Made by a program: the position numbers and the translations under genes. Positions 1-64,000 of a stretch of 64,000 bases of DNA are shown here, one piece after another. This DNA is from Macrocystis pyrifera. Taxonomy: Eukaryota; Sar; Phaeophyceae; Laminariales; Laminariaceae. Under the pieces are notes generated by a model. That model did no database searches, had not been told where the DNA came from, and was given only the letters and a program-made list of their open reading frames with translations. Position 1 is the first letter of the stretch. Each line of letters starts with the position of its first letter. Location: positions 10,059,930 through 10,123,929 of the forward strand of contig JASSKH010000007.1 in the NCBI GenBank assembly GCA_031763025.1, in the 5' to 3' direction.

Positions 1-293
1 AACGGGGAGACACAACCAAAGCGCACCCTTCGTGCAAACGTCGCTCTAGGGCACGCAACAGCTTCCACTAACGTATTGCCTCGCCTCACGCTCAATATGT
101 GTTGACTTTTTTCTCTTTACAAAGCGTCTGCTTCTTCTTCCTCCCGAAAAGTAACACCACATTGGTTGGTGGAATAAGACAGCATGGATTTGCAAAAGTC
201 TTGTCCGCAGAATGACTGACGAGCACTTCCGGCGTTCCCGTGTGCGACCCGCCTTCTGCTCTCCACCACTCCAGCGGAACGCACGCTCCCGAC

Positions 294-872
294 ATGCTCT
301 CTCCTTCGGAAGACGGTGGCAGCCCCTCGAGTGGAAACGGCAGCCTCTTGAAAGACCAGGTCGTGGAATTGACCAATCGCATGAGGTATCTCGAGACGCT
401 GCTGCACCATCCTCGCCGACATCGAGACTCCAGTCACCACCTCCAGCGACCGCACAGCTTTTCTAGCGCGAGAGGAGCGGTGGCGCTGGCTAGGACAGCA
501 GCGCGAGGCCGACAGCGCGACGGGACCAAAATCGGCCACGGTGGCGGCGGCGGCACCAGCAGCAATAAGCGTGCTTCGCAAGACGACTGGGCGAATAACC
601 TATCGAAGCGCTCGTGGCCACCCCCGTCGGGAGCCGTAGACAACGGAAGAGCCGTAATTCCATCACATAGTTGCGGTGGCAGCAGTGGATCCCTGCTGTC
701 CCCTGTAGGAGAGGTGGCCATCGCTAATCGCACCCGTCGATGGGAAGGCCTTACTCCTAATCACGCCAACAGGCGTCGTAGAAATAGCGGGGGCGGGGGT
801 AAGGGTGCAACGGGGAGAAGCAGTAGCGGCAGAGTAGGTCACGATAACCCTCCTGGTATTGTTCTAATTTGA
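294..872 (+). CDS. Hypothetical protein with N-terminal coiled coil
   Basis: The reading frame opens with an ATG at 294 in a reasonable context (cgacATGc) and runs to a TGA at 870-872. The first 20 residues are Ser/Gly/Pro-rich. They are followed by a short amphipathic heptad stretch (LLKDQVVELTNRMRYLETLL) that looks like a leucine-zipper coiled coil. After about position 400 this frame becomes low-complexity, rich in Arg, His, Ser and Gly. Another plus-strand frame over 400-648 reads more like ordinary protein (for example AFLAREERWRWLGQQREAD). The true product may therefore switch frame near 400 through a one-base indel or an unseen intron. No family is recognised, and the 3' end should be treated as uncertain. 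Confidence 0.4.
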   Translation: MLSPSEDGGSPSSGNGSLLKDQVVELTNRMRYLETLLHHPRRHRDSSHHLQRPHSFSSARGAVALARTAARGRQRDGTKIGHGGGGGTSSNKRASQDDWANNLSKRSWPPPSGAVDNGRAVIPSHSCGGSSGSLLSPVGEVAIANRTRRWEGLTPNHANRRRRNSGGGGKGATGRSSSGRVGHDNPPGIVLI

Positions 873-1931
873 TTTGATGTAGGCGGGTGGGTGTCGTGGT
901 TATGGGTTTGTGCGGTCTTGGCCCACCCTCGTGTGGTCGCCAAGTATTGCGGCGGCAACGGTCGATGCCTCCTTTGTTTTTGGATTGTTATTGTAAATTC
1001 CGAGACGCCGTACCGAGGCCGATCGAAAGCAACACGGTTAGTGGTAGGCTGTCTTCTTGTGGTGCGTGCGACTACGTGTACTGTCAGTGTCATTATTATT
1101 TTTCCAACACCAGGGAATATGTGCGACATCAACGATTATTTGCGACGAGAACGATTGAGTGCGGCAGCAATGATCTCCCCAGCAAGATTCAGAAACTCAA
1201 TCGAAGCAGCTTGTCCTCGGCATACCCGCATGAAAGTGGAACCAGCAGAACTAAGTGTCCAGCACAATAGAGTCAGCCTACGTAGGGAAAAACTATGTCA
1301 AGAGGTGCCGTGCGCATTGTATCTTGATGGTCGACATTGCCCCCGCAAATCCCCAACGACCAAAAAAAAAAAGGTGCATCGGCACGTCCTATGTACTCCA
1401 GCACTTTTTTGCTCGTTTTGTCTCCGCTCATTCCCACGCCCGCACGTCGCGATGTTTCGTTTTCGAGTGAGAAAGTCTCCGGAAAAAGAGTGAACTCGAA
1501 CGTGTAACGAGAGTGCAACGGAAATTGCGTCCTTTGCTCTTGAACCTGTCCCTGATGCAAAAGTATCCTACCAACCGAAATATCAAGTGGTGTGTCCCGA
1601 AGAACGTGGATGCGGTCTAAAGGCGTTAAGATGCTGCCACCTTCGTCAGCCGCCTCTCGCACTATTTAGCCAAGGTACCCTCAGGCCTCAGTCAACTTCA
1701 TCGCAAAGCGCGGCTGAAAAGGTTACCGGCAGCGGCAACGGAAATAAATGCCGTTATTGCTTGTGAACCGTGTTGAAGGATCAATCAGGTATATTCTTGC
1801 ATGTGTGCCGCGACCGCTTGGCGTGCCTTATTTATCCTGGTCCCAGACAAAATTCCACGTTGTTTATGTACACGATATAACCGCGATTTTGGAGCGCATC
1901 TCGAGATGTTCCTCACGAGCAATGCCCCAAC
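873..1931. other. No gene recognised
   Basis: Only short overlapping frames with no recognisable domain or convincing splice pattern are present. No RNA gene or repeat was seen. Confidence 0.4.
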
Positions 1932-2174
1932 ATGGGCGGTGCCTTGTTTTCTGAGCTCTTGACACGATTGAGAATTGCTAAGAGCCAGTCCGAAAACAAA
2001 TATACCAGCAAAGGTATGATCCCAAGCAGTACTGCAGTTGCTCACTTGAGGAGCTCAACCGGTCTGAAAATGTTGCTTCAGAAGGCAAAAGTGGTACCCT
2101 ACCGTGGGATGAGTCCGCAGAGCCTCTTCGGATCCTTCTTCGAGCGTACACGCTACGAACACTGGTTCGATTAG
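1932..2174 (+). CDS. Small hypothetical protein, 80 aa
   Basis: A true ATG lies in the context aacATGGGC and an in-frame TAG follows at 2172-2174. The product is basic, with a mixed composition unlike the simple-sequence frames around it (MGGALFSELLTRLRIAKSQ at the start, FGSFFERTRYEHWFD at the end). No family, signal peptide or membrane segment is visible. It may be a terminal exon rather than a complete gene. Support is only the clean frame and natural residue mix. Confidence 0.3.
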   Translation: MGGALFSELLTRLRIAKSQSENKYTSKGMIPSSTAVAHLRSSTGLKMLLQKAKVVPYRGMSPQSLFGSFFERTRYEHWFD

Positions 2175-3632
2175 CGCACGTACTCCTCATCGTTGCAGCG
2201 AAAGGCACCGCTATATAACACAAAAATAAATGCTCGTGCCCAACACCTGACGGAACAAAAGCATGCATACAGATTTTGAGGGAAATCGCTCTCACGGACT
2301 TTTGGTTTGTAACGCAAACAAAAACTCAGGGGCTATCCCAGGGCTGAACCTCCTCAGCCTGCCTGTTTCTTTTTGTCGATGCGTCCACAGCTAGCAGGTG
2401 TACGAGTACCCCCCCTATTTGCTGCCTCACAAAACTCATACACCTGGTACGGCACAGGGTGGTTATCCCTTGACCGAGCACTAATTCATACCCCCGCACA
2501 ACCCAACAGTTTTAGTTTGGTCCCTACTGACTTCTATCATACCGCCTTGTAAGCACGACCTTGCCGAAATAATTCCGGAGCAAAGACGTGTGATAAAGCT
2601 ACCAGCCAAACGGTGAGCCAAATTTCTCGCGCCCGCTCATAGTCGCGGCCGGCGCTGATGGGTACGGTGACGCGGCGCCCCGTCCGCAGATACCCGGTGG
2701 CAAACGATAGTTTCCCGGCCCAGGTGCCTGTTTGTGTTTGGTTTTCCACAATAAAAAAGGCGTTGAAGGGAAGAGTGGGGGTTATTTGTAGTAACTCGTG
2801 TGGTCGAGTGCTGATGACGTAGCCAGTCGAAACGATGCAGCTGTGTGCGGATGCATACGGGCGAATAAGTTCGCACACAGTCATTTTGTGATGTGATATA
2901 GCATCGGGCTGTAGAAGTGGTTATGATACAGCCCGTAGTATCAAAGCTCTCAATACCCTAAGAGTATTCCCGGGGGCTCTGAGATTTCCTTTGCAGTACG
3001 ATGGTTAGGATATCCGATAGGAGAAGAGTAGACATGCCCCCGAAGAAGTTCCTCGGACAAGTGTACTTACCCGTCTAGCGGGTTAGTAGAAATAAAGCAA
3101 AAGTGGGCTTGATGCCTTGAAGCAAGCCCGAACCGAGTCACCCTCTCAACAGCTAGCTAGCTCCCTTCTCTCATCATGAGGAATAATACGACAACACGAG
3201 AAGAAGTCTCCTGAACAAGAGAAGCACTACCTACAGTACCACTCAGGCCGAAAATATAGGGATCGTTTTATCTTCCTGTTTCTACCCTCAGACTGGTGCT
3301 ACGGTAGGGGAAGGGGGGGGGTATGATGCCATAATTTTCGTTCCCGTGTTTAGGCCACTCGGGCGTGGCGCTCTGCACCTCGCTCAAGATTTTTACTTGA
3401 AAATATTGTCTCGGTACAGCGTAACAAACAATCCCTTGGCGGCGCACCTCGCTAAACTAAGGATCATAAAAGATCAAGAACGCAAAGGAATTAAGGCATT
3501 AACAGTCACTCAGTCGAGTGACTCTGAGCGACTAAAACAACAGGACCAAATTGTGACTCCCTGCTACCCTACGGTTCCCGTCGAGAATGGTACAGTATTG
3601 TGCACACAAGACGAGAAGGCGTATGATACGAC
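2175..3632. other. Intergenic stretch, one small hairpin
   Basis: No convincing gene was found. A perfect 7-bp inverted repeat (GGGCTTG / CAAGCCC, 3105-3129, 11-nt loop) is present, followed by a G-rich run near 3308-3320. Confidence 0.4.
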
Positions 3633-3809
3633 CTGGAGCTTGTGCTTGCTCAGCAGAAAGCTGTTCATAGAGTGCACGTAATTTTCTGCAACGGTGTTGT
3701 TCATAAAAAAGCGCTCCAGTTCCTCGACATCGTTGTAGTGCATGCTTAACCCTTCTCTTTTGAACAGGCCATCCCGCATAAATTTCAAGAAGCTCGTCCT
3801 CCCTCCCAA
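3633..3809 (-). CDS. Unassigned coding exon candidate
   Basis: On the minus strand this frame reads as natural protein (FLKFMRDGLFKREGLSMHYN, then DVEELERFFMNNTVAENY, ending FLLSKHKLQ). It ends at a possible CAG|GTCGTA donor. The 5' boundary is uncertain; the stretch may begin anywhere from 3809 to about 3750. It lies just downstream of the SHIPPO-repeat exons on the same strand and could be their next exon. However, its phase does not join directly to the exon ending at 3850, so an exon is missing or it belongs to another gene. No family is recognised. Confidence 0.35.
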
Positions 3810-3849
3810 AGGGGATACATTTCGAACGCGAATGGAGGCAAGGACTCAC

Positions 3850-6482
3850 CACATCATCTCTACTACCAGGCTTTCCCATCCTGGGGGCCTTCGAGAACTT
3901 CGCACCGCTTTTGTTGGTTTTTCTTGAGTCAATCTTGACGATTCGATCCAGCCAAGGCAATGCACAGACACGCGCAAAGGAGAAAAAGTGTCATAATTGT
4001 GGGGATAACTTCGTATATACCTGGTATATCCAATTTTAAGGAGGATATGAGCTTTAAGCGCCGACAAATATAAAACACTCGCAATCCACCCCGGAACACA
4101 TGTCAGGTCAAGAACACCGAGGAAAGCAGCGCGAGTTGCATCCATAGACCGGAAAAAAATGATCCAGCTGTTTTTTTACGACTGTCACTAATTCCGAGAT
4201 CCCGAAAAAAAAACACGACATACTTAAGACAAAGGCCAGACGAATCTGAATCCGCAACATTAAACGTCAAAGCGATATCATGTGCGCGTTGTGATTGGGC
4301 TCAAGGTCGACAACCACGAACCAGAAACTCCCGGCTGTCGCCTCGTGATGCAAGGTTGGCCCCCGCCAAGAGAGGGATGGGGGCAGTTGCACCTGCTTCT
4401 TTTTACCTGCAGTTCTCCTGTCGCTCCCGGGACGGAGTACTCGCCAGGCCCAACATCGGCAGTGCTTTGCACCAGCAAATCTGGACGGTTCCCCGTGCCG
4501 AAGCCTACCCCATTGTGACTCCGCTTTGTCGACAAAACCTTTGGTCCGGGAGGCGGAAACAAAAGGAAAACACATTGTTGTTGTGTTATGGGGGGGGGGG
4601 AGAGCGAGAAGAGGACCACGAGGAGCAGGAAACGAGCGGCGTGGGGCCGGCCGGAAATAAGTAAAGGGTTTCTAGAGGGCGTTTTTTTCTCCGGCGAAAA
4701 CCTCGCCCTCAAAACATGCCGTACGTTGTGTGCATCCGAGAAACGCGTCGTAGGTCGTCGGATTTTTGTGAGGTTTGACCCCCCCCGTCGGAGACATCGA
4801 TGTGGCGGTGTGTCCTTTTGTTGAGAGATCGCACGCTATTGGGAGGAATCGTGCGTCGCGTCTGAAGGTATCTGCGGGCACTCCTCAGACTTACACGGTT
4901 CGCGGACGCATTGTTCCGGCAAAGTGAAACCGGCCTTCTACACGTCTACACGTCTGAAGACTACTGCTGTACCTCGATCTCTAGCGCGGGACGATGGAGA
5001 CAATTTTTTGTTACTTTTTCGGGCAGACATGTGTAACTCACTAAGCAAAGCTACGTACGAGATCTAACCGATAATCGAAACAAATAATATATTCGCCCGC
5101 AGCGAGAAAATCTCGGGATAACAAGCTCGGGCAGCGCTTGGAGAACGTGCTCCCTCGCTGTACTTTGTTTTTTCCTGTCAGTGCTTGGGGGAAATGCGGC
5201 ACGTCGCTGAATGTCTAAGTGTATCTGCAACACACCTGCTTTCCCACGCCGGTGGGTAGGTTATACTGGCCGGGTCCGGTGCGCGGCAAATGTTTTCCCT
5301 CGCTGCGGCGCCAGCATCCTTGGGAAATGTGTACTGCGTGACGGGAGGGTTCGAACGAAGCACAAACATCATGTTGGAATATATAGCGCGAAAAGTGCGG
5401 TGAAGCAGGGAAACCCACCGGACTCGATCAGTAAGTATAAGCAATACAAGGAATAATCCTACAGAACCTCTGGAGGACCACTTGGTCCGAAATTCGGCCG
5501 AATGGTCGACACCTGCTGGCTTGGAAAATTCTACAAGGCCAAGAAGCAACGCTGAAAGCGTATCTCCCTCCCAGTTCGTATATCCTTTCACCACGGAATG
5601 TCGAGAACTCGGTTGAGATTATTTCAGCGATAATTTCACAGCACCCTAGAAGGACGATCTGCTCATGTCGCCGCTAGCACGGGGTCTATCTGGGGCGGCA
5701 CGCGCGGTCCCTGCACCCTTGTGTACCCTCACCACCTCATTTTTTTCCAAGGACACCCCTTTCCCGGTATAGTCAGCGCACACCTTTGGAGCGTTATCCT
5801 CCTGAGGGTTGACAATACCCATCTTGTAGTGTCCTGGGCCGGGCTCCATTTGGCACGTGCGATCGATAGCCTGAACGCAGGCGCACGGGCGGGACGATGA
5901 TTGTTTTTTTCGTGTTTATAGGCGTACACAGGCAGCGACGGGGGCAGACACTTTGCCCATCCCTTCAGAGCGTTCCGTTGTCTCTCTTGGTTGACCCCCG
6001 ATATTCACGTCTCTTCAAGCAAGTGTACACGGACAAGAGTAACGTGGTCAACCGCGCAGAATTTTGTGTTAACCTCCCGGAATTCGTGATACCCCCAAAA
6101 CCGGCGTTTTCAGTCACAAAGAGTCACACGCATTCCTGGTTCCTGTTCTCTCACACCCTTCGCTGCACACTGGTGGGCGCCATGATACCCCTCTTCCCAT
6201 GCCAGCTGAGCGGTAGATTATCTCATCCCGTTCGACTCTCCCTCCTACAACGCTAAGGCCGGATGAATATGCCTTTTTTGGTCGAGCGTATTTCTTGTTT
6301 CGACCAAGATGTTGAGCAATGTCGTAGTTGAGATTCGTGTGGGCCAAGGTGGGTGGACGGTGGACACACAAAAAACCGCGAGGAAACAACAACTCACTTT
6401 CAAGTCGGGAGATCCAAACTTTTCTCGCCCTCGCATGGTGAAGCTAGGAGGAGACCGAATCATGCTGTTCGGGTTCACGAAC
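3850..6482 (-). CDS. Sperm-tail PG-rich (SHIPPO/STPG) repeat protein, partial
   Basis: Several minus-strand exons carry the Pro-Gly-rich repeat typical of SHIPPO/STPG (ODF3/CIMAP-like) proteins, which associate with flagellar and ciliary microtubules. Exons run 5' to 3'. 6482-6398 (SPPSFTMRGREKFGSPDLK, donor GTGAGT). 5870-5733 (QMEPGPGHYKMG, acceptor TTCAG, donor GTGAGG, 46 codons). About 5330-5236 (RTGPGQYNLPTGVGKQ, donor GTGTGT). 4538-4407 (VGFGTGNRPDLL then VGPGEYSVPGA, 44 codons, donor GTAAAA). 3922-3850 (KFSKAPRMGKPG, donor GTGAGT). Four matches to the x-GPG-x-Y or F-x-M-x-G-R pattern on one strand are strong evidence for the family. Some phases do not meet, so at least one exon is missed (perhaps one near 5560-5470), and both ends are open. 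The neighbouring LRRC9 gene is also flagellum-associated. Confidence 0.6.
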
Positions 6483-7809
6483 CTTGGAGGGAGAGGCGAA
6501 AAAGAGAGCATGTCGTCCAAAACCGATAACAACGTAACCGTAATGGGACCTTCTCGGTGAAACCACGGACTTCGCAATCGACGGGGTGACACATTTCTGT
6601 CATGATAGTCCGCGGCTAGTGCTGACTCTGGTGTGAAGGTTTGGGCAGGGATGGATTCATAGATAGGGCACTCCTGGTGACAGGACAGGAAGGTTGCATG
6701 TAGAGAGATGGAATAGAGTATACATGATCCTCAGCGGAGGTATACTCACACCGATTTCGTACACCTCATACACTCAACAGTTCGGAGCTGTCCCCGCCCT
6801 ACAGGCGGGTAGTCATGAAGTAAGGGCACTGCATTCGTGCGGCGTTAGTATGCGCGGCATCACCGGATCGAGTTTAACGATCTACAGCTGTGATGTGTGT
6901 CGTTGTGGTGCCTTGCGCTCACATGGTTGATTTAACTTGGTACGCCCCTGGTCCCGGAGCCTCCGCCCCTCCTTCCTGTAGGGGCGGGCGCCCTGCTGTG
7001 CCGAACCCAATCTGTGTTGTTACCGAAATCCAAACCGGGCGACGGCTCCAAAGCTTAGATACAACGCTCGGAGCGCCGGCAATAATACGTCAAATATCGA
7101 CAAACGACCCTATGCAAGCTTGGATGAAAAACGAACGGATAAAAATGTGGCCAGGTCGATAGCAGGCGGAACTGAATACCATGCCCTTGCTATCAAAAGT
7201 GCTATCTACTGTAGTACGACCACCCGTTTGTGCAACGACTGCCCCGTTTGCTCTTTATAGCGTTCATTCTCCGATGTACCAGGTGTCTTCTTTCAACGCG
7301 TGTCATGCGGCCAGCCTTCGCGCCGCGTGGTGGCTGCAAAACTGTCAGCGGTGTGTATGACTTTCAGCAATGAGCTTGTTTAAAGTCAATATTTGCGACG
7401 ATGTACAGATGCAACCCTGTCGCAACTTTGGTGCCCTCCCATCCGGCTAACAACTCTTGTGTATGAGCCTTCGAAAACACGCTTACATCAGTAGCGACAA
7501 CTCTACTTCTGATGGCCGCAGACGTGCGCACCTTACACGATTCAACGCTGCAGCTCGTGCCTCCTAACGTGCGGGTGCCCCCATTCGTCAACACATTGGC
7601 TTCACTGCAGGTGCCGCTGAGTTTGTCTAGATCGGCGGTACACAACATTGACAACAGCTGACACACCCATGCTTCGCACCCATACAATGGTGCCGATCGA
7701 CGACCACTTCGTATATATCGTAAGCTCATCGACTGGCTCAGTCCTGACCCTCTACATGTGCACACCTACAGCAGTTGCCCGCGATTCGTAAATCCTTTTT
7801 TTTACTCAC

Positions 7810-7887
7810 CTTGGGGGCGCTCCTGACGGTCTCGTTGTAGCTATCCATGAGTGTTCGCCTCATCTTCAGCTTATCCGACGATTTCAT
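7810..7887 (-). CDS. Possible first coding exon, minus strand
   Basis: A 26-codon frame starts at an ATG (7887) and ends exactly at a strong AAG|GTGAGT donor at 7810/7809. It reads MKSSDKLKMRRTLMDSYNE and ends VRSAPK. It is basic and hydrophilic and could be the first exon of the downstream SHIPPO-repeat gene, but the linking exons between 7.8 and 6.5 kb were not identified. The frame stays open upstream of the ATG, so it may instead be an internal exon. Confidence 0.4.
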
Positions 7888-8029
7888 TCTAGCCGTGGCG
7901 GGTAAGTACTCACCGCCCAGACTGCTAGCACGTGAATACGGGGAACCGAACGTTGTTGGCAACAAGTTCACGGTGTTGATTAGGGTCGATCCTAACGAGG
8001 AGTGTTTGTCAGTTTTTTCGGAAAACACC

Positions 8030-10049
8030 GAAAAATACCGAAAATCCAGAAGAAAAAAAAATGAAAAACAGTACTCGTTAAGATCGCAACCCTTGCTGCC
8101 TGCTTATTATTTCCTGTTGTCGACGAGTAAAACATTCAAGGACAGGGGTGTGTACTGCACTTCCAAATCCGGCCCTCGCGCCCTCTTTTCCTTCCGTTGC
8201 CAGCTGGAGGAGCAAACCGCAGTCATCCATCCGCATGGTACATGGCACAATACGCCTGGTACATACCTTTCGAGGAAAAGTCTCGCTCGGGATCATTCAC
8301 AGCTTTTGGCACATTGTAAGGGCAGGTGGGTGTGCCGACAAGGGTACGGCTTGCTCGCAACGAAAAAACTTCCGTTGGATGAACTTTTTTAACGTACGTG
8401 CGCGGTTCATGTTGTGCTTCTTTCATAAACTGTGCGCGGGAGGTGATAGAGGCCGTGTAATCTTCCCTGTACATGTAACAGCTGTTTTGTTGTCGATATG
8501 GTAAGCCCGCACCGACACTCGAGCCGATTAGCGACGAGGCCAGGATGCTACTGCTTGTAGGTTGCTTTTTGGCGGCTTGGTGTAAACACCAACGATGCTT
8601 GGTGTGTGTTCTCATTCTCCCCCTCCCCATCCCATTTGTTATCTTCGCCCTTCATTTCTCTCTCCTTTCTGATCGTTACTCGTATCTGGGGTCATGTACT
8701 CGTAGCAGGCTCTTATCCCCCCTCCCCACTACCGTCCGACGTTGTAGTTTTGTCGCGAGAAGACTTCAGTCCTTTCTTCCCTCGTCAACTCGCGTCGAAT
8801 AGCGCCTGAAATATTAAATATACGTGCTCGCCCGTACTGGTATGTATCAACTCGTTCGAAGTTTTTCGCCGAAGTCTACCCGTGACAAGAAAATACACAA
8901 GGAGTAGAATACAGGGTGAAGACGAAAACGCGAAACTCAGGCGACGCCCCAGGATGATACGTAACCAATTTTCCCATATACTTGTATTGTACGTAGAGTA
9001 TTATACGTACGGGCACGCAGCAGAGACATGCATAGAGTATGATATGATGCAACACGCAACTCGTGCTTTATATACTAGAGGAATGCGACTGCTGTACGAC
9101 TACAGCAGTATACCTGGTATGAACAAGTGCGAGGTATGTAGCTGGACAACCCATAACCCATACAAACCGCAAATAATGGGGGACGGAAAACGAACAGGTC
9201 AGAACATAGACAGGAGAGGCTGCTGGGTGCGAGCTCTTGTTATGGCTCTGGACGGCCGATCCGAGGATGTACACTATTGTCCTTTTTGGCGACATGTCGT
9301 GGCATTGCCGTGGCACCACCTGCGGCAAAAACTTCCTCGGCATCTTCCACGGCACACCCACAGAACCTTTCACGGATCTGCACGGCATACCATGGAACCC
9401 TAACCCTGGCCGATCCCTCCCTTCTCAGGCGCCTTTGCTTCCGGACACAGAATGCGCGGGGAACACAACCTGTCTTCCAACACAACATGATTCATAGCGC
9501 TCAGACATGCAGGTAACTGCACCAGGTGTATAGTATAACGCAGGTTTTGATGGCATCCGCATGTATATCAAAATCGACAACATCGTCACATCGTCATACA
9601 CGTCGCCATCTACAGACTACGGTATCTCCTTGCCTGTTCGACACGAGGTCCGCTCTGCTGTTGGTCGGTTGAGCAGCATTTGCCATGTTTGCCGAACAGC
9701 CAATGCTGCGGCGACTGCCGTCAGCTAAGTATCCCCTTTATCTCCTGGAGGGGTGATGCAAACTGTGCTGGACTCAGTTGCCAAAAATGCCGTTCGATAC
9801 AGGCCTGCCGGCGAATTCAACACGAGCCGGGCTCAATGCTCTTATGCTCTTGTTCCTTGTCAATGAAACTGCTTTCTTCGTGAAACGAAATGTATTGCGC
9901 CGCATAGAGAAACGAAAAGCGATGCGTCGCTCACGACCACTGTCTTGGGTTTGAGATAGCTGCCGTGCCGCCCTAGGCTTGCAACAGCGCCACACAGCGG
10001 AGTTACCGGCCTGGCCTTAGGTTTTGGTGCGTTGTACCTGGAGCGAAGA
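8030..10049. other. No gene recognised
   Basis: Several overlapping frames of 60-170 codons are present, but none has a recognisable domain or a preferred strand. No RNA gene or clear repeat was seen. Confidence 0.35.
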
Positions 10050-10176
10050 ATGGGAGATGATGGCTGCAGCGCATCGGATTTGAGGCGTCGGTATCACATG
10101 GGAGGAGAGCTCAAGGACGACCACCTGACAGCACCGCAGCTTCGCGCTCGGTATGGTATCAAGAAGAACACTGCAG
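10050..10176 (+). CDS. Small protein exon with twin LRxRY motifs
   Basis: An ATG at 10050 (gaagaATGGG) opens 42 codons that end at a good CAG|GTATGA donor. The peptide contains two spaced copies of a similar motif: SASDLRRRYHMGGELKDD and LTAPQLRARYGIKKNT, that is S/T-A-x-x-L-R-x-R-Y. The spacing suggests a tandemly duplicated helical unit. The rest of the gene is not located, and reading through the donor adds about 48 codons of less natural sequence. No family is assigned. Confidence 0.4.
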
Positions 10177-10493
10177 GTATGATACGTACAGTACGTACAG
10201 CAGGAGGTGCGCTTCACGAGTATTGTATGGAGCGTGTACTAGCAGTATATCGTGCAAGGTGCCCGCTTGACGCAGGGGTTGTGTGCGTGCGTAGGGAACA
10301 ATAGGGTGTGCCAAGCTTATGCCTGCGCGGCCACGTGCAGAGGTGTGGTGCGCGGAAGATGGCCATAGTACGATATACAGTTGATATACAGGGCACAAAA
10401 GCGTTGATATTTGACCGTCGTCGCTTGCCGTGTCGTCAATACGTCAATTTGAGCTCATTACGTTGACCTACGAACCAGCATCAGTGTGCTCAC

Positions 10494-10538
10494 CTCGTTG
10501 ACGAGGATAGAGGATATGGTTTGAGCTGCGCTTGCCAT
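10494..10538 (-). CDS. Possible first coding exon, minus strand
   Basis: An ATG in a strong context (GCAGCCATGG) opens 15 codons, MASAAQTISSILVNE, that end precisely at a GAG|GTGAGC donor. The downstream exons would lie below 10.49 kb on the minus strand and would overlap the plus-strand exon at 10050-10176. They were not identified, so this is only a well-formed start-plus-donor unit. Confidence 0.3.
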
Positions 10539-10907
10539 GGCTGCTTTGTTTTCACAAATTTTCACCGTACGACATACCACGCATGTTCGTGTCTCGACCG
10601 TATTTTTCAACGTATCTGATTTTTCGCGCCGAAAGTCGTGATGATCATACGTACCAAGTACCAGGTACTGCTTTTTAACATCAAGCTTTCTCCGCTGATG
10701 ACTGCAAACCATTCATACCAAGGATAACGTAACACTTACCAGGGTAACGTTTTATGCTATGTTAGGCGTCGGCGAAAAAAAAAACGTGGCATTACGGTAC
10801 AACATTGACTACTTTCTGGATTGTGTGATAACTGTTATGGTACTGCCCCACCCACGTTGCGGGTGGCATGGCGATGGTTTTCGTAGACGATTTATTGCTG
10901 CCCCTTA

Positions 10908-11340
10908 AGGCTAGGCCTTCCTTTCTTTCTCTGATTTTGACGCACCTTGCGGGCTTCGTTACCTTACCGTTCAGAGGTGTCGCAGTGGGTTTTGAGGAGC
11001 CGTACCTTCGACTCATGTTCTAGCTTGTGGAATCGGGGTTTCCACGAACTCCCCGTAATTCTGCATATACCGCTTATCAGAGTGGGCTAGTGTTGTGGTA
11101 CTGCTTTGAATGAGGCCGAAAGCCTGGTAATTCCCTGGGTTCGGGTATTGGGATCGCATTTGTAGTACTTGGGAGGCGTACCTTAGATGGAAAACCAAGG
11201 GTTTTCCCAGCGAGGCACGAGCTTAGCTCCAGTCTCCGTGTGCACGAAAGGAATAAAGCTGCTCTTCTTACATCTCTAAGCAAACAACACACGTGAGTAC
11301 CAACGAGTACCTACTCGATAGGCAAATCTGTCCAGGGATA
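10908..11340. repeat. ~430-bp dispersed unit, copy a
   Basis: This unit starts with ctaggccttcctttcttt and later contains gttttgaggagccg, a phrase ending tcttgtggaatcgg-like sequence, and cacgaaaggaataaagctgc. The same string of blocks recurs at 11946-12430. Confidence 0.6.
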
Positions 11341-11523
11341 AAAAGTGTCCCGACCTCTGATCTTAACGTAACATACGAGTAGTGTTGGTATGTTATGATA
11401 TTGGCGGGCGATAGCGTGACATTATGTTAGAGTGTTACCTTGATCCCGTGTCGACCGCAGTGTAATATATGTCACGATGTTAGGGTAAGCAGCTCATAGC
11501 GAGTAACACTATATTGGTGTGTT

Positions 11524-11630
11524 ATTACGGGGGTCTATAGTTAACAGGACCTATGGCATACATAAAAACCTATATATTTAGGTATTTTTACTAACAATAT
11601 TTGGTCCTGTTAACTATGGACCCCCGTAAT
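11524..11630 (+). mobile_element. ~107-bp MITE family A, copy 1
   Basis: Terminal inverted repeats (TIRs) of about 28 bp start ATTACGGGGG and carry a TAGTTAACAGGACC arm. The AT-rich loop contains ACATAAAAACCTATATATTT. Nine copies of the family occur in the window. Confidence 0.85.
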
Positions 11631-11945
11631 AGCGTAATTCCTACTGCTGTAGTAACTATCGTAACACACGTTGAAGGGATAACGTACATGGTCAATTAAA
11701 CGTTGACACTACGTCACCGTGTTAGCGGCATCAGCCCGTAGCGAGTAACGTTATTCTTACTTGCTTCCGTAACACACTAGACGGATGACGTGCATGGCCA
11801 ATTAAACGCTTACTAAACACTATGTTTATTACTGTAGTGTGTCAGCGGAATTCCTGGTAGCTATAGCAACACACGTTAGAGGGATAACATATATGGCCAA
11901 TATAAAGTCAATGTTCTGGTGATTACTTATTCCTGTCCCAGTAGA

Positions 11946-12430
11946 CTAGGCCTTCCTTTCTTTTTCTTTTTTGGCGTACCTTGCCGGCTTCGTTACCTTG
12001 CCGTTCAGAGGTGTGGGAGTGGGTTTTGAGGAGCCGCATATTTGACTCATGTTCTAGCTTGTGGAATCGGGGTTTCCATTAATTTCCCATAATTCTGCAT
12101 AAATATACGGCTCATTAGAGTGGGCTAATGTTATGGTACTGCTTTAAATGAGGCTGAAAGCCCGGTAATTCCCTGGGTTCAGGTACTGGGATGGCATTTA
12201 TAGCACTTGGGAGACGCACCTTACATGGAAAACCAGGGGTTTTCCCAGCGAGGCCCGAGCCTTGCTCTCAGTCTCCACGTGCACGAAAGGAATAAAGCTG
12301 CTCTTCTTCTATCTCTAGGCAAACAACACACATGAGTCTCAACGAGTACCTGCTCAATAGGCATGACCCGCCAAGGGATACAAAGTGTCCAGACCTCGAC
12401 CTTAACATCAACCTTTTTGGAGCTGCAGTC
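11946..12430. repeat. ~430-bp dispersed unit, copy b
   Basis: This is a second diverged copy of the unit at 10908-11340, in the same orientation, sharing taggccttcctttctttttc, gttttgaggagccg and cacgaaaggaataaagctgc. Confidence 0.6.
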
Positions 12431-12559
12431 CCGTTTGGGGGACACACCACTCAAAACTCTACAGTAAGTAGATTGCCACCATAATGGGACTGCGGTCCTA
12501 AAGGGTTCACATTACGTTACCGTATCAGCCGCAGCAGCAGTTTGTATCGAGTGACGAGA

Positions 12560-12806
12560 CGTTCTACGATAGAGGTTCGCCCTGAAATTTCTGAGGCTCC
12601 TCACCTGACCTTAAGGAGCTTCATACCTCACCCGAAAACTGACTTTAGCGAAATCAAACTGCATGCCGAGGAATAATCTCATGGCCCAAGAATAGAAGTA
12701 CGTCATTTTTCGAATCAAGATTGGCGTTCCGACTATTTTGGGCTAAGGAGCACCGTCATTCAGAAAACGGTTCAGCGGAAATGTGCTACCCCTCTATCGT
12801 AGAACG
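12560..12806 (+). mobile_element. 247-bp MITE family B, copy 1
   Basis: It is bounded by a 16-bp perfect inverted repeat, CGTTCTACGATAGAGG at the left and its complement at the right. A second copy in opposite orientation lies at 42252-42610 with internal blocks such as aggctcctcac and acccgaaaactgac conserved. No coding capacity is present. Confidence 0.8.
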
Positions 12807-13546
12807 CGTCTGACGTATTGTTAGGGTGTTAACGAAACTCTTGTCCCCATAACACACCTCAAACGGATAACGTACATGGCCGATAAAACACTTAGCGCTA
12901 TATTGATAATGTGCTACAGGAAGCGTGTACGCAATTTATGTACAGTAATAACTCAAGTTGGCAGATAACGCACATCCCCTCTCTAACATCAACAATTATT
13001 ATAGGTAAACCTTTCGTTACTGTGTTGCCAAGATACATTACGTTACTGATTTAATGTTGGGGCCGAGGTCGTTCCAACGTGATGTTGCGACGTTCCCCTT
13101 TGAGTCTTGCCGAGATTAACATGTGTTACCTGTGTTAGTGGTAAAGCGGCGTCGCGGAGAAACATAATAATGTAGCCGTGTTATCCAATTTCGCCGAAAT
13201 CCCAGCAGGGGACGCCTACAGAAATATATCCGAGAGGGGAGGATGATATAGCATCCCCCGTAAAAAACGCATCGATAATTTTACAGCCCCTGAACAGCAG
13301 GGATTTTCAGGAGGGATCCCCGCAAAAAACGCGTAAAAAAAACGCCGGTACGTTATCCATCTACAACGTAATCTGCATACTCGCACGTACGAGCTAACAC
13401 AGCAGTAACACAGTAACATTATGTTTCAGAGACCTCCGCATTTAGGCTAACATCCTAATAGAAACATAGTGTTACGTATCGACCGGTTAGGACTGTAACG
13501 TTGCTAACATAGGTTATATGTTACGCTATCCGACCCTCAGGCAATC

Positions 13547-13600
13547 AGACTACGGCCATGCATGATAATGAGTACACTCCCCTCCACCTCCCCTCCCCCC
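13547..13600 (+). mobile_element. 3' fragment of C-tailed SINE
   Basis: It contains actacggccatgcatgataa, gagtacac and a C-rich tail, which is the conserved 3' end of the SINE family described at 30731. It is the only fragment found outside the LRRC9 and SHMT genes. Confidence 0.7.
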
Positions 13601-13897
13601 TGTCTGGGACTCAAAAACAAAAATAGGGTGTCCATCTTTTTTCCCGTGTACCCTTAGTTGAGCAGCTTTTCTCTAATGGAAAACCCCGCCACCACCAACG
13701 GAAGTATTCGCATTTCCAGGCTACAAGTATTATTGTTTTCGTCCCCAAAGTACATCCTAAGGCAATGCGTGGTCTACCGGTGGTGTGCAGGGGACGACCG
13801 CTCCGCTCAGCAGTGTTCTCATCATTAACAACGCATTGCACGTGCCTTCGCCCATCTTCCCTTCCATCCTCCCTCCCCCTTTGGTTGCCACCCCCTC

Positions 13898-14044
13898 ATG
13901 TCAGAATTCAGCACCAAAAGCAACGCAACAGGAAGGGCCGCTTCTACATCAACCTTCGTGCCGGTGCTAGCGGTACTCGTGCTCGCAGCCCTGGCAGCTT
14001 TGTACGTGGCATGTTCGGGCACCAACAAACAGCCCGATGCGTGA
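13898..14044 (+). CDS. Small single-pass membrane protein candidate, 48 aa
   Basis: The frame runs from an ATG at 13898 to a TGA at 14042-14044. The N-terminus is Ser/Thr-rich (MSEFSTKSNATGRAASTSTF). It is followed by one hydrophobic helix (FVPVLAVLVLAALAALYVAC) and a short polar tail. The single, uninterrupted 20-residue hydrophobic segment is the main support. The same ATG sits beside a possible CAG acceptor, so the stretch may instead be an exon. Downstream plus-strand sequence to 14452 also reads open but has no recognised domain. Confidence 0.35.
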   Translation: MSEFSTKSNATGRAASTSTFVPVLAVLVLAALAALYVACSGTNKQPDA

Positions 14045-14452
14045 TTATCGCATGCGACGGCGTGTTGTTTCGGTGGATGGCGTGTGTTTCGTCGATACCG
14101 ATCCTGGAGGGGGGTGTGACTCACCTTCGCGGCCACAAAATCTCACTACAGTACGACTCGTGTAAATACTTTTATTTACTTTTGATAGGGCAGTATTGTC
14201 CTGATTGTATTTTCGGTGGCGAGTTTTTGTCCTCTGTCCCATCGGTTCGATAAAACCTTGGTGGTTGGAGACCAATGTACGCAGCGGCTGTGGACCGATA
14301 GAACCTTGATGATTTTGGACACTGAAACGGTCTGGAATCTACGGATTGACGGCCTTGGTGGTGAGAGCTATAGTATCAGGCCTACAGACACCATGAAGGC
14401 GCCGAGTTCGGGGTCGTTGACGTTGCACGACGCCATCCGCACCATCGACTAG

Positions 14453-15272
14453 AAGTGTTTCACGTCTCTAATCGTGCCAATTTAGGAGAATACGAAAGAG
14501 AAGTCAGCCCGACCGCTGCAGCAGCGCCCAGACGTTATGCTTTCGCCGCCTGGTGTACGTTTTGGGTCTGTGGATCTACAAGTGAGGGCAATTGTGTACG
14601 GTACGGGGCTGGGGACTGGACGGGTTTTTTTCTTGGTCCATTTACAGGTTCTTGCCAACGCAGTGCCGGGTCGGGCTTAACTGGAACGGCACTTTTTTTT
14701 AAGAATTCAGTGCCCGCCACTGCGTCTGTACGGAGCAAGGGTCCTCGCCTCCAGGTACCGGCAACATATGGGTGCAACGGTGACGGGATGCGAATCTGTT
14801 GGTTTACTTCATTTCTGGCCTTCTCCGCGTGTGTGCATAATTCTGACAGCCCCGAAGACTGCACAGAGGGATATCCCGCCGCCGTTTATTTTGACCGTCA
14901 GCGATCGCGTCGGCCTAGCAGAGTGTCTCTAAACTTCGGCAAGTGTCCATAGGACATCGTACTATTCAAACGCATGACCAGCAGTCGCCGTTTCCTGCCG
15001 TACTACGTAGCGATGAAGACGCCGTGCCTTCGCAAGCGCATCATTCGCTAAAGTCCCACTGTTAGGGGCGCATTTTTTTTTTCAGCAATTGTGTCGCGCG
15101 TGACTTGCGTCAACATGTCTACCCTGCTCTCCGCTCAATGTTATAGAGTTTTGCTGTTGCCGACTGCTCACACGTACAGAAAATCAACCATTTCGCCGAA
15201 TCGCCGAGAGAAGGGACTTAATTTCGCCGGTCAGACCGAGCCTTGCCCTCACAGCGGGTTCGGTTTCCCGCC
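14453..15272. other. Unassigned region with conflicting open frames
   Basis: Both strands have open frames at about 14455-14952 (plus) and 14535-14864 (minus). Neither shows a domain, so the strand cannot be decided. Confidence 0.3.
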
Positions 15273-16331
15273 TCATTTTGGCAAAAGAAAAGAAGCGTCG
15301 TAGGGCTCGCTAATTTTTCTTGTTGTGTCCCTCATACTACCTAGTCTTTCTGAGACGCCACCTAAAAGTGTTCCTGTCTGCCTACCCGACCGTGAAGTAT
15401 CACCGCTAGATCGTACAGGACGGACACTCCCCTGTCTATTTCCTGGCCGCTGTCGTTGCAAATTCACAGTTTTAGGTTCCTCTCTGACAACCCCAGGGTC
15501 TCTCTTCTCTGCTTTTTCACCTAATTGCGCCTGGGCGACGCATCGGCCATGTTGACGCTTCCCGCAGATTGTGCACGATGCTCTGCCCTCCCCGTTTGTC
15601 TTACCACAAACAGCGCAACTCCAAAAACGCTCGATGGTGCCATGGTCTGCCGCTTCGAGTTCCTCTATTCCTACCCGCGCCGAAGGCCCAATGCTCACCC
15701 CAGCCGAGGGCGATTGACTTTCGCCGCCATCAGCCCGCAGCAAAAATCGCACTGCCTTGGCCCGTGGTCCTCCGGTTGGGTCAGGCGAAGATACGCCTCC
15801 TTTGTCCAAACGGACAGGTGGAAACAGCCGTGCCACGCGCTTTAAACACGACGATGACACTTCTCCCCCGATTCTCCCACTGGCCTCAGGTTCCCCTCCA
15901 TGTAATTTTGTTGTTGTCGTGTACAAATCGCCAGAGCTAGGCGCGGGGCCGACACCTTTCAAGCCAGGAAACTGTCGGCCGGCCTGAGTAGATCTTCCTA
16001 AAGATTGCGGGGTTGGATCCACGCTCACATAATCAACACTTTCTCGGATGGTTGGAGGTCCCCGAGACGGAGTGACCCGGTCAGGTAACGACTCAGAGAT
16101 TTCCAGTCTGCTCACTAGCAGAGGCGAGACGTTGTCGTTGGTGCGATGACCCACGGCCTGGTGATCACCGTCACCGCTCGAAACCAAGGTGTTGCGTCCG
16201 CGATGCGAGCTGCTTGTCGTAACCACTCTGTTTTCTTCACCATCAACGTGTGGGCCTGCTCCGGTGGCCAGGAGGTCTGTCCGTCGAGCAACTTCTCGAC
16301 GCAGGTGGCACACGACTGCTGAAGACGGCAT
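15273..16331 (-). CDS. RanBP2-type zinc-finger protein, 352 aa
   Basis: An uninterrupted minus-strand frame of 352 codons runs from an ATG at 16331, with an in-frame stop upstream, to a TGA at 15273. The middle and N-terminal parts are Ser/Gly/Arg/Pro-rich and look disordered. At about residues 235-260 it carries a clear RanBP2/NZF-type finger, FWSCAVCGKTNGEGRASC followed by TICGKR, giving W-x-C-x2-C-x10-C-x2-C with the conserved Asn after the first knuckle. Such fingers bind RNA or ubiquitin, and the sequence does not say which. A lone intronless gene is unusual in a window whose confirmed genes have many introns; it could be a single large exon of a longer gene. The C-terminal tail is basic and Ser/Arg-rich. 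Confidence 0.65.
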   Translation of the reverse strand: MPSSAVVCHLRREVARRTDLLATGAGPHVDGEENRVVTTSSSHRGRNTLVSSGDGDHQAVGHRTNDNVSPLLVSRLEISESLPDRVTPSRGPPTIRESVDYVSVDPTPQSLGRSTQAGRQFPGLKGVGPAPSSGDLYTTTTKLHGGEPEASGRIGGEVSSSCLKRVARLFPPVRLDKGGVSSPDPTGGPRAKAVRFLLRADGGESQSPSAGVSIGPSARVGIEELEAADHGTIERFWSCAVCGKTNGEGRASCTICGKRQHGRCVAQAQLGEKAEKRDPGVVREEPKTVNLQRQRPGNRQGSVRPVRSSGDTSRSGRQTGTLLGGVSERLGSMRDTTRKISEPYDASFLLPK

Positions 16332-17203
16332 CGCATCCAGTTTTCGGCATAGGTATCTTTAGTAGTGATGCAAGAACCCGGCAGCAGGAGGAGGAAGGGC
16401 GTACAAGGATGACGGCAGGGGAGGGTGTCGTCGCGGACATCGCACGAAAGAGGAATTGAGCACATCGTTGAAAGCGAAGAAAACCTTTAGCATCGTACAC
16501 TTAGGCGTTTCGCACAAACGATTCCGAACTTACTTTGGGTTCTGCAACAAAAATTTGGAACTAACTGTAAAGCGATAGACTGTGACCGGCGTGATACTCT
16601 CTTTTCTGCAGGCAAATGCGCTACCTTGCTTGTGCATCCCGAACACTTCGTTTCGCTATGGCCCGGCATGTTTGACGCCTCATCGCACTTAACCCTCGAC
16701 AACGGCGAATCATGTCAAATGCAAATTGCACAACATGGACTCCAGTCACAGGTTATCCCACCTGCTTTACATTTGGTTTAGTTTCGTCTGGTGACTATAC
16801 GTATGGCTACTTTACATTGGGAACAATACAATTGGCTACTTTAGATTCGGTTACTTCATGCTTTGGTTACTTTACATTTGGCTACTTTACTTTGGGTTAC
16901 TCCGGAATGAGCGATGATCGCTCACTTTGCGGACAAATGCGCGGCCATGTCGGCACGAGCACGCTGGCACGCTTCCATCCCCCCTGATGACATGCTCCAC
17001 CCGGTGATCTCGCGTTCGAAATCAGTATAGATTTCAGTAGCGGCGGCATCAGTGCCGGTACAGTATGGTGTTTCCGAGCCTGGCAAGGACAAACAGATGG
17101 TCGTCGGCAGCAGTTGGTGTACTTGGAGTACAGACATACTTAAAGTACTCAGAACAACAACGGTATTGAAGGGTTGGCCAGGTAGGTGCTTTACAACTGG
17201 TGC

Positions 17204-17815
17204 TTAGAGGCCGGAGTTGAGGCGAAACGTGTGGGTCTCATCGTAATCGGCGTTCGTCTTGTACTTCTCCAGCTCTGAGCTACGGACATGCTGGCTAGTT
17301 TCACGCGCTATCGATATGACTCGTGATGCTTCAAGGATCTTGCCACACCCACATTGGTTAGTTGCGGAGTAGTTGTTACTCGACAACAAACGTGGAGATG
17401 CATGCCCCCGCGATTCGTCGATCGCGCCACTCTCATTGAAGGAAATCGTTGAATTGCGGGTTGTCGTCTTCGGTCCAGATCCTGGTTTTTTCCATCCACT
17501 CGAAGACCGCACTTCTGTTATGGGGACTGCAACAAGCGAGTCGATGGCGGCTTTTTTACCGCCCCCATTAACGACGGCACAGGCACCTTCATCAGGTGCT
17601 GGGTCTACGGTGCTGCCAGTACCACCTTCGGCATTGCTGTCCTGGTCGATCAGCTCGCGCCCTGTGCGGGATGTCTCAGAACATGATGACGAGGATGTGC
17701 CGTCGATGTCGTCGAGTGGACACCATTGCACTTCGCTGCTCTCGGAAAGGGTTTGGGGGACAATCGGCGTGTGTGTTTGTGTGTGAAGGCTCATTGAGGC
17801 GTCAATTCGTCGCAT
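17204..17815 (-). CDS. Ser/acidic-rich hypothetical protein, 203 aa
   Basis: The frame opens at an ATG (17815) with a second Met at codon 8 and ends at a TAG at 17204. It is Ser-, Thr-, Asp- and Gly-rich (for example DDIDGTSSSSCSETSRTG) with a short Cys pair in NQCGCGKILEASRVISI. It is likely disordered, with no domain recognised. It lies upstream of the zinc-finger ORF on the same strand and might belong to the same transcription unit, but its stop codon argues against a direct fusion unless it is spliced before 17204. Confidence 0.4.
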   Translation of the reverse strand: MRRIDASMSLHTQTHTPIVPQTLSESSEVQWCPLDDIDGTSSSSCSETSRTGRELIDQDSNAEGGTGSTVDPAPDEGACAVVNGGGKKAAIDSLVAVPITEVRSSSGWKKPGSGPKTTTRNSTISFNESGAIDESRGHASPRLLSSNNYSATNQCGCGKILEASRVISIARETSQHVRSSELEKYKTNADYDETHTFRLNSGL

Positions 17816-18788
17816 AACGGGAATACCTCATCACGAGGTGGAAAGTGTCGGGGGCACGAAGAACTAAAAACAGCAAATGCGGCGAAGCGTCTTGCCCATC
17901 CGTGGCTGGTTGTGACATACTGTACTCCTTCAATGGTGCCGTATATACCTCACTGTACATTAATGTAGGGACCATTTGGGTGTTAATATTAGTACCCCAA
18001 CGGTCGTTCAATTTCCCGGCGGACAGAGTGCTAGTAGTCCTCAACCTGACCGCCATGTATGTATGATGCATTACCAAATAACAGAAACCGCAAGAAGAGC
18101 ACGACAATCGCACCACAATGCACCACCCTTGCGCGAGTGAACCCCTCTAATTCCGCGTGAGCGTTGACGAGAACGCCGCGAGTTGTTGTTGCATTTCCGC
18201 ACAGCGCACATATACCAGAAATTACATGGAAGCAGCAGTAGTCAAGGGGTTGATAGTGTATCTTCCTAGGGTAGCTATTTAGGCACTCTGATTGGCCAAG
18301 GGTATATTATACGAGGCTCAATCAACCTAGAGTATTCCCAGCAACAGCATACGAAAACCTAGAGTCTTTGCACGCACAGCATCCAAGTCGGCCGAGTCAA
18401 CCTAGAGTCTTACCAAGCCTAGCACACCACTGACACAGGGTCAGGGTTAGGCTTCGGGTCCGAGGGTCGGCTTCAGGCGCCAAACACAAAACCTCCGGGA
18501 CTATTCAGCATCAAAAGGTGTGACCACACGCATCCATGGAAGATCCGTTCAATTGACGTGCTAGCTCAGTGACGACGGTTCTACTTGCTTACCAGCTGTG
18601 TTTTGTCTGGACCATAGGCGTGGGTCTGGCTCCGCAGCGGATCTGAAAGCGAATCGAGGCAAGTTACTGTGAGGGAAAAAATCCGGGTTCCGGGGGGCTG
18701 TACTGTAAAGTTATCACTGTATCAGTGGGTCGAACAACCAACTCATCGCGTAGTATATCGAAGGGACATGTCACACGGACATAATGTT
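17816..18788. other. No gene; short imperfect repeats
   Basis: No coding frame is convincing. The phrase acctagagtct or a variant recurs three times in 18328-18415, marking a short degenerate repeat. Confidence 0.4.
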
Positions 18789-20370
18789 TTCACACCTTGG
18801 ATAACGTAACACTCAACGTTTTATGTTAATGTTGGGCGTCAGCGTAAAAACAAACTAAAATTACGTTACTACGTTACTACTTTATGGATTTTGTGATAAC
18901 ATAATGTTGGTGTGATATAATATTGGCGGGCGATCGCGTAACATTATGTTAGAGTGTTACCTTGATCCCGTAGTGACCGCAGTAGATGTGTTGCGGTGTT
19001 AGGGTAACACTTTGCTAACATGTTAGCGGATTCCTTGTGGCTGTCGTATAACACACGTTGAAAGGATAACGTACATGGTAAATTAAACGTTATTATGTTA
19101 CCGTGTTAGCGACATCAGCCCGTAGCGAGTAACGTTATGTTACAATAGTGTGTCAGCGGGATTCTTACTTGCTACCGTAACACCCTTTGCACGGACAACG
19201 TACACGGCCAAATAAACGCGTAGATAACACTATGTTAGTGTGTTGGTGAAATACCTAGTGGCCATCGTAACACATCTTAGAGGGATGACGTATATCGTCA
19301 ATACAACGTTAACATTATGTTACCGTATCAGCCACAGCAGCAGTCCGTATCGAACGACGTCATGTGAGGGTGTTAATGGATGTCTTGCTACCATAACATA
19401 CGTCCAACGGATAGCGCATAATATGATCGATAAAACACTGGCATTATGTCAATGTGTTAGCTCGTGTGCAATGTATGTAGCACTTGACAAAAGTTAGCAG
19501 AAAACGTACACCCCCAATCTAACGTCAACAATATGTTACTGCCGTGTTAGCTCGTACGTGGGAGTGTGCAGATTACGTTATAGATGCAAAACGTACTGTG
19601 TTATAGGTGGATAACGTACTGTGTTACAGATGGATAACGCACTGGCGGGGTTTCCAGAAAAAAAGAGGCTTTCTTGTTGTGAGGATCCCTCCTAAATATC
19701 CCCTGTTTTGGGGTTTTAAAATATGGAGGTTTCTTTTTACCGGGGATACCATGCCATCCTCCCCCCCTGGGATATTTTTGTAGGTATCCCCTATTGGGAT
19801 GTCGGCGAAATTGGATAACACGGCTACGTTATGTTACTCCCACACGCCGCTTTACCACTAACACAGGTAACACATTTTAGATATCGGGAAGATCCAAAGG
19901 GTAACGCAGTAACATTACGTTAGAACGACTTCGGCCCCAACGGTAACTCAGTGACATAATGTTGGACCCGTGGATTGATGTTTATTGCAACACGGTAACG
20001 GAACGTTACCATCGGATCTTTACTGACGGTAACACCGTAACACATTGTTACAGAGACCTCCGCGTTTAGGCTGACATCCTAACATATTGTTACGTGTGGG
20101 CCGACTGTGACGTATCTAACGTACGTTAAGTGTTATATACATTATCCGAGCCTAAGGCAATCACATGGGGCGTCCGGATAACGTAGTGCTAGTAGTGCTG
20201 GCCACTGCGTTATGTTACGTTGTTAATGTGTTATTTGTAACACAATGTTATGTGTTAGTATTGTTATATATAACACTCCTCCTAAGGGTAACACTATGTT
20301 AGTGTGTTATATCTAACGCTGAGTCGACAGTAACATTATGTTGCCGTGTTATTTAATAGTAAGCCAGCGT
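18789..20370. repeat. GTTA-rich degenerate repeat block, copy 2
   Basis: This is colinear with 10717-13560 but lacks the MITE and 430-bp insertions. Variants of taacattatgttac and ggataacgtacatgg recur throughout, with shared anchors at 18789-18910 and 18932-19015. No gene was seen. Confidence 0.65.
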
Positions 20371-21670
20371 ATGGCTCTTGACCCTATCACGGAGGCACCG
20401 AGAAGTAGGTTTCTCGTTCCCATTTTCCCCAAATCTGAAAGTCGAGGAACAAATGGGATGAGGGGGCGAGGACCAAGCGAAACGTAGAAAACATGCCGAC
20501 TGTGGCAGACGTTATGCGTGCTTCGTTAGACGAAAGCGTATGGTAACTACGGTGGGGGGAGGGCTGCGGTATCTGAGAAAATAAAGTGTGGGAGACCACC
20601 TACATAAACGCTCCGCCTTTGCCGCATCTCAAGCACGACATAAGCGTATGTTAGTTCCGGAAGAACCGCACGGAGACACGCTACAACACTGCGTGCCGTC
20701 AACCAGGTAAACGCGTTTCGGGTGCATCACACCGCGATCGCATACCTCAGCGCGTATCACCGTCAGAGGGGTCTGGAAAATCATACACGACGTTCCCACG
20801 GTAATCTGGACCAGAAAAGAGGGGACGCCAGCAGGGTGGATCCCTTTTCGGGAAAGCCTCCTTGTTGTATGGGGAGACAGTGATTGAGTACCACTCCGTG
20901 AGCGACATCGCAGTTCTACAACAGCACGACAAAGTAGAAAGAGGCTAGGAAAAAACAGACCATCCCGCCCGCCCATCGTTGGTAGCGAGGTGTACCGTCG
21001 ACAACGACATCAGCTTTGTTAGTGTTTATTTTACTGGGGTACCTACTCTCTGCGACGAGGTGCCGCGTTGATTGCCAGACAACCAACGCGGGAGTAGTAA
21101 CCCTGGGTGAGAGTCTCCGGCTGGTCGCAGGGCCTCATTGATCCCAAACTATATACGAATTAACGTACGACGCGATGTTACAACAGTAAATATGCGGATA
21201 TCGATCTGGGCATGTTAGAGTGATAACGTACGTGTTTGGTCAAAGCCGAACACTGTGTTACAATGTTGGTTCAAGGACTGATCACGGCATAACATGATGT
21301 TACTGTACCAGAGCTGGACGAGGTCGAGCAACAACACAACGTTAAGGCGTGTGCACATTCGTGGGTTTCCACTTAGCACTGTGTTACCGCGTTGCCGTGA
21401 TCGCTCTCCTCCAGTGCTAACACGATATTAGTACGTTACCACGTTCCTGTTAGGCCCCATAATGTAGATAAGTGTTGTCTGGGTGTTACGTTGTCCGAGG
21501 TGCGAATGTTTTAGCTATCTTGGATCCAGGCCTTAATCTCATCACAGGCTGACTCTCGCCAACTACGTACACGTTATTAGCTCTATTTTAGCTCTACGTA
21601 TGCCGGTACGTACTGCTGTAGTTTAGGGGCTGGGACCTTCGCTGCATTGAATTAGGTACATGTATCGTAC
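20371..21670. other. No gene recognised; includes a dispersed hairpin repeat
   Basis: Open frames at about 20629-20976 lack domain or splice support. The 20965-21165 part is a dispersed repeat listed separately, and 21170-21500 again shows GTTA-rich repeat sequence. Confidence 0.35.
20965..21165. repeat. ~200-bp dispersed repeat with conserved hairpin, copy 1
   Basis: It shares ccatcccgcccgcccatc, ctactctctgcgacgagg and gagtctccggctgg with 27110-27320. It contains a GCGTTG...CAACGC hairpin. Confidence 0.65.
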
Positions 21671-21925
21671 CTCGTGAATGTCATGTAAGCAACACTCCAG
21701 CAGCTCCAACGTCGGTGTTTGTTCGGTCTCGCCATTCTGCCGTCTGTCACGAGGTTGCGGCAACCCTACTCCGCTAGTAAGATGGAGTCGATCGCTTGGC
21801 CCGTCATCTACCAATCGCGGCTGCTTCTTCTCAGAGGGGATGATGGTGTCGGTCGCTGCAGCTCTAGCTTTATCGATGTCCGCGAACAAGTCGGTGGCGA
21901 GGCTGTAGAGGGACATCGGGAACAC
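21671..21925 (-). CDS. Unassigned 85-codon internal exon
   Basis: On the minus strand an 85-codon open stretch lies between a TGTAG acceptor and a GAG|GTACGA donor, in phase 0 at both ends. It begins VFPMSLYSLATDLFADIDKA and ends LLECCLHDIHE, with a polar, Arg/Gln-rich middle. The length is an exact multiple of three and it is bounded by consensus splice sites. Flanking exons were not identified and the family is unknown. The opposite strand is also open here but lacks splice support. Confidence 0.42.
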
Positions 21926-22907
21926 CTACAGCTGTACAGCACGCGTACAGCAGTGAACTTTCGTACCGTCCATGGCCACACGGTATAATGCCGAGTTTAA
22001 TGTCGTGTAAGGTCAATGCTGACACTGCAAGCAAAGTCAATTGTGAAATGCCTGCCCTATGATATGTACCTACAGTACGACAAGGCGCGACGGTGTCAGT
22101 AGTACGTACTGCTGTAGTTATTGGACTCTGCCGACGCAGGAGCAGACGGTCAATCCTCACATCGAAGGGAAATAAAAAATGATAAACCAATAAAGCCCCG
22201 GAATGCGGAGGATACAAGGGATACCAACGACCGAAACACACTGGTGGGCGCTTGGAACGTGACTCTTGCCTCTTGGTGCAAAACCCGGCATTCTTTGCCC
22301 ACGTTCTCACTTCTCACTTCCAATCTTCTCGTCAGTCATCGAAAAAACATTCTGAAACCGTCCGAAAAGCGTGTTGATTGGTCGAACATTTTTAGCCAGA
22401 TTTCATTGGTCAAGGTGATGGCATGCGGCGAGATCGATAACGACCACTATTATTCTGCTCAAGAACCCAACTTGCCCATGCGTCGCCCATCGCCCAACCC
22501 GACAGACCCAACTGGATCCACCAGATGGAAACGGCGCAGCCGCTGGTGCCTTCTGAGCCGCTTGACCATGACCTGCTGCCATCCCCGCACTCCCCGACCA
22601 AGACCCGTCGATTATCCCCTGCTATGATTGTGAGCAACACTCTCTCACCTGCCGCACACCTGGTGCAGTTGATTTACGTATTGCACAAACCTGGTAGATG
22701 TTCTACCTGCAGCTTAGAGTTAGGCACCGCTACACCAAACTCATGGCGGACAGTAGCAGGATTGGGAGGTAGCAAGCTCAGGGTGGTGGTCGCATTCGTA
22801 TCCCATTCATAGGATGCGGTTTATCGCACATTGCACATTGCATATTTGGCACTTCTATCACGAGGTGGATGGACTCACAGAATTCAAACTATTCAAACCA
22901 CGATTCG
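21926..22907. other. Possible plus-strand exon, otherwise unassigned
   Basis: A plus-strand frame around 22480-22660 reads QMETAQPLVPSEPLDHDLL and continues Pro/Ser-rich. It looks like coding sequence, but no clear splice boundaries or family were found. Confidence 0.3.
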
Positions 22908-23163
22908 CAGGGCTGGGCACTGGCACAGCAGTATATACTGGCAGTAGTAATCTACTGATTGGCTTGGCCAGTATATTCGCCAGAGTTTTATCATGGGTAT
23001 GCCCAAGAAACACGCCATATTATAGTATGGAAATCCACTAAATGCGTGTCGGGAGGAGAAAGTAGAGAGGAGAGACAGTATACTGCTGCAGTCCAGTATA
23101 CTGATTGATTCTGACAACAGTTAACCAGGTAATCGCTACTGAGTCCGCCAGTGCCCGACCCTG
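22908..23163 (+). mobile_element. 256-bp hAT-like MITE (family C), copy 1
   Basis: The ends CAGGGCTGGGCACTGGC and GCCAGTGCCCGACCCTG form inverted repeats matching at 15 of 17 positions. They start with CAGGG as in hAT-superfamily ends. A second, inverted copy lies at 56231-56466. Internal blocks include ccaagaaacacgcc and tctactgattg. No obvious 8-bp target duplication was found. Confidence 0.7.
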
Positions 23164-24069
23164 AACAATTTGACAATTTGGCTTGTTCTGCCCGTGCTCG
23201 CAGTATTTTGAGGTCCTGTATTGCGGATACTACTGCCATCAATAGTAACCAGTACTGGCAGTATTCGTCCGCTAGCAAAGCTCGACTGCGAGTACCTGCA
23301 GTACTAAAAGCTTTCAAATACTCTCAGCATTGTGCTGCATTGCCGTACTCTCTGTACTTCGAGGTTTCGGGGTTCGATGCTGCGGGTACTGTCGGTACTC
23401 GCAGTAGTAGTTTGGGCGGACACTGCCAGTATCTGTATGTCTGTGTGCTGAGTATATAATTGGTAGTATTTTGGGGTTCTGTATTGCGGATACTGCAAGT
23501 ACATACTGCGAGTACTCACAGTACAACAACAGTAAATACTCTCTATGCTCTCACTCCCAGTATACCCGGAGTTTGAAGTATACTGGGAATAGTACCGATG
23601 CTGTTGTGGGTACTGAAATACCAGGAGATGTGTAAATGTAAATACGCACAACAGCAGTCCTACTATTGGTGTACACCAGGTGATACACAGCAGTATAAAT
23701 ATACCTCAACCTGATCTGATCCGTTTTTGATCGGCGGATCTCTCCCGCCTCTGACCGTCTTTCCTAGCGGTTTCTTCGCCGGGGCGTGCCCCCTCCACGC
23801 TTGAAACGCCCGGCGTCGGAGGATCCGCCCCCTAAGCGCCGTAGCGCCTGCGCGAAGCCTTGACGTTTAGATCTACGGAGGAATCTCCGAAAATCCCTGC
23901 CCTGTCAGTGTTTTGGCCCATGATCTCTCGTCAGAGTGTATGCATTCGCGTGGTTCTTTCCGGCACGTCCTCTCCGACCTTCGACCCATGGGGAGGGTCA
24001 ACTATCCGGCTTAGTTGAGAGCTAGCATCCATAAAAAATTATGCCAAGGATATATCAGAGAGATATCGC
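23164..24069. repeat. CAGTA/TACTG-rich stretch and unassigned sequence
   Basis: From 23164 to 23700 the pentamer CAGTA or its complement recurs densely, and ttctgtattgcggatact-type phrases occur twice (about 23214 and 23474), suggesting internal duplication. Nothing is recognised from 23.7 to 24.07 kb. Confidence 0.45.
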
Positions 24070-24696
24070 ATGTCACCGACAGCCAGCAGCACTTATGACA
24101 GCCAGCAGCACTCATGGTGTGTACGCTATCGTACAGCGGCAGCTGCTGTGGAGCTGTACTACGTGGCTGCGGAGATGTACAGCTCCAGCAGGAGTGCTAC
24201 AACAGCTGCTGTGACGGCACCTTTTTACGGAGCTGCGCTGTCGACTATCGCGTACTCCCTGAGTTAGAAGTTAGTTACGCCACCTTCTAAGATTCCGCCG
24301 CTTTTCGGTTAATCGGCAAGTAATCGTCTGCATTCTGCCGCCTGTTCATTTCTCAATTCGCTATTATTGTGAAGACATACAATAACTTCATCTCACACTT
24401 CTCTTGCATCGAGTCTCAGCCTCCTCCTACTCCTCTACTTTATACTCCCTTCACGCGAGTCTGCGACCGGCGGCCGTCCAGGCCGCCGGCGTAGCCCCTT
24501 GTATATACTGGTATGCTACGTACATACGAGTACGTACAAAAGAAATCGTGACCGGGACGGTGCTGCAGCCAGCTAAATACGCGTGTACGAGTGAAGCTGG
24601 AATCTCGCGATGCGATTCCATCCATCGGCCCTATTTCATACACCGCCATGGGTATGAATACGGATAGAAACGCCCTCGATACCAAGAGATATCCCG

Positions 24697-24957
24697 ATAG
24701 AAAAGATGATAAAAGTGCCCCCGCGGGCACTTTAGCTAACGGCGGAACTACTGCACGCACCGCTGCAGTAGATGCCGTAGATAACCCTCACGCAGGTCTG
24801 ACAACCTGCGATCGTTGTCATCGCGCGCGGTACATGTGTTTTTTTTTTTCCGGGGGTACTTTAGCTACGTGTCCCCCGTACCGGGGGGTATAATAAGCTA
24901 AAGTGCCCCCCGGGAACGTCGCTACCTAAGTGCCCCCGGGGACGTTTTTATCATCTC
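24697..24957. mobile_element. Fold-back element with GC-rich inverted ends
   Basis: The left end GATGATAAAAGTGCCCCCG pairs imperfectly with the right end, whose complement reads GATGATAAAAACGTCCCCG. Inside, GGGGGCACTTTAGC-type arms occur several more times in both orientations, so the whole unit of about 260 bp can fold. No coding capacity is present. Confidence 0.55.
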
Positions 24958-25266
24958 CCAAGAGATAGTTCAAGATTCTCGAAAAACACACCACACCACA
25001 GCCCAGCAATGGCCACCAGAGTGTGATAGAGGGTTTCGTCACGATGAGGCGGAATTCCCACACCCTTTCCGGTGACTTGTGGCCCAATCTCCCGCACACG
25101 GCACTCTTGTCGACACCATCACCACGCACCAAAAACCCTAAACCGTCAAGATTCGTGGACAAGAATGGCTTCCCGTTTTCCCCCCCCGTCGCCACCGCCG
25201 GCAACACGCCATGCAACGCCCCATGTACTGCCAGCTCCACGGCTTGCTGCAACGTCCGGCATCAAT

Positions 25267-25373
25267 ATTTCGGGGGACCATAGTAAATAGGACCTAGTAT
25301 TGTTAGTAAAAATAGTTGAATATGTAGGTTTTTATGTATACCATCGGTCCTACTAACTATGGACCCCCTTAAT
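25267..25373 (-). mobile_element. ~107-bp MITE family A, copy 2
   Basis: TIRs (CGGGGGACCATAGTAAATAG on the left) enclose the loop in reverse orientation relative to copy 1. Confidence 0.8.
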
Positions 25374-27109
25374 AATACTATCCTGGAAGGCACTACCAGA
25401 TGCACAAGTACCGTGCTCGTAGATCCAATATTTCAACGCCCCTGGTGTCGGCGGCGTTGCCACGTTGCGACGTGCTTGTCCGTGACTGGATATTTACATC
25501 GACGTCGTGGGGTCAAATCAGGCAAGTCTCCCATTCTTTCCCGCTTCTAGCGCCGCGAAGGTGATCCTGGAATGGCGGAGGGTTGCAGCACGGACAGCGG
25601 CCCCGTGCGGAAAAATGGTTGGCGCACAAGAAGGGGGTTCCTGATAAGCAGGCGTTGATCTGACTGCCCGGCGCCGGAATCGTCTTTTTTTGCACATGCA
25701 TGAGGCGCACGTGTTGATGGCGGTGGCTCCACTCCGTGAAGGAGATGTCGCTCGGCGTTTTTCGACCAGAGCGAAACATGCGGGCGGCCATTCTTTTGTG
25801 TGTTTTGTTTTCGTACGTGGGTGGTGCTCACGAAGTCTTACGCACTACTTAGGCCGAGAGTGCACTCGGGTCTTCGTGCGACTCGAGCGCCCTGAGCAAC
25901 GCTCGTTGCACCGTGATCGGGGCGACCTGCGCGATTGAGGTTGTGCTTTGCTTTTGGTGCGACTCAAAACGGAGGGGGTTACCAGCAATCGTAACTCACA
26001 ACATAAAACGGCAGTAGCTTTCTCTGGGGCATGTACACCACGCGATTGTTTTCGATAGTGCTCGGGAAACCCTTGGTATTGATTAGGGGGGGGAGTCGCG
26101 ACTCGTATCGTGGCCATCTCTTGCGTGGTTTCCCACACAATGACGCGCGGTTTGTAGCTGTCGGTACCGGTTTCGCCACTTGTGTCGCGGATGACAGGAG
26201 ACGGGGGGTTCACTTTCAAATTTCCTGTTCTGGAAGGCGTTACGAAGACCCGCCCTCAAGAAGTTGTGGTAAGAAAGAACCTAGACTGCCGCTAAATGTG
26301 CCCAGTCACCACCGTAGTTGAGTATCGAGAGGCGACGGAACCCAGGCAATCGTGACGCGTCGAGAGGCCGGGATTCCTTTCCCGGGCATTCTAGAAAGCG
26401 GCGAGAAGGGGGAACTGGCGTTGACCCCGGGGCAGATGACCACTACCCTCCAGACCCATCAGCAGGCTGGCAGACAGGATAAGCAGTGCACGATGCCACC
26501 CCCCCGGGCGAGAGGGGCGGCGAGTCACAACATGGACGATTCGGCGGCCCTATACGTTCGTATGGAGTACGTGGAGTGGAAGCCCGTAACCGTCGCACGC
26601 AAATACGAAGGGGTACCAGCGTCCGAGGACACGGCGGGGTTTGAAGCGTTCTCTCGAAATGGCGTTCATAGAAGCGGGCGTCTTGCCACTGTCCGGGCCG
26701 TGTGCACGCTCATACGCAGCGTTCCCACGGGACAGCCGGAGCCGAATCCACTGGAGGCCAAGGTACATAGAAGTTTGGGTATAATAAGGACAACTTGAAT
26801 CCGCGGCAAGGAAGTTAATATACTATTTAACTACGGCATCGAGGATATAGGCAAAGAGACAACAAGTATATGGGTGTGATCTCATGCCGTAGCAGAGAGG
26901 CCTCATGAAGCTCGAATTATGTACGAACTAAAGCGACGACGACATGTTACTGCGGTAGTCTTGACCCGAAACGGGGACGCACGAAGGGCAACCCCGGAGG
27001 GGAAAAAGAGCTTTTCTGGATCGTGCACGAGGAGCAAGTCAATGACGCTTGCACCTCGGCAGCCTCGCGCAGCACACGAGGAAGTTGCTCGTGGTTAGGA
27101 AGAACAGGC

Positions 27110-27320
27110 CATCCCGCCCGCCCATCTTTTTTGCGCCAATACGTCGGCAACGACATCGGGTTTTTAGTTTTGTTTGTTTTGTTTTGTATTGTTAATTTTA
27201 CCAGAGTAACTACTCTCTGCGACGAGGCGCCGCGTTGATCGCCGTCGGATCAACGCGGGGGTAGCAGCCCTGGCCGAGAATCTCCGGCTGATCGCGGCAG
27301 AGCGTCACACACTCTATACC
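27110..27320. repeat. ~200-bp dispersed repeat with conserved hairpin, copy 2
   Basis: It is homologous to 20965-21165. The hairpin GCGTTGATC-GCCGTCG-GATCAACGC at 27231-27255 has a perfect 9-bp stem. Confidence 0.65.
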
Positions 27321-27763
27321 TGGTGCAAATGAAAGCCACGACGAAATGCTGCCGCGGAAACCCTTGGTATGGGTTGTTGGGGGAGTCGCGACTCGTAGAT
27401 ACGTATTCTTGAGCTCCGACTTTGTAAGATGCACATGGACTACCGAGCGTAAGTTTTGGTCGCGCTGAGCGTACTGCGCATGTGCTCACCGTGCCGTATC
27501 AGCTGCTGTGACGTTTTTTTTTTATCTTGGGGTGCCACCCTATGGCAGCTAGGCGGCCAGTGGAAGACTGTGTGGAGAATCTCTCCGAAAAATCGGGTTG
27601 TTGTCATATTTTGTGTTCGCCGTTTCCGAAACAGAAACGGTCAGTTCGATGCAGTGATTCAGCTGCCCTGTCGACTCCTAGAACCTGTGCTTGCTTTCGT
27701 TGTCGCCATTCCGTGGTGGTTCCAGGCCACGATCGAAACTCTCCTACTGCTGCTGCTGCGGCC

Positions 27764-27872
27764 ATTACGGGGGACCATAGTAAATAGGACCTACGGTACA
27801 CACGAAAACCTACATATTTCGCTAATTTTACTAACAATTTTTGGTCCTATTTACTATGGTCCCCCGTAAATA
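27764..27872 (+). mobile_element. ~107-bp MITE family A, copy 3
   Basis: Nearly perfect TIRs of about 28 bp are present (GGGGGACCATAGTAAATAGG and complement). It inserted in a CTG-rich stretch about 200 bp before the first recognised LRRC9 exon. Confidence 0.85.
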
Positions 27873-28073
27873 GTGCTGATGTGCCTTTCGAGCCCGCGTT
27901 TTCCGTAGTAGTCATCGCTTGTGAGATCGAGATATTCGTCGTCAGCTAACGGTTCGGAGATGAGCCACGTTTTGGGTCCTGGCGCACACAACATCCTCAC
28001 TGCGAGTGTGCTGCTTTCGTCTGCTCGGGATACACGAACGACGAAACCCGCTTTTTGCCTATCGCCCTTCCAG

Positions 28074-31000
28074 GTGGCGGCCACTGGAGAGGAGGCGCTC
28101 GAAAAGCTGGAGGAGTTGGAGATGATATTCGGCGCCGTCGACGAACTTGGAGGTCTCGAGCGCTGCACCAGTCTGCGGTCCTTGACGCGTGAGCGATGCA
28201 ATGACCGACGCGCAACATTCGTCGTTCATGGACCACACGAGCGCTTTTCCTCGCGCCCTCTAACCCCCTTTTGCCCGTAGGTGCAATAAACACAGGGGTC
28301 TCAACTACGGGTTTCTAGCCCTGACTCGCCGTGACACGACTACTTCTCCTGCGTATTTTCGCGGGGTATGATCACCGCTGGACGCGTCGGTTGTCGATTT
28401 TTTTTTAACGCAACCGCCGCAGAGCGCGGATAGTCCACAAGATCATCACAAAAGAAAAAAAAAAAAAACGAAACCTGGGCGGTGGAGAGGGTGGGCGGGG
28501 GGAAAACCCTCGAAAAAAAAGGGAGCACCAAAAAGGGCCTATTTCTAGACGCTCGCACCAATACGCGTTTTGCGATAACTTCTCGTTCCGTTGCGCGAGA
28601 TGGGCGTCCTGTGCGGGGCATCGCGGCCGTGTGGTAACGCCGTACCGACTTCAAAGAAAAATATTTCGTGCCCCACCCGTTCCAATGGGTGGGGATAGCA
28701 TTTTGCTAAACCAGCAGATTGAAGCCCCGCCCGACCGATCGATGGGTCTCCCGCACGAAAGGACAGCATGCGGGATTCAAGAGAGGAAGACGTCGTTCTC
28801 GTTCTTCCCCCCCCCTCACCCCCCCACCGCACTGCCTGAAGGGTGGAAATCCGACTATGCCGCTCCGTCCCGGCACCGTAGGGGCGCGAGGGTCTATAGC
28901 CATACGACTACGGCCATGCATGACTTGAGTGCACTCCCCCCCCCCCCCCCCCCTCTGTCCCTCATCGCGATTGGTTCTAGTGATGTCTGCCTGGTCAGTG
29001 ATAACGTGATGTGCTCCGTCCCGTCATTGTAGGGATGCGAGGGTCTACAGTCATACGACTACGGCCATGCATGACATGAATACCCCCCCCCCCCCCCGCC
29101 CCATGTCCCCTGTCCTCCGTGCTGTGCCTGGACCGGCTCGCATGCAGTAATTGACTGCGGACTGCGGCGCATCTCAAATCTGGAGCCTGTGAGCCATTCC
29201 CTCGTGAAGATGTGTCTGTGCGATCAGGTACGGCAGGGCAAAAGGCGTTTGGCGTTTTGGCGACGTCGAGTCCAACAGCATGTCGTTCTGTGTAGTGAAC
29301 GCTACGTACCACTAAAATATTCATCCTGTCAAAAAATTCCTACGTAGCTAGCTAGCGCGCGCATTCTCTCCAAGCAAATCGCAGCAGCAGCAGCAGCGTT
29401 GTTTTTTTTTTTTTTTTTTTCAGGGGTGGGCGTCCACGTCAGCTTTGCTCGCTTGCGCGTGTGTAATGGAATCGATGCCGCAGTTGCTTTCATGCACCAG
29501 GAAGGTACCAAGCACACCGGTCACTGTCGAGGGTTCAATAGACTACCGTGCACCAATGCGCGCGCTTCGTGCTCCCCCCCCCCCCCCCCGCTCCCCGCGC
29601 GCCGCGGCTTGTTGCTCCTCCGTAGAGCAAAGCAACGGGTAGTCAATCTGTGACAAAGCGTCTAACCCCCCAGTGCACGTCACGGCAGGGTTGAATGAAG
29701 CCTCTCCCGAGACAAATTCGTTCAGTTTTCGTTCGGTTGCGCCCATGCATGCGGAGGCATGCGCAGGAGGTGTAGTGTAACGATCAGGAGCGGTACGCAA
29801 AAAAACAACGAAAACGCGAACGATCTTGTAAAAAACCTGTAGCTTTACCCTTGCGCTTACTGAATAATAGTGTCCCACACTAATTTCAAGTAGTATGACC
29901 CAAAATAATGGTTGCAGTTCTTATGGAGTTGAAGCAAATGATGCGTTCGCCCTTTTCGTTTTGCCCCTCCTTATCCATCGCGAACACCTTTTTGCCGTCG
30001 TTGACATTTCGTTCGCCCTCTTTCGTTTTTTTTTTTTTCAAGTTCACTCTACAGTTTGTTTCCCGACGATTCAATGTGCTTCGGACTTGGTGTTCTGCTT
30101 TTTTCAGGGGTTGGAGAAGATGGAAGGCCTTTGTCTACCGGGCCTAAGGGAGCTATTCCTACACCAGAACAAGATCGTCAAGATAGAGGGGCTGCAGGGG
30201 TGAGCATCCCCTGCTGTTTTGTCTCGCGACACTAGTCCGCGCTAGACGATACCAAGTACCTGGTAGGTCTTTCTCTTTGTAATTATCGCAAGATGAAGCA
30301 AGCTATACTCAGATAACGCGAGGGGTGCGCGTTGTCGACGGAATGGGACCCGACGCTCCAAAACATAGACATCGTGCAAAACTCGGTGATCGAGGGCAAC
30401 ACCTTTCGTTGCCTTTTTTGGGGATGTCGAGCAGGCCACCACGCGGAAGCTGGAACGGCTAATGTATACGGCTCAACTCTTATGCATCTATGGCCTAGTT
30501 TATTCTGCGTGTGAGGTAAGCGTCTCTACTGACACAATGTGCGCCCGTCGCTCCTCCCAGGCTCACAGACTACGTTGGCTGTGTTGACAAGCGCGAGCGC
30601 AAGGGGAGCACCCCCCGGCCCGCACCCGGCCGATCGTTCTCGCGATTCGCCGCGCTGAGTCTTGTGGTCCTTTATCATCGTGTGTTTTTTTTCGTGCTTG
30701 TCTGCACGCCCCCCCCCCCCCCCCCCCGCCCCTATATTTTATACCTGGTATATATAGGTTGGGTTGGAATCGGTTGGCGACGACGCTGTAAAACACGCCT
30801 CTCACTGCGTGAACTAGACAGCCAGGGTACCGTTTTTTTTTTTTTGGCGGTTACCACGGCTGGCGGTCAAGTCAGATCATCTTTGTGCGGGGAGAACCTT
30901 CACTCCGCACAAGGGGGATGATCGTATCACGCAATGAGTATATGGTGAGGCACCCACGAGGCAGTTACATGGTAAACCCATTGCTGTCTCTGGAAGTGGC

Positions 31001-34000
31001 CACGCCAGAAATTAAATCAATTCATTGATGCTGTCATCCATATGCAAGAACATCCGCCTCAAATGCGGTTCTTAGTAGGATGCAGCTCACCCTTCATGCG
31101 ACTCGCCGAACACCTCACGGTGCTTCGCGCTTGGTGCACGCAATGTCTGCCTGGTCGGTGAAAACCCGACGCGCTCCGTCCCGGCATGGTGGGGATGCGA
31201 GGGTCTATGGTCATACGACTACGACCATGCATGATAATGAGTACACCCCCCCCCCCCCCCCCCCCCCCCCGCCCCTCTTTATGTGGTCAAGTCGGCTCTT
31301 AGAACGCCTAAGGCCAAGGTGAACGAAGCGTGACTTTTTCCTCCTTTTGCCCTCCCCTGGTGCTGGCCCAAAGTGCTCCATCTCGGTATTGCAAGGGTGC
31401 TAGGGTCTATGGTCACACGACTACGGCCATGCATAATATGAGCACCCCCATAGTTGATAGAGCTGTATGGGAGAAAGTATCAAAAGGGCGAGCTGGAATA
31501 AGGTGGGAGGGCGTAGTTGAGAAAGTATGGAAGGATCTAGGGGGAAACCAAGTAGAGATGATGTCCGCCGGGAAGTTTGGGAGGTACAAGGCAGACGTAG
31601 AAGAAAGGATAGAAAGAAGGGAAAGGCTAGCGCAAAGAAACAAGGTGGAATCGGAAAAACATATACGGGGGATTGAGGGAAGGAATAGGAATGAAAACGT
31701 ATTTGCATGGCCCAATGGACTTCGCGAAAACGCTGAAACTGCGCTTTCGTGTAGGGGACCTGGACCTGCCAGAAAGAAGAAAGAGGTACACCAGTAGCCG
31801 GGACGAGGAGGAAGTAGACGCACAGATGTGCCCGTGTGGCAAAGCAATAGAGAGTAGAACTCACATAGTAGGAGAATGTGAAATATACAAGGAGGAACGG
31901 GATGTGTTAGAAGAGGAGATGAGGAAAATAGACGAATGTGACATGGAGGAGTTTGATACAATGAATAGCAGCGAGAAAACGATCGCTATCCTAGGAGATA
32001 GATGGTGGCCACAGGAGGCCAAACGGGAAGGGGATAAGATTAGCAAAAAGTTTCTGTGTAATTTATGGAAACAACGTATTGAGCGCCCAATTGTTGGAGG
32101 TGTCTCTATTAGGAGTAGGAACGGTGCTCCGTCTCGAAAGGGATGCGTGGTCAATGGTCAAATGACTAAGGCAAGCAACAAATGAGTACGCCCCCCCCCC
32201 CCGTACCGTCATCGTAGGGATGTAGGGATTCGAGGGTCTATGGGCAATCGACTCTGTCCATGCATGACATAAATACACCCCCTCGTATTTACCCGGCTCA
32301 AAACCGCCATGTTGCTTTTCTCGCTTCTGTTTCCGCCAGATGTCCGTCTCTCCGCCGGCTGTGGCTGTTTTCGAACCACATCGCCAGGATGGAGGGGCTG
32401 CATCACTGCGGCGCGCTGCGCGAGTTGTGGCTGCACGACAACAGCATCACGACGATCGCCGGGGTACAGTCCCTGGTCCACCTGCAGGTACTTCGCCACC
32501 GTGGGCCGCGCCAATGATCACCCGCAGCCATTCTTCGCGGGCCATAGTGGGCCGTGCTGTGCGTTTTAAGAGCGGGGCGGAGCGGGCCGGGGGGGAGCGG
32601 AGTTTGTGTCATGTTGTGCTGTGCTTCGGTTGTTCCGGTTGTCTAGTCCGTACTTATCATCACATCGATGCAGTAGGAGCACGGAATCGCGCGGTGATCA
32701 AAAGGTGATGTGTAGCACTGCTGCGACACCTTGCCCTGTCACTCTTCGCAGCAACTCTTCGCAGCATATTTACGCCTTGGGATATCACTACTGTAGGACC
32801 ATTTCGTCCCCTAAACGGCTCCATGGAATAGCAGTACTTTGCGGAGTGCTCCCCCCCCCCCCCGCCCGGCCAGGCCGGGAGAATCACCCGATACCCAAAA
32901 GCGAGATCTTCGCGACCATCGGACAGCCCGTCTGGTTCTCAGCTATCGGTATTAAGCGATGCTAGCTGAAGTTTTCGGTCCCCAACGTGTTTCACCCTTT
33001 TCCGCGCTAGACACCTTCCATCCATCGGCGATACGAAAGGTACCGCGTTAGCTCACACGCACCCGAAAACACAAAGCCAGCACGCTACAGGTCACCCCGC
33101 CCCCCCCGCTCACGCACCCCGATGACGCTTGGTGCAAGCAAGCAATGCCTACCTGGTCAGCGAAAACCCGACGTGCTCCGTCCCGGCGTTGTAGGGATGC
33201 GAGGGTCTATGGTCATGCGACTAGGGGGGCCATGAATGACATGATTACACCCCCCCCTCCCCCTATTTTACATGCCTGGTATATATATATAGGTTGGATT
33301 GGCGCTGCTTGGCGACGACGCTGTGAAACATGCCTCTCACTGCGTGAGCTAGGCAACCAGGGCACCGTTTTTTTTTTATTTTTGCGGTCACCACGGCTGG
33401 CGGTCGAGTTAGATCATTTGTGCGGGGAGAACCTTAACTCCGCACAAGAGGGATGATCGTATCACGTAGTGTATATATGGTAAGGCACCCACGAGGCAGT
33501 TTTAAAGTAAACCCATTGCTGCCTCTGGAAGTGGCCACACCAGAAAATTAATCGATGCATTGACGCCGTCATCCATATTCGAGAAAACCCGCCTCAAAAG
33601 CGGTGCTTAGCAGGATGCAGCTCACTCTTCATGCGACTCGCCCAATATTTCACGGTGCTTCGCGCATGGTGCACACAACGTCTGCCTGGTCCGTGAAAAC
33701 CCGACGTGCTCCGTCCCGGCATTGTAGGGATGCGAGGGTCTATGGTCATACGACTACGGCCATGCATGAGATCGAGTACACCCCCCCCTCTATACTATAT
33801 ACCTGGTACCTGGTATATATATATATAGCTTGGGTTGGCGTCGGTTGGCGACGACGCTGTCAAACACGCCTCTCACGACGTCAGCTAGACAGCCTAGGTA
33901 TCGTTCTCTTTTCTTTTCTTTTCTTTTCGAGGTCACCACGGCTGGCGGTCGAGTTAGATCATGTTTGTGCGGGAGAACCTTCCCTGCGCACGAGGGGGAT

Positions 34001-37000
34001 GATCATATCACGTAGTGTGTATATGGTAAGGCACCCACGAGGCAGTCACATAGTAAACCCGTTGCTGTCTCTGGAAGTGGCCACAACGAAAATCAAATCA
34101 ATTAATTGACGTTGTCATCCATGTGCAAGAAAATCCACCTCAAAAGCGGTTCTTAGTAGGATGCAGCTCACTCTTCATGCGACTCGCCCTACACCTCTCG
34201 GCGCTTCGCGCTTGGTCCAAGCAGTGTCTGCCCGGTCAGTGAAAAACCCGACGCGCTCCGTCCCGGCATGGTGGGAATGCGAGGGTCTATGGTCATACGA
34301 CTACGGCCCTGCATGATAATGAGTACCCCCCCCACACCCCCAATGACCCGTCAGTACTTCCGAGATCGCTGCGCTCTCACAGTCCACGAAGCAGACAAGG
34401 GCGCGCACGCTCCACCAGCCACCAGCTACTGCCTCACCTCACCCTTGCCCTTGCCACCCCCCCCCAAGCGCTTACCCTGCTCCGCTCCGCCTTACATTGC
34501 ACGCTAAATGCGGCGCGCCTTCTGCGTGGCCTTTCTGACAGAACCTCGGTCTGGCGGGAAACCCCATCGGTGGCGTCCGGCACCTCTCCGGATTGCGCGG
34601 CCTGCCGTCTCTCGTCGACCTGGCCCTCAACGACGTCCACTTTGGCGCTTGCCCCGTCGTCACGGCTGAGGGTTATCGCAGCTTCGTCATGTGCTCTTTG
34701 CGCCAGGTGGGGCGAGGGGCGGGGGGGCGTACTCACTTGTTGCTTGCCTTGGTCGTTTGACCATTGACCACGATCGCGTTCGAGACGAGGCACCGTTCCT
34801 ACTCCTAATGGAGACACCTCCTACTTTTTTGGTGGGTAGAACCCGAAGGCAGATGAGCGCTTTCGTATGGAGTTGTGAGGCCCTGTCGGAGCCTGCTGTG
34901 ACCAATGGCTGTTGCGGGTCGCACTTGCGGGTCCAGATGGGCTCGCGACCGGCTGCGTGTATTTTTGTCAGTGCAGGCGGGCGGGACGGTTCTTAAGAGT
35001 GGTGGGGCGGTTGGGATCGGCACCTTATTGCTTGCAGGGGCTAGAGCGAGAGGCGGAACACGATCGAGATGGAGTGGCTGAGATGCGGAAATACTGCGTG
35101 GCGCGCCGCGTGCGTATACGTAGACGACACTGGTTTGTGTGGCACTTGACGAGGGCGTTGTTAGCGCGGGTAGGCGGTGTGATGAACAAATTGACGCTCG
35201 TTATCGCATTCCACGGGGTGGATCACTGAAGTTTTTCTCGCGCCCGCTTTGCTGGACTACAATCGGGTAAACGTACCGTCCATTTTCCTGCGCACGGTTG
35301 TAACGTGCCGTGCGCTACGCATTCTGTGGGTTTTCTGTCCAGGTGCGGCGACTTGACGGAATGGAAGTCATGGAGGCCGACAGGGCTGACGCGGAGCAGA
35401 AGTACGAGGAAGAGGTAGGTATCTCACAGTCGCGATTTGTTGTGGTCGTTTTTGCTGTTGTTGATGTTGGTATTGTCGGCGGTGGTGTCGGTGTTGCTGC
35501 TACTGTTGCTGCTGCCGCTGTTGTTGTTGATGATGCATGGTGTGATGCTGTGTGTGTTGGTAGGATCATTTTCTCTGTCCGTCAACGTTTTTCCTATTGG
35601 CGGTTGCTCCGGTTCTCAGCATACACACGGTGATGATCCAACTTGGCACGTCTTGACTCTGGCCGCGCCGAAGCACCACTTGATAACATTGCGCGCTGAT
35701 AGCAATGCGGGGTGGAACAGCACGTGAGAAGTAAGTGCCACACCGTGCCATTTCTTCCAAAACAAATTTCGTTCATGTACATCCACGTTTTTCTCCTTCC
35801 CCCCCTCAACGCCATCTTGCACTACTGTACGCATCTGTTAGGCGCAAAAGCGTCGGTGAACACACGTTGACCGCCTTCGCTCTTATTCCACCCCCCTGCC
35901 GACCGCCACAGGCGCTGGCGTATCAGGAGAGACTGGAGGAGATCGAGCGCAGGAGGGTCGGGGAGATTCGGCAAGCGGAGGTAATGCAGTTGGACCGAAG
36001 CAATCGAGAACCTTGATTTGCCACTCGAAGGCAGAAACGGCGGGAGAGTGGCGCACGAAAATCGAGGTTTTATCTTTCCGGTGCTTGGCTGTTGTGGCAG
36101 GTAGTGGGTCATGATTGCGCGGTGAGACACCAATTATTTTACAGGTTAGCTAGAAGGGCCCCGCGGGGAGTATCTATCGCCACGTTGTCTTGATTACGTA
36201 ACACCGATACGAATCGTATGTTCGTGAAGAATGGGCTGCGGGTGACGGTGCTGCCGCTCTTGCAGCTGCCATTCGACGCATTTCCTACCATGCGTAGTAG
36301 GCCTCTCTGCCTTATTTTCGGCTGGCAAGGCAAGTGCCGCGCGCGACTCGCTTTCGTTTTGTATAGACACGTGTTTTTTACCCGCGCGCGCGTCAGGCGA
36401 TTCAGCCGGTCGGCTTCGCAGTATCGCAGTATCCACGACATTGTCCCGGGTCTCGTCTGCTCACTGGAGCAACGTCTTGCTTCGCACCACGGCGCACTCG
36501 TGCTGACTTGTTTTTTGTCGTGCCGTAGTGTGCGTTTGTCTCCCGCATCTTGGGTAAGATCTTGAACTGCTGTTGGTCATCTCCAGCCCCCCCCCCCCTC
36601 CCCGAGAGGAGGCTGTTCCCGCCAACCCTTGAGCCATACCTACCGCATTGTATCAACTGACGCAAGCAACGCTAGCGCTGGCACCGTAGTTCATAGGGTA
36701 GAACTGGACACACACCATTTGATTCCCTGCCCTCCGCGCCTACCCCCCTATATTTTATACCTGGTATATATAGGTTGGATTGGAGTCGGTTGGCGACGAC
36801 GCTGTAAAACACGCCTCTCCCTGCGTGAGCTAGACAGCCAGGGTACCGTTTTTTTTTTTTTTGGCGGTTACCACGGCTGGCGGTCGAGTTAGATCATATT
36901 TGTGCGGGGAGAACCTTGCCGCCGCACAAAGGGATGATCGTATCACGTAGTGTGTATATGGTGAGGCACCCACGAGGCAGTTACATAGTGAACCCATTGC

Positions 37001-40000
37001 TGTCTCTGGAAGTGGCCACACCAGAAATTAAATCATTTCATTGATGCTGTCATCCATATGCAAGAAAGTCCGCCTTTAAAGCGGTTCTTAGTAGGATGCA
37101 GCTCACCCTTCATGCGACTCGCCCAACACTTCACGGCGCTTCGCGCTTGGTGCACGCAATGTCTGCCGGATCGGTGAAAACCCGACGCGCTCCGTCCCGG
37201 CATGGTAGGGATGCGAGGGTCTATGGTCATACGACTACGACCATGCATGATAATGAGTACACCCCCCCCCCCCCCCCCTCCCAACCCCCGGTTGGGTTGG
37301 CGTCGGTTGGCAACGACACTGTAAAACATGCCGCTCACTACGTGAGCTAGACATCCAGGGTACCGTCTTTTTTTCTTTTTTTTCTTTTGGCGGTCGCCCA
37401 CAGCTGGTTGTCGAGTGACATCATTTGTGCGAAGTATAGAACCTTTACTCTGCACAAGGGAATTGATCGTATCACGTAGTGTTCAAGGTAAGGCACCCAA
37501 GAGGCAGTTACGTAGTACTCCCATTGCTGTCTCTGGAAGTGGCCACACCGGAAATTAAACTAACTCATTGAGGCTGTCATCCATATGCAAGTCCGCCTCA
37601 CAAGCGATTCCTAGTAGGATGCAGCTCACCCTTCATGCGATTCGCCGGACACCTCACGGCGCTTCGCGCTTGGTGCAAGCAATGTCTGCCTGGTCGGTGA
37701 AAACCCGACATGCTCCGTCCCGGCATTGTAGGGATGCGAGGGTCTACGGTCATACGACTACGGCCATGCATGAGATCGAGTACATCTCTCCTATCGAGTA
37801 CACGCCCCCCCCTCACTGGTGTGCCCTTTCGGCAGTTGGAAACCCCCCCAGCCCAATCACCAACAGTGTGTTGCTTACTTGTCCGCGGACCTATCGGCAA
37901 CCGCTATGCCGAGCGCGGGCAATTACGCCATGCTGAGTGTCCTATCCGCCCTTGCGCGTGCGACCCTGCGTGCGACCCTCCGTATTTGCTATACACTGTC
38001 TTTCGCGATGAATAGACCCGCGTTAACCATCATCCTTGTTTTTTCTTGTGTTTTCGTCGTAAGATGGCCCGCGACGGGAGTGCGGAAAGAGGGTCGGAGG
38101 TGAAGGCAGAGATGATGAAGGCGCTGAAGGGCCTCGAGGGGCTCGTGCAAGAGGGCCGAGCGTGCATCGCGCAAGAAAGGTCGAGGCAGGAGAAGGTGCA
38201 GAACGCGCATGATGAACAAGCACCGCTGTCGTTATTTTCTAGGCGAATCGCGAGGAGCTTGATGAAGAAACGTGATCCCATGCGCAGAGGGGGCTGGCTA
38301 GGTTGTTTCTTTGCCAAAGAAAACTCCCGTGAAAACGGCCACAGTGCGGCATCTATTTGCCCAACGAGGCCTGCCCATCTCTAGACGCGGACAAACGGGT
38401 TCGTTTGTCGTTGCCATCCTCTGTGTGCGCGATAGCAGCATTTCGCCCACGGCAAGAGGAACCATTTCTCACCGCCTCACCATTTTTCACAGGTGCGCGA
38501 ACTCTCCGTGCCCTCTCTCATTTCCCTCCGCAACGACTCCGCTACAAAATAGATATTTTGGGCACTTGATATTGAGTATACCTCCCCCCCCCCCCCCCCC
38601 GCCGCACGCGCGCTTCGTACACGCCTCCCTCGCCTCGTCACAACCTTAGCCTGCCCCTCCCTCCCTCCCTCCCCCCCCCTCGCCCTTCCTCGTCCGACGG
38701 TAGGTCCAGGCCTCGAATGTCCTAGAGCTAGAGGCCAACCTGTCTGAGCTGCAGCGGCAATACTGTCGCGAGGTGGACAAGAGGGTTCAAGCGGAAGAGG
38801 CCAAGGCTGGGGAAGAGGAACGACTCTTTTCTGCATTGGTGAGAACTCGCGGAGATAATTATGTTGCACTCTTGTTCCCCGCCGGCCCAGTCGGTTTTCC
38901 CCCCCAAAGCGTGCCTTCGTGGTTATAGTCGTTGTTGTTGTTACTGTGTTCATTGTTGTTGTTGTGATTGTGTTTTTTTTGTTGCTGTGAAAACGTGCTG
39001 ATGGTTTCTCGACGCAGGGTAGGGGATATCTCCTAGCATCCCTCTGTTCTAGGGCTCTCTGTTGTCCCGGTTTATGTAAGAATGGCGTTTTTTATAAGTA
39101 GGACCAGATGTTTTACCTGTATTTGGCCCCTCGACTGCTTTCCCTGTTGTGTTGGACCTCCATTTGTACTATTGAACGATCAGGTATCGGCTATGCACGT
39201 CGAGACGTGTTGTATGACGACGGACTGGGTAATAGGCAACGCGAAGCCAGCTTCTTGAAGCTGCTGCAGCTTTTCTTGCCAGAATGCCTGAACGGACCCA
39301 CGAAACTCCCAATTACAGTAGTTCGCCTCCCCCCCCCCACTCCTCCACACGCATGCAAATTTTCACGACGATTTCGTTTCTAAAAGCGCAAAATGAAAAA
39401 ACGAGTGGTGTTGCAATCAGCCGAGGAAATAATTCGGATGAACGGAGAGCAACCCGGCAGAACGAGGCAATCGACCCCCCCCACACACACACATTATTTA
39501 TGGGTTGGGTTGGCGTCGGTTGGCAACGACACTGTAAAACATGCCGCTCACTACGTGAGCTAGACATCCAGGGTACGGTTTTTTTTTTTTTTTTTTTTTT
39601 GGCGGTCGCCCACAGCTGGTCGTCTAGTGAGATCATTTGTGCGAAGTAAAGAACCTTTACTCTGCATTAGGGAATTGGTCGTATCACGTAGTGTTCAAGG
39701 TAAGGCACCCAAGAGGTAGTTACATAGTACTCCCATTGCTGTCTCTGGAAGTGGCCACACCGGAAATTAAACTAACTCATTGAAGCTGTCATCCATATGC
39801 AAGTCCGCCTCACAAGCGATTCTTAGTAGGATGCAGCTCACCCTTCATGCGACTCGCCGGACACCTCACGGCGCTTCGCGCTTGGTGCAAGCAATGTCTG
39901 CCTGGTCGGTGAAAACCCGACATGCTCCGTCCCGGCATTGTAGGGATGCGAGGGTCTATGGTCATACGACTACGGCCATGCATGAGATCGAGTACATCTC

Positions 40001-41997
40001 TCCTATCGAGTACACCCCCCCCCCCCCCCCCGCGCGCGCCCTGCTGACGCCGGCTTTTTTTATGCGCACCCGCTGCGTCGCCCTCAGGAAGAACGTACAT
40101 GCCTGGAACGCGACTACGCTCGCCTCGTGGCACGACAGCAGGTGAAAAGCGAAAGAGTTGCAGGAGCGGTCGTGGGTGCTTCTTGGTAGAAACAAAGGTG
40201 GCGCGTTAGCATAATTGGTGTCTAGTTTGTCGCTACCCCCCCCCCTGCTTCGGTTCGGCATTGTGGAGATGCGACGGTCTATGGTCATACGACTACGGCC
40301 ATGCATGATATCGAATACCCCCCCCCCCCCCCTTCTTCCCCGCCTCCGCTGCGCTCCCCTCTCGTTCCTTCTCGTCTTACCTGTGGCTAAACCAAGTTTC
40401 TTTTAGCGGGCTGCTATGCGAATACACGGGCGTTGATTGAGACTCAGCAGCCGCGGTCCGGTCCCATCTACTGCTTTGTCACTAACGACACTGCTACATA
40501 TCATCCATTTTCTTTTATTTATGACCGTCGCTGCCTCCAGCTGGTCTACCAATCGACATAACATGGTTGCGCGGTAGGCGGTTGTGCTCCTTTTTTGGGG
40601 GTAACAGCCACACGCTCGTCTCGGCGCTGCCCGCCCCTGCTGCTGTGCACGCGCTTAGGCCGGCCGCCTCATCGACTAGTCATTTGCGCTCCCCCCCCCC
40701 CCCCCCCCCCCCGTGAGAGCTGTTGCCTGGCAAGCCTATGTGCTGACACGATTTATTTGCCGCTCTGCTGCCGTGGCCATGACATGACATCTGCAGAGCC
40801 GGGCATCCGAGGGAGTTGCGGTCCAGGAACTGAGCGATCACTCGCCCGATTTTCAGAGAGTGCGAGCGGAGGTTTGGAGCAACCAGAGGACGGGCAGCGG
40901 GTGAGACAGCGGGGGGGGGAGAGAAACGAGGGAGGGTGGGGTGGGTAGGCGTTGGTCTTCGTTGGTGCCATTAATACTCCAGCAACGATTCCCTACGATG
41001 ACTTTCCCTACCACTTCATGTAAACACGTTGTTGTATATGATCGGAGGCGATATCAGACACAGAAGAGAGAGGCGGTGTGAGGGGGGGGGGGGGGGGAGC
41101 GGGGTTGTTGAAAGCTCCGTCGAGACCTTCGGAGAGGGAGAGAGGGGGCTGGTGCGGCGGGGGAACCCTGCGTTGACCGCTCGCCCCTACCGCCTTACCC
41201 TACTCTAGACCCCACCCCACGATTACTTCTCGTCCGATGCGCACGGCACATCTTTCGTTGGGATGCGGGATCCGGCTGGTTTTTTCCGTGAATGTGGTCT
41301 GATGCCCGCTTGTATTTTTGTTTCGTTTGTTTTGTTTGCGCTGTCCTTGTGGCTTCCGCACCGCCTACCTGGTACGTGATTGCTCCTACAGGCAGGTGGA
41401 GCCGATGAACGTCCTGCGAGCGTGTCGACTGTACAACCGCAGGTGAATTTTGCCGACAAGCTGTTTTGTCGTTGTAGTTGATATTGCTTACGTAGCTGGT
41501 ATGATATATACTTGGTGCTTGGTAGGCTTCTTGTTCGCATTGCTCTCGCTCTTACTCCTCTTTTTCTTCCTGCTGCTGGTTTCGACTCGACCCTTTTCCA
41601 CCCCGGGAGGCTCACGTAGCAACTTTCGTCACGCAAAGCAGTCCCTTGGCCTTTCCGTATATGTTTCTCGCTTCGTCGCGCGAAATCAATCCCGTAGCCA
41701 CTCTGTATGTAACACCAGGTACGTGCCTTGCTTTTTTTTTATTCGACGTCAGGCTTTGCGAGGACTTCTTGGCGAAGGCGGGGAACTCGGGGCCGACTGT
41801 TCGCTTCTACCTCGGGGCCAGGTGACGATACATATTGCTTGGTCTCCACTCTCTCTCCTTCACACGTCACACTTTCAAGAAATGCTGCCGTTTCCTCGTG
41901 TCATGCGGTTGACAGACAAATTCCCCCCCCTGCTCCGTCTCGAAAGGGTGCGTGGTCAATGGTCAAACGACTAAGACAAGCAGCAAATGAGCACGCG

Positions 41998-42032
<35 letters not shown>

Positions 42033-45000
42033 TGATCAGAAGACGGGTCTTCGGCGTTTTGCGGAAGGACAACAATGGTCCGTGCGGTGCGCCGTCGCCC
42101 CCTTATCGTCATCGCGGCCGCCGTCGCCACCGCATCCTTTCTTGTCGTTTTTTTTTTGTCAATCTCGGTCGACGCGTGTCGGTAATTTGGTGCCGTGATC
42201 TCAGAACCGCTCGCTGGTATGCTTTGCCTGGTGTGCATCGGACGTGTGACGCGTTCAAAGATAAAGGTTTCACATTTCCGCTAAAAAAAAATCCGAATGA
42301 CAGGGCTCCTTAACCCAAAATCGTCGGAATACCAATCTCGATTGAAAAAAAAAAACGACGTAACTGTATACTCGGGCCATGGTATTGTTCATCGGGATGC
42401 GATTTGATTCTTGCTGAAGTCAGTTTTCGGGTGGGGCGTGGAGCTCCTTAAGGTCTAGTGAGGAGCCTCAGAAAAAATATGACGGAAGACCATAGTAAAT
42501 AGCACCTACGGTACACACAAAAAACCTATATATTTCCCTATTTTGGCTAATAAAAATTGGTCCTATTTACTATGGTCCCCCGTAATAGTGTGAACCTCTA
42601 TCGTAGAACGCCTCGTGTCGAGAACAAGGCGCCCGTCTGAGTTGCGAAGCGACGGAGCGGTTTTGGTGCACCCGAGGGTGTCATGGCACCGTCCATTTTT
42701 TCTCCGCGAGGAAATCAGACACCTGTCGTGCGTCGGCCCGTTCGAAGGACTACTAGTAGACTGTAATCACACCCACCAGACAGACTTTGAGTGTGCTCGA
42801 TTTGCTCGCACCACACGGTGGGCGTAGTAGGTCGCGTCGACTCTTTTTGTGTTGACGCTGGACGGTGCCACGCCCCTATGTCATCACTTTTTCATATCCC
42901 ACAAACTGTGCCCCACGCCCCGTCTCGAAAGGAATGCGTGATCGATGGTCAAAGTACCATTAATAAGGCAAGCGACAAATGAGTACCCCCCCCCCCCTCC
43001 CGTAATTCTCATCCACAGGAAGCTCTTAATTGGTGGTACATTTAGCGCCCGTTGTCAGCTGTACGCCCGTTCGCCCGCCCACCGATCCTCCCCTCCCTCC
43101 TCCCATCGCCCCCCCTTGCCCCTGGTACGTGCGTTTCGGCAGTGGGGACGACGTCGAAGCGTTGTGTCGCGTGGGACTGTCAGCCTTGGGGCGACCGGCG
43201 GTGGTCCTCTTCGCCGATCCCAAGGAAGCGGCTCGAGCGATGACGGAAGCGGTGCCTTCTGTCGAAGGGGGGTCAAGCGAGCTAAACAGACGAGAGCGCA
43301 CGTCAGCGCCACACGAAGGTGCCGTTGAGAGCGAGGGCAAGAGAAAGTTGTGATGGGTTGTTGTCGGCTTAGCAATGTATCGCTGTCTATTATGTCATGG
43401 CAGGTATCTGGTAGTTTTTTCTGGCTGCGGTTCGCGGAACGAGGGCGGCGTGCGTGAGGCGCAAGGAAGCGCCTCGAACAAGTGCGTGCGTGTGTGCGGT
43501 CGTCGCTATTAATAGTCCCCTTTTTTGTCGTTTTTGTCTCCCCGTCTCTCTCGATGTTTCCGGCCACGCTATGCATCAACGGAGTAACCACGTGGAAAAA
43601 AATATGGAGTGCCTGTGGTTTACACCTCGGGTGTAACTGCGCTACCGTTTCAGTTTCGAGACCATGTCCCGCAAAAACTGTTGTTTTTTGTGTCCTTCGC
43701 GTGGTGCAAGGCGCCGATGCAGCCGTTGTCTGCAGGCGGCGCACTCGTCTTCCTTTCTTCCTTCCTTGCTTTCTTCCTTTCTTCCTTCCTGTGGTCCCCG
43801 AGTCGTCCCCTTCCTGTAGAAGGCTCACTCTCACCCAAGGAGTGAAGCAGACGTACGGACACATCACAAGAGCTACAGTATTGCCTCGGTGGCGCGCAGC
43901 ACGTACTCAGACTCAACCTTCGATCCCGCACTTGCCAGTTTGAACGCTTCGGCTGGCATCCTATTCTAATCCCCCCCTCGCATCCTTTTTTTTCATTTTT
44001 GTTTTGGCGGTCACCACGGCTGGCGGTCAAGTTGGATCATTTTTGTACGGGGAGAACCTTGCCGCCGCACAAGGGGGATGGTCGTATCACGTAGTGTGTA
44101 TATGGTAAGGCGCCCACGAAGCAGTTACATAGTAGCCCCATTGTTGTCTCTGGAAGTGGCCACACCAGAAATTAAATCAATTCATTGATGCTGTCATCCA
44201 TATGCAAGAAAATCCGCCTCCAAAGCGGTTCTTGGTAGGATGCAGCTCACCCTTCATGCGACTCGCCCAACCACCGCACGGCGCTTCGCGCTTGGTGCGA
44301 GCAATGTCTGCCTGGTCGGTGAAAACCCGACGTGCTCCGTCCCGGCATTGTAGGGATGCGAGGGTCTATGGTCATACGACTACGGCCATGCATGATAATG
44401 AGTACACTCCCCCGCCCCGCCCCCCCCCCAATCCTCCTTCTCGACACACGCGTTTTCCCGCCAACTCCACCACCCTTGTCCCCCTGAACGAAAAAAAAAA
44501 CGACGCGCTGTGACACCATCACGAACCTCAGCCGAAGCAGCAGCACCAACAGCAGCAGCAACAACAAGACCACCAACAATAGCAGCAAAAGCAACAACAG
44601 CAGAAGTACCAACGAAGGTAACACGGAGCTCCGCTTCCCCCGTTCCGACGGTTCATGGCGCCGGTATCGACACCGGCCCCGAAAACGTCCTCCTGCAGTT
44701 TGCTGTGGTCCTCCTGGAAGGAGACGTCGACATAGTGGTGGAAGACAGACCGAACCGCCACAGCAGGGGCGCGGAGCCGCGGGGGGCGAGGGTCCAGAGC
44801 ACCCCGCCGTACCGGGCGGGGGCTAGGGTCCGGCCGGTGGGGGCGCAGCCTGCGACAGGGGCGGGATCAAGGGGGTCCGGAGAAAGAGAAAAGGAACGCG
44901 ACGGGGGACCGAGCGGCGGGGCGAGCGTGGGGGTGTCCGCCGCCCTTGTCGATCGAGCGGTGGCGTCCGGGCGTGCTACTCGTCTCACACAGCCTTCGGT

Positions 45001-47468
45001 GCCAGGAGCCGGAGCCGAGGTAACCTCCGCCGTGGGAGTTTGTGACGAGGGCGTGGGTGTATCACGGGTAAGGGCTAAGGTTTTTCCAGTTGTGTTGGCG
45101 TTGTTGAACGTAGACAGCAGTGGGGCGCGTTTAGGGTTTCCCACTTTTTCACCGATGTAAGCGCTCGGGGTGTTGAGGGTTTCCAAGTTGTGCACCGGCA
45201 TGAGAGCGTGGGGTTGACATGCCGAGGAGGGGGAGGGGCGGTAGAGCGCTCGGGTGGGTAGTCCTCACGTGGGATCCATGAGTCTGTTGGAATGGCCTGG
45301 CTAGCGACGTTTGGTGTGCTTTTCGCGAGCAGGTTGTGGAAGTAGTACGGTTGAAGCTGTGCGAATGTGCCGGTGGCAGGTGTGTTGGGCGGGCTGAACG
45401 TATTCATGTGCTACTCTTGCGCGTGCACGTCGTTCAAGCTCGTGTCCGCTCTTATATTGACCAACCTCCACCGCCTGATATACGAGTGCCCTCTCCATCC
45501 TCCCTTATTTTGTCGCTGCCGTCAGGGCGAGTCTTGTCTCATCCTTCCCGCACCATGTTTCTCCCTCGCCCTGCCGGAGTTTCACCTGCTTTGTGCCTCC
45601 GGAGTGGTAGGGGAAGAGAAGCGTGCGTTAGACGAAGCCCTCGCGAAGCTCAGCATGGTGCGTTTGCGAGAAGGAAGTCTCCCCCCCCCCGTCGCCCTTG
45701 GATTCATCCAACGCCTGTTAACATCGGGTGTCCCGCGTGCAAGAAATTGTCAAACGCAAGTAAATTCAAAGACGTAGTTTTGTTATAGGTTGGTCGCAAC
45801 TTTTGTCCCTGAGATGTACCAGACATCATCACGCACGCCGACCGTCTCGTTTCCGTCATTGTACACTCCTGGCATTCTTCCACTGGCTGTGATAAATGCA
45901 TACCGGTACATATTTCCGTCAAAACATTGATCGACCTTCCTTTAGTGTGCCCAGCTTCTGCAAAGAAGAAAACCACCCTCGCGCTTGACTCAGCTCGCTC
46001 CCGGTTCTTGAAACGCACTGCACATCTAGCTCCAGAACGAAAAATAGCGCGTGTAACAAACACCCCCACCGCCGGGGTTGGGGGGGGGGGGGGGGGGGGG
46101 GAAGTGAGGGCGGAGGCAATGGGTGCCTTTTTTTTCTCCATCCCATTTAATATTTTCGCCCATATTTTCTCTCTCCTTCCAAGGCGTATCTCGGTTCTGG
46201 GGTCACAAAGCAGGCTCTTCTCGCTCCCTTCCCCACTGCTGTTGGTGCCATGCATTTTTATCGCGAGAAGTCTTCGGCCCTTTCTTTCCTCGTCGACTCG
46301 CATCGAATTGGTGCCTAGGGTTGGGAGTCTCTTTCACCAAGTGGCTGTTGTCGTTAACACATTTTTTTTTGTCGGAGTACCCTACTTTTTCGTGCTCACA
46401 TCCTGGTTGCACTTTCTCCGAATGGTTCGCGAGCACGTGTTTTGCGCTTATCGATAGGCACTTTTTCCTTCCTTCTGTCTCCTGCTCTGTTTTGCCGACA
46501 CCGCGGCGCACGTTTTTGCTCCGCGTGTCCGGCGTCCGGCGCGGCATTCGGTCGGAACTGCAGGATGATGATTTGGGCCCCGCGCCGGTGACGGACTTGC
46601 TGGCGCAACTCGAAGTCAGGATGGAGGAGCAGGTCGCCGCATACCTCGAGCGCATGCACGAGGTCTGTCGGCAGTGCTGTTCGCGACGTGTTGTTGAGGG
46701 TTTACTTTGTTGGGAAATCAGCGACCACTGCTACCACAGCCACTACTACAGACGGTTCTGCTTGTTGTACAGTAGTACGTAGCGATGGACCGCTCGCTCG
46801 CTAAACCCCCGATGTCCCTGCTGTACTGTGCGTGGTCTCTCTTTCGCGCCTCGGCTTGCTCTTTTTCTCTCGGTACGGATGCACCATCATAATTTTCTTT
46901 ACAGTATGCCAGCATCTCAGACGGTAGTTATCTTTACTCTGTGGCGACACTGACGGAGTTCGCTCGTTCTTCGTGTCCGAAGCGTGCTCCCTGCGTACGT
47001 CCCGCGCCCGGCCGCTGCTGATGTCGCTGTGGCGGCCTTAACAGGGCTAGTCGCGCAGTGGTGTTACCTATGGTCACTGCTGTTCTGTGTTTGGTCGGCC
47101 TGTCTGTTGCTCATCAGACTTGGTTCAATCCACGCTGGCATTGCCGTTTCCTCGTCACGAGGCGGTCTCGCTGTTCCTCGCTTGATTGTCGAGCTGTACC
47201 TCACAATATACATTTTACCAGATATGCACAATTGTCTCTGTGATATGTATACCCATACAAACATGTTGCGTTTGGGGAAAAAAACAATGTGTTTCGGCCG
47301 GCTTGATTCTTCATGCAGGAGGTGACTCCAGAAGAAGCTTCGAATCTCCAGGCAGCAAACGCCAGCATGCGCTGGAAGGTGTCGTCATTGGCCAGTCTCC
47401 GTGCCGGCGTGGACGGCGAGCGAGCGCTCCAAGAGGCACTTCTCTGTAACGGCCCCGCCCGGCCGTAA
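28074..47468 (+). CDS. LRRC9: LRRC9-like leucine-rich repeat protein, ~18 exons
   Basis: Exons: 28074-28188, 29148-29188, 30108-30199, 32340-32487, 34542-34706, 35343-35414, 35912-35980, 38064-38195, 38704-38838, 40088-40141, 40797-40900, 41392-41442, 41753-41821, 43143 to 43271 or 43318, about 44600-45019, 45526-45657, 46564-46662, 47319-47468 (TAA). Phases agree at every join except those around the 43.1 and 44.6 kb exons. LRRs are clear: LRELFLHQNKI, LRRLWLFSNHI, LRELWLHDNSI and NLGLAGNPI. They are capped by LVDLALNDVHFGACPV, then LRQVRRLDGMEV, matching the LRR cap of vertebrate LRRC9, a protein found in ciliated lineages. A coiled coil follows (for example ALAYQERLEEIERRRVGEI), then NVLRACRLYNR, then LALPEF, which resembles the LPEY block of LRRC9. 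The product is about 750 residues. The first exon is not located, and no second LRR domain, present in vertebrate LRRC9, was found downstream. Introns carry many C-tailed retroposons in sense orientation. Confidence 0.82.
28853..28953 (+). mobile_element. C-tailed SINE, 3' fragment (H1)
   Basis: It matches the last ~90 bp of the SINE family (gctccgtcccgg, gagggtctatagccatacga) and ends in C18. It begins shortly after C-rich sequence near 28807-28830. Confidence 0.75.
28954..29097 (+). mobile_element. C-tailed SINE, 3' fragment (H2)
   Basis: It starts immediately after the C18 tail of H1, contains tgtctgcctggtcagtgataa and ends in C15 (29083-29097), 49 nt upstream of the LRRC9 exon acceptor at 29147. 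Confidence 0.75.
30731..31270 (+). mobile_element. C-tailed SINE-like element, full copy (A)
   Basis: Reference copy. It follows a C tract, opens with tatattttatacctgg and ggttgggttgg, and has an internal T run (30832-30845). A hairpin TTGTGCGG/CCGCACAA lies at 30883-30912. A conserved block tctctggaagtggcc follows. It ends ggtctatggtcatacgacta, then catgcatgataatgagtaca and C25. It has no coding potential and lies in an LRRC9 intron. Confidence 0.85.
31369..31446 (+). mobile_element. C-tailed SINE, 3' fragment (I)
   Basis: It holds gtgctccatctcgg, ggtctatggtcacacgacta and gagcaccccc, and abuts the LINE fragment starting at about 31447. Confidence 0.65.
31447..32202 (+). mobile_element. 5'-truncated LINE (non-LTR retrotransposon) with poly(C) tail
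   Basis: This encodes the C-terminal part of a LINE ORF2-type protein in two frames. The first frame ends near 31671 (RYKADVEERIERRERL). The second carries LKLRFRVGDLDLPERR, then the Cys/His knuckle MCPCGKAIESRTHIVGECEI typical after LINE reverse transcriptases, and GDRWWPQEAKREGDKISK, ending in a TGA at 32183-32185. One extra G in the run at 31667-31671 would explain the frame change, so the copy is inactive. The 3' end (ggtgctccgtctcgaaagg, ggtcaatggtcaaatgacta, aatgagtacg) is homologous to the SINE 3' end and runs into C12. Confidence 0.7.
32203..32282 (+). mobile_element. C-tailed SINE, 3' fragment (J)
   Basis: It begins directly after the LINE's C12 tail and contains cgtagggatgtaggg, gagggtctatgggcaatcga and aaatacaccccc. 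It ends 57 nt before the LRRC9 exon at 32340. Confidence 0.65.
33126..33260 (+). mobile_element. C-tailed SINE, 3' fragment (K)
   Basis: It contains cgcttggtgcaagc, cgaaaacccgacgtgctccg and a C7 tail. It is first in a three-element head-to-tail array. Confidence 0.75.
33263..33788 (+). mobile_element. C-tailed SINE-like element, full copy (B)
   Basis: A full-length copy in tandem between K and C, with an internal T run at 33367-33376 and a C8 tail. Confidence 0.85.
33790..34341 (+). mobile_element. C-tailed SINE-like element, full copy (C)
   Basis: A full-length copy starting at the tail of B. Here the internal T run has become a TTTTC repeat (33906-33929). Confidence 0.85.
34709..34830 (-). 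mobile_element. LINE 3' end, antisense to LRRC9
   Basis: On the minus strand it holds the terminal coding phrase GGVSIRSRNGA and the LINE 3' end, with its C-rich tail at 34709-34730. The tail starts 2 nt inside the intron after the LRRC9 exon ending at 34706. It is the only antisense retroposon in the LRRC9 gene. Confidence 0.7.
36749..37278 (+). mobile_element. C-tailed SINE-like element, full copy (D)
   Basis: A full-length copy preceded by C6 and ending in C17. Its hairpin TTGTGCGG/CCGCACAA is intact. Element E follows directly. Confidence 0.85.
37290..37812 (+). mobile_element. C-tailed SINE-like element, subfamily 2 copy (E)
   Basis: It starts just after the C tail of D. It shares with copy F the variants ggcaacgacactgtaaaaca and a duplicated phrase gagtacatctctcctatc before the tail. 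Confidence 0.85.
39501..40031 (+). mobile_element. C-tailed SINE-like element, subfamily 2 copy (F)
   Basis: It is nearly identical to E, with a T20 internal run and a C17 tail at 40015-40031, which ends 55 nt before the acceptor of the LRRC9 exon at 40088. Confidence 0.85.
40246..40332 (+). mobile_element. C-tailed SINE, 3' fragment (L)
   Basis: It starts directly after C10 and contains ggcattgtggagatgcgacg, the conserved catgcatgat end and a C15 tail. Confidence 0.75.
41926..42032 (+). mobile_element. LINE 3' end with C35 tail
   Basis: It begins after C8 and contains tgctccgtctcgaaagggtg, ggtcaatggtcaaacgacta and aatgagcacgcg, followed by C35 (41998-42032), one of the longest homopolymers here. 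Confidence 0.75.
42252..42610 (-). mobile_element. MITE family B, copy 2, interrupted by MITE A
   Basis: This is a reverse-orientation copy of 12560-12806. Conserved blocks include ggctccttaaccc and cagttttcgggtgggg, and the right end is CCTCTATCGTAGAACG. A family A MITE is inserted at 42479-42586. Confidence 0.8.
42479..42586 (+). mobile_element. ~107-bp MITE family A, copy 4 (nested)
   Basis: It lies wholly inside MITE B copy 2, near that element's right end. Its left TIR has decayed (gacggaagaccatag) and its right TIR is intact. Confidence 0.85.
42916..42997 (+). mobile_element. LINE 3' end, short copy
   Basis: It contains ccgtctcgaaaggaatgcgt, a small insertion (taccattaat) and gcgacaaatgagtac, then a C12 tail. 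Confidence 0.7.
43987..44429 (+). mobile_element. C-tailed SINE-like element, 5'-truncated (G)
   Basis: It starts at the internal T run, shortly after a C7 tract (about 43970), and is otherwise complete to gagtacact and a C-rich tail. Confidence 0.8.
44530..44612 (+). repeat. CAG/CAA-rich trinucleotide stretch
   Basis: An impure run of CAG, CAA and AGC lies just upstream of, or partly within, a candidate LRRC9 exon. Confidence 0.7.
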
Positions 47469-48231
47469 CGACAAGACTAGTCCGGGCAACCCTGGAACCC
47501 TGAAGCTCTCCGCAAGCCGCGCTTAGCCCGTTTTATGTGGTGCTAAGGAAACTATTCAAGAAGGAGGGGTAGTGGGGGGGGGGGGGGCAGGCTTAACGAA
47601 AAGTTGCCGGATTAGCTTGAGAAGTTACGTGTTACAACCGATAAACGCCTATGGTTGATAGAAGTAGCGTCAAAGTAGACGGAGATTGTATCGCGGCGTC
47701 CAACGATAGTGTTGGCCGGCCATGTACTGTGCTATGGCCGACGTTTCTCATCAAATATCATATGTTTTTATTTCTCCCACCTATGTAGCGCTACGAGTAC
47801 TAGTGTGCCAACAGCCTTATCACCAGTATTTTGACACACATTCCCAATCTATTAATAGGTAGTATTATTAATAATAATAGTGTGAAGATGAAGTTTCCGT
47901 TCTACTGTACGCGTTTAAAGGTTAAGATTGTTGAAATATGTATCATTCTATATATACTTCTAATGTATATACTCAGTAAATCTCGGGCCGAACGGCCACA
48001 GATTGCGACAGCTTTGGCTGGAGGAGCATAATCCTTGGCCGCTCCCACCGCCATCTTATCCGCACTGCGAAGCAACAGAGGTTTCGCAGGAAACGAAAAG
48101 CGACCTTGAACGTGCTTAGAGTTGCCCATCGAGCTCCCCTCGGCCGACCCAATCTGTGACGAGAAACACCCCTTTTACGGTAATGCCTTCTCCACGACGG
48201 CGCGACCTCAGCGCTCTTGAGGGTTTTCAAG

Positions 48232-48262
<31 letters not shown>

Positions 48263-50252
48263 TGGACTGCGCTTCAGAGCCCGTACGATGCTCCCTTCGC
48301 CTTTCTACAGAATGCAACGATCATCACGCCGTCGCCACGCGCATCACCTGGCGTCAGTCGCCTTGGACTCGAGGAGTGAGGTGACGCTATCTTAGCATCC
48401 TAAAAATACAGGGATGCGTAAAAAAAACAAAGCCCCGGTCATCCCTCCCCCGACCTGGAATGATCTCGAGAGCTCTGTGCATGATAAACGTGTGACGCGG
48501 CATGAATGCGCGTCATGGTTTGCGCCAGTGATCCCGTGCGGCTACTCTCCCGGGTGGCCATCTCCACCGCACTTGCTCGGGGGTCAGGTCGGGTCAACGT
48601 GCCCAAACTCCAGGGGTAACAACAGCCTGTTCTGGTGTTACAACGGGAGCTATAATACGGGCTGAATTGACATACGGCACGAAATTGGAACGTGGAAGTG
48701 TGGTGAGCTTAACCTTTATTTTTACCAATCCGCCGGAGGATTAAAAAAAAAGAAGCTGTCCGTTGGACGCGACGCACGAGTGTATATAGGTATACTCTGC
48801 AGTCGCGACTTACAGGCGTAACGCGTGTTTTTTAGCACTTCCATACATGCGTTGGCCTGCACCATGGGGTAGATTCTTTAACGTGTGCGTGCGCCTCGGC
48901 TCCCAACGTTCACAATACGTCTACAAGCGAGGCAGTACACAGACCAATAGGTCGGTACAGCACAACAAAACAATGCCGCTTTGATGACCCCGCCTCATTG
49001 GCGGAGTGAGCAACGTGTGACTGCCCGAAAAGCGAGCGAACAGACCTTGGTGGAAAACGTAGCAAAATATTCTCCTTTGTCGTCAAAGGTCTGGTGCAAG
49101 TTTTTCGTTGGACGCGCTGACACAGCGTGCCCACCACCATCATCTTCAAAGAGAAGGGGCGTGAAAGTAACGCGTGTTTTATACCCGCTGTATGGTAATG
49201 GGAATACATAGCCAACAGACAAGACACAACACAAATCAAATGCAACTAAATTGGGGGCCGCACACCCCCCCGGCATCGCGCCTCTGCCAATAGTGGTACG
49301 GGCAGGAGAAACTATCCCCCCTTCCCCTCCAACCCTCGCGCGCTGTGAGCCTCTTTATTGCAGCCTGTTCGCCGGAAAAGTACGTCCGTTTTTTTTTGTT
49401 TTCTTGCGGTAGTTTATTGCTGCGCCATGTACAGAAAGCGGCCAGTTTGTTTTCCGTAAAAAAAAAAGGTGGAGGGATATGCACCAGCTCCGAGGCGCAC
49501 CCGCAACGTGGCGGGAGACACCCCCAAATGGTTGTTTTCCTTCCAACCCCGACACCAAATCTGAATCGGGGGCAAGGACGCGACACATGGGTGCCACTGC
49601 CGAGGATACCGTCATGCTGCCGACGAAACAAGACACGCACCCGAAGAGTCGCCAAAAAAACCAAATAAATAGCCACCTTTTTTCACGCGCGTGATACGTA
49701 CGATGTACGTACGCAATCGAAGAAGACTACCTTCTGTACACGAAAACAGAGCACGGCGCAGAGCGCCCGGCGCCCCCTCTATAGTAACTGTCGCCTCGTT
49801 CCCTCCCCTTCCTCCTAGCCCCCCTCTCCCCCGTCCCCCCTCCACCGCGCCCCCAGAAAAAGGGGGAAACCCCCCTCAACGAAATGATTTTGCACGCTAA
49901 GCTACCACGTGCGAGGCAGGGTCTCCATTGTTACCATGACTGCTCAAAAAAGGAGAACCGGGGCCTGCCGTCTATCGCGTACCACTACGCACAATGACGC
50001 ACGCAGCGCGGTACGTGGTCAAAACGCGCTCGCTCGTCTACCCCAATTTCGCAGGACTAAAAAAACAGCGTTGGGGGGAAAATAAAACCCTGCGTCCCCC
50101 CCCCCCCCCCCCCCCCCTCCGCGTGTCGTCCTAGCCCACGCTTTCCCCATTCCTCGTCTCTCCTTTTCCCAAAAATCCCCTTTTGTACTGGTATACCGAT
50201 ACTACACGCCACCGGCGCACGAACGGATGCATGAACGACCGACAACGCGCGA
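47469..50252. other. Intergenic region between convergent LRRC9 and SHMT
   Basis: The two genes point toward each other here. No gene was recognised. There is an AT-rich stretch at 47750-48000 and a C31 tract at 48232-48262. I saw no leucine-rich repeat exon continuing LRRC9. Confidence 0.5.
48232..48262. repeat. C31 homopolymer outside genes
   Basis: A pure C tract with no recognisable retroposon 3' end next to it. Confidence 0.9.
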
Positions 50253-52203
50253 TTACTTGGCCGCGTAGCGCATGGTCTTGTCGTCAAAGCCGACGACAGG
50301 GAAGTCGCGGCAGAAGCTCACGACATCCGCCTTGAGCTGGGCGATCTCGGGGTAGGCGCTGCCGCCGTCGGCGAGGACCGCGCGGTACGCCTTGATCTTG
50401 CCGGTGTCCGCCGCGACCTTCTGGGCAATCGTGACACCCCTGTGGAAGAACGCTCCGACCTGCTCGAAATCCTCCTCTGCGAAACAAAAACCAAACACGA
50501 ACGGAGAAGAACGAAAAGGAAAGGCAAAGCGAGGAAAGGAAAGGAAAGAAATGGAAAGGTCAGGAAGTGAAAAAAAATGCGAGGAAACGAAAGGCAACAC
50601 CTGCGTTCAACTGGCCGGTTGGTTGGTGTTTCGGCCATAGGGGAAGGAACCAGAGGCAGTTCTAGCGAAAACACAGTTTCATTATTGGAGGGGGGGGGGG
50701 GGGGGGGGGGGGGGTCCCTTACTCGAATATTAGGCCAAGCAAAGAGGATACCGTCACACGTGGACGGGAGGCAAGGCGAGGGTAATTCAGGAACTCCTGC
50801 TGACTGCGCAACCCTTGCTATCAATTGTTGTACCGACGAAACAATGCGGCGAGAGGGGGTGGAGGCCTGAAGACGAGAACACATGAACGGGCGGCACACA
50901 CAAGCAACCCGACTACCCACACACGCTTCACCTCTCTCCCCCCCGCCCCGTTCCCCCCCCCCCACAAAAAAAAAACTAAAATAGAAGCAAGGTACGTAAC
51001 GGAGAACTACACGGAGAACCATGCCGGCAAACGCTGGCTATCCGTCATCGAGATTCCCTGGGCGAGCAAGGACTCACCCGTGAACCCCCGAGAAGTGAGC
51101 GCAGGCGCGCCCATGCGAATCCCTCCAGGGGTGAGCGCGCTCTTGTCCCCGGGTACGGTGTTCTTGTTCGTGGCCATGTTCACCATCTCCAGGATGAGCT
51201 CAACCCGGGCCCCGTCGATGTTCTGCCATCGGCGACAGTGTGACGCGCCAAGTCAAATCAAAATCACGCCGCGTCAGATTGAGACCAGGTGGTCCCAGCA
51301 TCGCACACCAAGGCAACGGCAAGCGACAACCGTTGCTGTACTACTTTTAGCAATGATTGTGTCGGGGCCTAAGCTGGGAGGGGGGGGGTGTACTCGATAC
51401 TAGAGATGTACTCGATCTCATGCATGGCCGTAGTCGTGTGACCATAGACCCTTGCATCCCTACAAAGCCGGAACGAGCATGTCGGGTTTTCACCGACCAG
51501 GCAGACATTGCTTGCAACAAGCTCGAAGCGCCGTGAGGTGTCCGGCGAGTCGCACGAAGGGTGAGCTGCATCCTACCAAGAACCGCTCGTGAGGCGGACT
51601 TGCATATGGATCACAGCTTCAATGAGTTCATTTCATTTCCGGTGAGCCCACTTCCAGAGACAGCAAAGGGAGTACTATGTAACTGCCTCTTGGGTGCCTT
51701 ACCATAAACTCTGCGTGATACGATCATTCCCCCTGTGCGGAGCAAAGGTTCTTCACCTCGCACAAATGATCTAACTCGACTACCAGCCGTGACCGACCGC
51801 TAAAAAAAAAAAAAGCGGTATTCTGTTTATCTAGCTCAAGAAGCGGAGGGAGTGGGGGGGGGGGACTCAGGCAAGCAAATACAAGGATCTTCCGATTATA
51901 TTACAGCAGAAAATAAAATAAAAACATTTCTACTTATATTAGTACAGCTAGTATATTCAGATCGGAGATAAATCAGGTAGAAGAGAGAGCGAGAGAACGC
52001 ACGACAAAGGAGAATCGCCACCCCAGACACAAGCGTGAAAGCTCACCGATGACTTCCTGAGGTCTACGAGCACGAGGTGGTTGTCGGTGCCGCCGCTGAC
52101 CAGCTGGTAACCGTCGGCGTTAAGCTTTTTCGCCAGCGCCGCCGAGTTTTTTATGACCTGGTGGTGGGCACACCCAGACCGACATACGACAAACAACGCA
52201 AGG

Positions 52204-52237
<34 letters not shown>

Positions 52238-54382
52238 ACAGGGTAAGCCGAAATCATGTAACCGCGGGATGCTTCCGTTTGGGCGCCTCAGGGCCTCAAC
52301 AAAGAAAATCTCCGTGCCTTTCTATACGTACGACCCTCGCAACAAACACAACACGCAATGCGCAAACTGCACATTACATAACGGTGTCCCAAGAGTCTTG
52401 AAGCCGCACGCACCGATGCGCGGGGAGCGGGGGGGAGGGGTGCAGCAAAGACGTCGCGTCCTGCTTCATAAACGACAACGCGAAGCCAAGAACCACGCCC
52501 GAGACAAAAAAAAAAAACAACAGCAAATGCTGGCACTCGTCAACAAACTATTACGGGGGTCCATAGTAAATAGGACCAAATATTCTCAGTAAAAATAGGT
52601 AAACACATAGGTTTTTATGTATACCATAGGTCCTATTAACTACGGACCCCCGTAATAACACAAAAGTATATCTATCTATCTATCTATAAGCCCTGGTTCG
52701 GTGTAGACAACCTCTTCCTGCCTGACCTGCTTCTGATACGCGACGTACTCCGGTTCCTTGGCCTGCTTGAGGGCTGTCGCGAGCGCGGTGATGGTGTGGT
52801 TGTGCGGCCCGCCCTGCAGTCCTGCGGCAACAAAGAGTCATGCGGATAAGGGGAAGCAGAGGGGGGAGGGGGCGGGGGGGGGTACTCATTATCATGCATG
52901 GCCGTAGTCGTATAACCATAGACCCTCGCATCCCTACAATGCCGGGACGGAGTAGGTCGGGTTTTCACCGACCAGGCAGACATTGCTTGCAACAAGCGCG
53001 AAGTGCTGTGAGGTGTCGGGCGAGTCGCATGAAGGGTGTGGGGGTGGAAGTAAGAGAAGATAGACAGGCGGGTGATATTTACGACGAATACGAAAGAGGC
53101 GTTCGCTACCTTGGACATAAAAGGTCCTGACGGGATCGGGCGCGGGGGGAGGGCAGAAGGGGAACCACATACTAGGCTAAAATATGAGGCGGCTGGGGCG
53201 ACTGACTTCCTTGCGAGGACGGCGGCTGAAAACGCCCATCAAACGAGAGGAGAACCGCATGTCAAAAGAAGCCGAGGGCAGCCGGCCGCAGTCCCCCGGC
53301 ACGTCGTCCGCGGCGCGCAAGACACTCGCATTGTAAGACAAAACGAAGGTCACGACCAAGTTTCACAAGAACGCCCGAAGGGGAACAGTTATTTTTACAA
53401 CTCCTTCCTACGACCAAAGGGAAAACATAAACGTCACGGCACAGCTAATTTGCCTAGCGTGGATTTCAGGAGGGTCAACAATCGCCTTTTTAACTACTCC
53501 CGCCCAAGCCTGGAGGTCGAATAGCTCGACCAGAGCCAGCGGCGACAAATACATCAGAAGCCTTTTGTGCGCTCAAAATCGTATCAAAGGCTTGACCTGC
53601 ACACGTAACCAGGCGAGGTCTTCCTGTTTGTGCTATTACCACTCCTATACATGTTGGGCTCAAATCGTGTCGAGGCGCATCCACCTACAGCCGGGGGGGG
53701 GGCGTCCCGTGTTTGCGTATGAGTTCGTTTCTACTCCTGCGTACCGGGGAAGACGGCGAAGTTGATCTTGTTCTCGATGTCGTACATGATCGGCTCTCCC
53801 TTCTTGGTCGTGCCGCGCTGGCCCTATTTCGTTTTTTGTCGTGAGAACGAGCAGCACCAGTAGACCAGCACAAACAACAGAAACGACACAAATGACACAT
53901 AATAGGTGTGTATTCATAAACTCGTAGGTGCGAAATCTCAATTAATAAATACTGAGACATGGTTACGCATTACCTAGTATACAGCGTAGAACGGCGAACG
54001 ACCTACACGGAACGTAGCAGAGTACTGAAACGGGGATGATGCTTACGAGCAGTCGAAGGACTCATGTGCGCGCCACGCTTGCGCGGGCCTGCTGCGCTGT
54101 GTTTCTTACTTCGTCCTTACAGACGTGAAGCGCACCTTTCGGTAGAAGATCATGGCTCCGCGAGGGCCGCGCAGGCTCTTGTGGGTGGTGGTGGTGACGA
54201 TGTCGGAGTACGGGAAGGGCGAGGGGACCACGCCGGCGGACACGAGGCCGCTGATGTGCGCCATGTCGGACAGCAGCCACGCGCCGGACGCGTCCGCGAC
54301 CCTCCTTCATGCGGGCGTAGTCGATGTTGCGGGCGTACGCGCTCGCTCCGGCCACAATGAGCTGTTGTTTCGCGTCATCGAC

Positions 54383-54432
<50 letters not shown>

Positions 54433-57305
54433 AGAAGTAGCAGCCGGCAGCCAGCAAAAAGCGACAGCAGCAGCAGCAGCAGCAGCAGCAGTAGCAGCAG
54501 TAGCAGCAGTTGGCACCGAACATTTGCGTCAGCCAGGGAGCGGAAAGCACTCGGAATAAAATATACCAGGTAACTCTTGTAGGATCCAGGTACAGTATGG
54601 CGACCTAAACTTTAGAGAAATCAGGTCTGTCCCTTTCGGGGTTTCCGCCACGTTCCACCAGACAACAAGCACCTTGTCAATCTCTTACGCTGGTAGTAAC
54701 AGTGGCATACCGGAACCCGACGTTCATGCCATGTTTTTATCCCCAGCCTAACAAAAAAAACACAGCTCGACCGCGCACAGTATAGTACGTACACACGACG
54801 CACACTGCGCATATTGCGCGCCTCTTTTGCGAAGTTGACAAAATACAACCCCCCCTATGTATTAAATACGTTCGTATCACACATACATAAAACCAAAAAA
54901 TACTACTGTATCGTAGGTATAGTGGAGAGCAACGTCTGTGGGTGAACCGTTGGGTACTAACGTCTACGCATGCGGAGAAAAAAGGAACTGACCTTGGGGC
55001 GGAAGAGCTTGGCGTTGGCCGCCATGGTGTCGTAGTCGATCTGGCCCGTGCTCTCATCCAGGCGGTAGGGGAACGTCTCGTAGAAGGAACTCACCTGAAA
55101 GACGTCAAAAAAGAGAAATAACGCAAGATGAACGAACGGGGGACAAGAAGGCATGGCGCGAGAGGAAAATGTCATCGGAAGAGAGGACAAAGGGTGTTGA
55201 TGCAGAGCAAAGGAGGGGGGGGGGGGGGGTAATCATGTCATGCATGACCGTAGTCGTATGATCATTGACCCTCGCATGCCTACAATGCCGGGACGGAGCA
55301 CGTCGGGTTTTCACCGATCAGGCAGACAATGCTTGCACCAAGCGCGAAGCGCGGTGAGGTGGTTGGGCGAGTCGCCTGAAGGGTGAGCTGCATCCTGCTA
55401 ACAACCGCCTGTTAGGCGGGGGGGGGGGGGGGGGTATACTCATGTCATGGCATGGCCGTAGTCGTATGACCATAGACCCTTGTACCCCTACAATGCCGGG
55501 AAGGAGCACGTCGGGTTTTCACCGTCCAGTCGGGAAAGGAGGTCTTCGACAGGGAGGGCGTCCCTCCGCCTCCTCGGAGCTTCGACTCGCTGGTCATTCA
55601 GGGTCGGCCGGAATCGCTGCCGCTGAGCTAGCAATACTGGCTCGCACAACAATCCGGTCGAATGTCAACATATTCCCCCGGTTCGGTAGATATCTGTTCA
55701 TCCTGTTGCACTCCTCATCTGGAAGATGTAATGCAGTGTACAAAACACGCAGCAGCACGATGCACTCGCCACCGCCAACAGCTATGAGCCAAAGTGATGG
55801 TTCTCTTGCTGCCCACGCGGGGCATTTAAACGGGAAAAAAAAAACAGACTATACAACGAAACCGAAACCGAACTAAACGCGTAAAAAACAAAACTAGCGC
55901 CAGCCTGAGACCGCAAAATCGTTGGCATTACGACCGGTAAGCAGATAACCGAGCCAAGGCAAGGTAAGCACACGATTCGAAGAACGATTTTTTTTTGGTA
56001 AAAAATAGATTATTATTGCGGTGGAGGCAAGCCCGAGCCCCACCCAGAAAAGGGCGGAGGTGATCGCGGGTGGCTTTGCTTGAGCTCACAGAAAAACAGC
56101 CTCAGCAACTAATTTTGCCGCCGATTTTCATGCCGGGCATCTCTCCTTTTATTTCTGCGCCTACCTAGTCCATGGAGGCTACCCCCCTTCGCCCTTCAGT
56201 CTCTTATGTGCCTTTCGTCCTCCATTTTGTAGGACTGGGCACTGGCTGACTCAGTCAGTAGCGATTATACTGTCGTCAAAATCAATCAGCATACTGGGTT
56301 GCAGCGGTATACTGTCTCTTCTCCCCGAAACGCATGTGGTGGGTTTCCGTACTATAGTACGGCGTGTTTCTTGGACGTACGTAATAGAAAAACTGCTGGT
56401 GAACATACTGGCCGGGTCAATCAGTAGAATAGTACTGCCAGTACATACTGTGGCAGTGCCCACCCCCATCATTTTGCCCCCCTTCCGCTCTGTATCTCTC
56501 TTTTGCTTTTTGTCCCCGTTTTGCCTTTGGTTTCCTGGCTTTCTATTATCGCGCTATCTTTGTGTTGCTTGCTTTCTCACCATGGAAATCTTCTTGGTGT
56601 CGGTCTGGTACCCGTGGGAGAGGTGGCCACCGTGCGGCAGGTCGAGCGACATGATCCGGTCATGCGGCTGAAGCACCGCGGTATACGCCTTGAAATGAAA
56701 GAAAAGCAAAGAAAAGCAAAGGACAGAACAGTACAGAATAGGGCAGCTCAGGCCGAGGGAAGCAAGGGCGATCGTAGCGCTTTCGAAACATAACGCGATT
56801 CAATCAAACGCTTCCCGCGAACCAAACGCTTCCCGCGAAAAACCTTTCGCGACACCTTTGTGCGGATTGTTTGGGTCCTGACCAAAACCACATGCTCACG
56901 AACTCCTTCCGGATTTCCGCTTGCACGACCCTCGCGCAACCAAAGAACTGCTGATATTCAACCCAATTTGTCTGTTTTGCTGATAATACTTCACACATGT
57001 GAGGAAACCCATCTCGAAACGTTGGGGCTACAGCATACACCATACCCTTCCGCCGCCATCGGGCGCAGCGCAGCAAGCAGGAAGTAGCTGCTGCTGTGGG
57101 AAAAACTGCAGTACAGTACCAGTCCTTCCAGCTGCTCGACAAAAAACACGACCGGGGGAGGCTGACTACTTACACTAACCATGCCAGACGGCACGAACTA
57201 AAATAACAAAATTGTACGTAGTGCGAGGAGCCGCGCGCGTGTCAGCCCACCGCTAAAGACGCGTTCAATTTGCGATCGATGAACAAACTAATCAATCCGC
57301 AAGGC

Positions 57306-57336
<31 letters not shown>

Positions 57337-57418
57337 CACAGCAATTACCACCCTTCAACTATTTCGGGGGAACATAGTAATTAGGATCGATGAACAAACT
57401 AATCAATCCGCAAGGCGA

Positions 57419-57451
<33 letters not shown>

Positions 57452-58813
57452 GCAGCAGCCACAGCAATTACCACCCTCCAACTATTTCGGGGGAACATAG
57501 TAATTAGGACCAAATATTGTTAGCAAAAATAGGTAAATGTATAGGTTTTTGTGTCAACAGTAGGTTCTATTAACTATGCCCCCCCCCGTAATAGCGGAAA
57601 GAAGGCCCCACAAGTACTTCCTTCCAAGTAGATAGTCCCCCCCAATCCCCAAAAAACGTGGGTGCGGTTCTAAACGCGTTGTAAGTTAAGTGCAAGACAA
57701 GGAAAAAAACGAGGAAACAAAAAAAGACCCACCTGGAAATTGGCCGGACTTCCGGACAGGGTCTGGACGTTCACGCCCCAGAGCTCGGGGTCTAGGTCGA
57801 AGGCCTCCAGCGCTCGCTTCTGGCAGAGGGACTCCACCTATCACATATAAATCATCGAACAGCAGCGCAACGTGTGAAGGATATATACGGCGGTTGAGAC
57901 GCCTCCCGAAGAAACAAGTCCGATGGACGCGCGAAGAGCGCCATCTCTCTTGACACCCAGCATGGTACGGCCCGTCCGTCGGGCTCGGGTTACAGTATTT
58001 ATTTACACAAAGGTGTTGTTGAAGAGTACCACTCTGTCCGAAAATATAAGGAACTTTTGCATATAAATATGTTAATATGTAGTGAACAAAACGGCCCTAA
58101 TATTTAGGGACAAGAGTGGCGGTGGATAGGGGCGGGGGCGTTCCGCTCGTCTCGACTGTTTTACCCCTCGAAACGCGCGAACATCACTGGCCCGCCCGCC
58201 TGCCTACCCGTGCGTGTGTACACACCGGTGAAATCAAATTCCACACGATAAAAACAACCCAAAAACATGAGGAGGGTATGAAAATATGTACCAGAGGTGC
58301 CACATGTCGACGGGCGGACACCAGCAATGAGTGCGCGAGTGCGTACGTCCGCCATCATTGTACCCCAGCACTCGCTGCCTCTGAGACGTTTTCTCACGCC
58401 CCCCTTGCTCTTGGTTCTGCATGTATGCGCTACTGCCGTGTGTGCTGTACCCGCGTTAAGGTACTGCACGCACTTGTATGTGCTACATGCGCTACTCTTA
58501 CGTGCCACACCTGGTCCCAGGTATGCACTAACTGTACTCGTGTGTCGTACACGTTTTGGTACACCTGTATATATGCACGCCTACGTCGTCTTAGTAACAC
58601 ACCCAGATTTAAGGTATGCTTCGAAGTATATGGAGAATATAGTATTAATAGCTCGTGCGGCACCTTGTCGATCTGCTCGTTGCCGCCATAGTATCGCGCG
58701 CCGGGGTAGCCCTCGCTGTACTTGTTGGACATCATGGAGCCCAGCGCGTCGTAGACCGATTTGGAGGTGAAGTTCTCGGACGCGATAAGGACAAGGCTGT
58801 CCCTCTGACGAAC
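50253..58813 (-). CDS. SHMT: Serine hydroxymethyltransferase, 10 exons, N-terminus missing, one frameshift
   Basis: This PLP enzyme converts serine and tetrahydrofolate to glycine and 5,10-methylenetetrahydrofolate. Exons 5' to 3': 58813-58664 ([20 protein letters not shown]), 57837-57733 ([10 protein letters not shown]), 56688-56581 ([11 protein letters not shown]), 55094-54993 ([10 protein letters not shown]), 54361-54136 ([36 protein letters not shown] with the PLP lysine), 53823-53745, 52821-52727 ([10 protein letters not shown]), 52157-52047 ([16 protein letters not shown]), 51222-51078 ([16 protein letters not shown]), 50476-50253 ([18 protein letters not shown]). All phases join, giving about 447 residues against about 470 usual, so only the N-terminal ~25 residues and any targeting peptide are unplaced. 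An ATG-started frame at about 58987 does not match the family. The 54361-54136 exon has one surplus G in GGG at 54302-54300, between ARMKE and [11 protein letters not shown]. That breaks the frame: sequencing error, polymorphism or early pseudogene. Confidence 0.9.
50692..50714. repeat. G23 homopolymer in SHMT intron
   Basis: It reads as poly(C) on the SHMT coding strand. No attached SINE 3' end is visible. Confidence 0.85.
51378..51842 (-). mobile_element. C-tailed SINE-like element in SHMT intron (M)
   Basis: A minus-strand copy, so sense with SHMT. It has the tail at 51378-51388, the duplicated gagtacatctct-type end of subfamily 2, and a T run on its own strand. It starts at ttgagctagat, near a C10 tract. 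Confidence 0.85.
52205..52236. repeat. G32 homopolymer in SHMT intron
   Basis: It is poly(C) on the SHMT strand, 47 nt upstream of the acceptor for the exon at 52157. Confidence 0.9.
52550..52656 (-). mobile_element. ~107-bp MITE family A, copy 5
   Basis: TIRs ATTACGGGGGTCCATAGTAA and complement are present, in an SHMT intron. Confidence 0.85.
52861..53043 (-). mobile_element. C-tailed SINE, 3' part (N)
   Basis: Minus strand, sense with SHMT. It contains the ~170-bp 3' portion beginning at acccttcatgcgactcgcc, just after a C-rich stretch. Its C-rich tail ends 38 nt before the SHMT acceptor at 52822. Confidence 0.8.
54384..54510. repeat. CAG/CTG trinucleotide repeat beside SHMT acceptor
   Basis: Two long AGC runs separated by mixed sequence. 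On the SHMT strand this is (CTG)n, ending about 20 nt before the acceptor at 54362. Confidence 0.9.
55215..55417 (-). mobile_element. C-tailed SINE, 3' part (O)
   Basis: Minus strand. It begins directly after the C tail of P, with the hairpin CCGCC-TAACA-GGCGG, and ends in a C tract of about 15, about 120 nt before the SHMT acceptor at 55095. Confidence 0.8.
55418..55530 (-). mobile_element. C-tailed SINE, 3' fragment (P)
   Basis: Minus strand, 5'-truncated at the ggtgaaaacccgacgtgctc block. Its C17 tail forms the junction with O. Confidence 0.8.
56231..56466 (-). mobile_element. hAT-like MITE (family C), copy 2
   Basis: Inverted relative to 22908-23163. Its strand-reversed sequence aligns along the full length (ccaagaaacacgccgtacta, gagacagtatac). 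TIRs GGGCACTGGC are preserved. Confidence 0.7.
57272..57510. repeat. Tandem duplication of CAG tract plus MITE A left end
   Basis: A unit of about 115-120 bp is repeated twice head to tail. It runs from atcgatgaacaaactaatca through a CAG tract to aacatagtaattagga. The copies differ in CAG length. The second unit continues into a full MITE. Confidence 0.85.
57484..57592 (-). mobile_element. ~107-bp MITE family A, copy 6
   Basis: Left TIR ATTTCGGGGGAACATAGTAA and right [16 protein letters not shown], the latter with a slipped C run. An extra left end alone lies at 57361-57385 through the local tandem duplication. Confidence 0.8.
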
Positions 58814-59200
58814 CTGTGGCAAAGTAGAAGAGGACACGAGAGGGCGTTGAATGAATACACAACTGCTGAATAAAAACACAGAAAGACACCTCCCTCGGCT
58901 GGCGATATTAACGATTTCGTCGAAGCTCAATTTTGGCAAGCTGCGCACGTATGACGTCTCGACAGCGCTGCCGGTGACTGCAGGCATGGTTTGGGGTCGT
59001 AGCTCTGAAATTATTGACCGTTCGATCTCGGCATGAGTACGCTTGGAGGGTTCGAGAGCACGACCATTCCTGTAGGTGTTGGGTGGGGTGAACTACTGTA
59101 CCCTAACTTTAGTGTAGTAGCAGCAACACTGTCAACATACTGCAGCACCACTACCACTACTACTGCTGCTGTACTATTACTGTACTACTGCACTACTAAT

Positions 59201-59307
59201 ATTACGAGGGATCATAGTAAATAGGACCTACGGTACACACAAAAACCTACATATTTCGCTATTTTTAGTCACAATATTTGGTCCCATTTACTATGATCCC
59301 CCGTGAT
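59201..59307 (+). mobile_element. ~107-bp MITE family A, copy 7
   Basis: Both TIRs carry matching changes (GAGGGATCATAG and CTATGATCCCCC), so they remain partly paired. Confidence 0.85.
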
Positions 59308-59470
59308 ACTACTGCTGTACTTCTACTGCTGCTGCTACTGTATTCAACATGTCATCAATGTCGGTGTGAAATATCAATTGCGAGTACTGCCGTACAGGTC
59401 AACCGGTGAGAACAAATAAGGTGTATTGGGCGAATGCTTTTTTTACCCAGATCTCCAAAAAGGATAAAAA

Positions 59471-59471
<1 letters not shown>

Positions 59472-59508
<37 letters not shown>
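59472..59508. repeat. (AAC)n microsatellite
   Basis: About 12 uninterrupted AAC units. Confidence 0.95.
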
Positions 59509-59751
59509 GGCGATGTACCCCGAATCTGGCGTAAAACCGCAGACCAGGCGTATCCACCCGGCTCAAAAAAAAAACGGCTGTACATCCCGATCAAAAGAGG
59601 GAAAAAAACGCTCGGGAGTCGTCCTTCGGTGTAAGCAAAAAGCGGACAAAATGACACACCATGGCTTCGCTCCGTCAGTTGGCCCATGTGATCACATGAC
59701 CGTGGGAAGCCCCAAGATTGAAAGTTGCACCGTAGTCGTCTCCGCAACACT

Positions 59752-59858
59752 ATTACGGGGGACCATAGTAAACAGCACCTTCGGCACACACAAAAACCTA
59801 TAAATTTCCCTATTTTTACTAACAAAATTTGGTCACATTTACTATGGTCCCCCGTAAT
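59752..59858 (+). mobile_element. ~107-bp MITE family A, copy 8
   Basis: TIRs ATTACGGGGGACCATAGTAA and complement, with loop acacacaaaaacctataaat. Confidence 0.85.
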
Positions 59859-59997
59859 AGGCGACAATCTCCTGTGACCACGATGGCAGAATGGTGGACA
59901 CGACTCGTACATAGCCGAGTGCGTGAGGACTGACTGCAGCTGTACCGGTATGAAGAAAGGGACCCCGGAACCGGGACGGTATATCTACATGCGTACT

Positions 59998-60118
59998 ATT
60001 ACGGGGGGCCACACTAAATAGGACCAAATATTGTTGGTAAAAATAGGGAAATTATATACCAGGTAGGTTTTTTTTTCTGTACCGTACATAGGTCTTATTT
60101 AATAGGGTCCCCCGTAAT
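59998..60118 (-). mobile_element. MITE family A, copy 9, with internal insertion
   Basis: About 121 bp because TACCAGGTA and a T run extend the loop. TIRs ATTACGGGGGGCC and GGGTCCCCCGTAAT. Confidence 0.8.
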
Positions 60119-60249
60119 ACTGTAGAGCAAAAAGTAGAATACCGGTACGTAGACCTGTTTCTTCATCGAAACTACTGCTGAGAAGTCAAACTTGGCCGTT
60201 CTAGACGTCCTTCATCATACTTTTTTGGATGCCAAACAAATGAAGCCAG

Positions 60250-62352
60250 CCAACTCGCTCATGTCATCCACTTGAAATCAGTTAGTTCGCTGGCCGGGAA
60301 GCCCAGCAAGTCACGGCCTTACGACAGCAGTACAGCAGTAGTACTACTAATACCCCTCTTGGGACACAGGCATTGTAGCCTCGAAAAACGAGAAAAGGGG
60401 CGAGTGAGTACTCTCTCGGGATATCCAGAAAGACTTCGCAGTCATGCCGTGGCCAGCGTGCTGCACGCGTGCCGTACACCTCCCGACGCTGCACCAGGGG
60501 CTACGGGCACGTCTCCTACCCCAGCGGCTCGAGAATTTTCGTTGGGTGGATACTGCTGTAAATAATGTCGTAATTTACTGCACAGGTTCCTACAGGTTTT
60601 CCCCTCTCATTTCCCCTAAAAGCGGTCCAACACTTCACACTTTTAGAACTTCAGGGTAGGGGGGAAAAAAAACTGACGGAGAACACATAAATGCCGATTT
60701 GACTGAATCGACCGCGCGGAACATCGAGGGCTGCTTCTATTGCTTCCATCAGGGCAGCGGGTAGTGCGTTGAACCCTTCTGCTAATGGTGCACTAGTGTA
60801 CAGAAAACAAACTGCTGAATCTGATTCAAAATGTTTCGTCACAATAATAGTTTTGAAGGGCTTAACTTAAGGGCGGGCTCCAATGCAAGGAGTTGCACCA
60901 CCACGCGCGTAAGCATGAACTATCATCGTGTGCTGCAAGCTCACACCGCGTCGGTGTATTACTTTTTTTTTTAACCACACATACGTAAAAATGAACCCAG
61001 CCGACCGGTCGAACAAAGTCAGTTTCGTACAAGACTGGCTTCGCCAGCCAACTGTTGCGGGGGAACAGCGTTACCACTAAATAAATTATGATTACCTGGT
61101 ATCGTTTACGTGTACACATATATAGGGGCATACGTGTTTCTTCGTCCAATGCGGATTTGGAATACTATGCCCCCTAGAAGCACTGCTGTACCTGGTAATA
61201 ACTACCAGGAGGTATTAAATAATAGCCGGGAAGTCCAGTCAAGTCACAGCCGTATGTATAATACCAGGTACAGAAGGTAAATACTGCTATTATTACGTAA
61301 ATGCCCGGGAGAATACATGATGGGTACCGGCTACCGCAAAGGTCGTCAGAGTCCGAGTCCGAGTCATCGGGGCTCAACCAATGACTCGCGAACCCGAGTC
61401 CTTTTGATGTACTGAGTCCCCAGGGTACAAGAGCTGAAATGACTAGGGCTGTGAGTTGGTTGACTAATAGTTGCCAGCTAGTCACTAGTTGGCTACAGTA
61501 GGTATTGTATTAATAGTTAGTTGCGACGGTGCCAACTGTCCAACTATTTTTCGCATTTGGGATTTTTTGCTTATAGGAAGGCTTGTTTGGCACGGGGTAC
61601 GTATTTCCCGGCGTCTTCAAGTGTGACGCCGCGAGCACACAGAGAGGCCTTATGCGACTCATGGCGCACCAACCCATCGCCATCGACTGTGCCGGTGCCG
61701 ATTGCAGAGCCGAAGGTGTCGGCAGCGCTAAGCCTGGCCTGTCGACAGACCAAGGCAGTGTAGGAGCGTCCGTCGAGCAAGTGGCCGTTCCGAGCGCTCC
61801 TCCGCGACCGAGAGCGCGCGACACGGCAGGGTTCGTTACCGCGTATATAGAGAAGTATTTGCCCGCTCAACTATGAACCGTTCTTGAACCGCTCAACCGC
61901 CAGCGATGAATAATCTGTTCTCTTTGCTCTTGTCGTAGAAATGGTCCCAGTCTGTTTCGTACCAGGTATGTTCTTTTTTGGTGTTATTTTACTGGTGGTG
62001 TGATACTGCTTGCCGCACTACAGCAGTAGTATTTACCGTTACGACAAAATGGAACACCAGTGAGAGATCCCCACAGGGGGACGGCATGTCCATATTTCAT
62101 ACTTCTGATGCACGCCCCTATAAAGTCTGATAAACTGAGGCGAATCTAAAAAATTACGTGATCAAAACCTGAGTCAAGCCTGGACGATTTATCATACTTA
62201 TCGAGTGTAAAATGAAGCCAAGCAGCGTTTTTTTCTTGCCTACGGCGACGCCTTCAGCGGGATCCTTCGGAGGTGCCTCTTCTAGTCGACTAGTTGGCTG
62301 GCGAAGGCAGCCAACTAATAATATGTGGGAACTCCAGCCAACTCATAGCCCT
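60250..62352. repeat. Scattered short module gccgggaagtccag...cacagcc
   Basis: Related sequences appear at about 60250-60325, 61018-61072, 61215-61255 and 62284-62352, with CAGCCAACT and GGGAAGYCCAG cores. The last includes a perfect 10-bp hairpin TAGTTGGCTG-GCGAAGG-CAGCCAACTA (62291-62317). The function is unknown. Confidence 0.45.
61583..61876 (+). CDS. Uncertain open frame
   Basis: This plus-strand frame is open for about 97 codons (no ATG at its left edge) and ends AGFVTAYIEKYLPAQL-stop. A TATAG acceptor lies just upstream. A different plus-strand frame and one minus-strand frame are equally open over this GC-rich stretch, so strand and frame are not settled and no domain is seen. Confidence 0.22.
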   Translation: MFGTGYVFPGVFKCDAASTQRGLMRLMAHQPIAIDCAGADCRAEGVGSAKPGLSTDQGSVGASVEQVAVPSAPPRPRARDTAGFVTAYIEKYLPAQL

Positions 62353-62565
62353 AGAAATGACTGAGTTCTCGCGAGTCCCCAGGGTTCTACCGACAGCTGA
62401 AATGACTGAGCCCCCGCGAGTCCCTAGGGTACTGAAGAGTCCTCGCGAGTCACTAGGGTACTGGAAGCTGAAATGACTGCGTCTTCGCGAGTCCCTAGGT
62501 TACTCAAAGCTGAAGCGACTGACTGAGTCCTCGGGAATCCCTGGCGTACTGAAAGCTGAGTTGAC
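62340..62565 (+). repeat. ~41-bp minisatellite, about 5 copies
   Basis: Degenerate tandem units are built from gctgaaatgactgag, tcgcgagtccctaggg and tactgaa. One more isolated unit lies near 61375-61450. Confidence 0.75.
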
Positions 62566-63652
62566 TGGTACTCGGAGGTAATTACTCGGAGGCACTGGTA
62601 CTCTGATGACCTTTGTACTGCTAAGTAACTGCTGTACAGCAGTACCCGCATATACTCAAGGCGCGTTTCGCACACGGTAATTGAGCAACCGCAGCAATCA
62701 CAGACGACGAGTCGGCCAAACTCGGCCGCTCGTTGGACAGCACGGCGTCACCTCTTTAGCAGCATGGATGATGCTTTTTGACGAGTCAAAAAGCGTACGA
62801 GGTGTTCGTATGTAACTTACTCACCAGGGAATGCGGTGATACTTTACGAGTACTATTATTAATAATACCGCTGCTGCTGCTGCTGTGCGCAAAATACTCA
62901 AGACTTGTGCGCACGAATTACACCTACAGTAGTAGTGCTGGTAATATGTACCAGGTACCAGGTACACACTACTGCTACACACACAGCCTACAGCAGTCAG
63001 CACTGACTGCACATCGTAGTACCACGTGTACATTTGTATGATATGATAAGAGGATTGGATGTAAGGGTTGGGGATGGATACGTTGGGGGGTTGGAGGTTG
63101 GGTGGGTGGGGACGGGTTTCATTATTTTCGCAAAAGAGGGACTGATGGAAAATTGCCGACAGTACAAGTACCAAGACGGTGTTCGTATTATTGTTTGCTG
63201 TTTTTTTTTCTGTCTTTTGGTGTCCCACCGGGGATCTGGTTGTGTGTTCTATGGCGTGCGATCGGATGAAAAGCCTTTATTCAATTTGCGACGACGGCTG
63301 CCGTTATCCTGGTATGTATATACCAGTACTCGTACGTAAATTTTAATTTTGTAAAATAAAAACCAACAACAGCTGTGAGATCGAGGATCCGTTTGAAAGT
63401 CGCCAACCTGTGTGTGATATTTCGATCGATTTATAGGGCCGCATGCAGGAAATACAGCAGTCCGTACAATAAATGTGAGGAAGACAAAATCTGAAGCTGC
63501 AGAATTTAAGGAGTGGGGTGTGTGTCTATTTAGGGAAATAAATAAAAAGAAAACAATCCGGAAGTTGCCGCGCAACGTAGCGTTGTTATTGCTCTTGCGA
63601 AATAAACATGAGAACGAAGGAAGGCATCCGCGCAACCGCGGTGATACTCACC

Positions 63653-63789
63653 ATACGTACATATATCGCCCTTGTCAACATAAATCACGCGCAGTTGGGA
63701 CCAGAGTACAGGCAGTGCCATGAAAAATGTCACCGCAAAAATAATACAGAGTAGTCGGAGGCCGCCATTGCATGCATTGTGTAAATTCT
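63653..63789 (-). CDS. Possible exon with transmembrane segment
   Basis: A minus-strand open stretch lies between a TTCAG acceptor and a strong donor (TATG|GTGAGT). It reads LRLLCIIFAVTFFMALPVLW, a plausible membrane helix, followed by SQLRVIYVDKGDICTYG. Neighbouring exons were not found and no family is assigned. Confidence 0.3.
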
Positions 63790-64000
63790 GAATCACTCAT
63801 GAGATCTGCTCCATCTACCGCGAGTGTTCATCCAACCCAACCATCGGGTCCCTGGCTGCTGCTATTATACTACTGCTGCTGCTGCACTACTATTGCACAA
63901 CGTACACAACCTTTAATCGAGTCCATCCTCTTCAGGTTGTGGTCCTATGGGTCATAGCCCGTACCCGGGCACGAGCTGTGGGCTGGGCTGCTGTGCGATC

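What the first reader, a model, noticed from the sequence alone, without database searches (positions are those of the whole stretch)
30731..42032. SINE/LINE pair with a shared 3' end and poly(C) tails
Seen: at least six nearly full-length SINE-like copies and many 3' fragments end in a fixed phrase (gctccgtcccgg ... gggatgcgagggtctatggt ... aatgagtac) followed by a pure C tract. The LINE fragment at 31447-32202 ends with a homologous phrase (gctccgtctcgaaagg ... gcgtggtcaatggtca ... aatgagtac) and the same kind of C tail. Known: SINEs often borrow the 3' end of a partner LINE whose reverse transcriptase recognises it. Inference: this is a mobilising pair that uses C-tailed RNA instead of poly(A), which I do not recall being described for this kind of element.
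Basis: partly seen in the sequence, partly recalled or inferred. Interest (0 to 1): 0.85.

Follow-up and report, generated by a model that had tools for sequence, protein, structure and literature searches.

The report
C-tailed LINE and SINE partners
A brown-alga genome carries a self-copying element and a short hitchhiker that share the same tail end followed by a run of C, and copies of both often sit in runs of C, including each other's tails; the kind of pair is known, but a C tail in place of the usual A tail is an unusual variant.

Summary
The window has 18 SINE-like copies (six nearly full length) and four LINE 3' pieces. About 53 nt at their ends are homologous (SW 40; best of 5000 shuffles 28), then a C-run follows. 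In 18 10-kb stretches of the same scaffold, 22 of 23 intact 3' ends lead into C>=5 (background 4.0%). Twenty LINE ends chosen by protein match all have C tails. The LINE has endonuclease and RT.

Thirty-five of 117 copies start beside another copy, all same strand; in 33 a C-run lies between.

Best reading: a LINE and its SINE use the L1-style tail/primer match with C:G in place of A:T, so tails become landing sites. Assembly statistics match giant kelp. A similar pair is in print for Ectocarpus; the parts I read do not mention C tails. RNA, enzyme specificity, empty sites and LINE clade are untested. New variant of a known kind.

The parts
13545..13575 (+). SINE 3' fragment (S18), C-rich downstream
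28832..28932 (+). SINE 3' fragment (S1); C9/C7 upstream, C18 downstream
28963..29082 (+). SINE 3' fragment (S2) starting just after S1's C18 tail; own C15
30709..30732 (+). 5' copy of the likely target duplication of S3: C19GCCCC
30733..31244 (+). nearly full-length SINE (S3)
31246..31276 (+). C25GCCCCT after S3 (tail plus likely 3' target duplication)
31367..31444 (+). SINE 3' fragment (S4), C5
31450..32189 (+). LINE 3' part (L1); in-frame stop TGA at 32183-32185; shared 3' end 32124-32188
32191..32202 (+). C12 tail of L1
32200..32275 (+). SINE 3' fragment (S5) directly after L1's tail (profile boundary overlaps the tail by 3 nt)
33121..33248 (+). SINE 3' fragment (S6); start set by eye between profile alignment 33126 and envelope 33106
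33264..33779 (+). nearly full-length SINE (S7) starting in S6's C tail
33792..34325 (+). nearly full-length SINE (S8) starting in S7's C tail
34729..34826 (-). LINE 3' fragment (L2), C7 tail
36749..37260 (+). nearly full-length SINE (S9), C17 tail; the blastn query was 36745-37261
37290..37783 (+). nearly full-length SINE (S10) starting after S9's C tail
39494..39995 (+). nearly full-length SINE (S11), C17 tail after a ~20-nt repeat of the ending
40246..40317 (+). SINE 3' fragment (S12) between C10 and C15
41931..41994 (+). LINE 3' fragment (L3) between C8 and C35
42917..42985 (+). LINE 3' fragment (L4), C12 tail
43992..44405 (+). SINE, 5' truncated (S13)
51408..51853 (-). SINE, 5' truncated (S14), C11 at its 5' side; between SHMT exons, sense
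52883..53038 (-). SINE 3' fragment (S15); C tail upstream of the SHMT exon at 52.8 kb
55230..55419 (-). SINE 3' fragment (S16) starting in S17's C tail
55437..55531 (-). SINE 3' fragment (S17), C17 tail

Best explanation
This is a LINE/SINE pair of the shared-3'-end type in which the tail/primer match is C:G in place of A:T. SHOWN in DNA: a LINE with AP-type endonuclease and reverse transcriptase; its stop codon about 5 nt before the C-run; a homologous ~53-nt ending in LINE and SINE; C tails on nearly all sampled copies; C-runs also at the 5' boundary of more than half of the copies; same-strand nesting in earlier tails; a few likely target duplications of the form C-run plus the bases after it. 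INFERRED: the LINE enzyme binds the shared ending of either RNA, nicks the G-rich strand of a C/G tract, and the freed G-run primes reverse transcription on the C-run at the RNA's 3' end; slippage lengthens the tail. Because each copy leaves a C-run with a fixed strand, it becomes a landing site for the next copy in the same orientation. The SINE has no recognisable Pol III promoter and carries an internal T-run, so its RNA is probably made by Pol II or by read-through from host introns (inference).
For: Shared ending: (SW 40 against at most 28 in 5000 shuffles), reciprocal profile hits. LINE protein: PF03372 5.5e-11 (L012:5122-5964), PF00078 1.4e-14 (L011:6040-7344); closest solved structure L1 ORF2p 7.9e-9. 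C tails: 22 of 23 intact ends in 18 stretches of 10 kb taken at fixed steps on the window's scaffold, background 4.0%; 45 of 47 with the window included and a slightly looser definition of an intact end; 20 of 20 LINE ends picked from the protein-match list and not by tail, 19 measured first runs 7-116 nt. Tail independent of the target: 10 of 33 non-nested copies have 5' C<5, and 7 of those 10 still have 3' C>=6. 5' C-tracts: 42 of 72 non-nested copies C>=6, against 1.75% (18 stretches) or 6.9% (window region). Nesting: 35 of 117 copies begin within 60 nt of another copy, 35 same strand and 0 opposite; in 34 the upstream copy reaches its 3' end and in 33 a C-run of 5 or more lies between. Target duplications: own 5'/3' flanks are more alike than re-paired flanks (57 of 5000 permutations reach the observed sum, 87 copies; an earlier look at 67 copies gave 52 of 2000); clearest at L058, L061, L067 and window S3.
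Against: No RNA, enzyme assay or empty site was examined. Most copies have no target duplication visible beyond the C-run, and several flank matches are C-rich and near chance (13 at score >=18 against 6.5 expected). Among non-nested copies with 5' C>=6, the 3' run is longer in 12, equal in 1, shorter in 7 of 20, so tail length alone does not separate tail from target. Thirty of 72 non-nested copies have no 5' C>=6. The proposed 3' hairpin has no double-sided compensatory change in 21 sequences and five single-strand folds are no better than shuffles. Two of 47 intact ends lack C>=5. None of the 150 scored LINE matches has an open frame above 634 aa; assembly errors in homopolymers or decay could explain it. 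The random sample comes from one scaffold, and the 40 places were selected for a C tail.
Confidence: 0.78

Rival explanations
1. The elements have no tail of their own; they insert inside pre-existing poly-C microsatellites, and the 'tail' is the remaining half of the target.
For: C-runs lie on both sides of many copies; C>=10 runs without any recognisable copy exist (25 of 42 in the 18 stretches, 17 of 32 in the window); 3' runs are not consistently longer than 5' runs (12 longer, 1 equal, 7 shorter of 20).
Against: 7 of 10 non-nested copies without a 5' C-run (C<5) still have 3' C>=6; 20 of 20 sampled LINE ends have a C tail, the longest measured 116 nt, starting within a few nt of the same point.
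Confidence: 0.12
2. The short element is an internally deleted LINE derivative and not an independent SINE that captured a LINE tail.
For: 3' end shared with the LINE; no Pol III boxes in the order needed, no tRNA in the window, no Rfam match.
Against: The 438-nt SINE body has no similarity to the 4.09-kb LINE stretch beyond shuffled controls (best 22 and 24 on the two strands; highest of 30 shuffles 27). A different, unseen LINE subfamily could still be the source.
Confidence: 0.2
3. The resemblance of the two endings and the C-runs are chance in a C-rich, repeat-rich genome.
For: The genome has many homopolymers (runs >=10 in 180 kb: A 29, C 18, G 24, T 38).
Against: 3705 against 6 matches for the real and the reversed phrase; 4.0% against 22 of 23 at the 3' side and 1.8-6.9% against 42 of 72 at the 5' side.
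Confidence: 0.01

Closest known systems
RTEX-N1_Ec32 with RTEX-1/RTEX-2_Ec32, Ectocarpus sp. 7 (PMC12477816; section 5 part 1 of 2 and search passages read)
   Same: Non-autonomous element of ~600 bp, more than 6000 copies, 3' end conserved with autonomous RTE-X LINEs, origin of the 5' region unknown; also a brown alga.
   Different: Sequence identity to the kelp pair untested (library is in supplements that I could not open). C tails, C-tract insertion and nesting are not mentioned in what I read; Fig. 1C is said to show terminal motifs and I could not view it.
RTE-clade LINEs with simple-repeat tails (Tay et al. 2010, PMC2887409; abstract and outline seen)
   Same: One reading frame with endonuclease and RT, extremely short 3' UTR of simple repeats, often only 3' parts present, tails that seed microsatellites.
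   Different: The repeat here is a C homopolymer; the clade of the kelp LINE was not established by a tree.
SINE/LINE pairs of the 'stringent' type and their 3' repeats (Ohshima 2013, PMC3747384; passages and the whole figures/tables section read)
   Same: SINE borrows the LINE 3' end; the six green-algal RTEX families listed end in simple repeats.
   Different: Tails in Tables 2-3 are A, T, ATT, CTTT, TTG, TTGATG, CA, CAA, CATA, TAA, CTATTT, CCAT, ACAATG, CTTGTAA; no (C)n is listed. The tables cover plants and green algae.
Mammalian L1 with Alu (recalled; the 5'-TT|AAAA-3' site is quoted in PMC13295347, passages seen)
   Same: Tail complementary to the target primer; insertion into earlier tails (recalled for Alu).
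   Different: A:T code, relaxed 3' recognition (passage), Pol III-made Alu (recalled).

Membership tests
Non-LTR retrotransposon (LINE) | Endonuclease plus reverse transcriptase in the element | tested here: met
   PF03372 5.5e-11, PF00078 1.4e-14 and 2.1e-6 (the last below its cut-off) on stop-free pieces of L011/L012
Non-LTR retrotransposon (LINE) | 5' truncated copies with a fixed 3' end and tail | tested here: met
Non-LTR retrotransposon (LINE) | Target site duplications | tested here: inconclusive
   Permutation 57 of 5000; only a few clear cases because flanks share the C-run
RTE / RTE-X clade | RT phylogeny places it in the clade | not testable with these tools
   No library of LINE RTs; the eight PDB matches at E<=0.01 are five LINE-1/RNA-directed DNA polymerase and three R2 sequences
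RTE / RTE-X clade | Very short 3' UTR ending in simple repeats | tested here: met
   TGA then GTAC(G) then C-run in L1 and AGCAACAAATGAGT in 20 of 20 sampled ends, which were picked for an intact protein end
SINE (strict sense) | Pol III promoter or small-RNA head (tRNA, 5S, 7SL) | tested here: not met
   No tRNA, no Rfam match at E<=5, best B box 3 mismatches, T-run of 4-22 inside each of six full-length copies
LINE-dependent short element (broad SINE) | 3' end homologous to a LINE of the same genome | tested here: met
LINE-dependent short element (broad SINE) | Mobilised by that LINE's enzyme | not testable with these tools
   needs an assay
RTEX-N1_Ec32 family | Sequence homology to the Ectocarpus consensus | not testable with these tools

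The most novel reading that the evidence does not exclude
A retrotransposition system that has replaced the A:T tail/primer code by C:G. The LINE endonuclease opens G-run strands, poly(C) RNA tails anneal to the G-run primer, and each insertion leaves a strand-fixed C-run that recruits the next one, so LINE and SINE together build same-orientation head-to-tail arrays and seed C-tracts, often in the sense strand of introns.
Probability: 0.45. Interest if true: 0.72.

Novelty: new variant of a known kind. Interest (0 to 1): 0.52.

Why it matters
Tail composition and target choice are thought to be linked through primer pairing in target-primed reverse transcription. A natural C:G case, with thousands of copies, would let that link be tested independently of poly(A) and of poly(A)-binding proteins. 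It may also account for a good part of the long C-runs of a kelp genome (17 of 42 runs of 10 or more in the 18 stretches touch a copy) and may matter for splicing, since tails such as that of S15 lie just upstream of an exon.

Tried and rejected
Hairpin as the recognition signal: UGGUC-N4-GACUA can be drawn in both families, but there is no double-sided covariation and folding is not better than shuffles, so not claimed. Longer 3' than 5' C-runs as proof of tailing: 12 against 7 of 20, not convincing. LINE stretch as source of the SINE body: no. Ribozyme or small-RNA heads: no Rfam match. Viral-contig searches for the LINE protein and two tail patterns: nothing. PDB search with the LINE C-terminus: four matches, best E 0.73, none meaningful. 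Sense orientation: S14-S17 lie between SHMT exons in sense and S6-S8 after an LRR exon in sense, L2 antisense; other exons of the LRR gene were read by eye only (one tested gave no Pfam family), so this stays an observation. L011 and L012 are near-identical duplicates (96% over 10 kb) and count as one LINE insertion; the LINE 5' boundary rests on that one case and was set by me at the end of a C-run. A first look at target duplications (67 copies, 52 of 2000 permutations) was repeated after adding 20 loci (87 copies, 57 of 5000).

Paper searches: with terms for C tails or C tracts; on brown algae or kelp LINEs/SINEs; on kelp genomes; on microsatellite-targeting LINEs. No title or abstract start in these listings was about C-tailed LINEs or SINEs; most listed papers were not opened, including a few that hold 'poly-C' or 'polyC' in the text (PMC9942856, PMC10742642). 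Parentheses cannot be searched, so 'poly(C)' as printed would be missed.
Full report
SOURCE. The window is G000:C221:10059930-10123929 of a genome of 537,376,219 bases in 223 contigs. The published giant-kelp assembly (Macrocystis pyrifera, PMC10498591, passages seen) is 537 MB in 35 scaffolds and 188 contigs, together 223. Window genes fit a eukaryote with introns: SHMT exons on the minus strand (PF00464 hits within open frames at 58.4-59.1, 54.1-54.3, 52.7-52.8 and 51.0-51.3 kb) and an LRR exon on the plus strand (32341-32487, PF12799 1.2e-7).

OBSERVATION. Eighteen SINE-like copies and four LINE 3' pieces lie in the window. Six SINE copies are 494-530 nt. The two families share only their last ~53 nt as far as tested (one SINE against one LINE piece; one SINE against a 4.09-kb LINE stretch), in the same order and ending at the same GAGTA(C) point before the C-run (21 sequences). 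The LINE frame ends in TGA inside this ending (ORF 31631-32185), so the shared stretch overlaps the last codons of the LINE and the 3' UTR is GTAC(G) plus the C-run. Twenty further LINE ends, chosen by hand from the protein-match list, most from its top, among matches reaching residue 184 (20 of 150 listed), all keep AGCAACAAATGAGT.

TAILS. In 18 stretches of 10 kb at fixed 500-kb steps on C221, the window's own scaffold, there are 26 copies after merging overlaps, 23 with an intact 3' end; 22 of 23 have C>=5 within 40 nt, background 4.0%; A>=5 appears in 2 of 23, both behind a C-run. With the window, and with a slightly looser definition of an intact end, 45 of 47 have C>=5 within 60 nt. All 20 LINE ends fetched show a C tail; 19 fit the measuring pattern with first runs of 7-116 nt, and L039 has a short interruption before a long C-run. 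Homopolymer lengths in a long-read assembly are approximate.

TARGETS. C-runs also stand at the 5' side. In the window 14 of 22 copies have C>=7 within 35 nt upstream, against 5.6% of random same-strand positions. Over four samples (window; the 18 stretches; two sets of 20 places selected for AATGAGTAC+C7, that is 40 of the 100 places listed out of 3705), 42 of 72 copies that do not start beside another copy have C>=6 upstream: 9 of 15, 12 of 19, 12 of 20, 9 of 18. Thirty-five of 117 copies start within 60 nt of another copy (7 of 22, 6 of 26, 9 of 34, 13 of 35), all on the same strand, none on the opposite strand. On checking, in 34 of the 35 the upstream copy reaches its 3' end and in 33 a C-run of 5 or more lies between; the exceptions are L085, possibly one copy in two pieces, and L027, a SINE-LINE join without C-run. 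Of the 20 LINE ends, 18 had a measured run and at least 20 nt after it and were tested; 6 of these 18 run into another SINE or LINE copy. The one near-complete LINE locus (L011/L012) itself begins after a C29-31 run that follows a degenerate SINE-like ending.

TARGET DUPLICATIONS. Comparing each copy's 5' flank with its own 3' flank, against re-paired flanks, 57 of 5000 permutations reach the observed sum for 87 copies; 13 pairs score >=18 against 6.5 expected, reached by 34 of 5000. The clearest are L058 (CCGGCC-AACTCACA), L061 (CATAAGG), L067 (CCCTGGT) and window S3 (CCCCGCCCCT); up to 3 nt at the inner end may belong to the element. They have the form C-run plus downstream bases, which places the first nick at the C-run, on the G-rich strand, as expected if a G-run primer pairs with a C tail. 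For most copies the flanks share the C-run only.

THE LINE. L011 and L012 hold near-identical, frame-broken copies of one LINE of about 4.1 kb with endonuclease and RT. The nearest solved relatives of the RT part are L1 ORF2p (7.9e-9), then R2. The C-terminus has a C-x-C...H...C pattern (read by eye) with no Pfam family. The clade was not tested; RTE/RTE-X is a lead from the short 3' UTR with simple repeat (PMC2887409 abstract) and from Ectocarpus (PMC12477816).

THE SINE. No tRNA in the window, no Rfam match, no good A/B boxes, an internal T-run of 4-22 nt in all six full-length copies, the shortest (S8) being T4. A Pol III transcript would be expected to stop at the longer ones (established knowledge), so the strict SINE definition is not met; 'LINE-dependent short element' is safer. 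Its body is not from the LINE stretch in hand.

READING. Together these results favour the L1-type logic (tail pairs with the nicked target) with C:G in place of A:T and with a shared 3' ending as in other SINE/LINE pairs. Tails serve as landing sites, which gives same-strand arrays. Steps not shown: RNA ends, endonuclease preference, RT binding, empty sites.

NOVELTY. The pair type is known, and a very similar pair is in print for another brown alga. Published 3' repeats of green-algal and plant LINEs/SINEs that I could read do not include (C)n (PMC3747384 Tables 2-3). Paper searches with terms for C tails listed nothing on the subject, within an open-licence library that lacks most subscription journals. 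Repbase was not available.

One search was added; it lowers the nested cases with a C-run between from 35 to 33.

Noticed in passing
window 51010-59092, minus strand, and 32341-34706, plus strand: Copies inside SHMT introns (S14-S17) and after the LRR exon (S6-S8) lie in the sense direction of the host gene; L2 (34826-34729) is antisense. Free C-runs of 10 or more at 52205, 53693 and 32851 are also on the sense strand, but shorter C7-C9 runs at 54849, 57579 and 57637 are antisense to SHMT.
   Followed up: partly
window 52837-52882, minus strand: The C tail of S15 lies about 55 nt upstream of an SHMT exon, where a pyrimidine tract would be expected.
   Followed up: no
L011 and L012 (contigs C2 and C17): Two small contigs are 96% identical over 10 kb, so they look like alternative versions or duplicates of one region.
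   Followed up: no
L064:610-781: Two SINE endings meet tail to tail on opposite strands, 62 nt apart, with a C-run directly followed by a G-run.
   Followed up: no
L021:6765 and L030:3834; L025:7339 and L028:3636: Two other repeated sequences in the genome carry C10-11 runs without recognisable SINE/LINE endings (seen by eye).
   Followed up: no
window 37784-37805, 39996-40015 and 51406-51388: A SINE subfamily repeats its own ending (ATCGAGTACA ... ATCGAGTACAC) before the C-run, as if reverse transcription had restarted.
   Followed up: no
L027:7381-6764, minus strand: A SINE and a LINE piece are joined end to end without a C-run between them.
   Followed up: no
window 10.5-13.5 kb and 18.5-20.5 kb: Stretches with one further match elsewhere in the window in the self-comparison (depth only; partners not looked at).
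   Followed up: no
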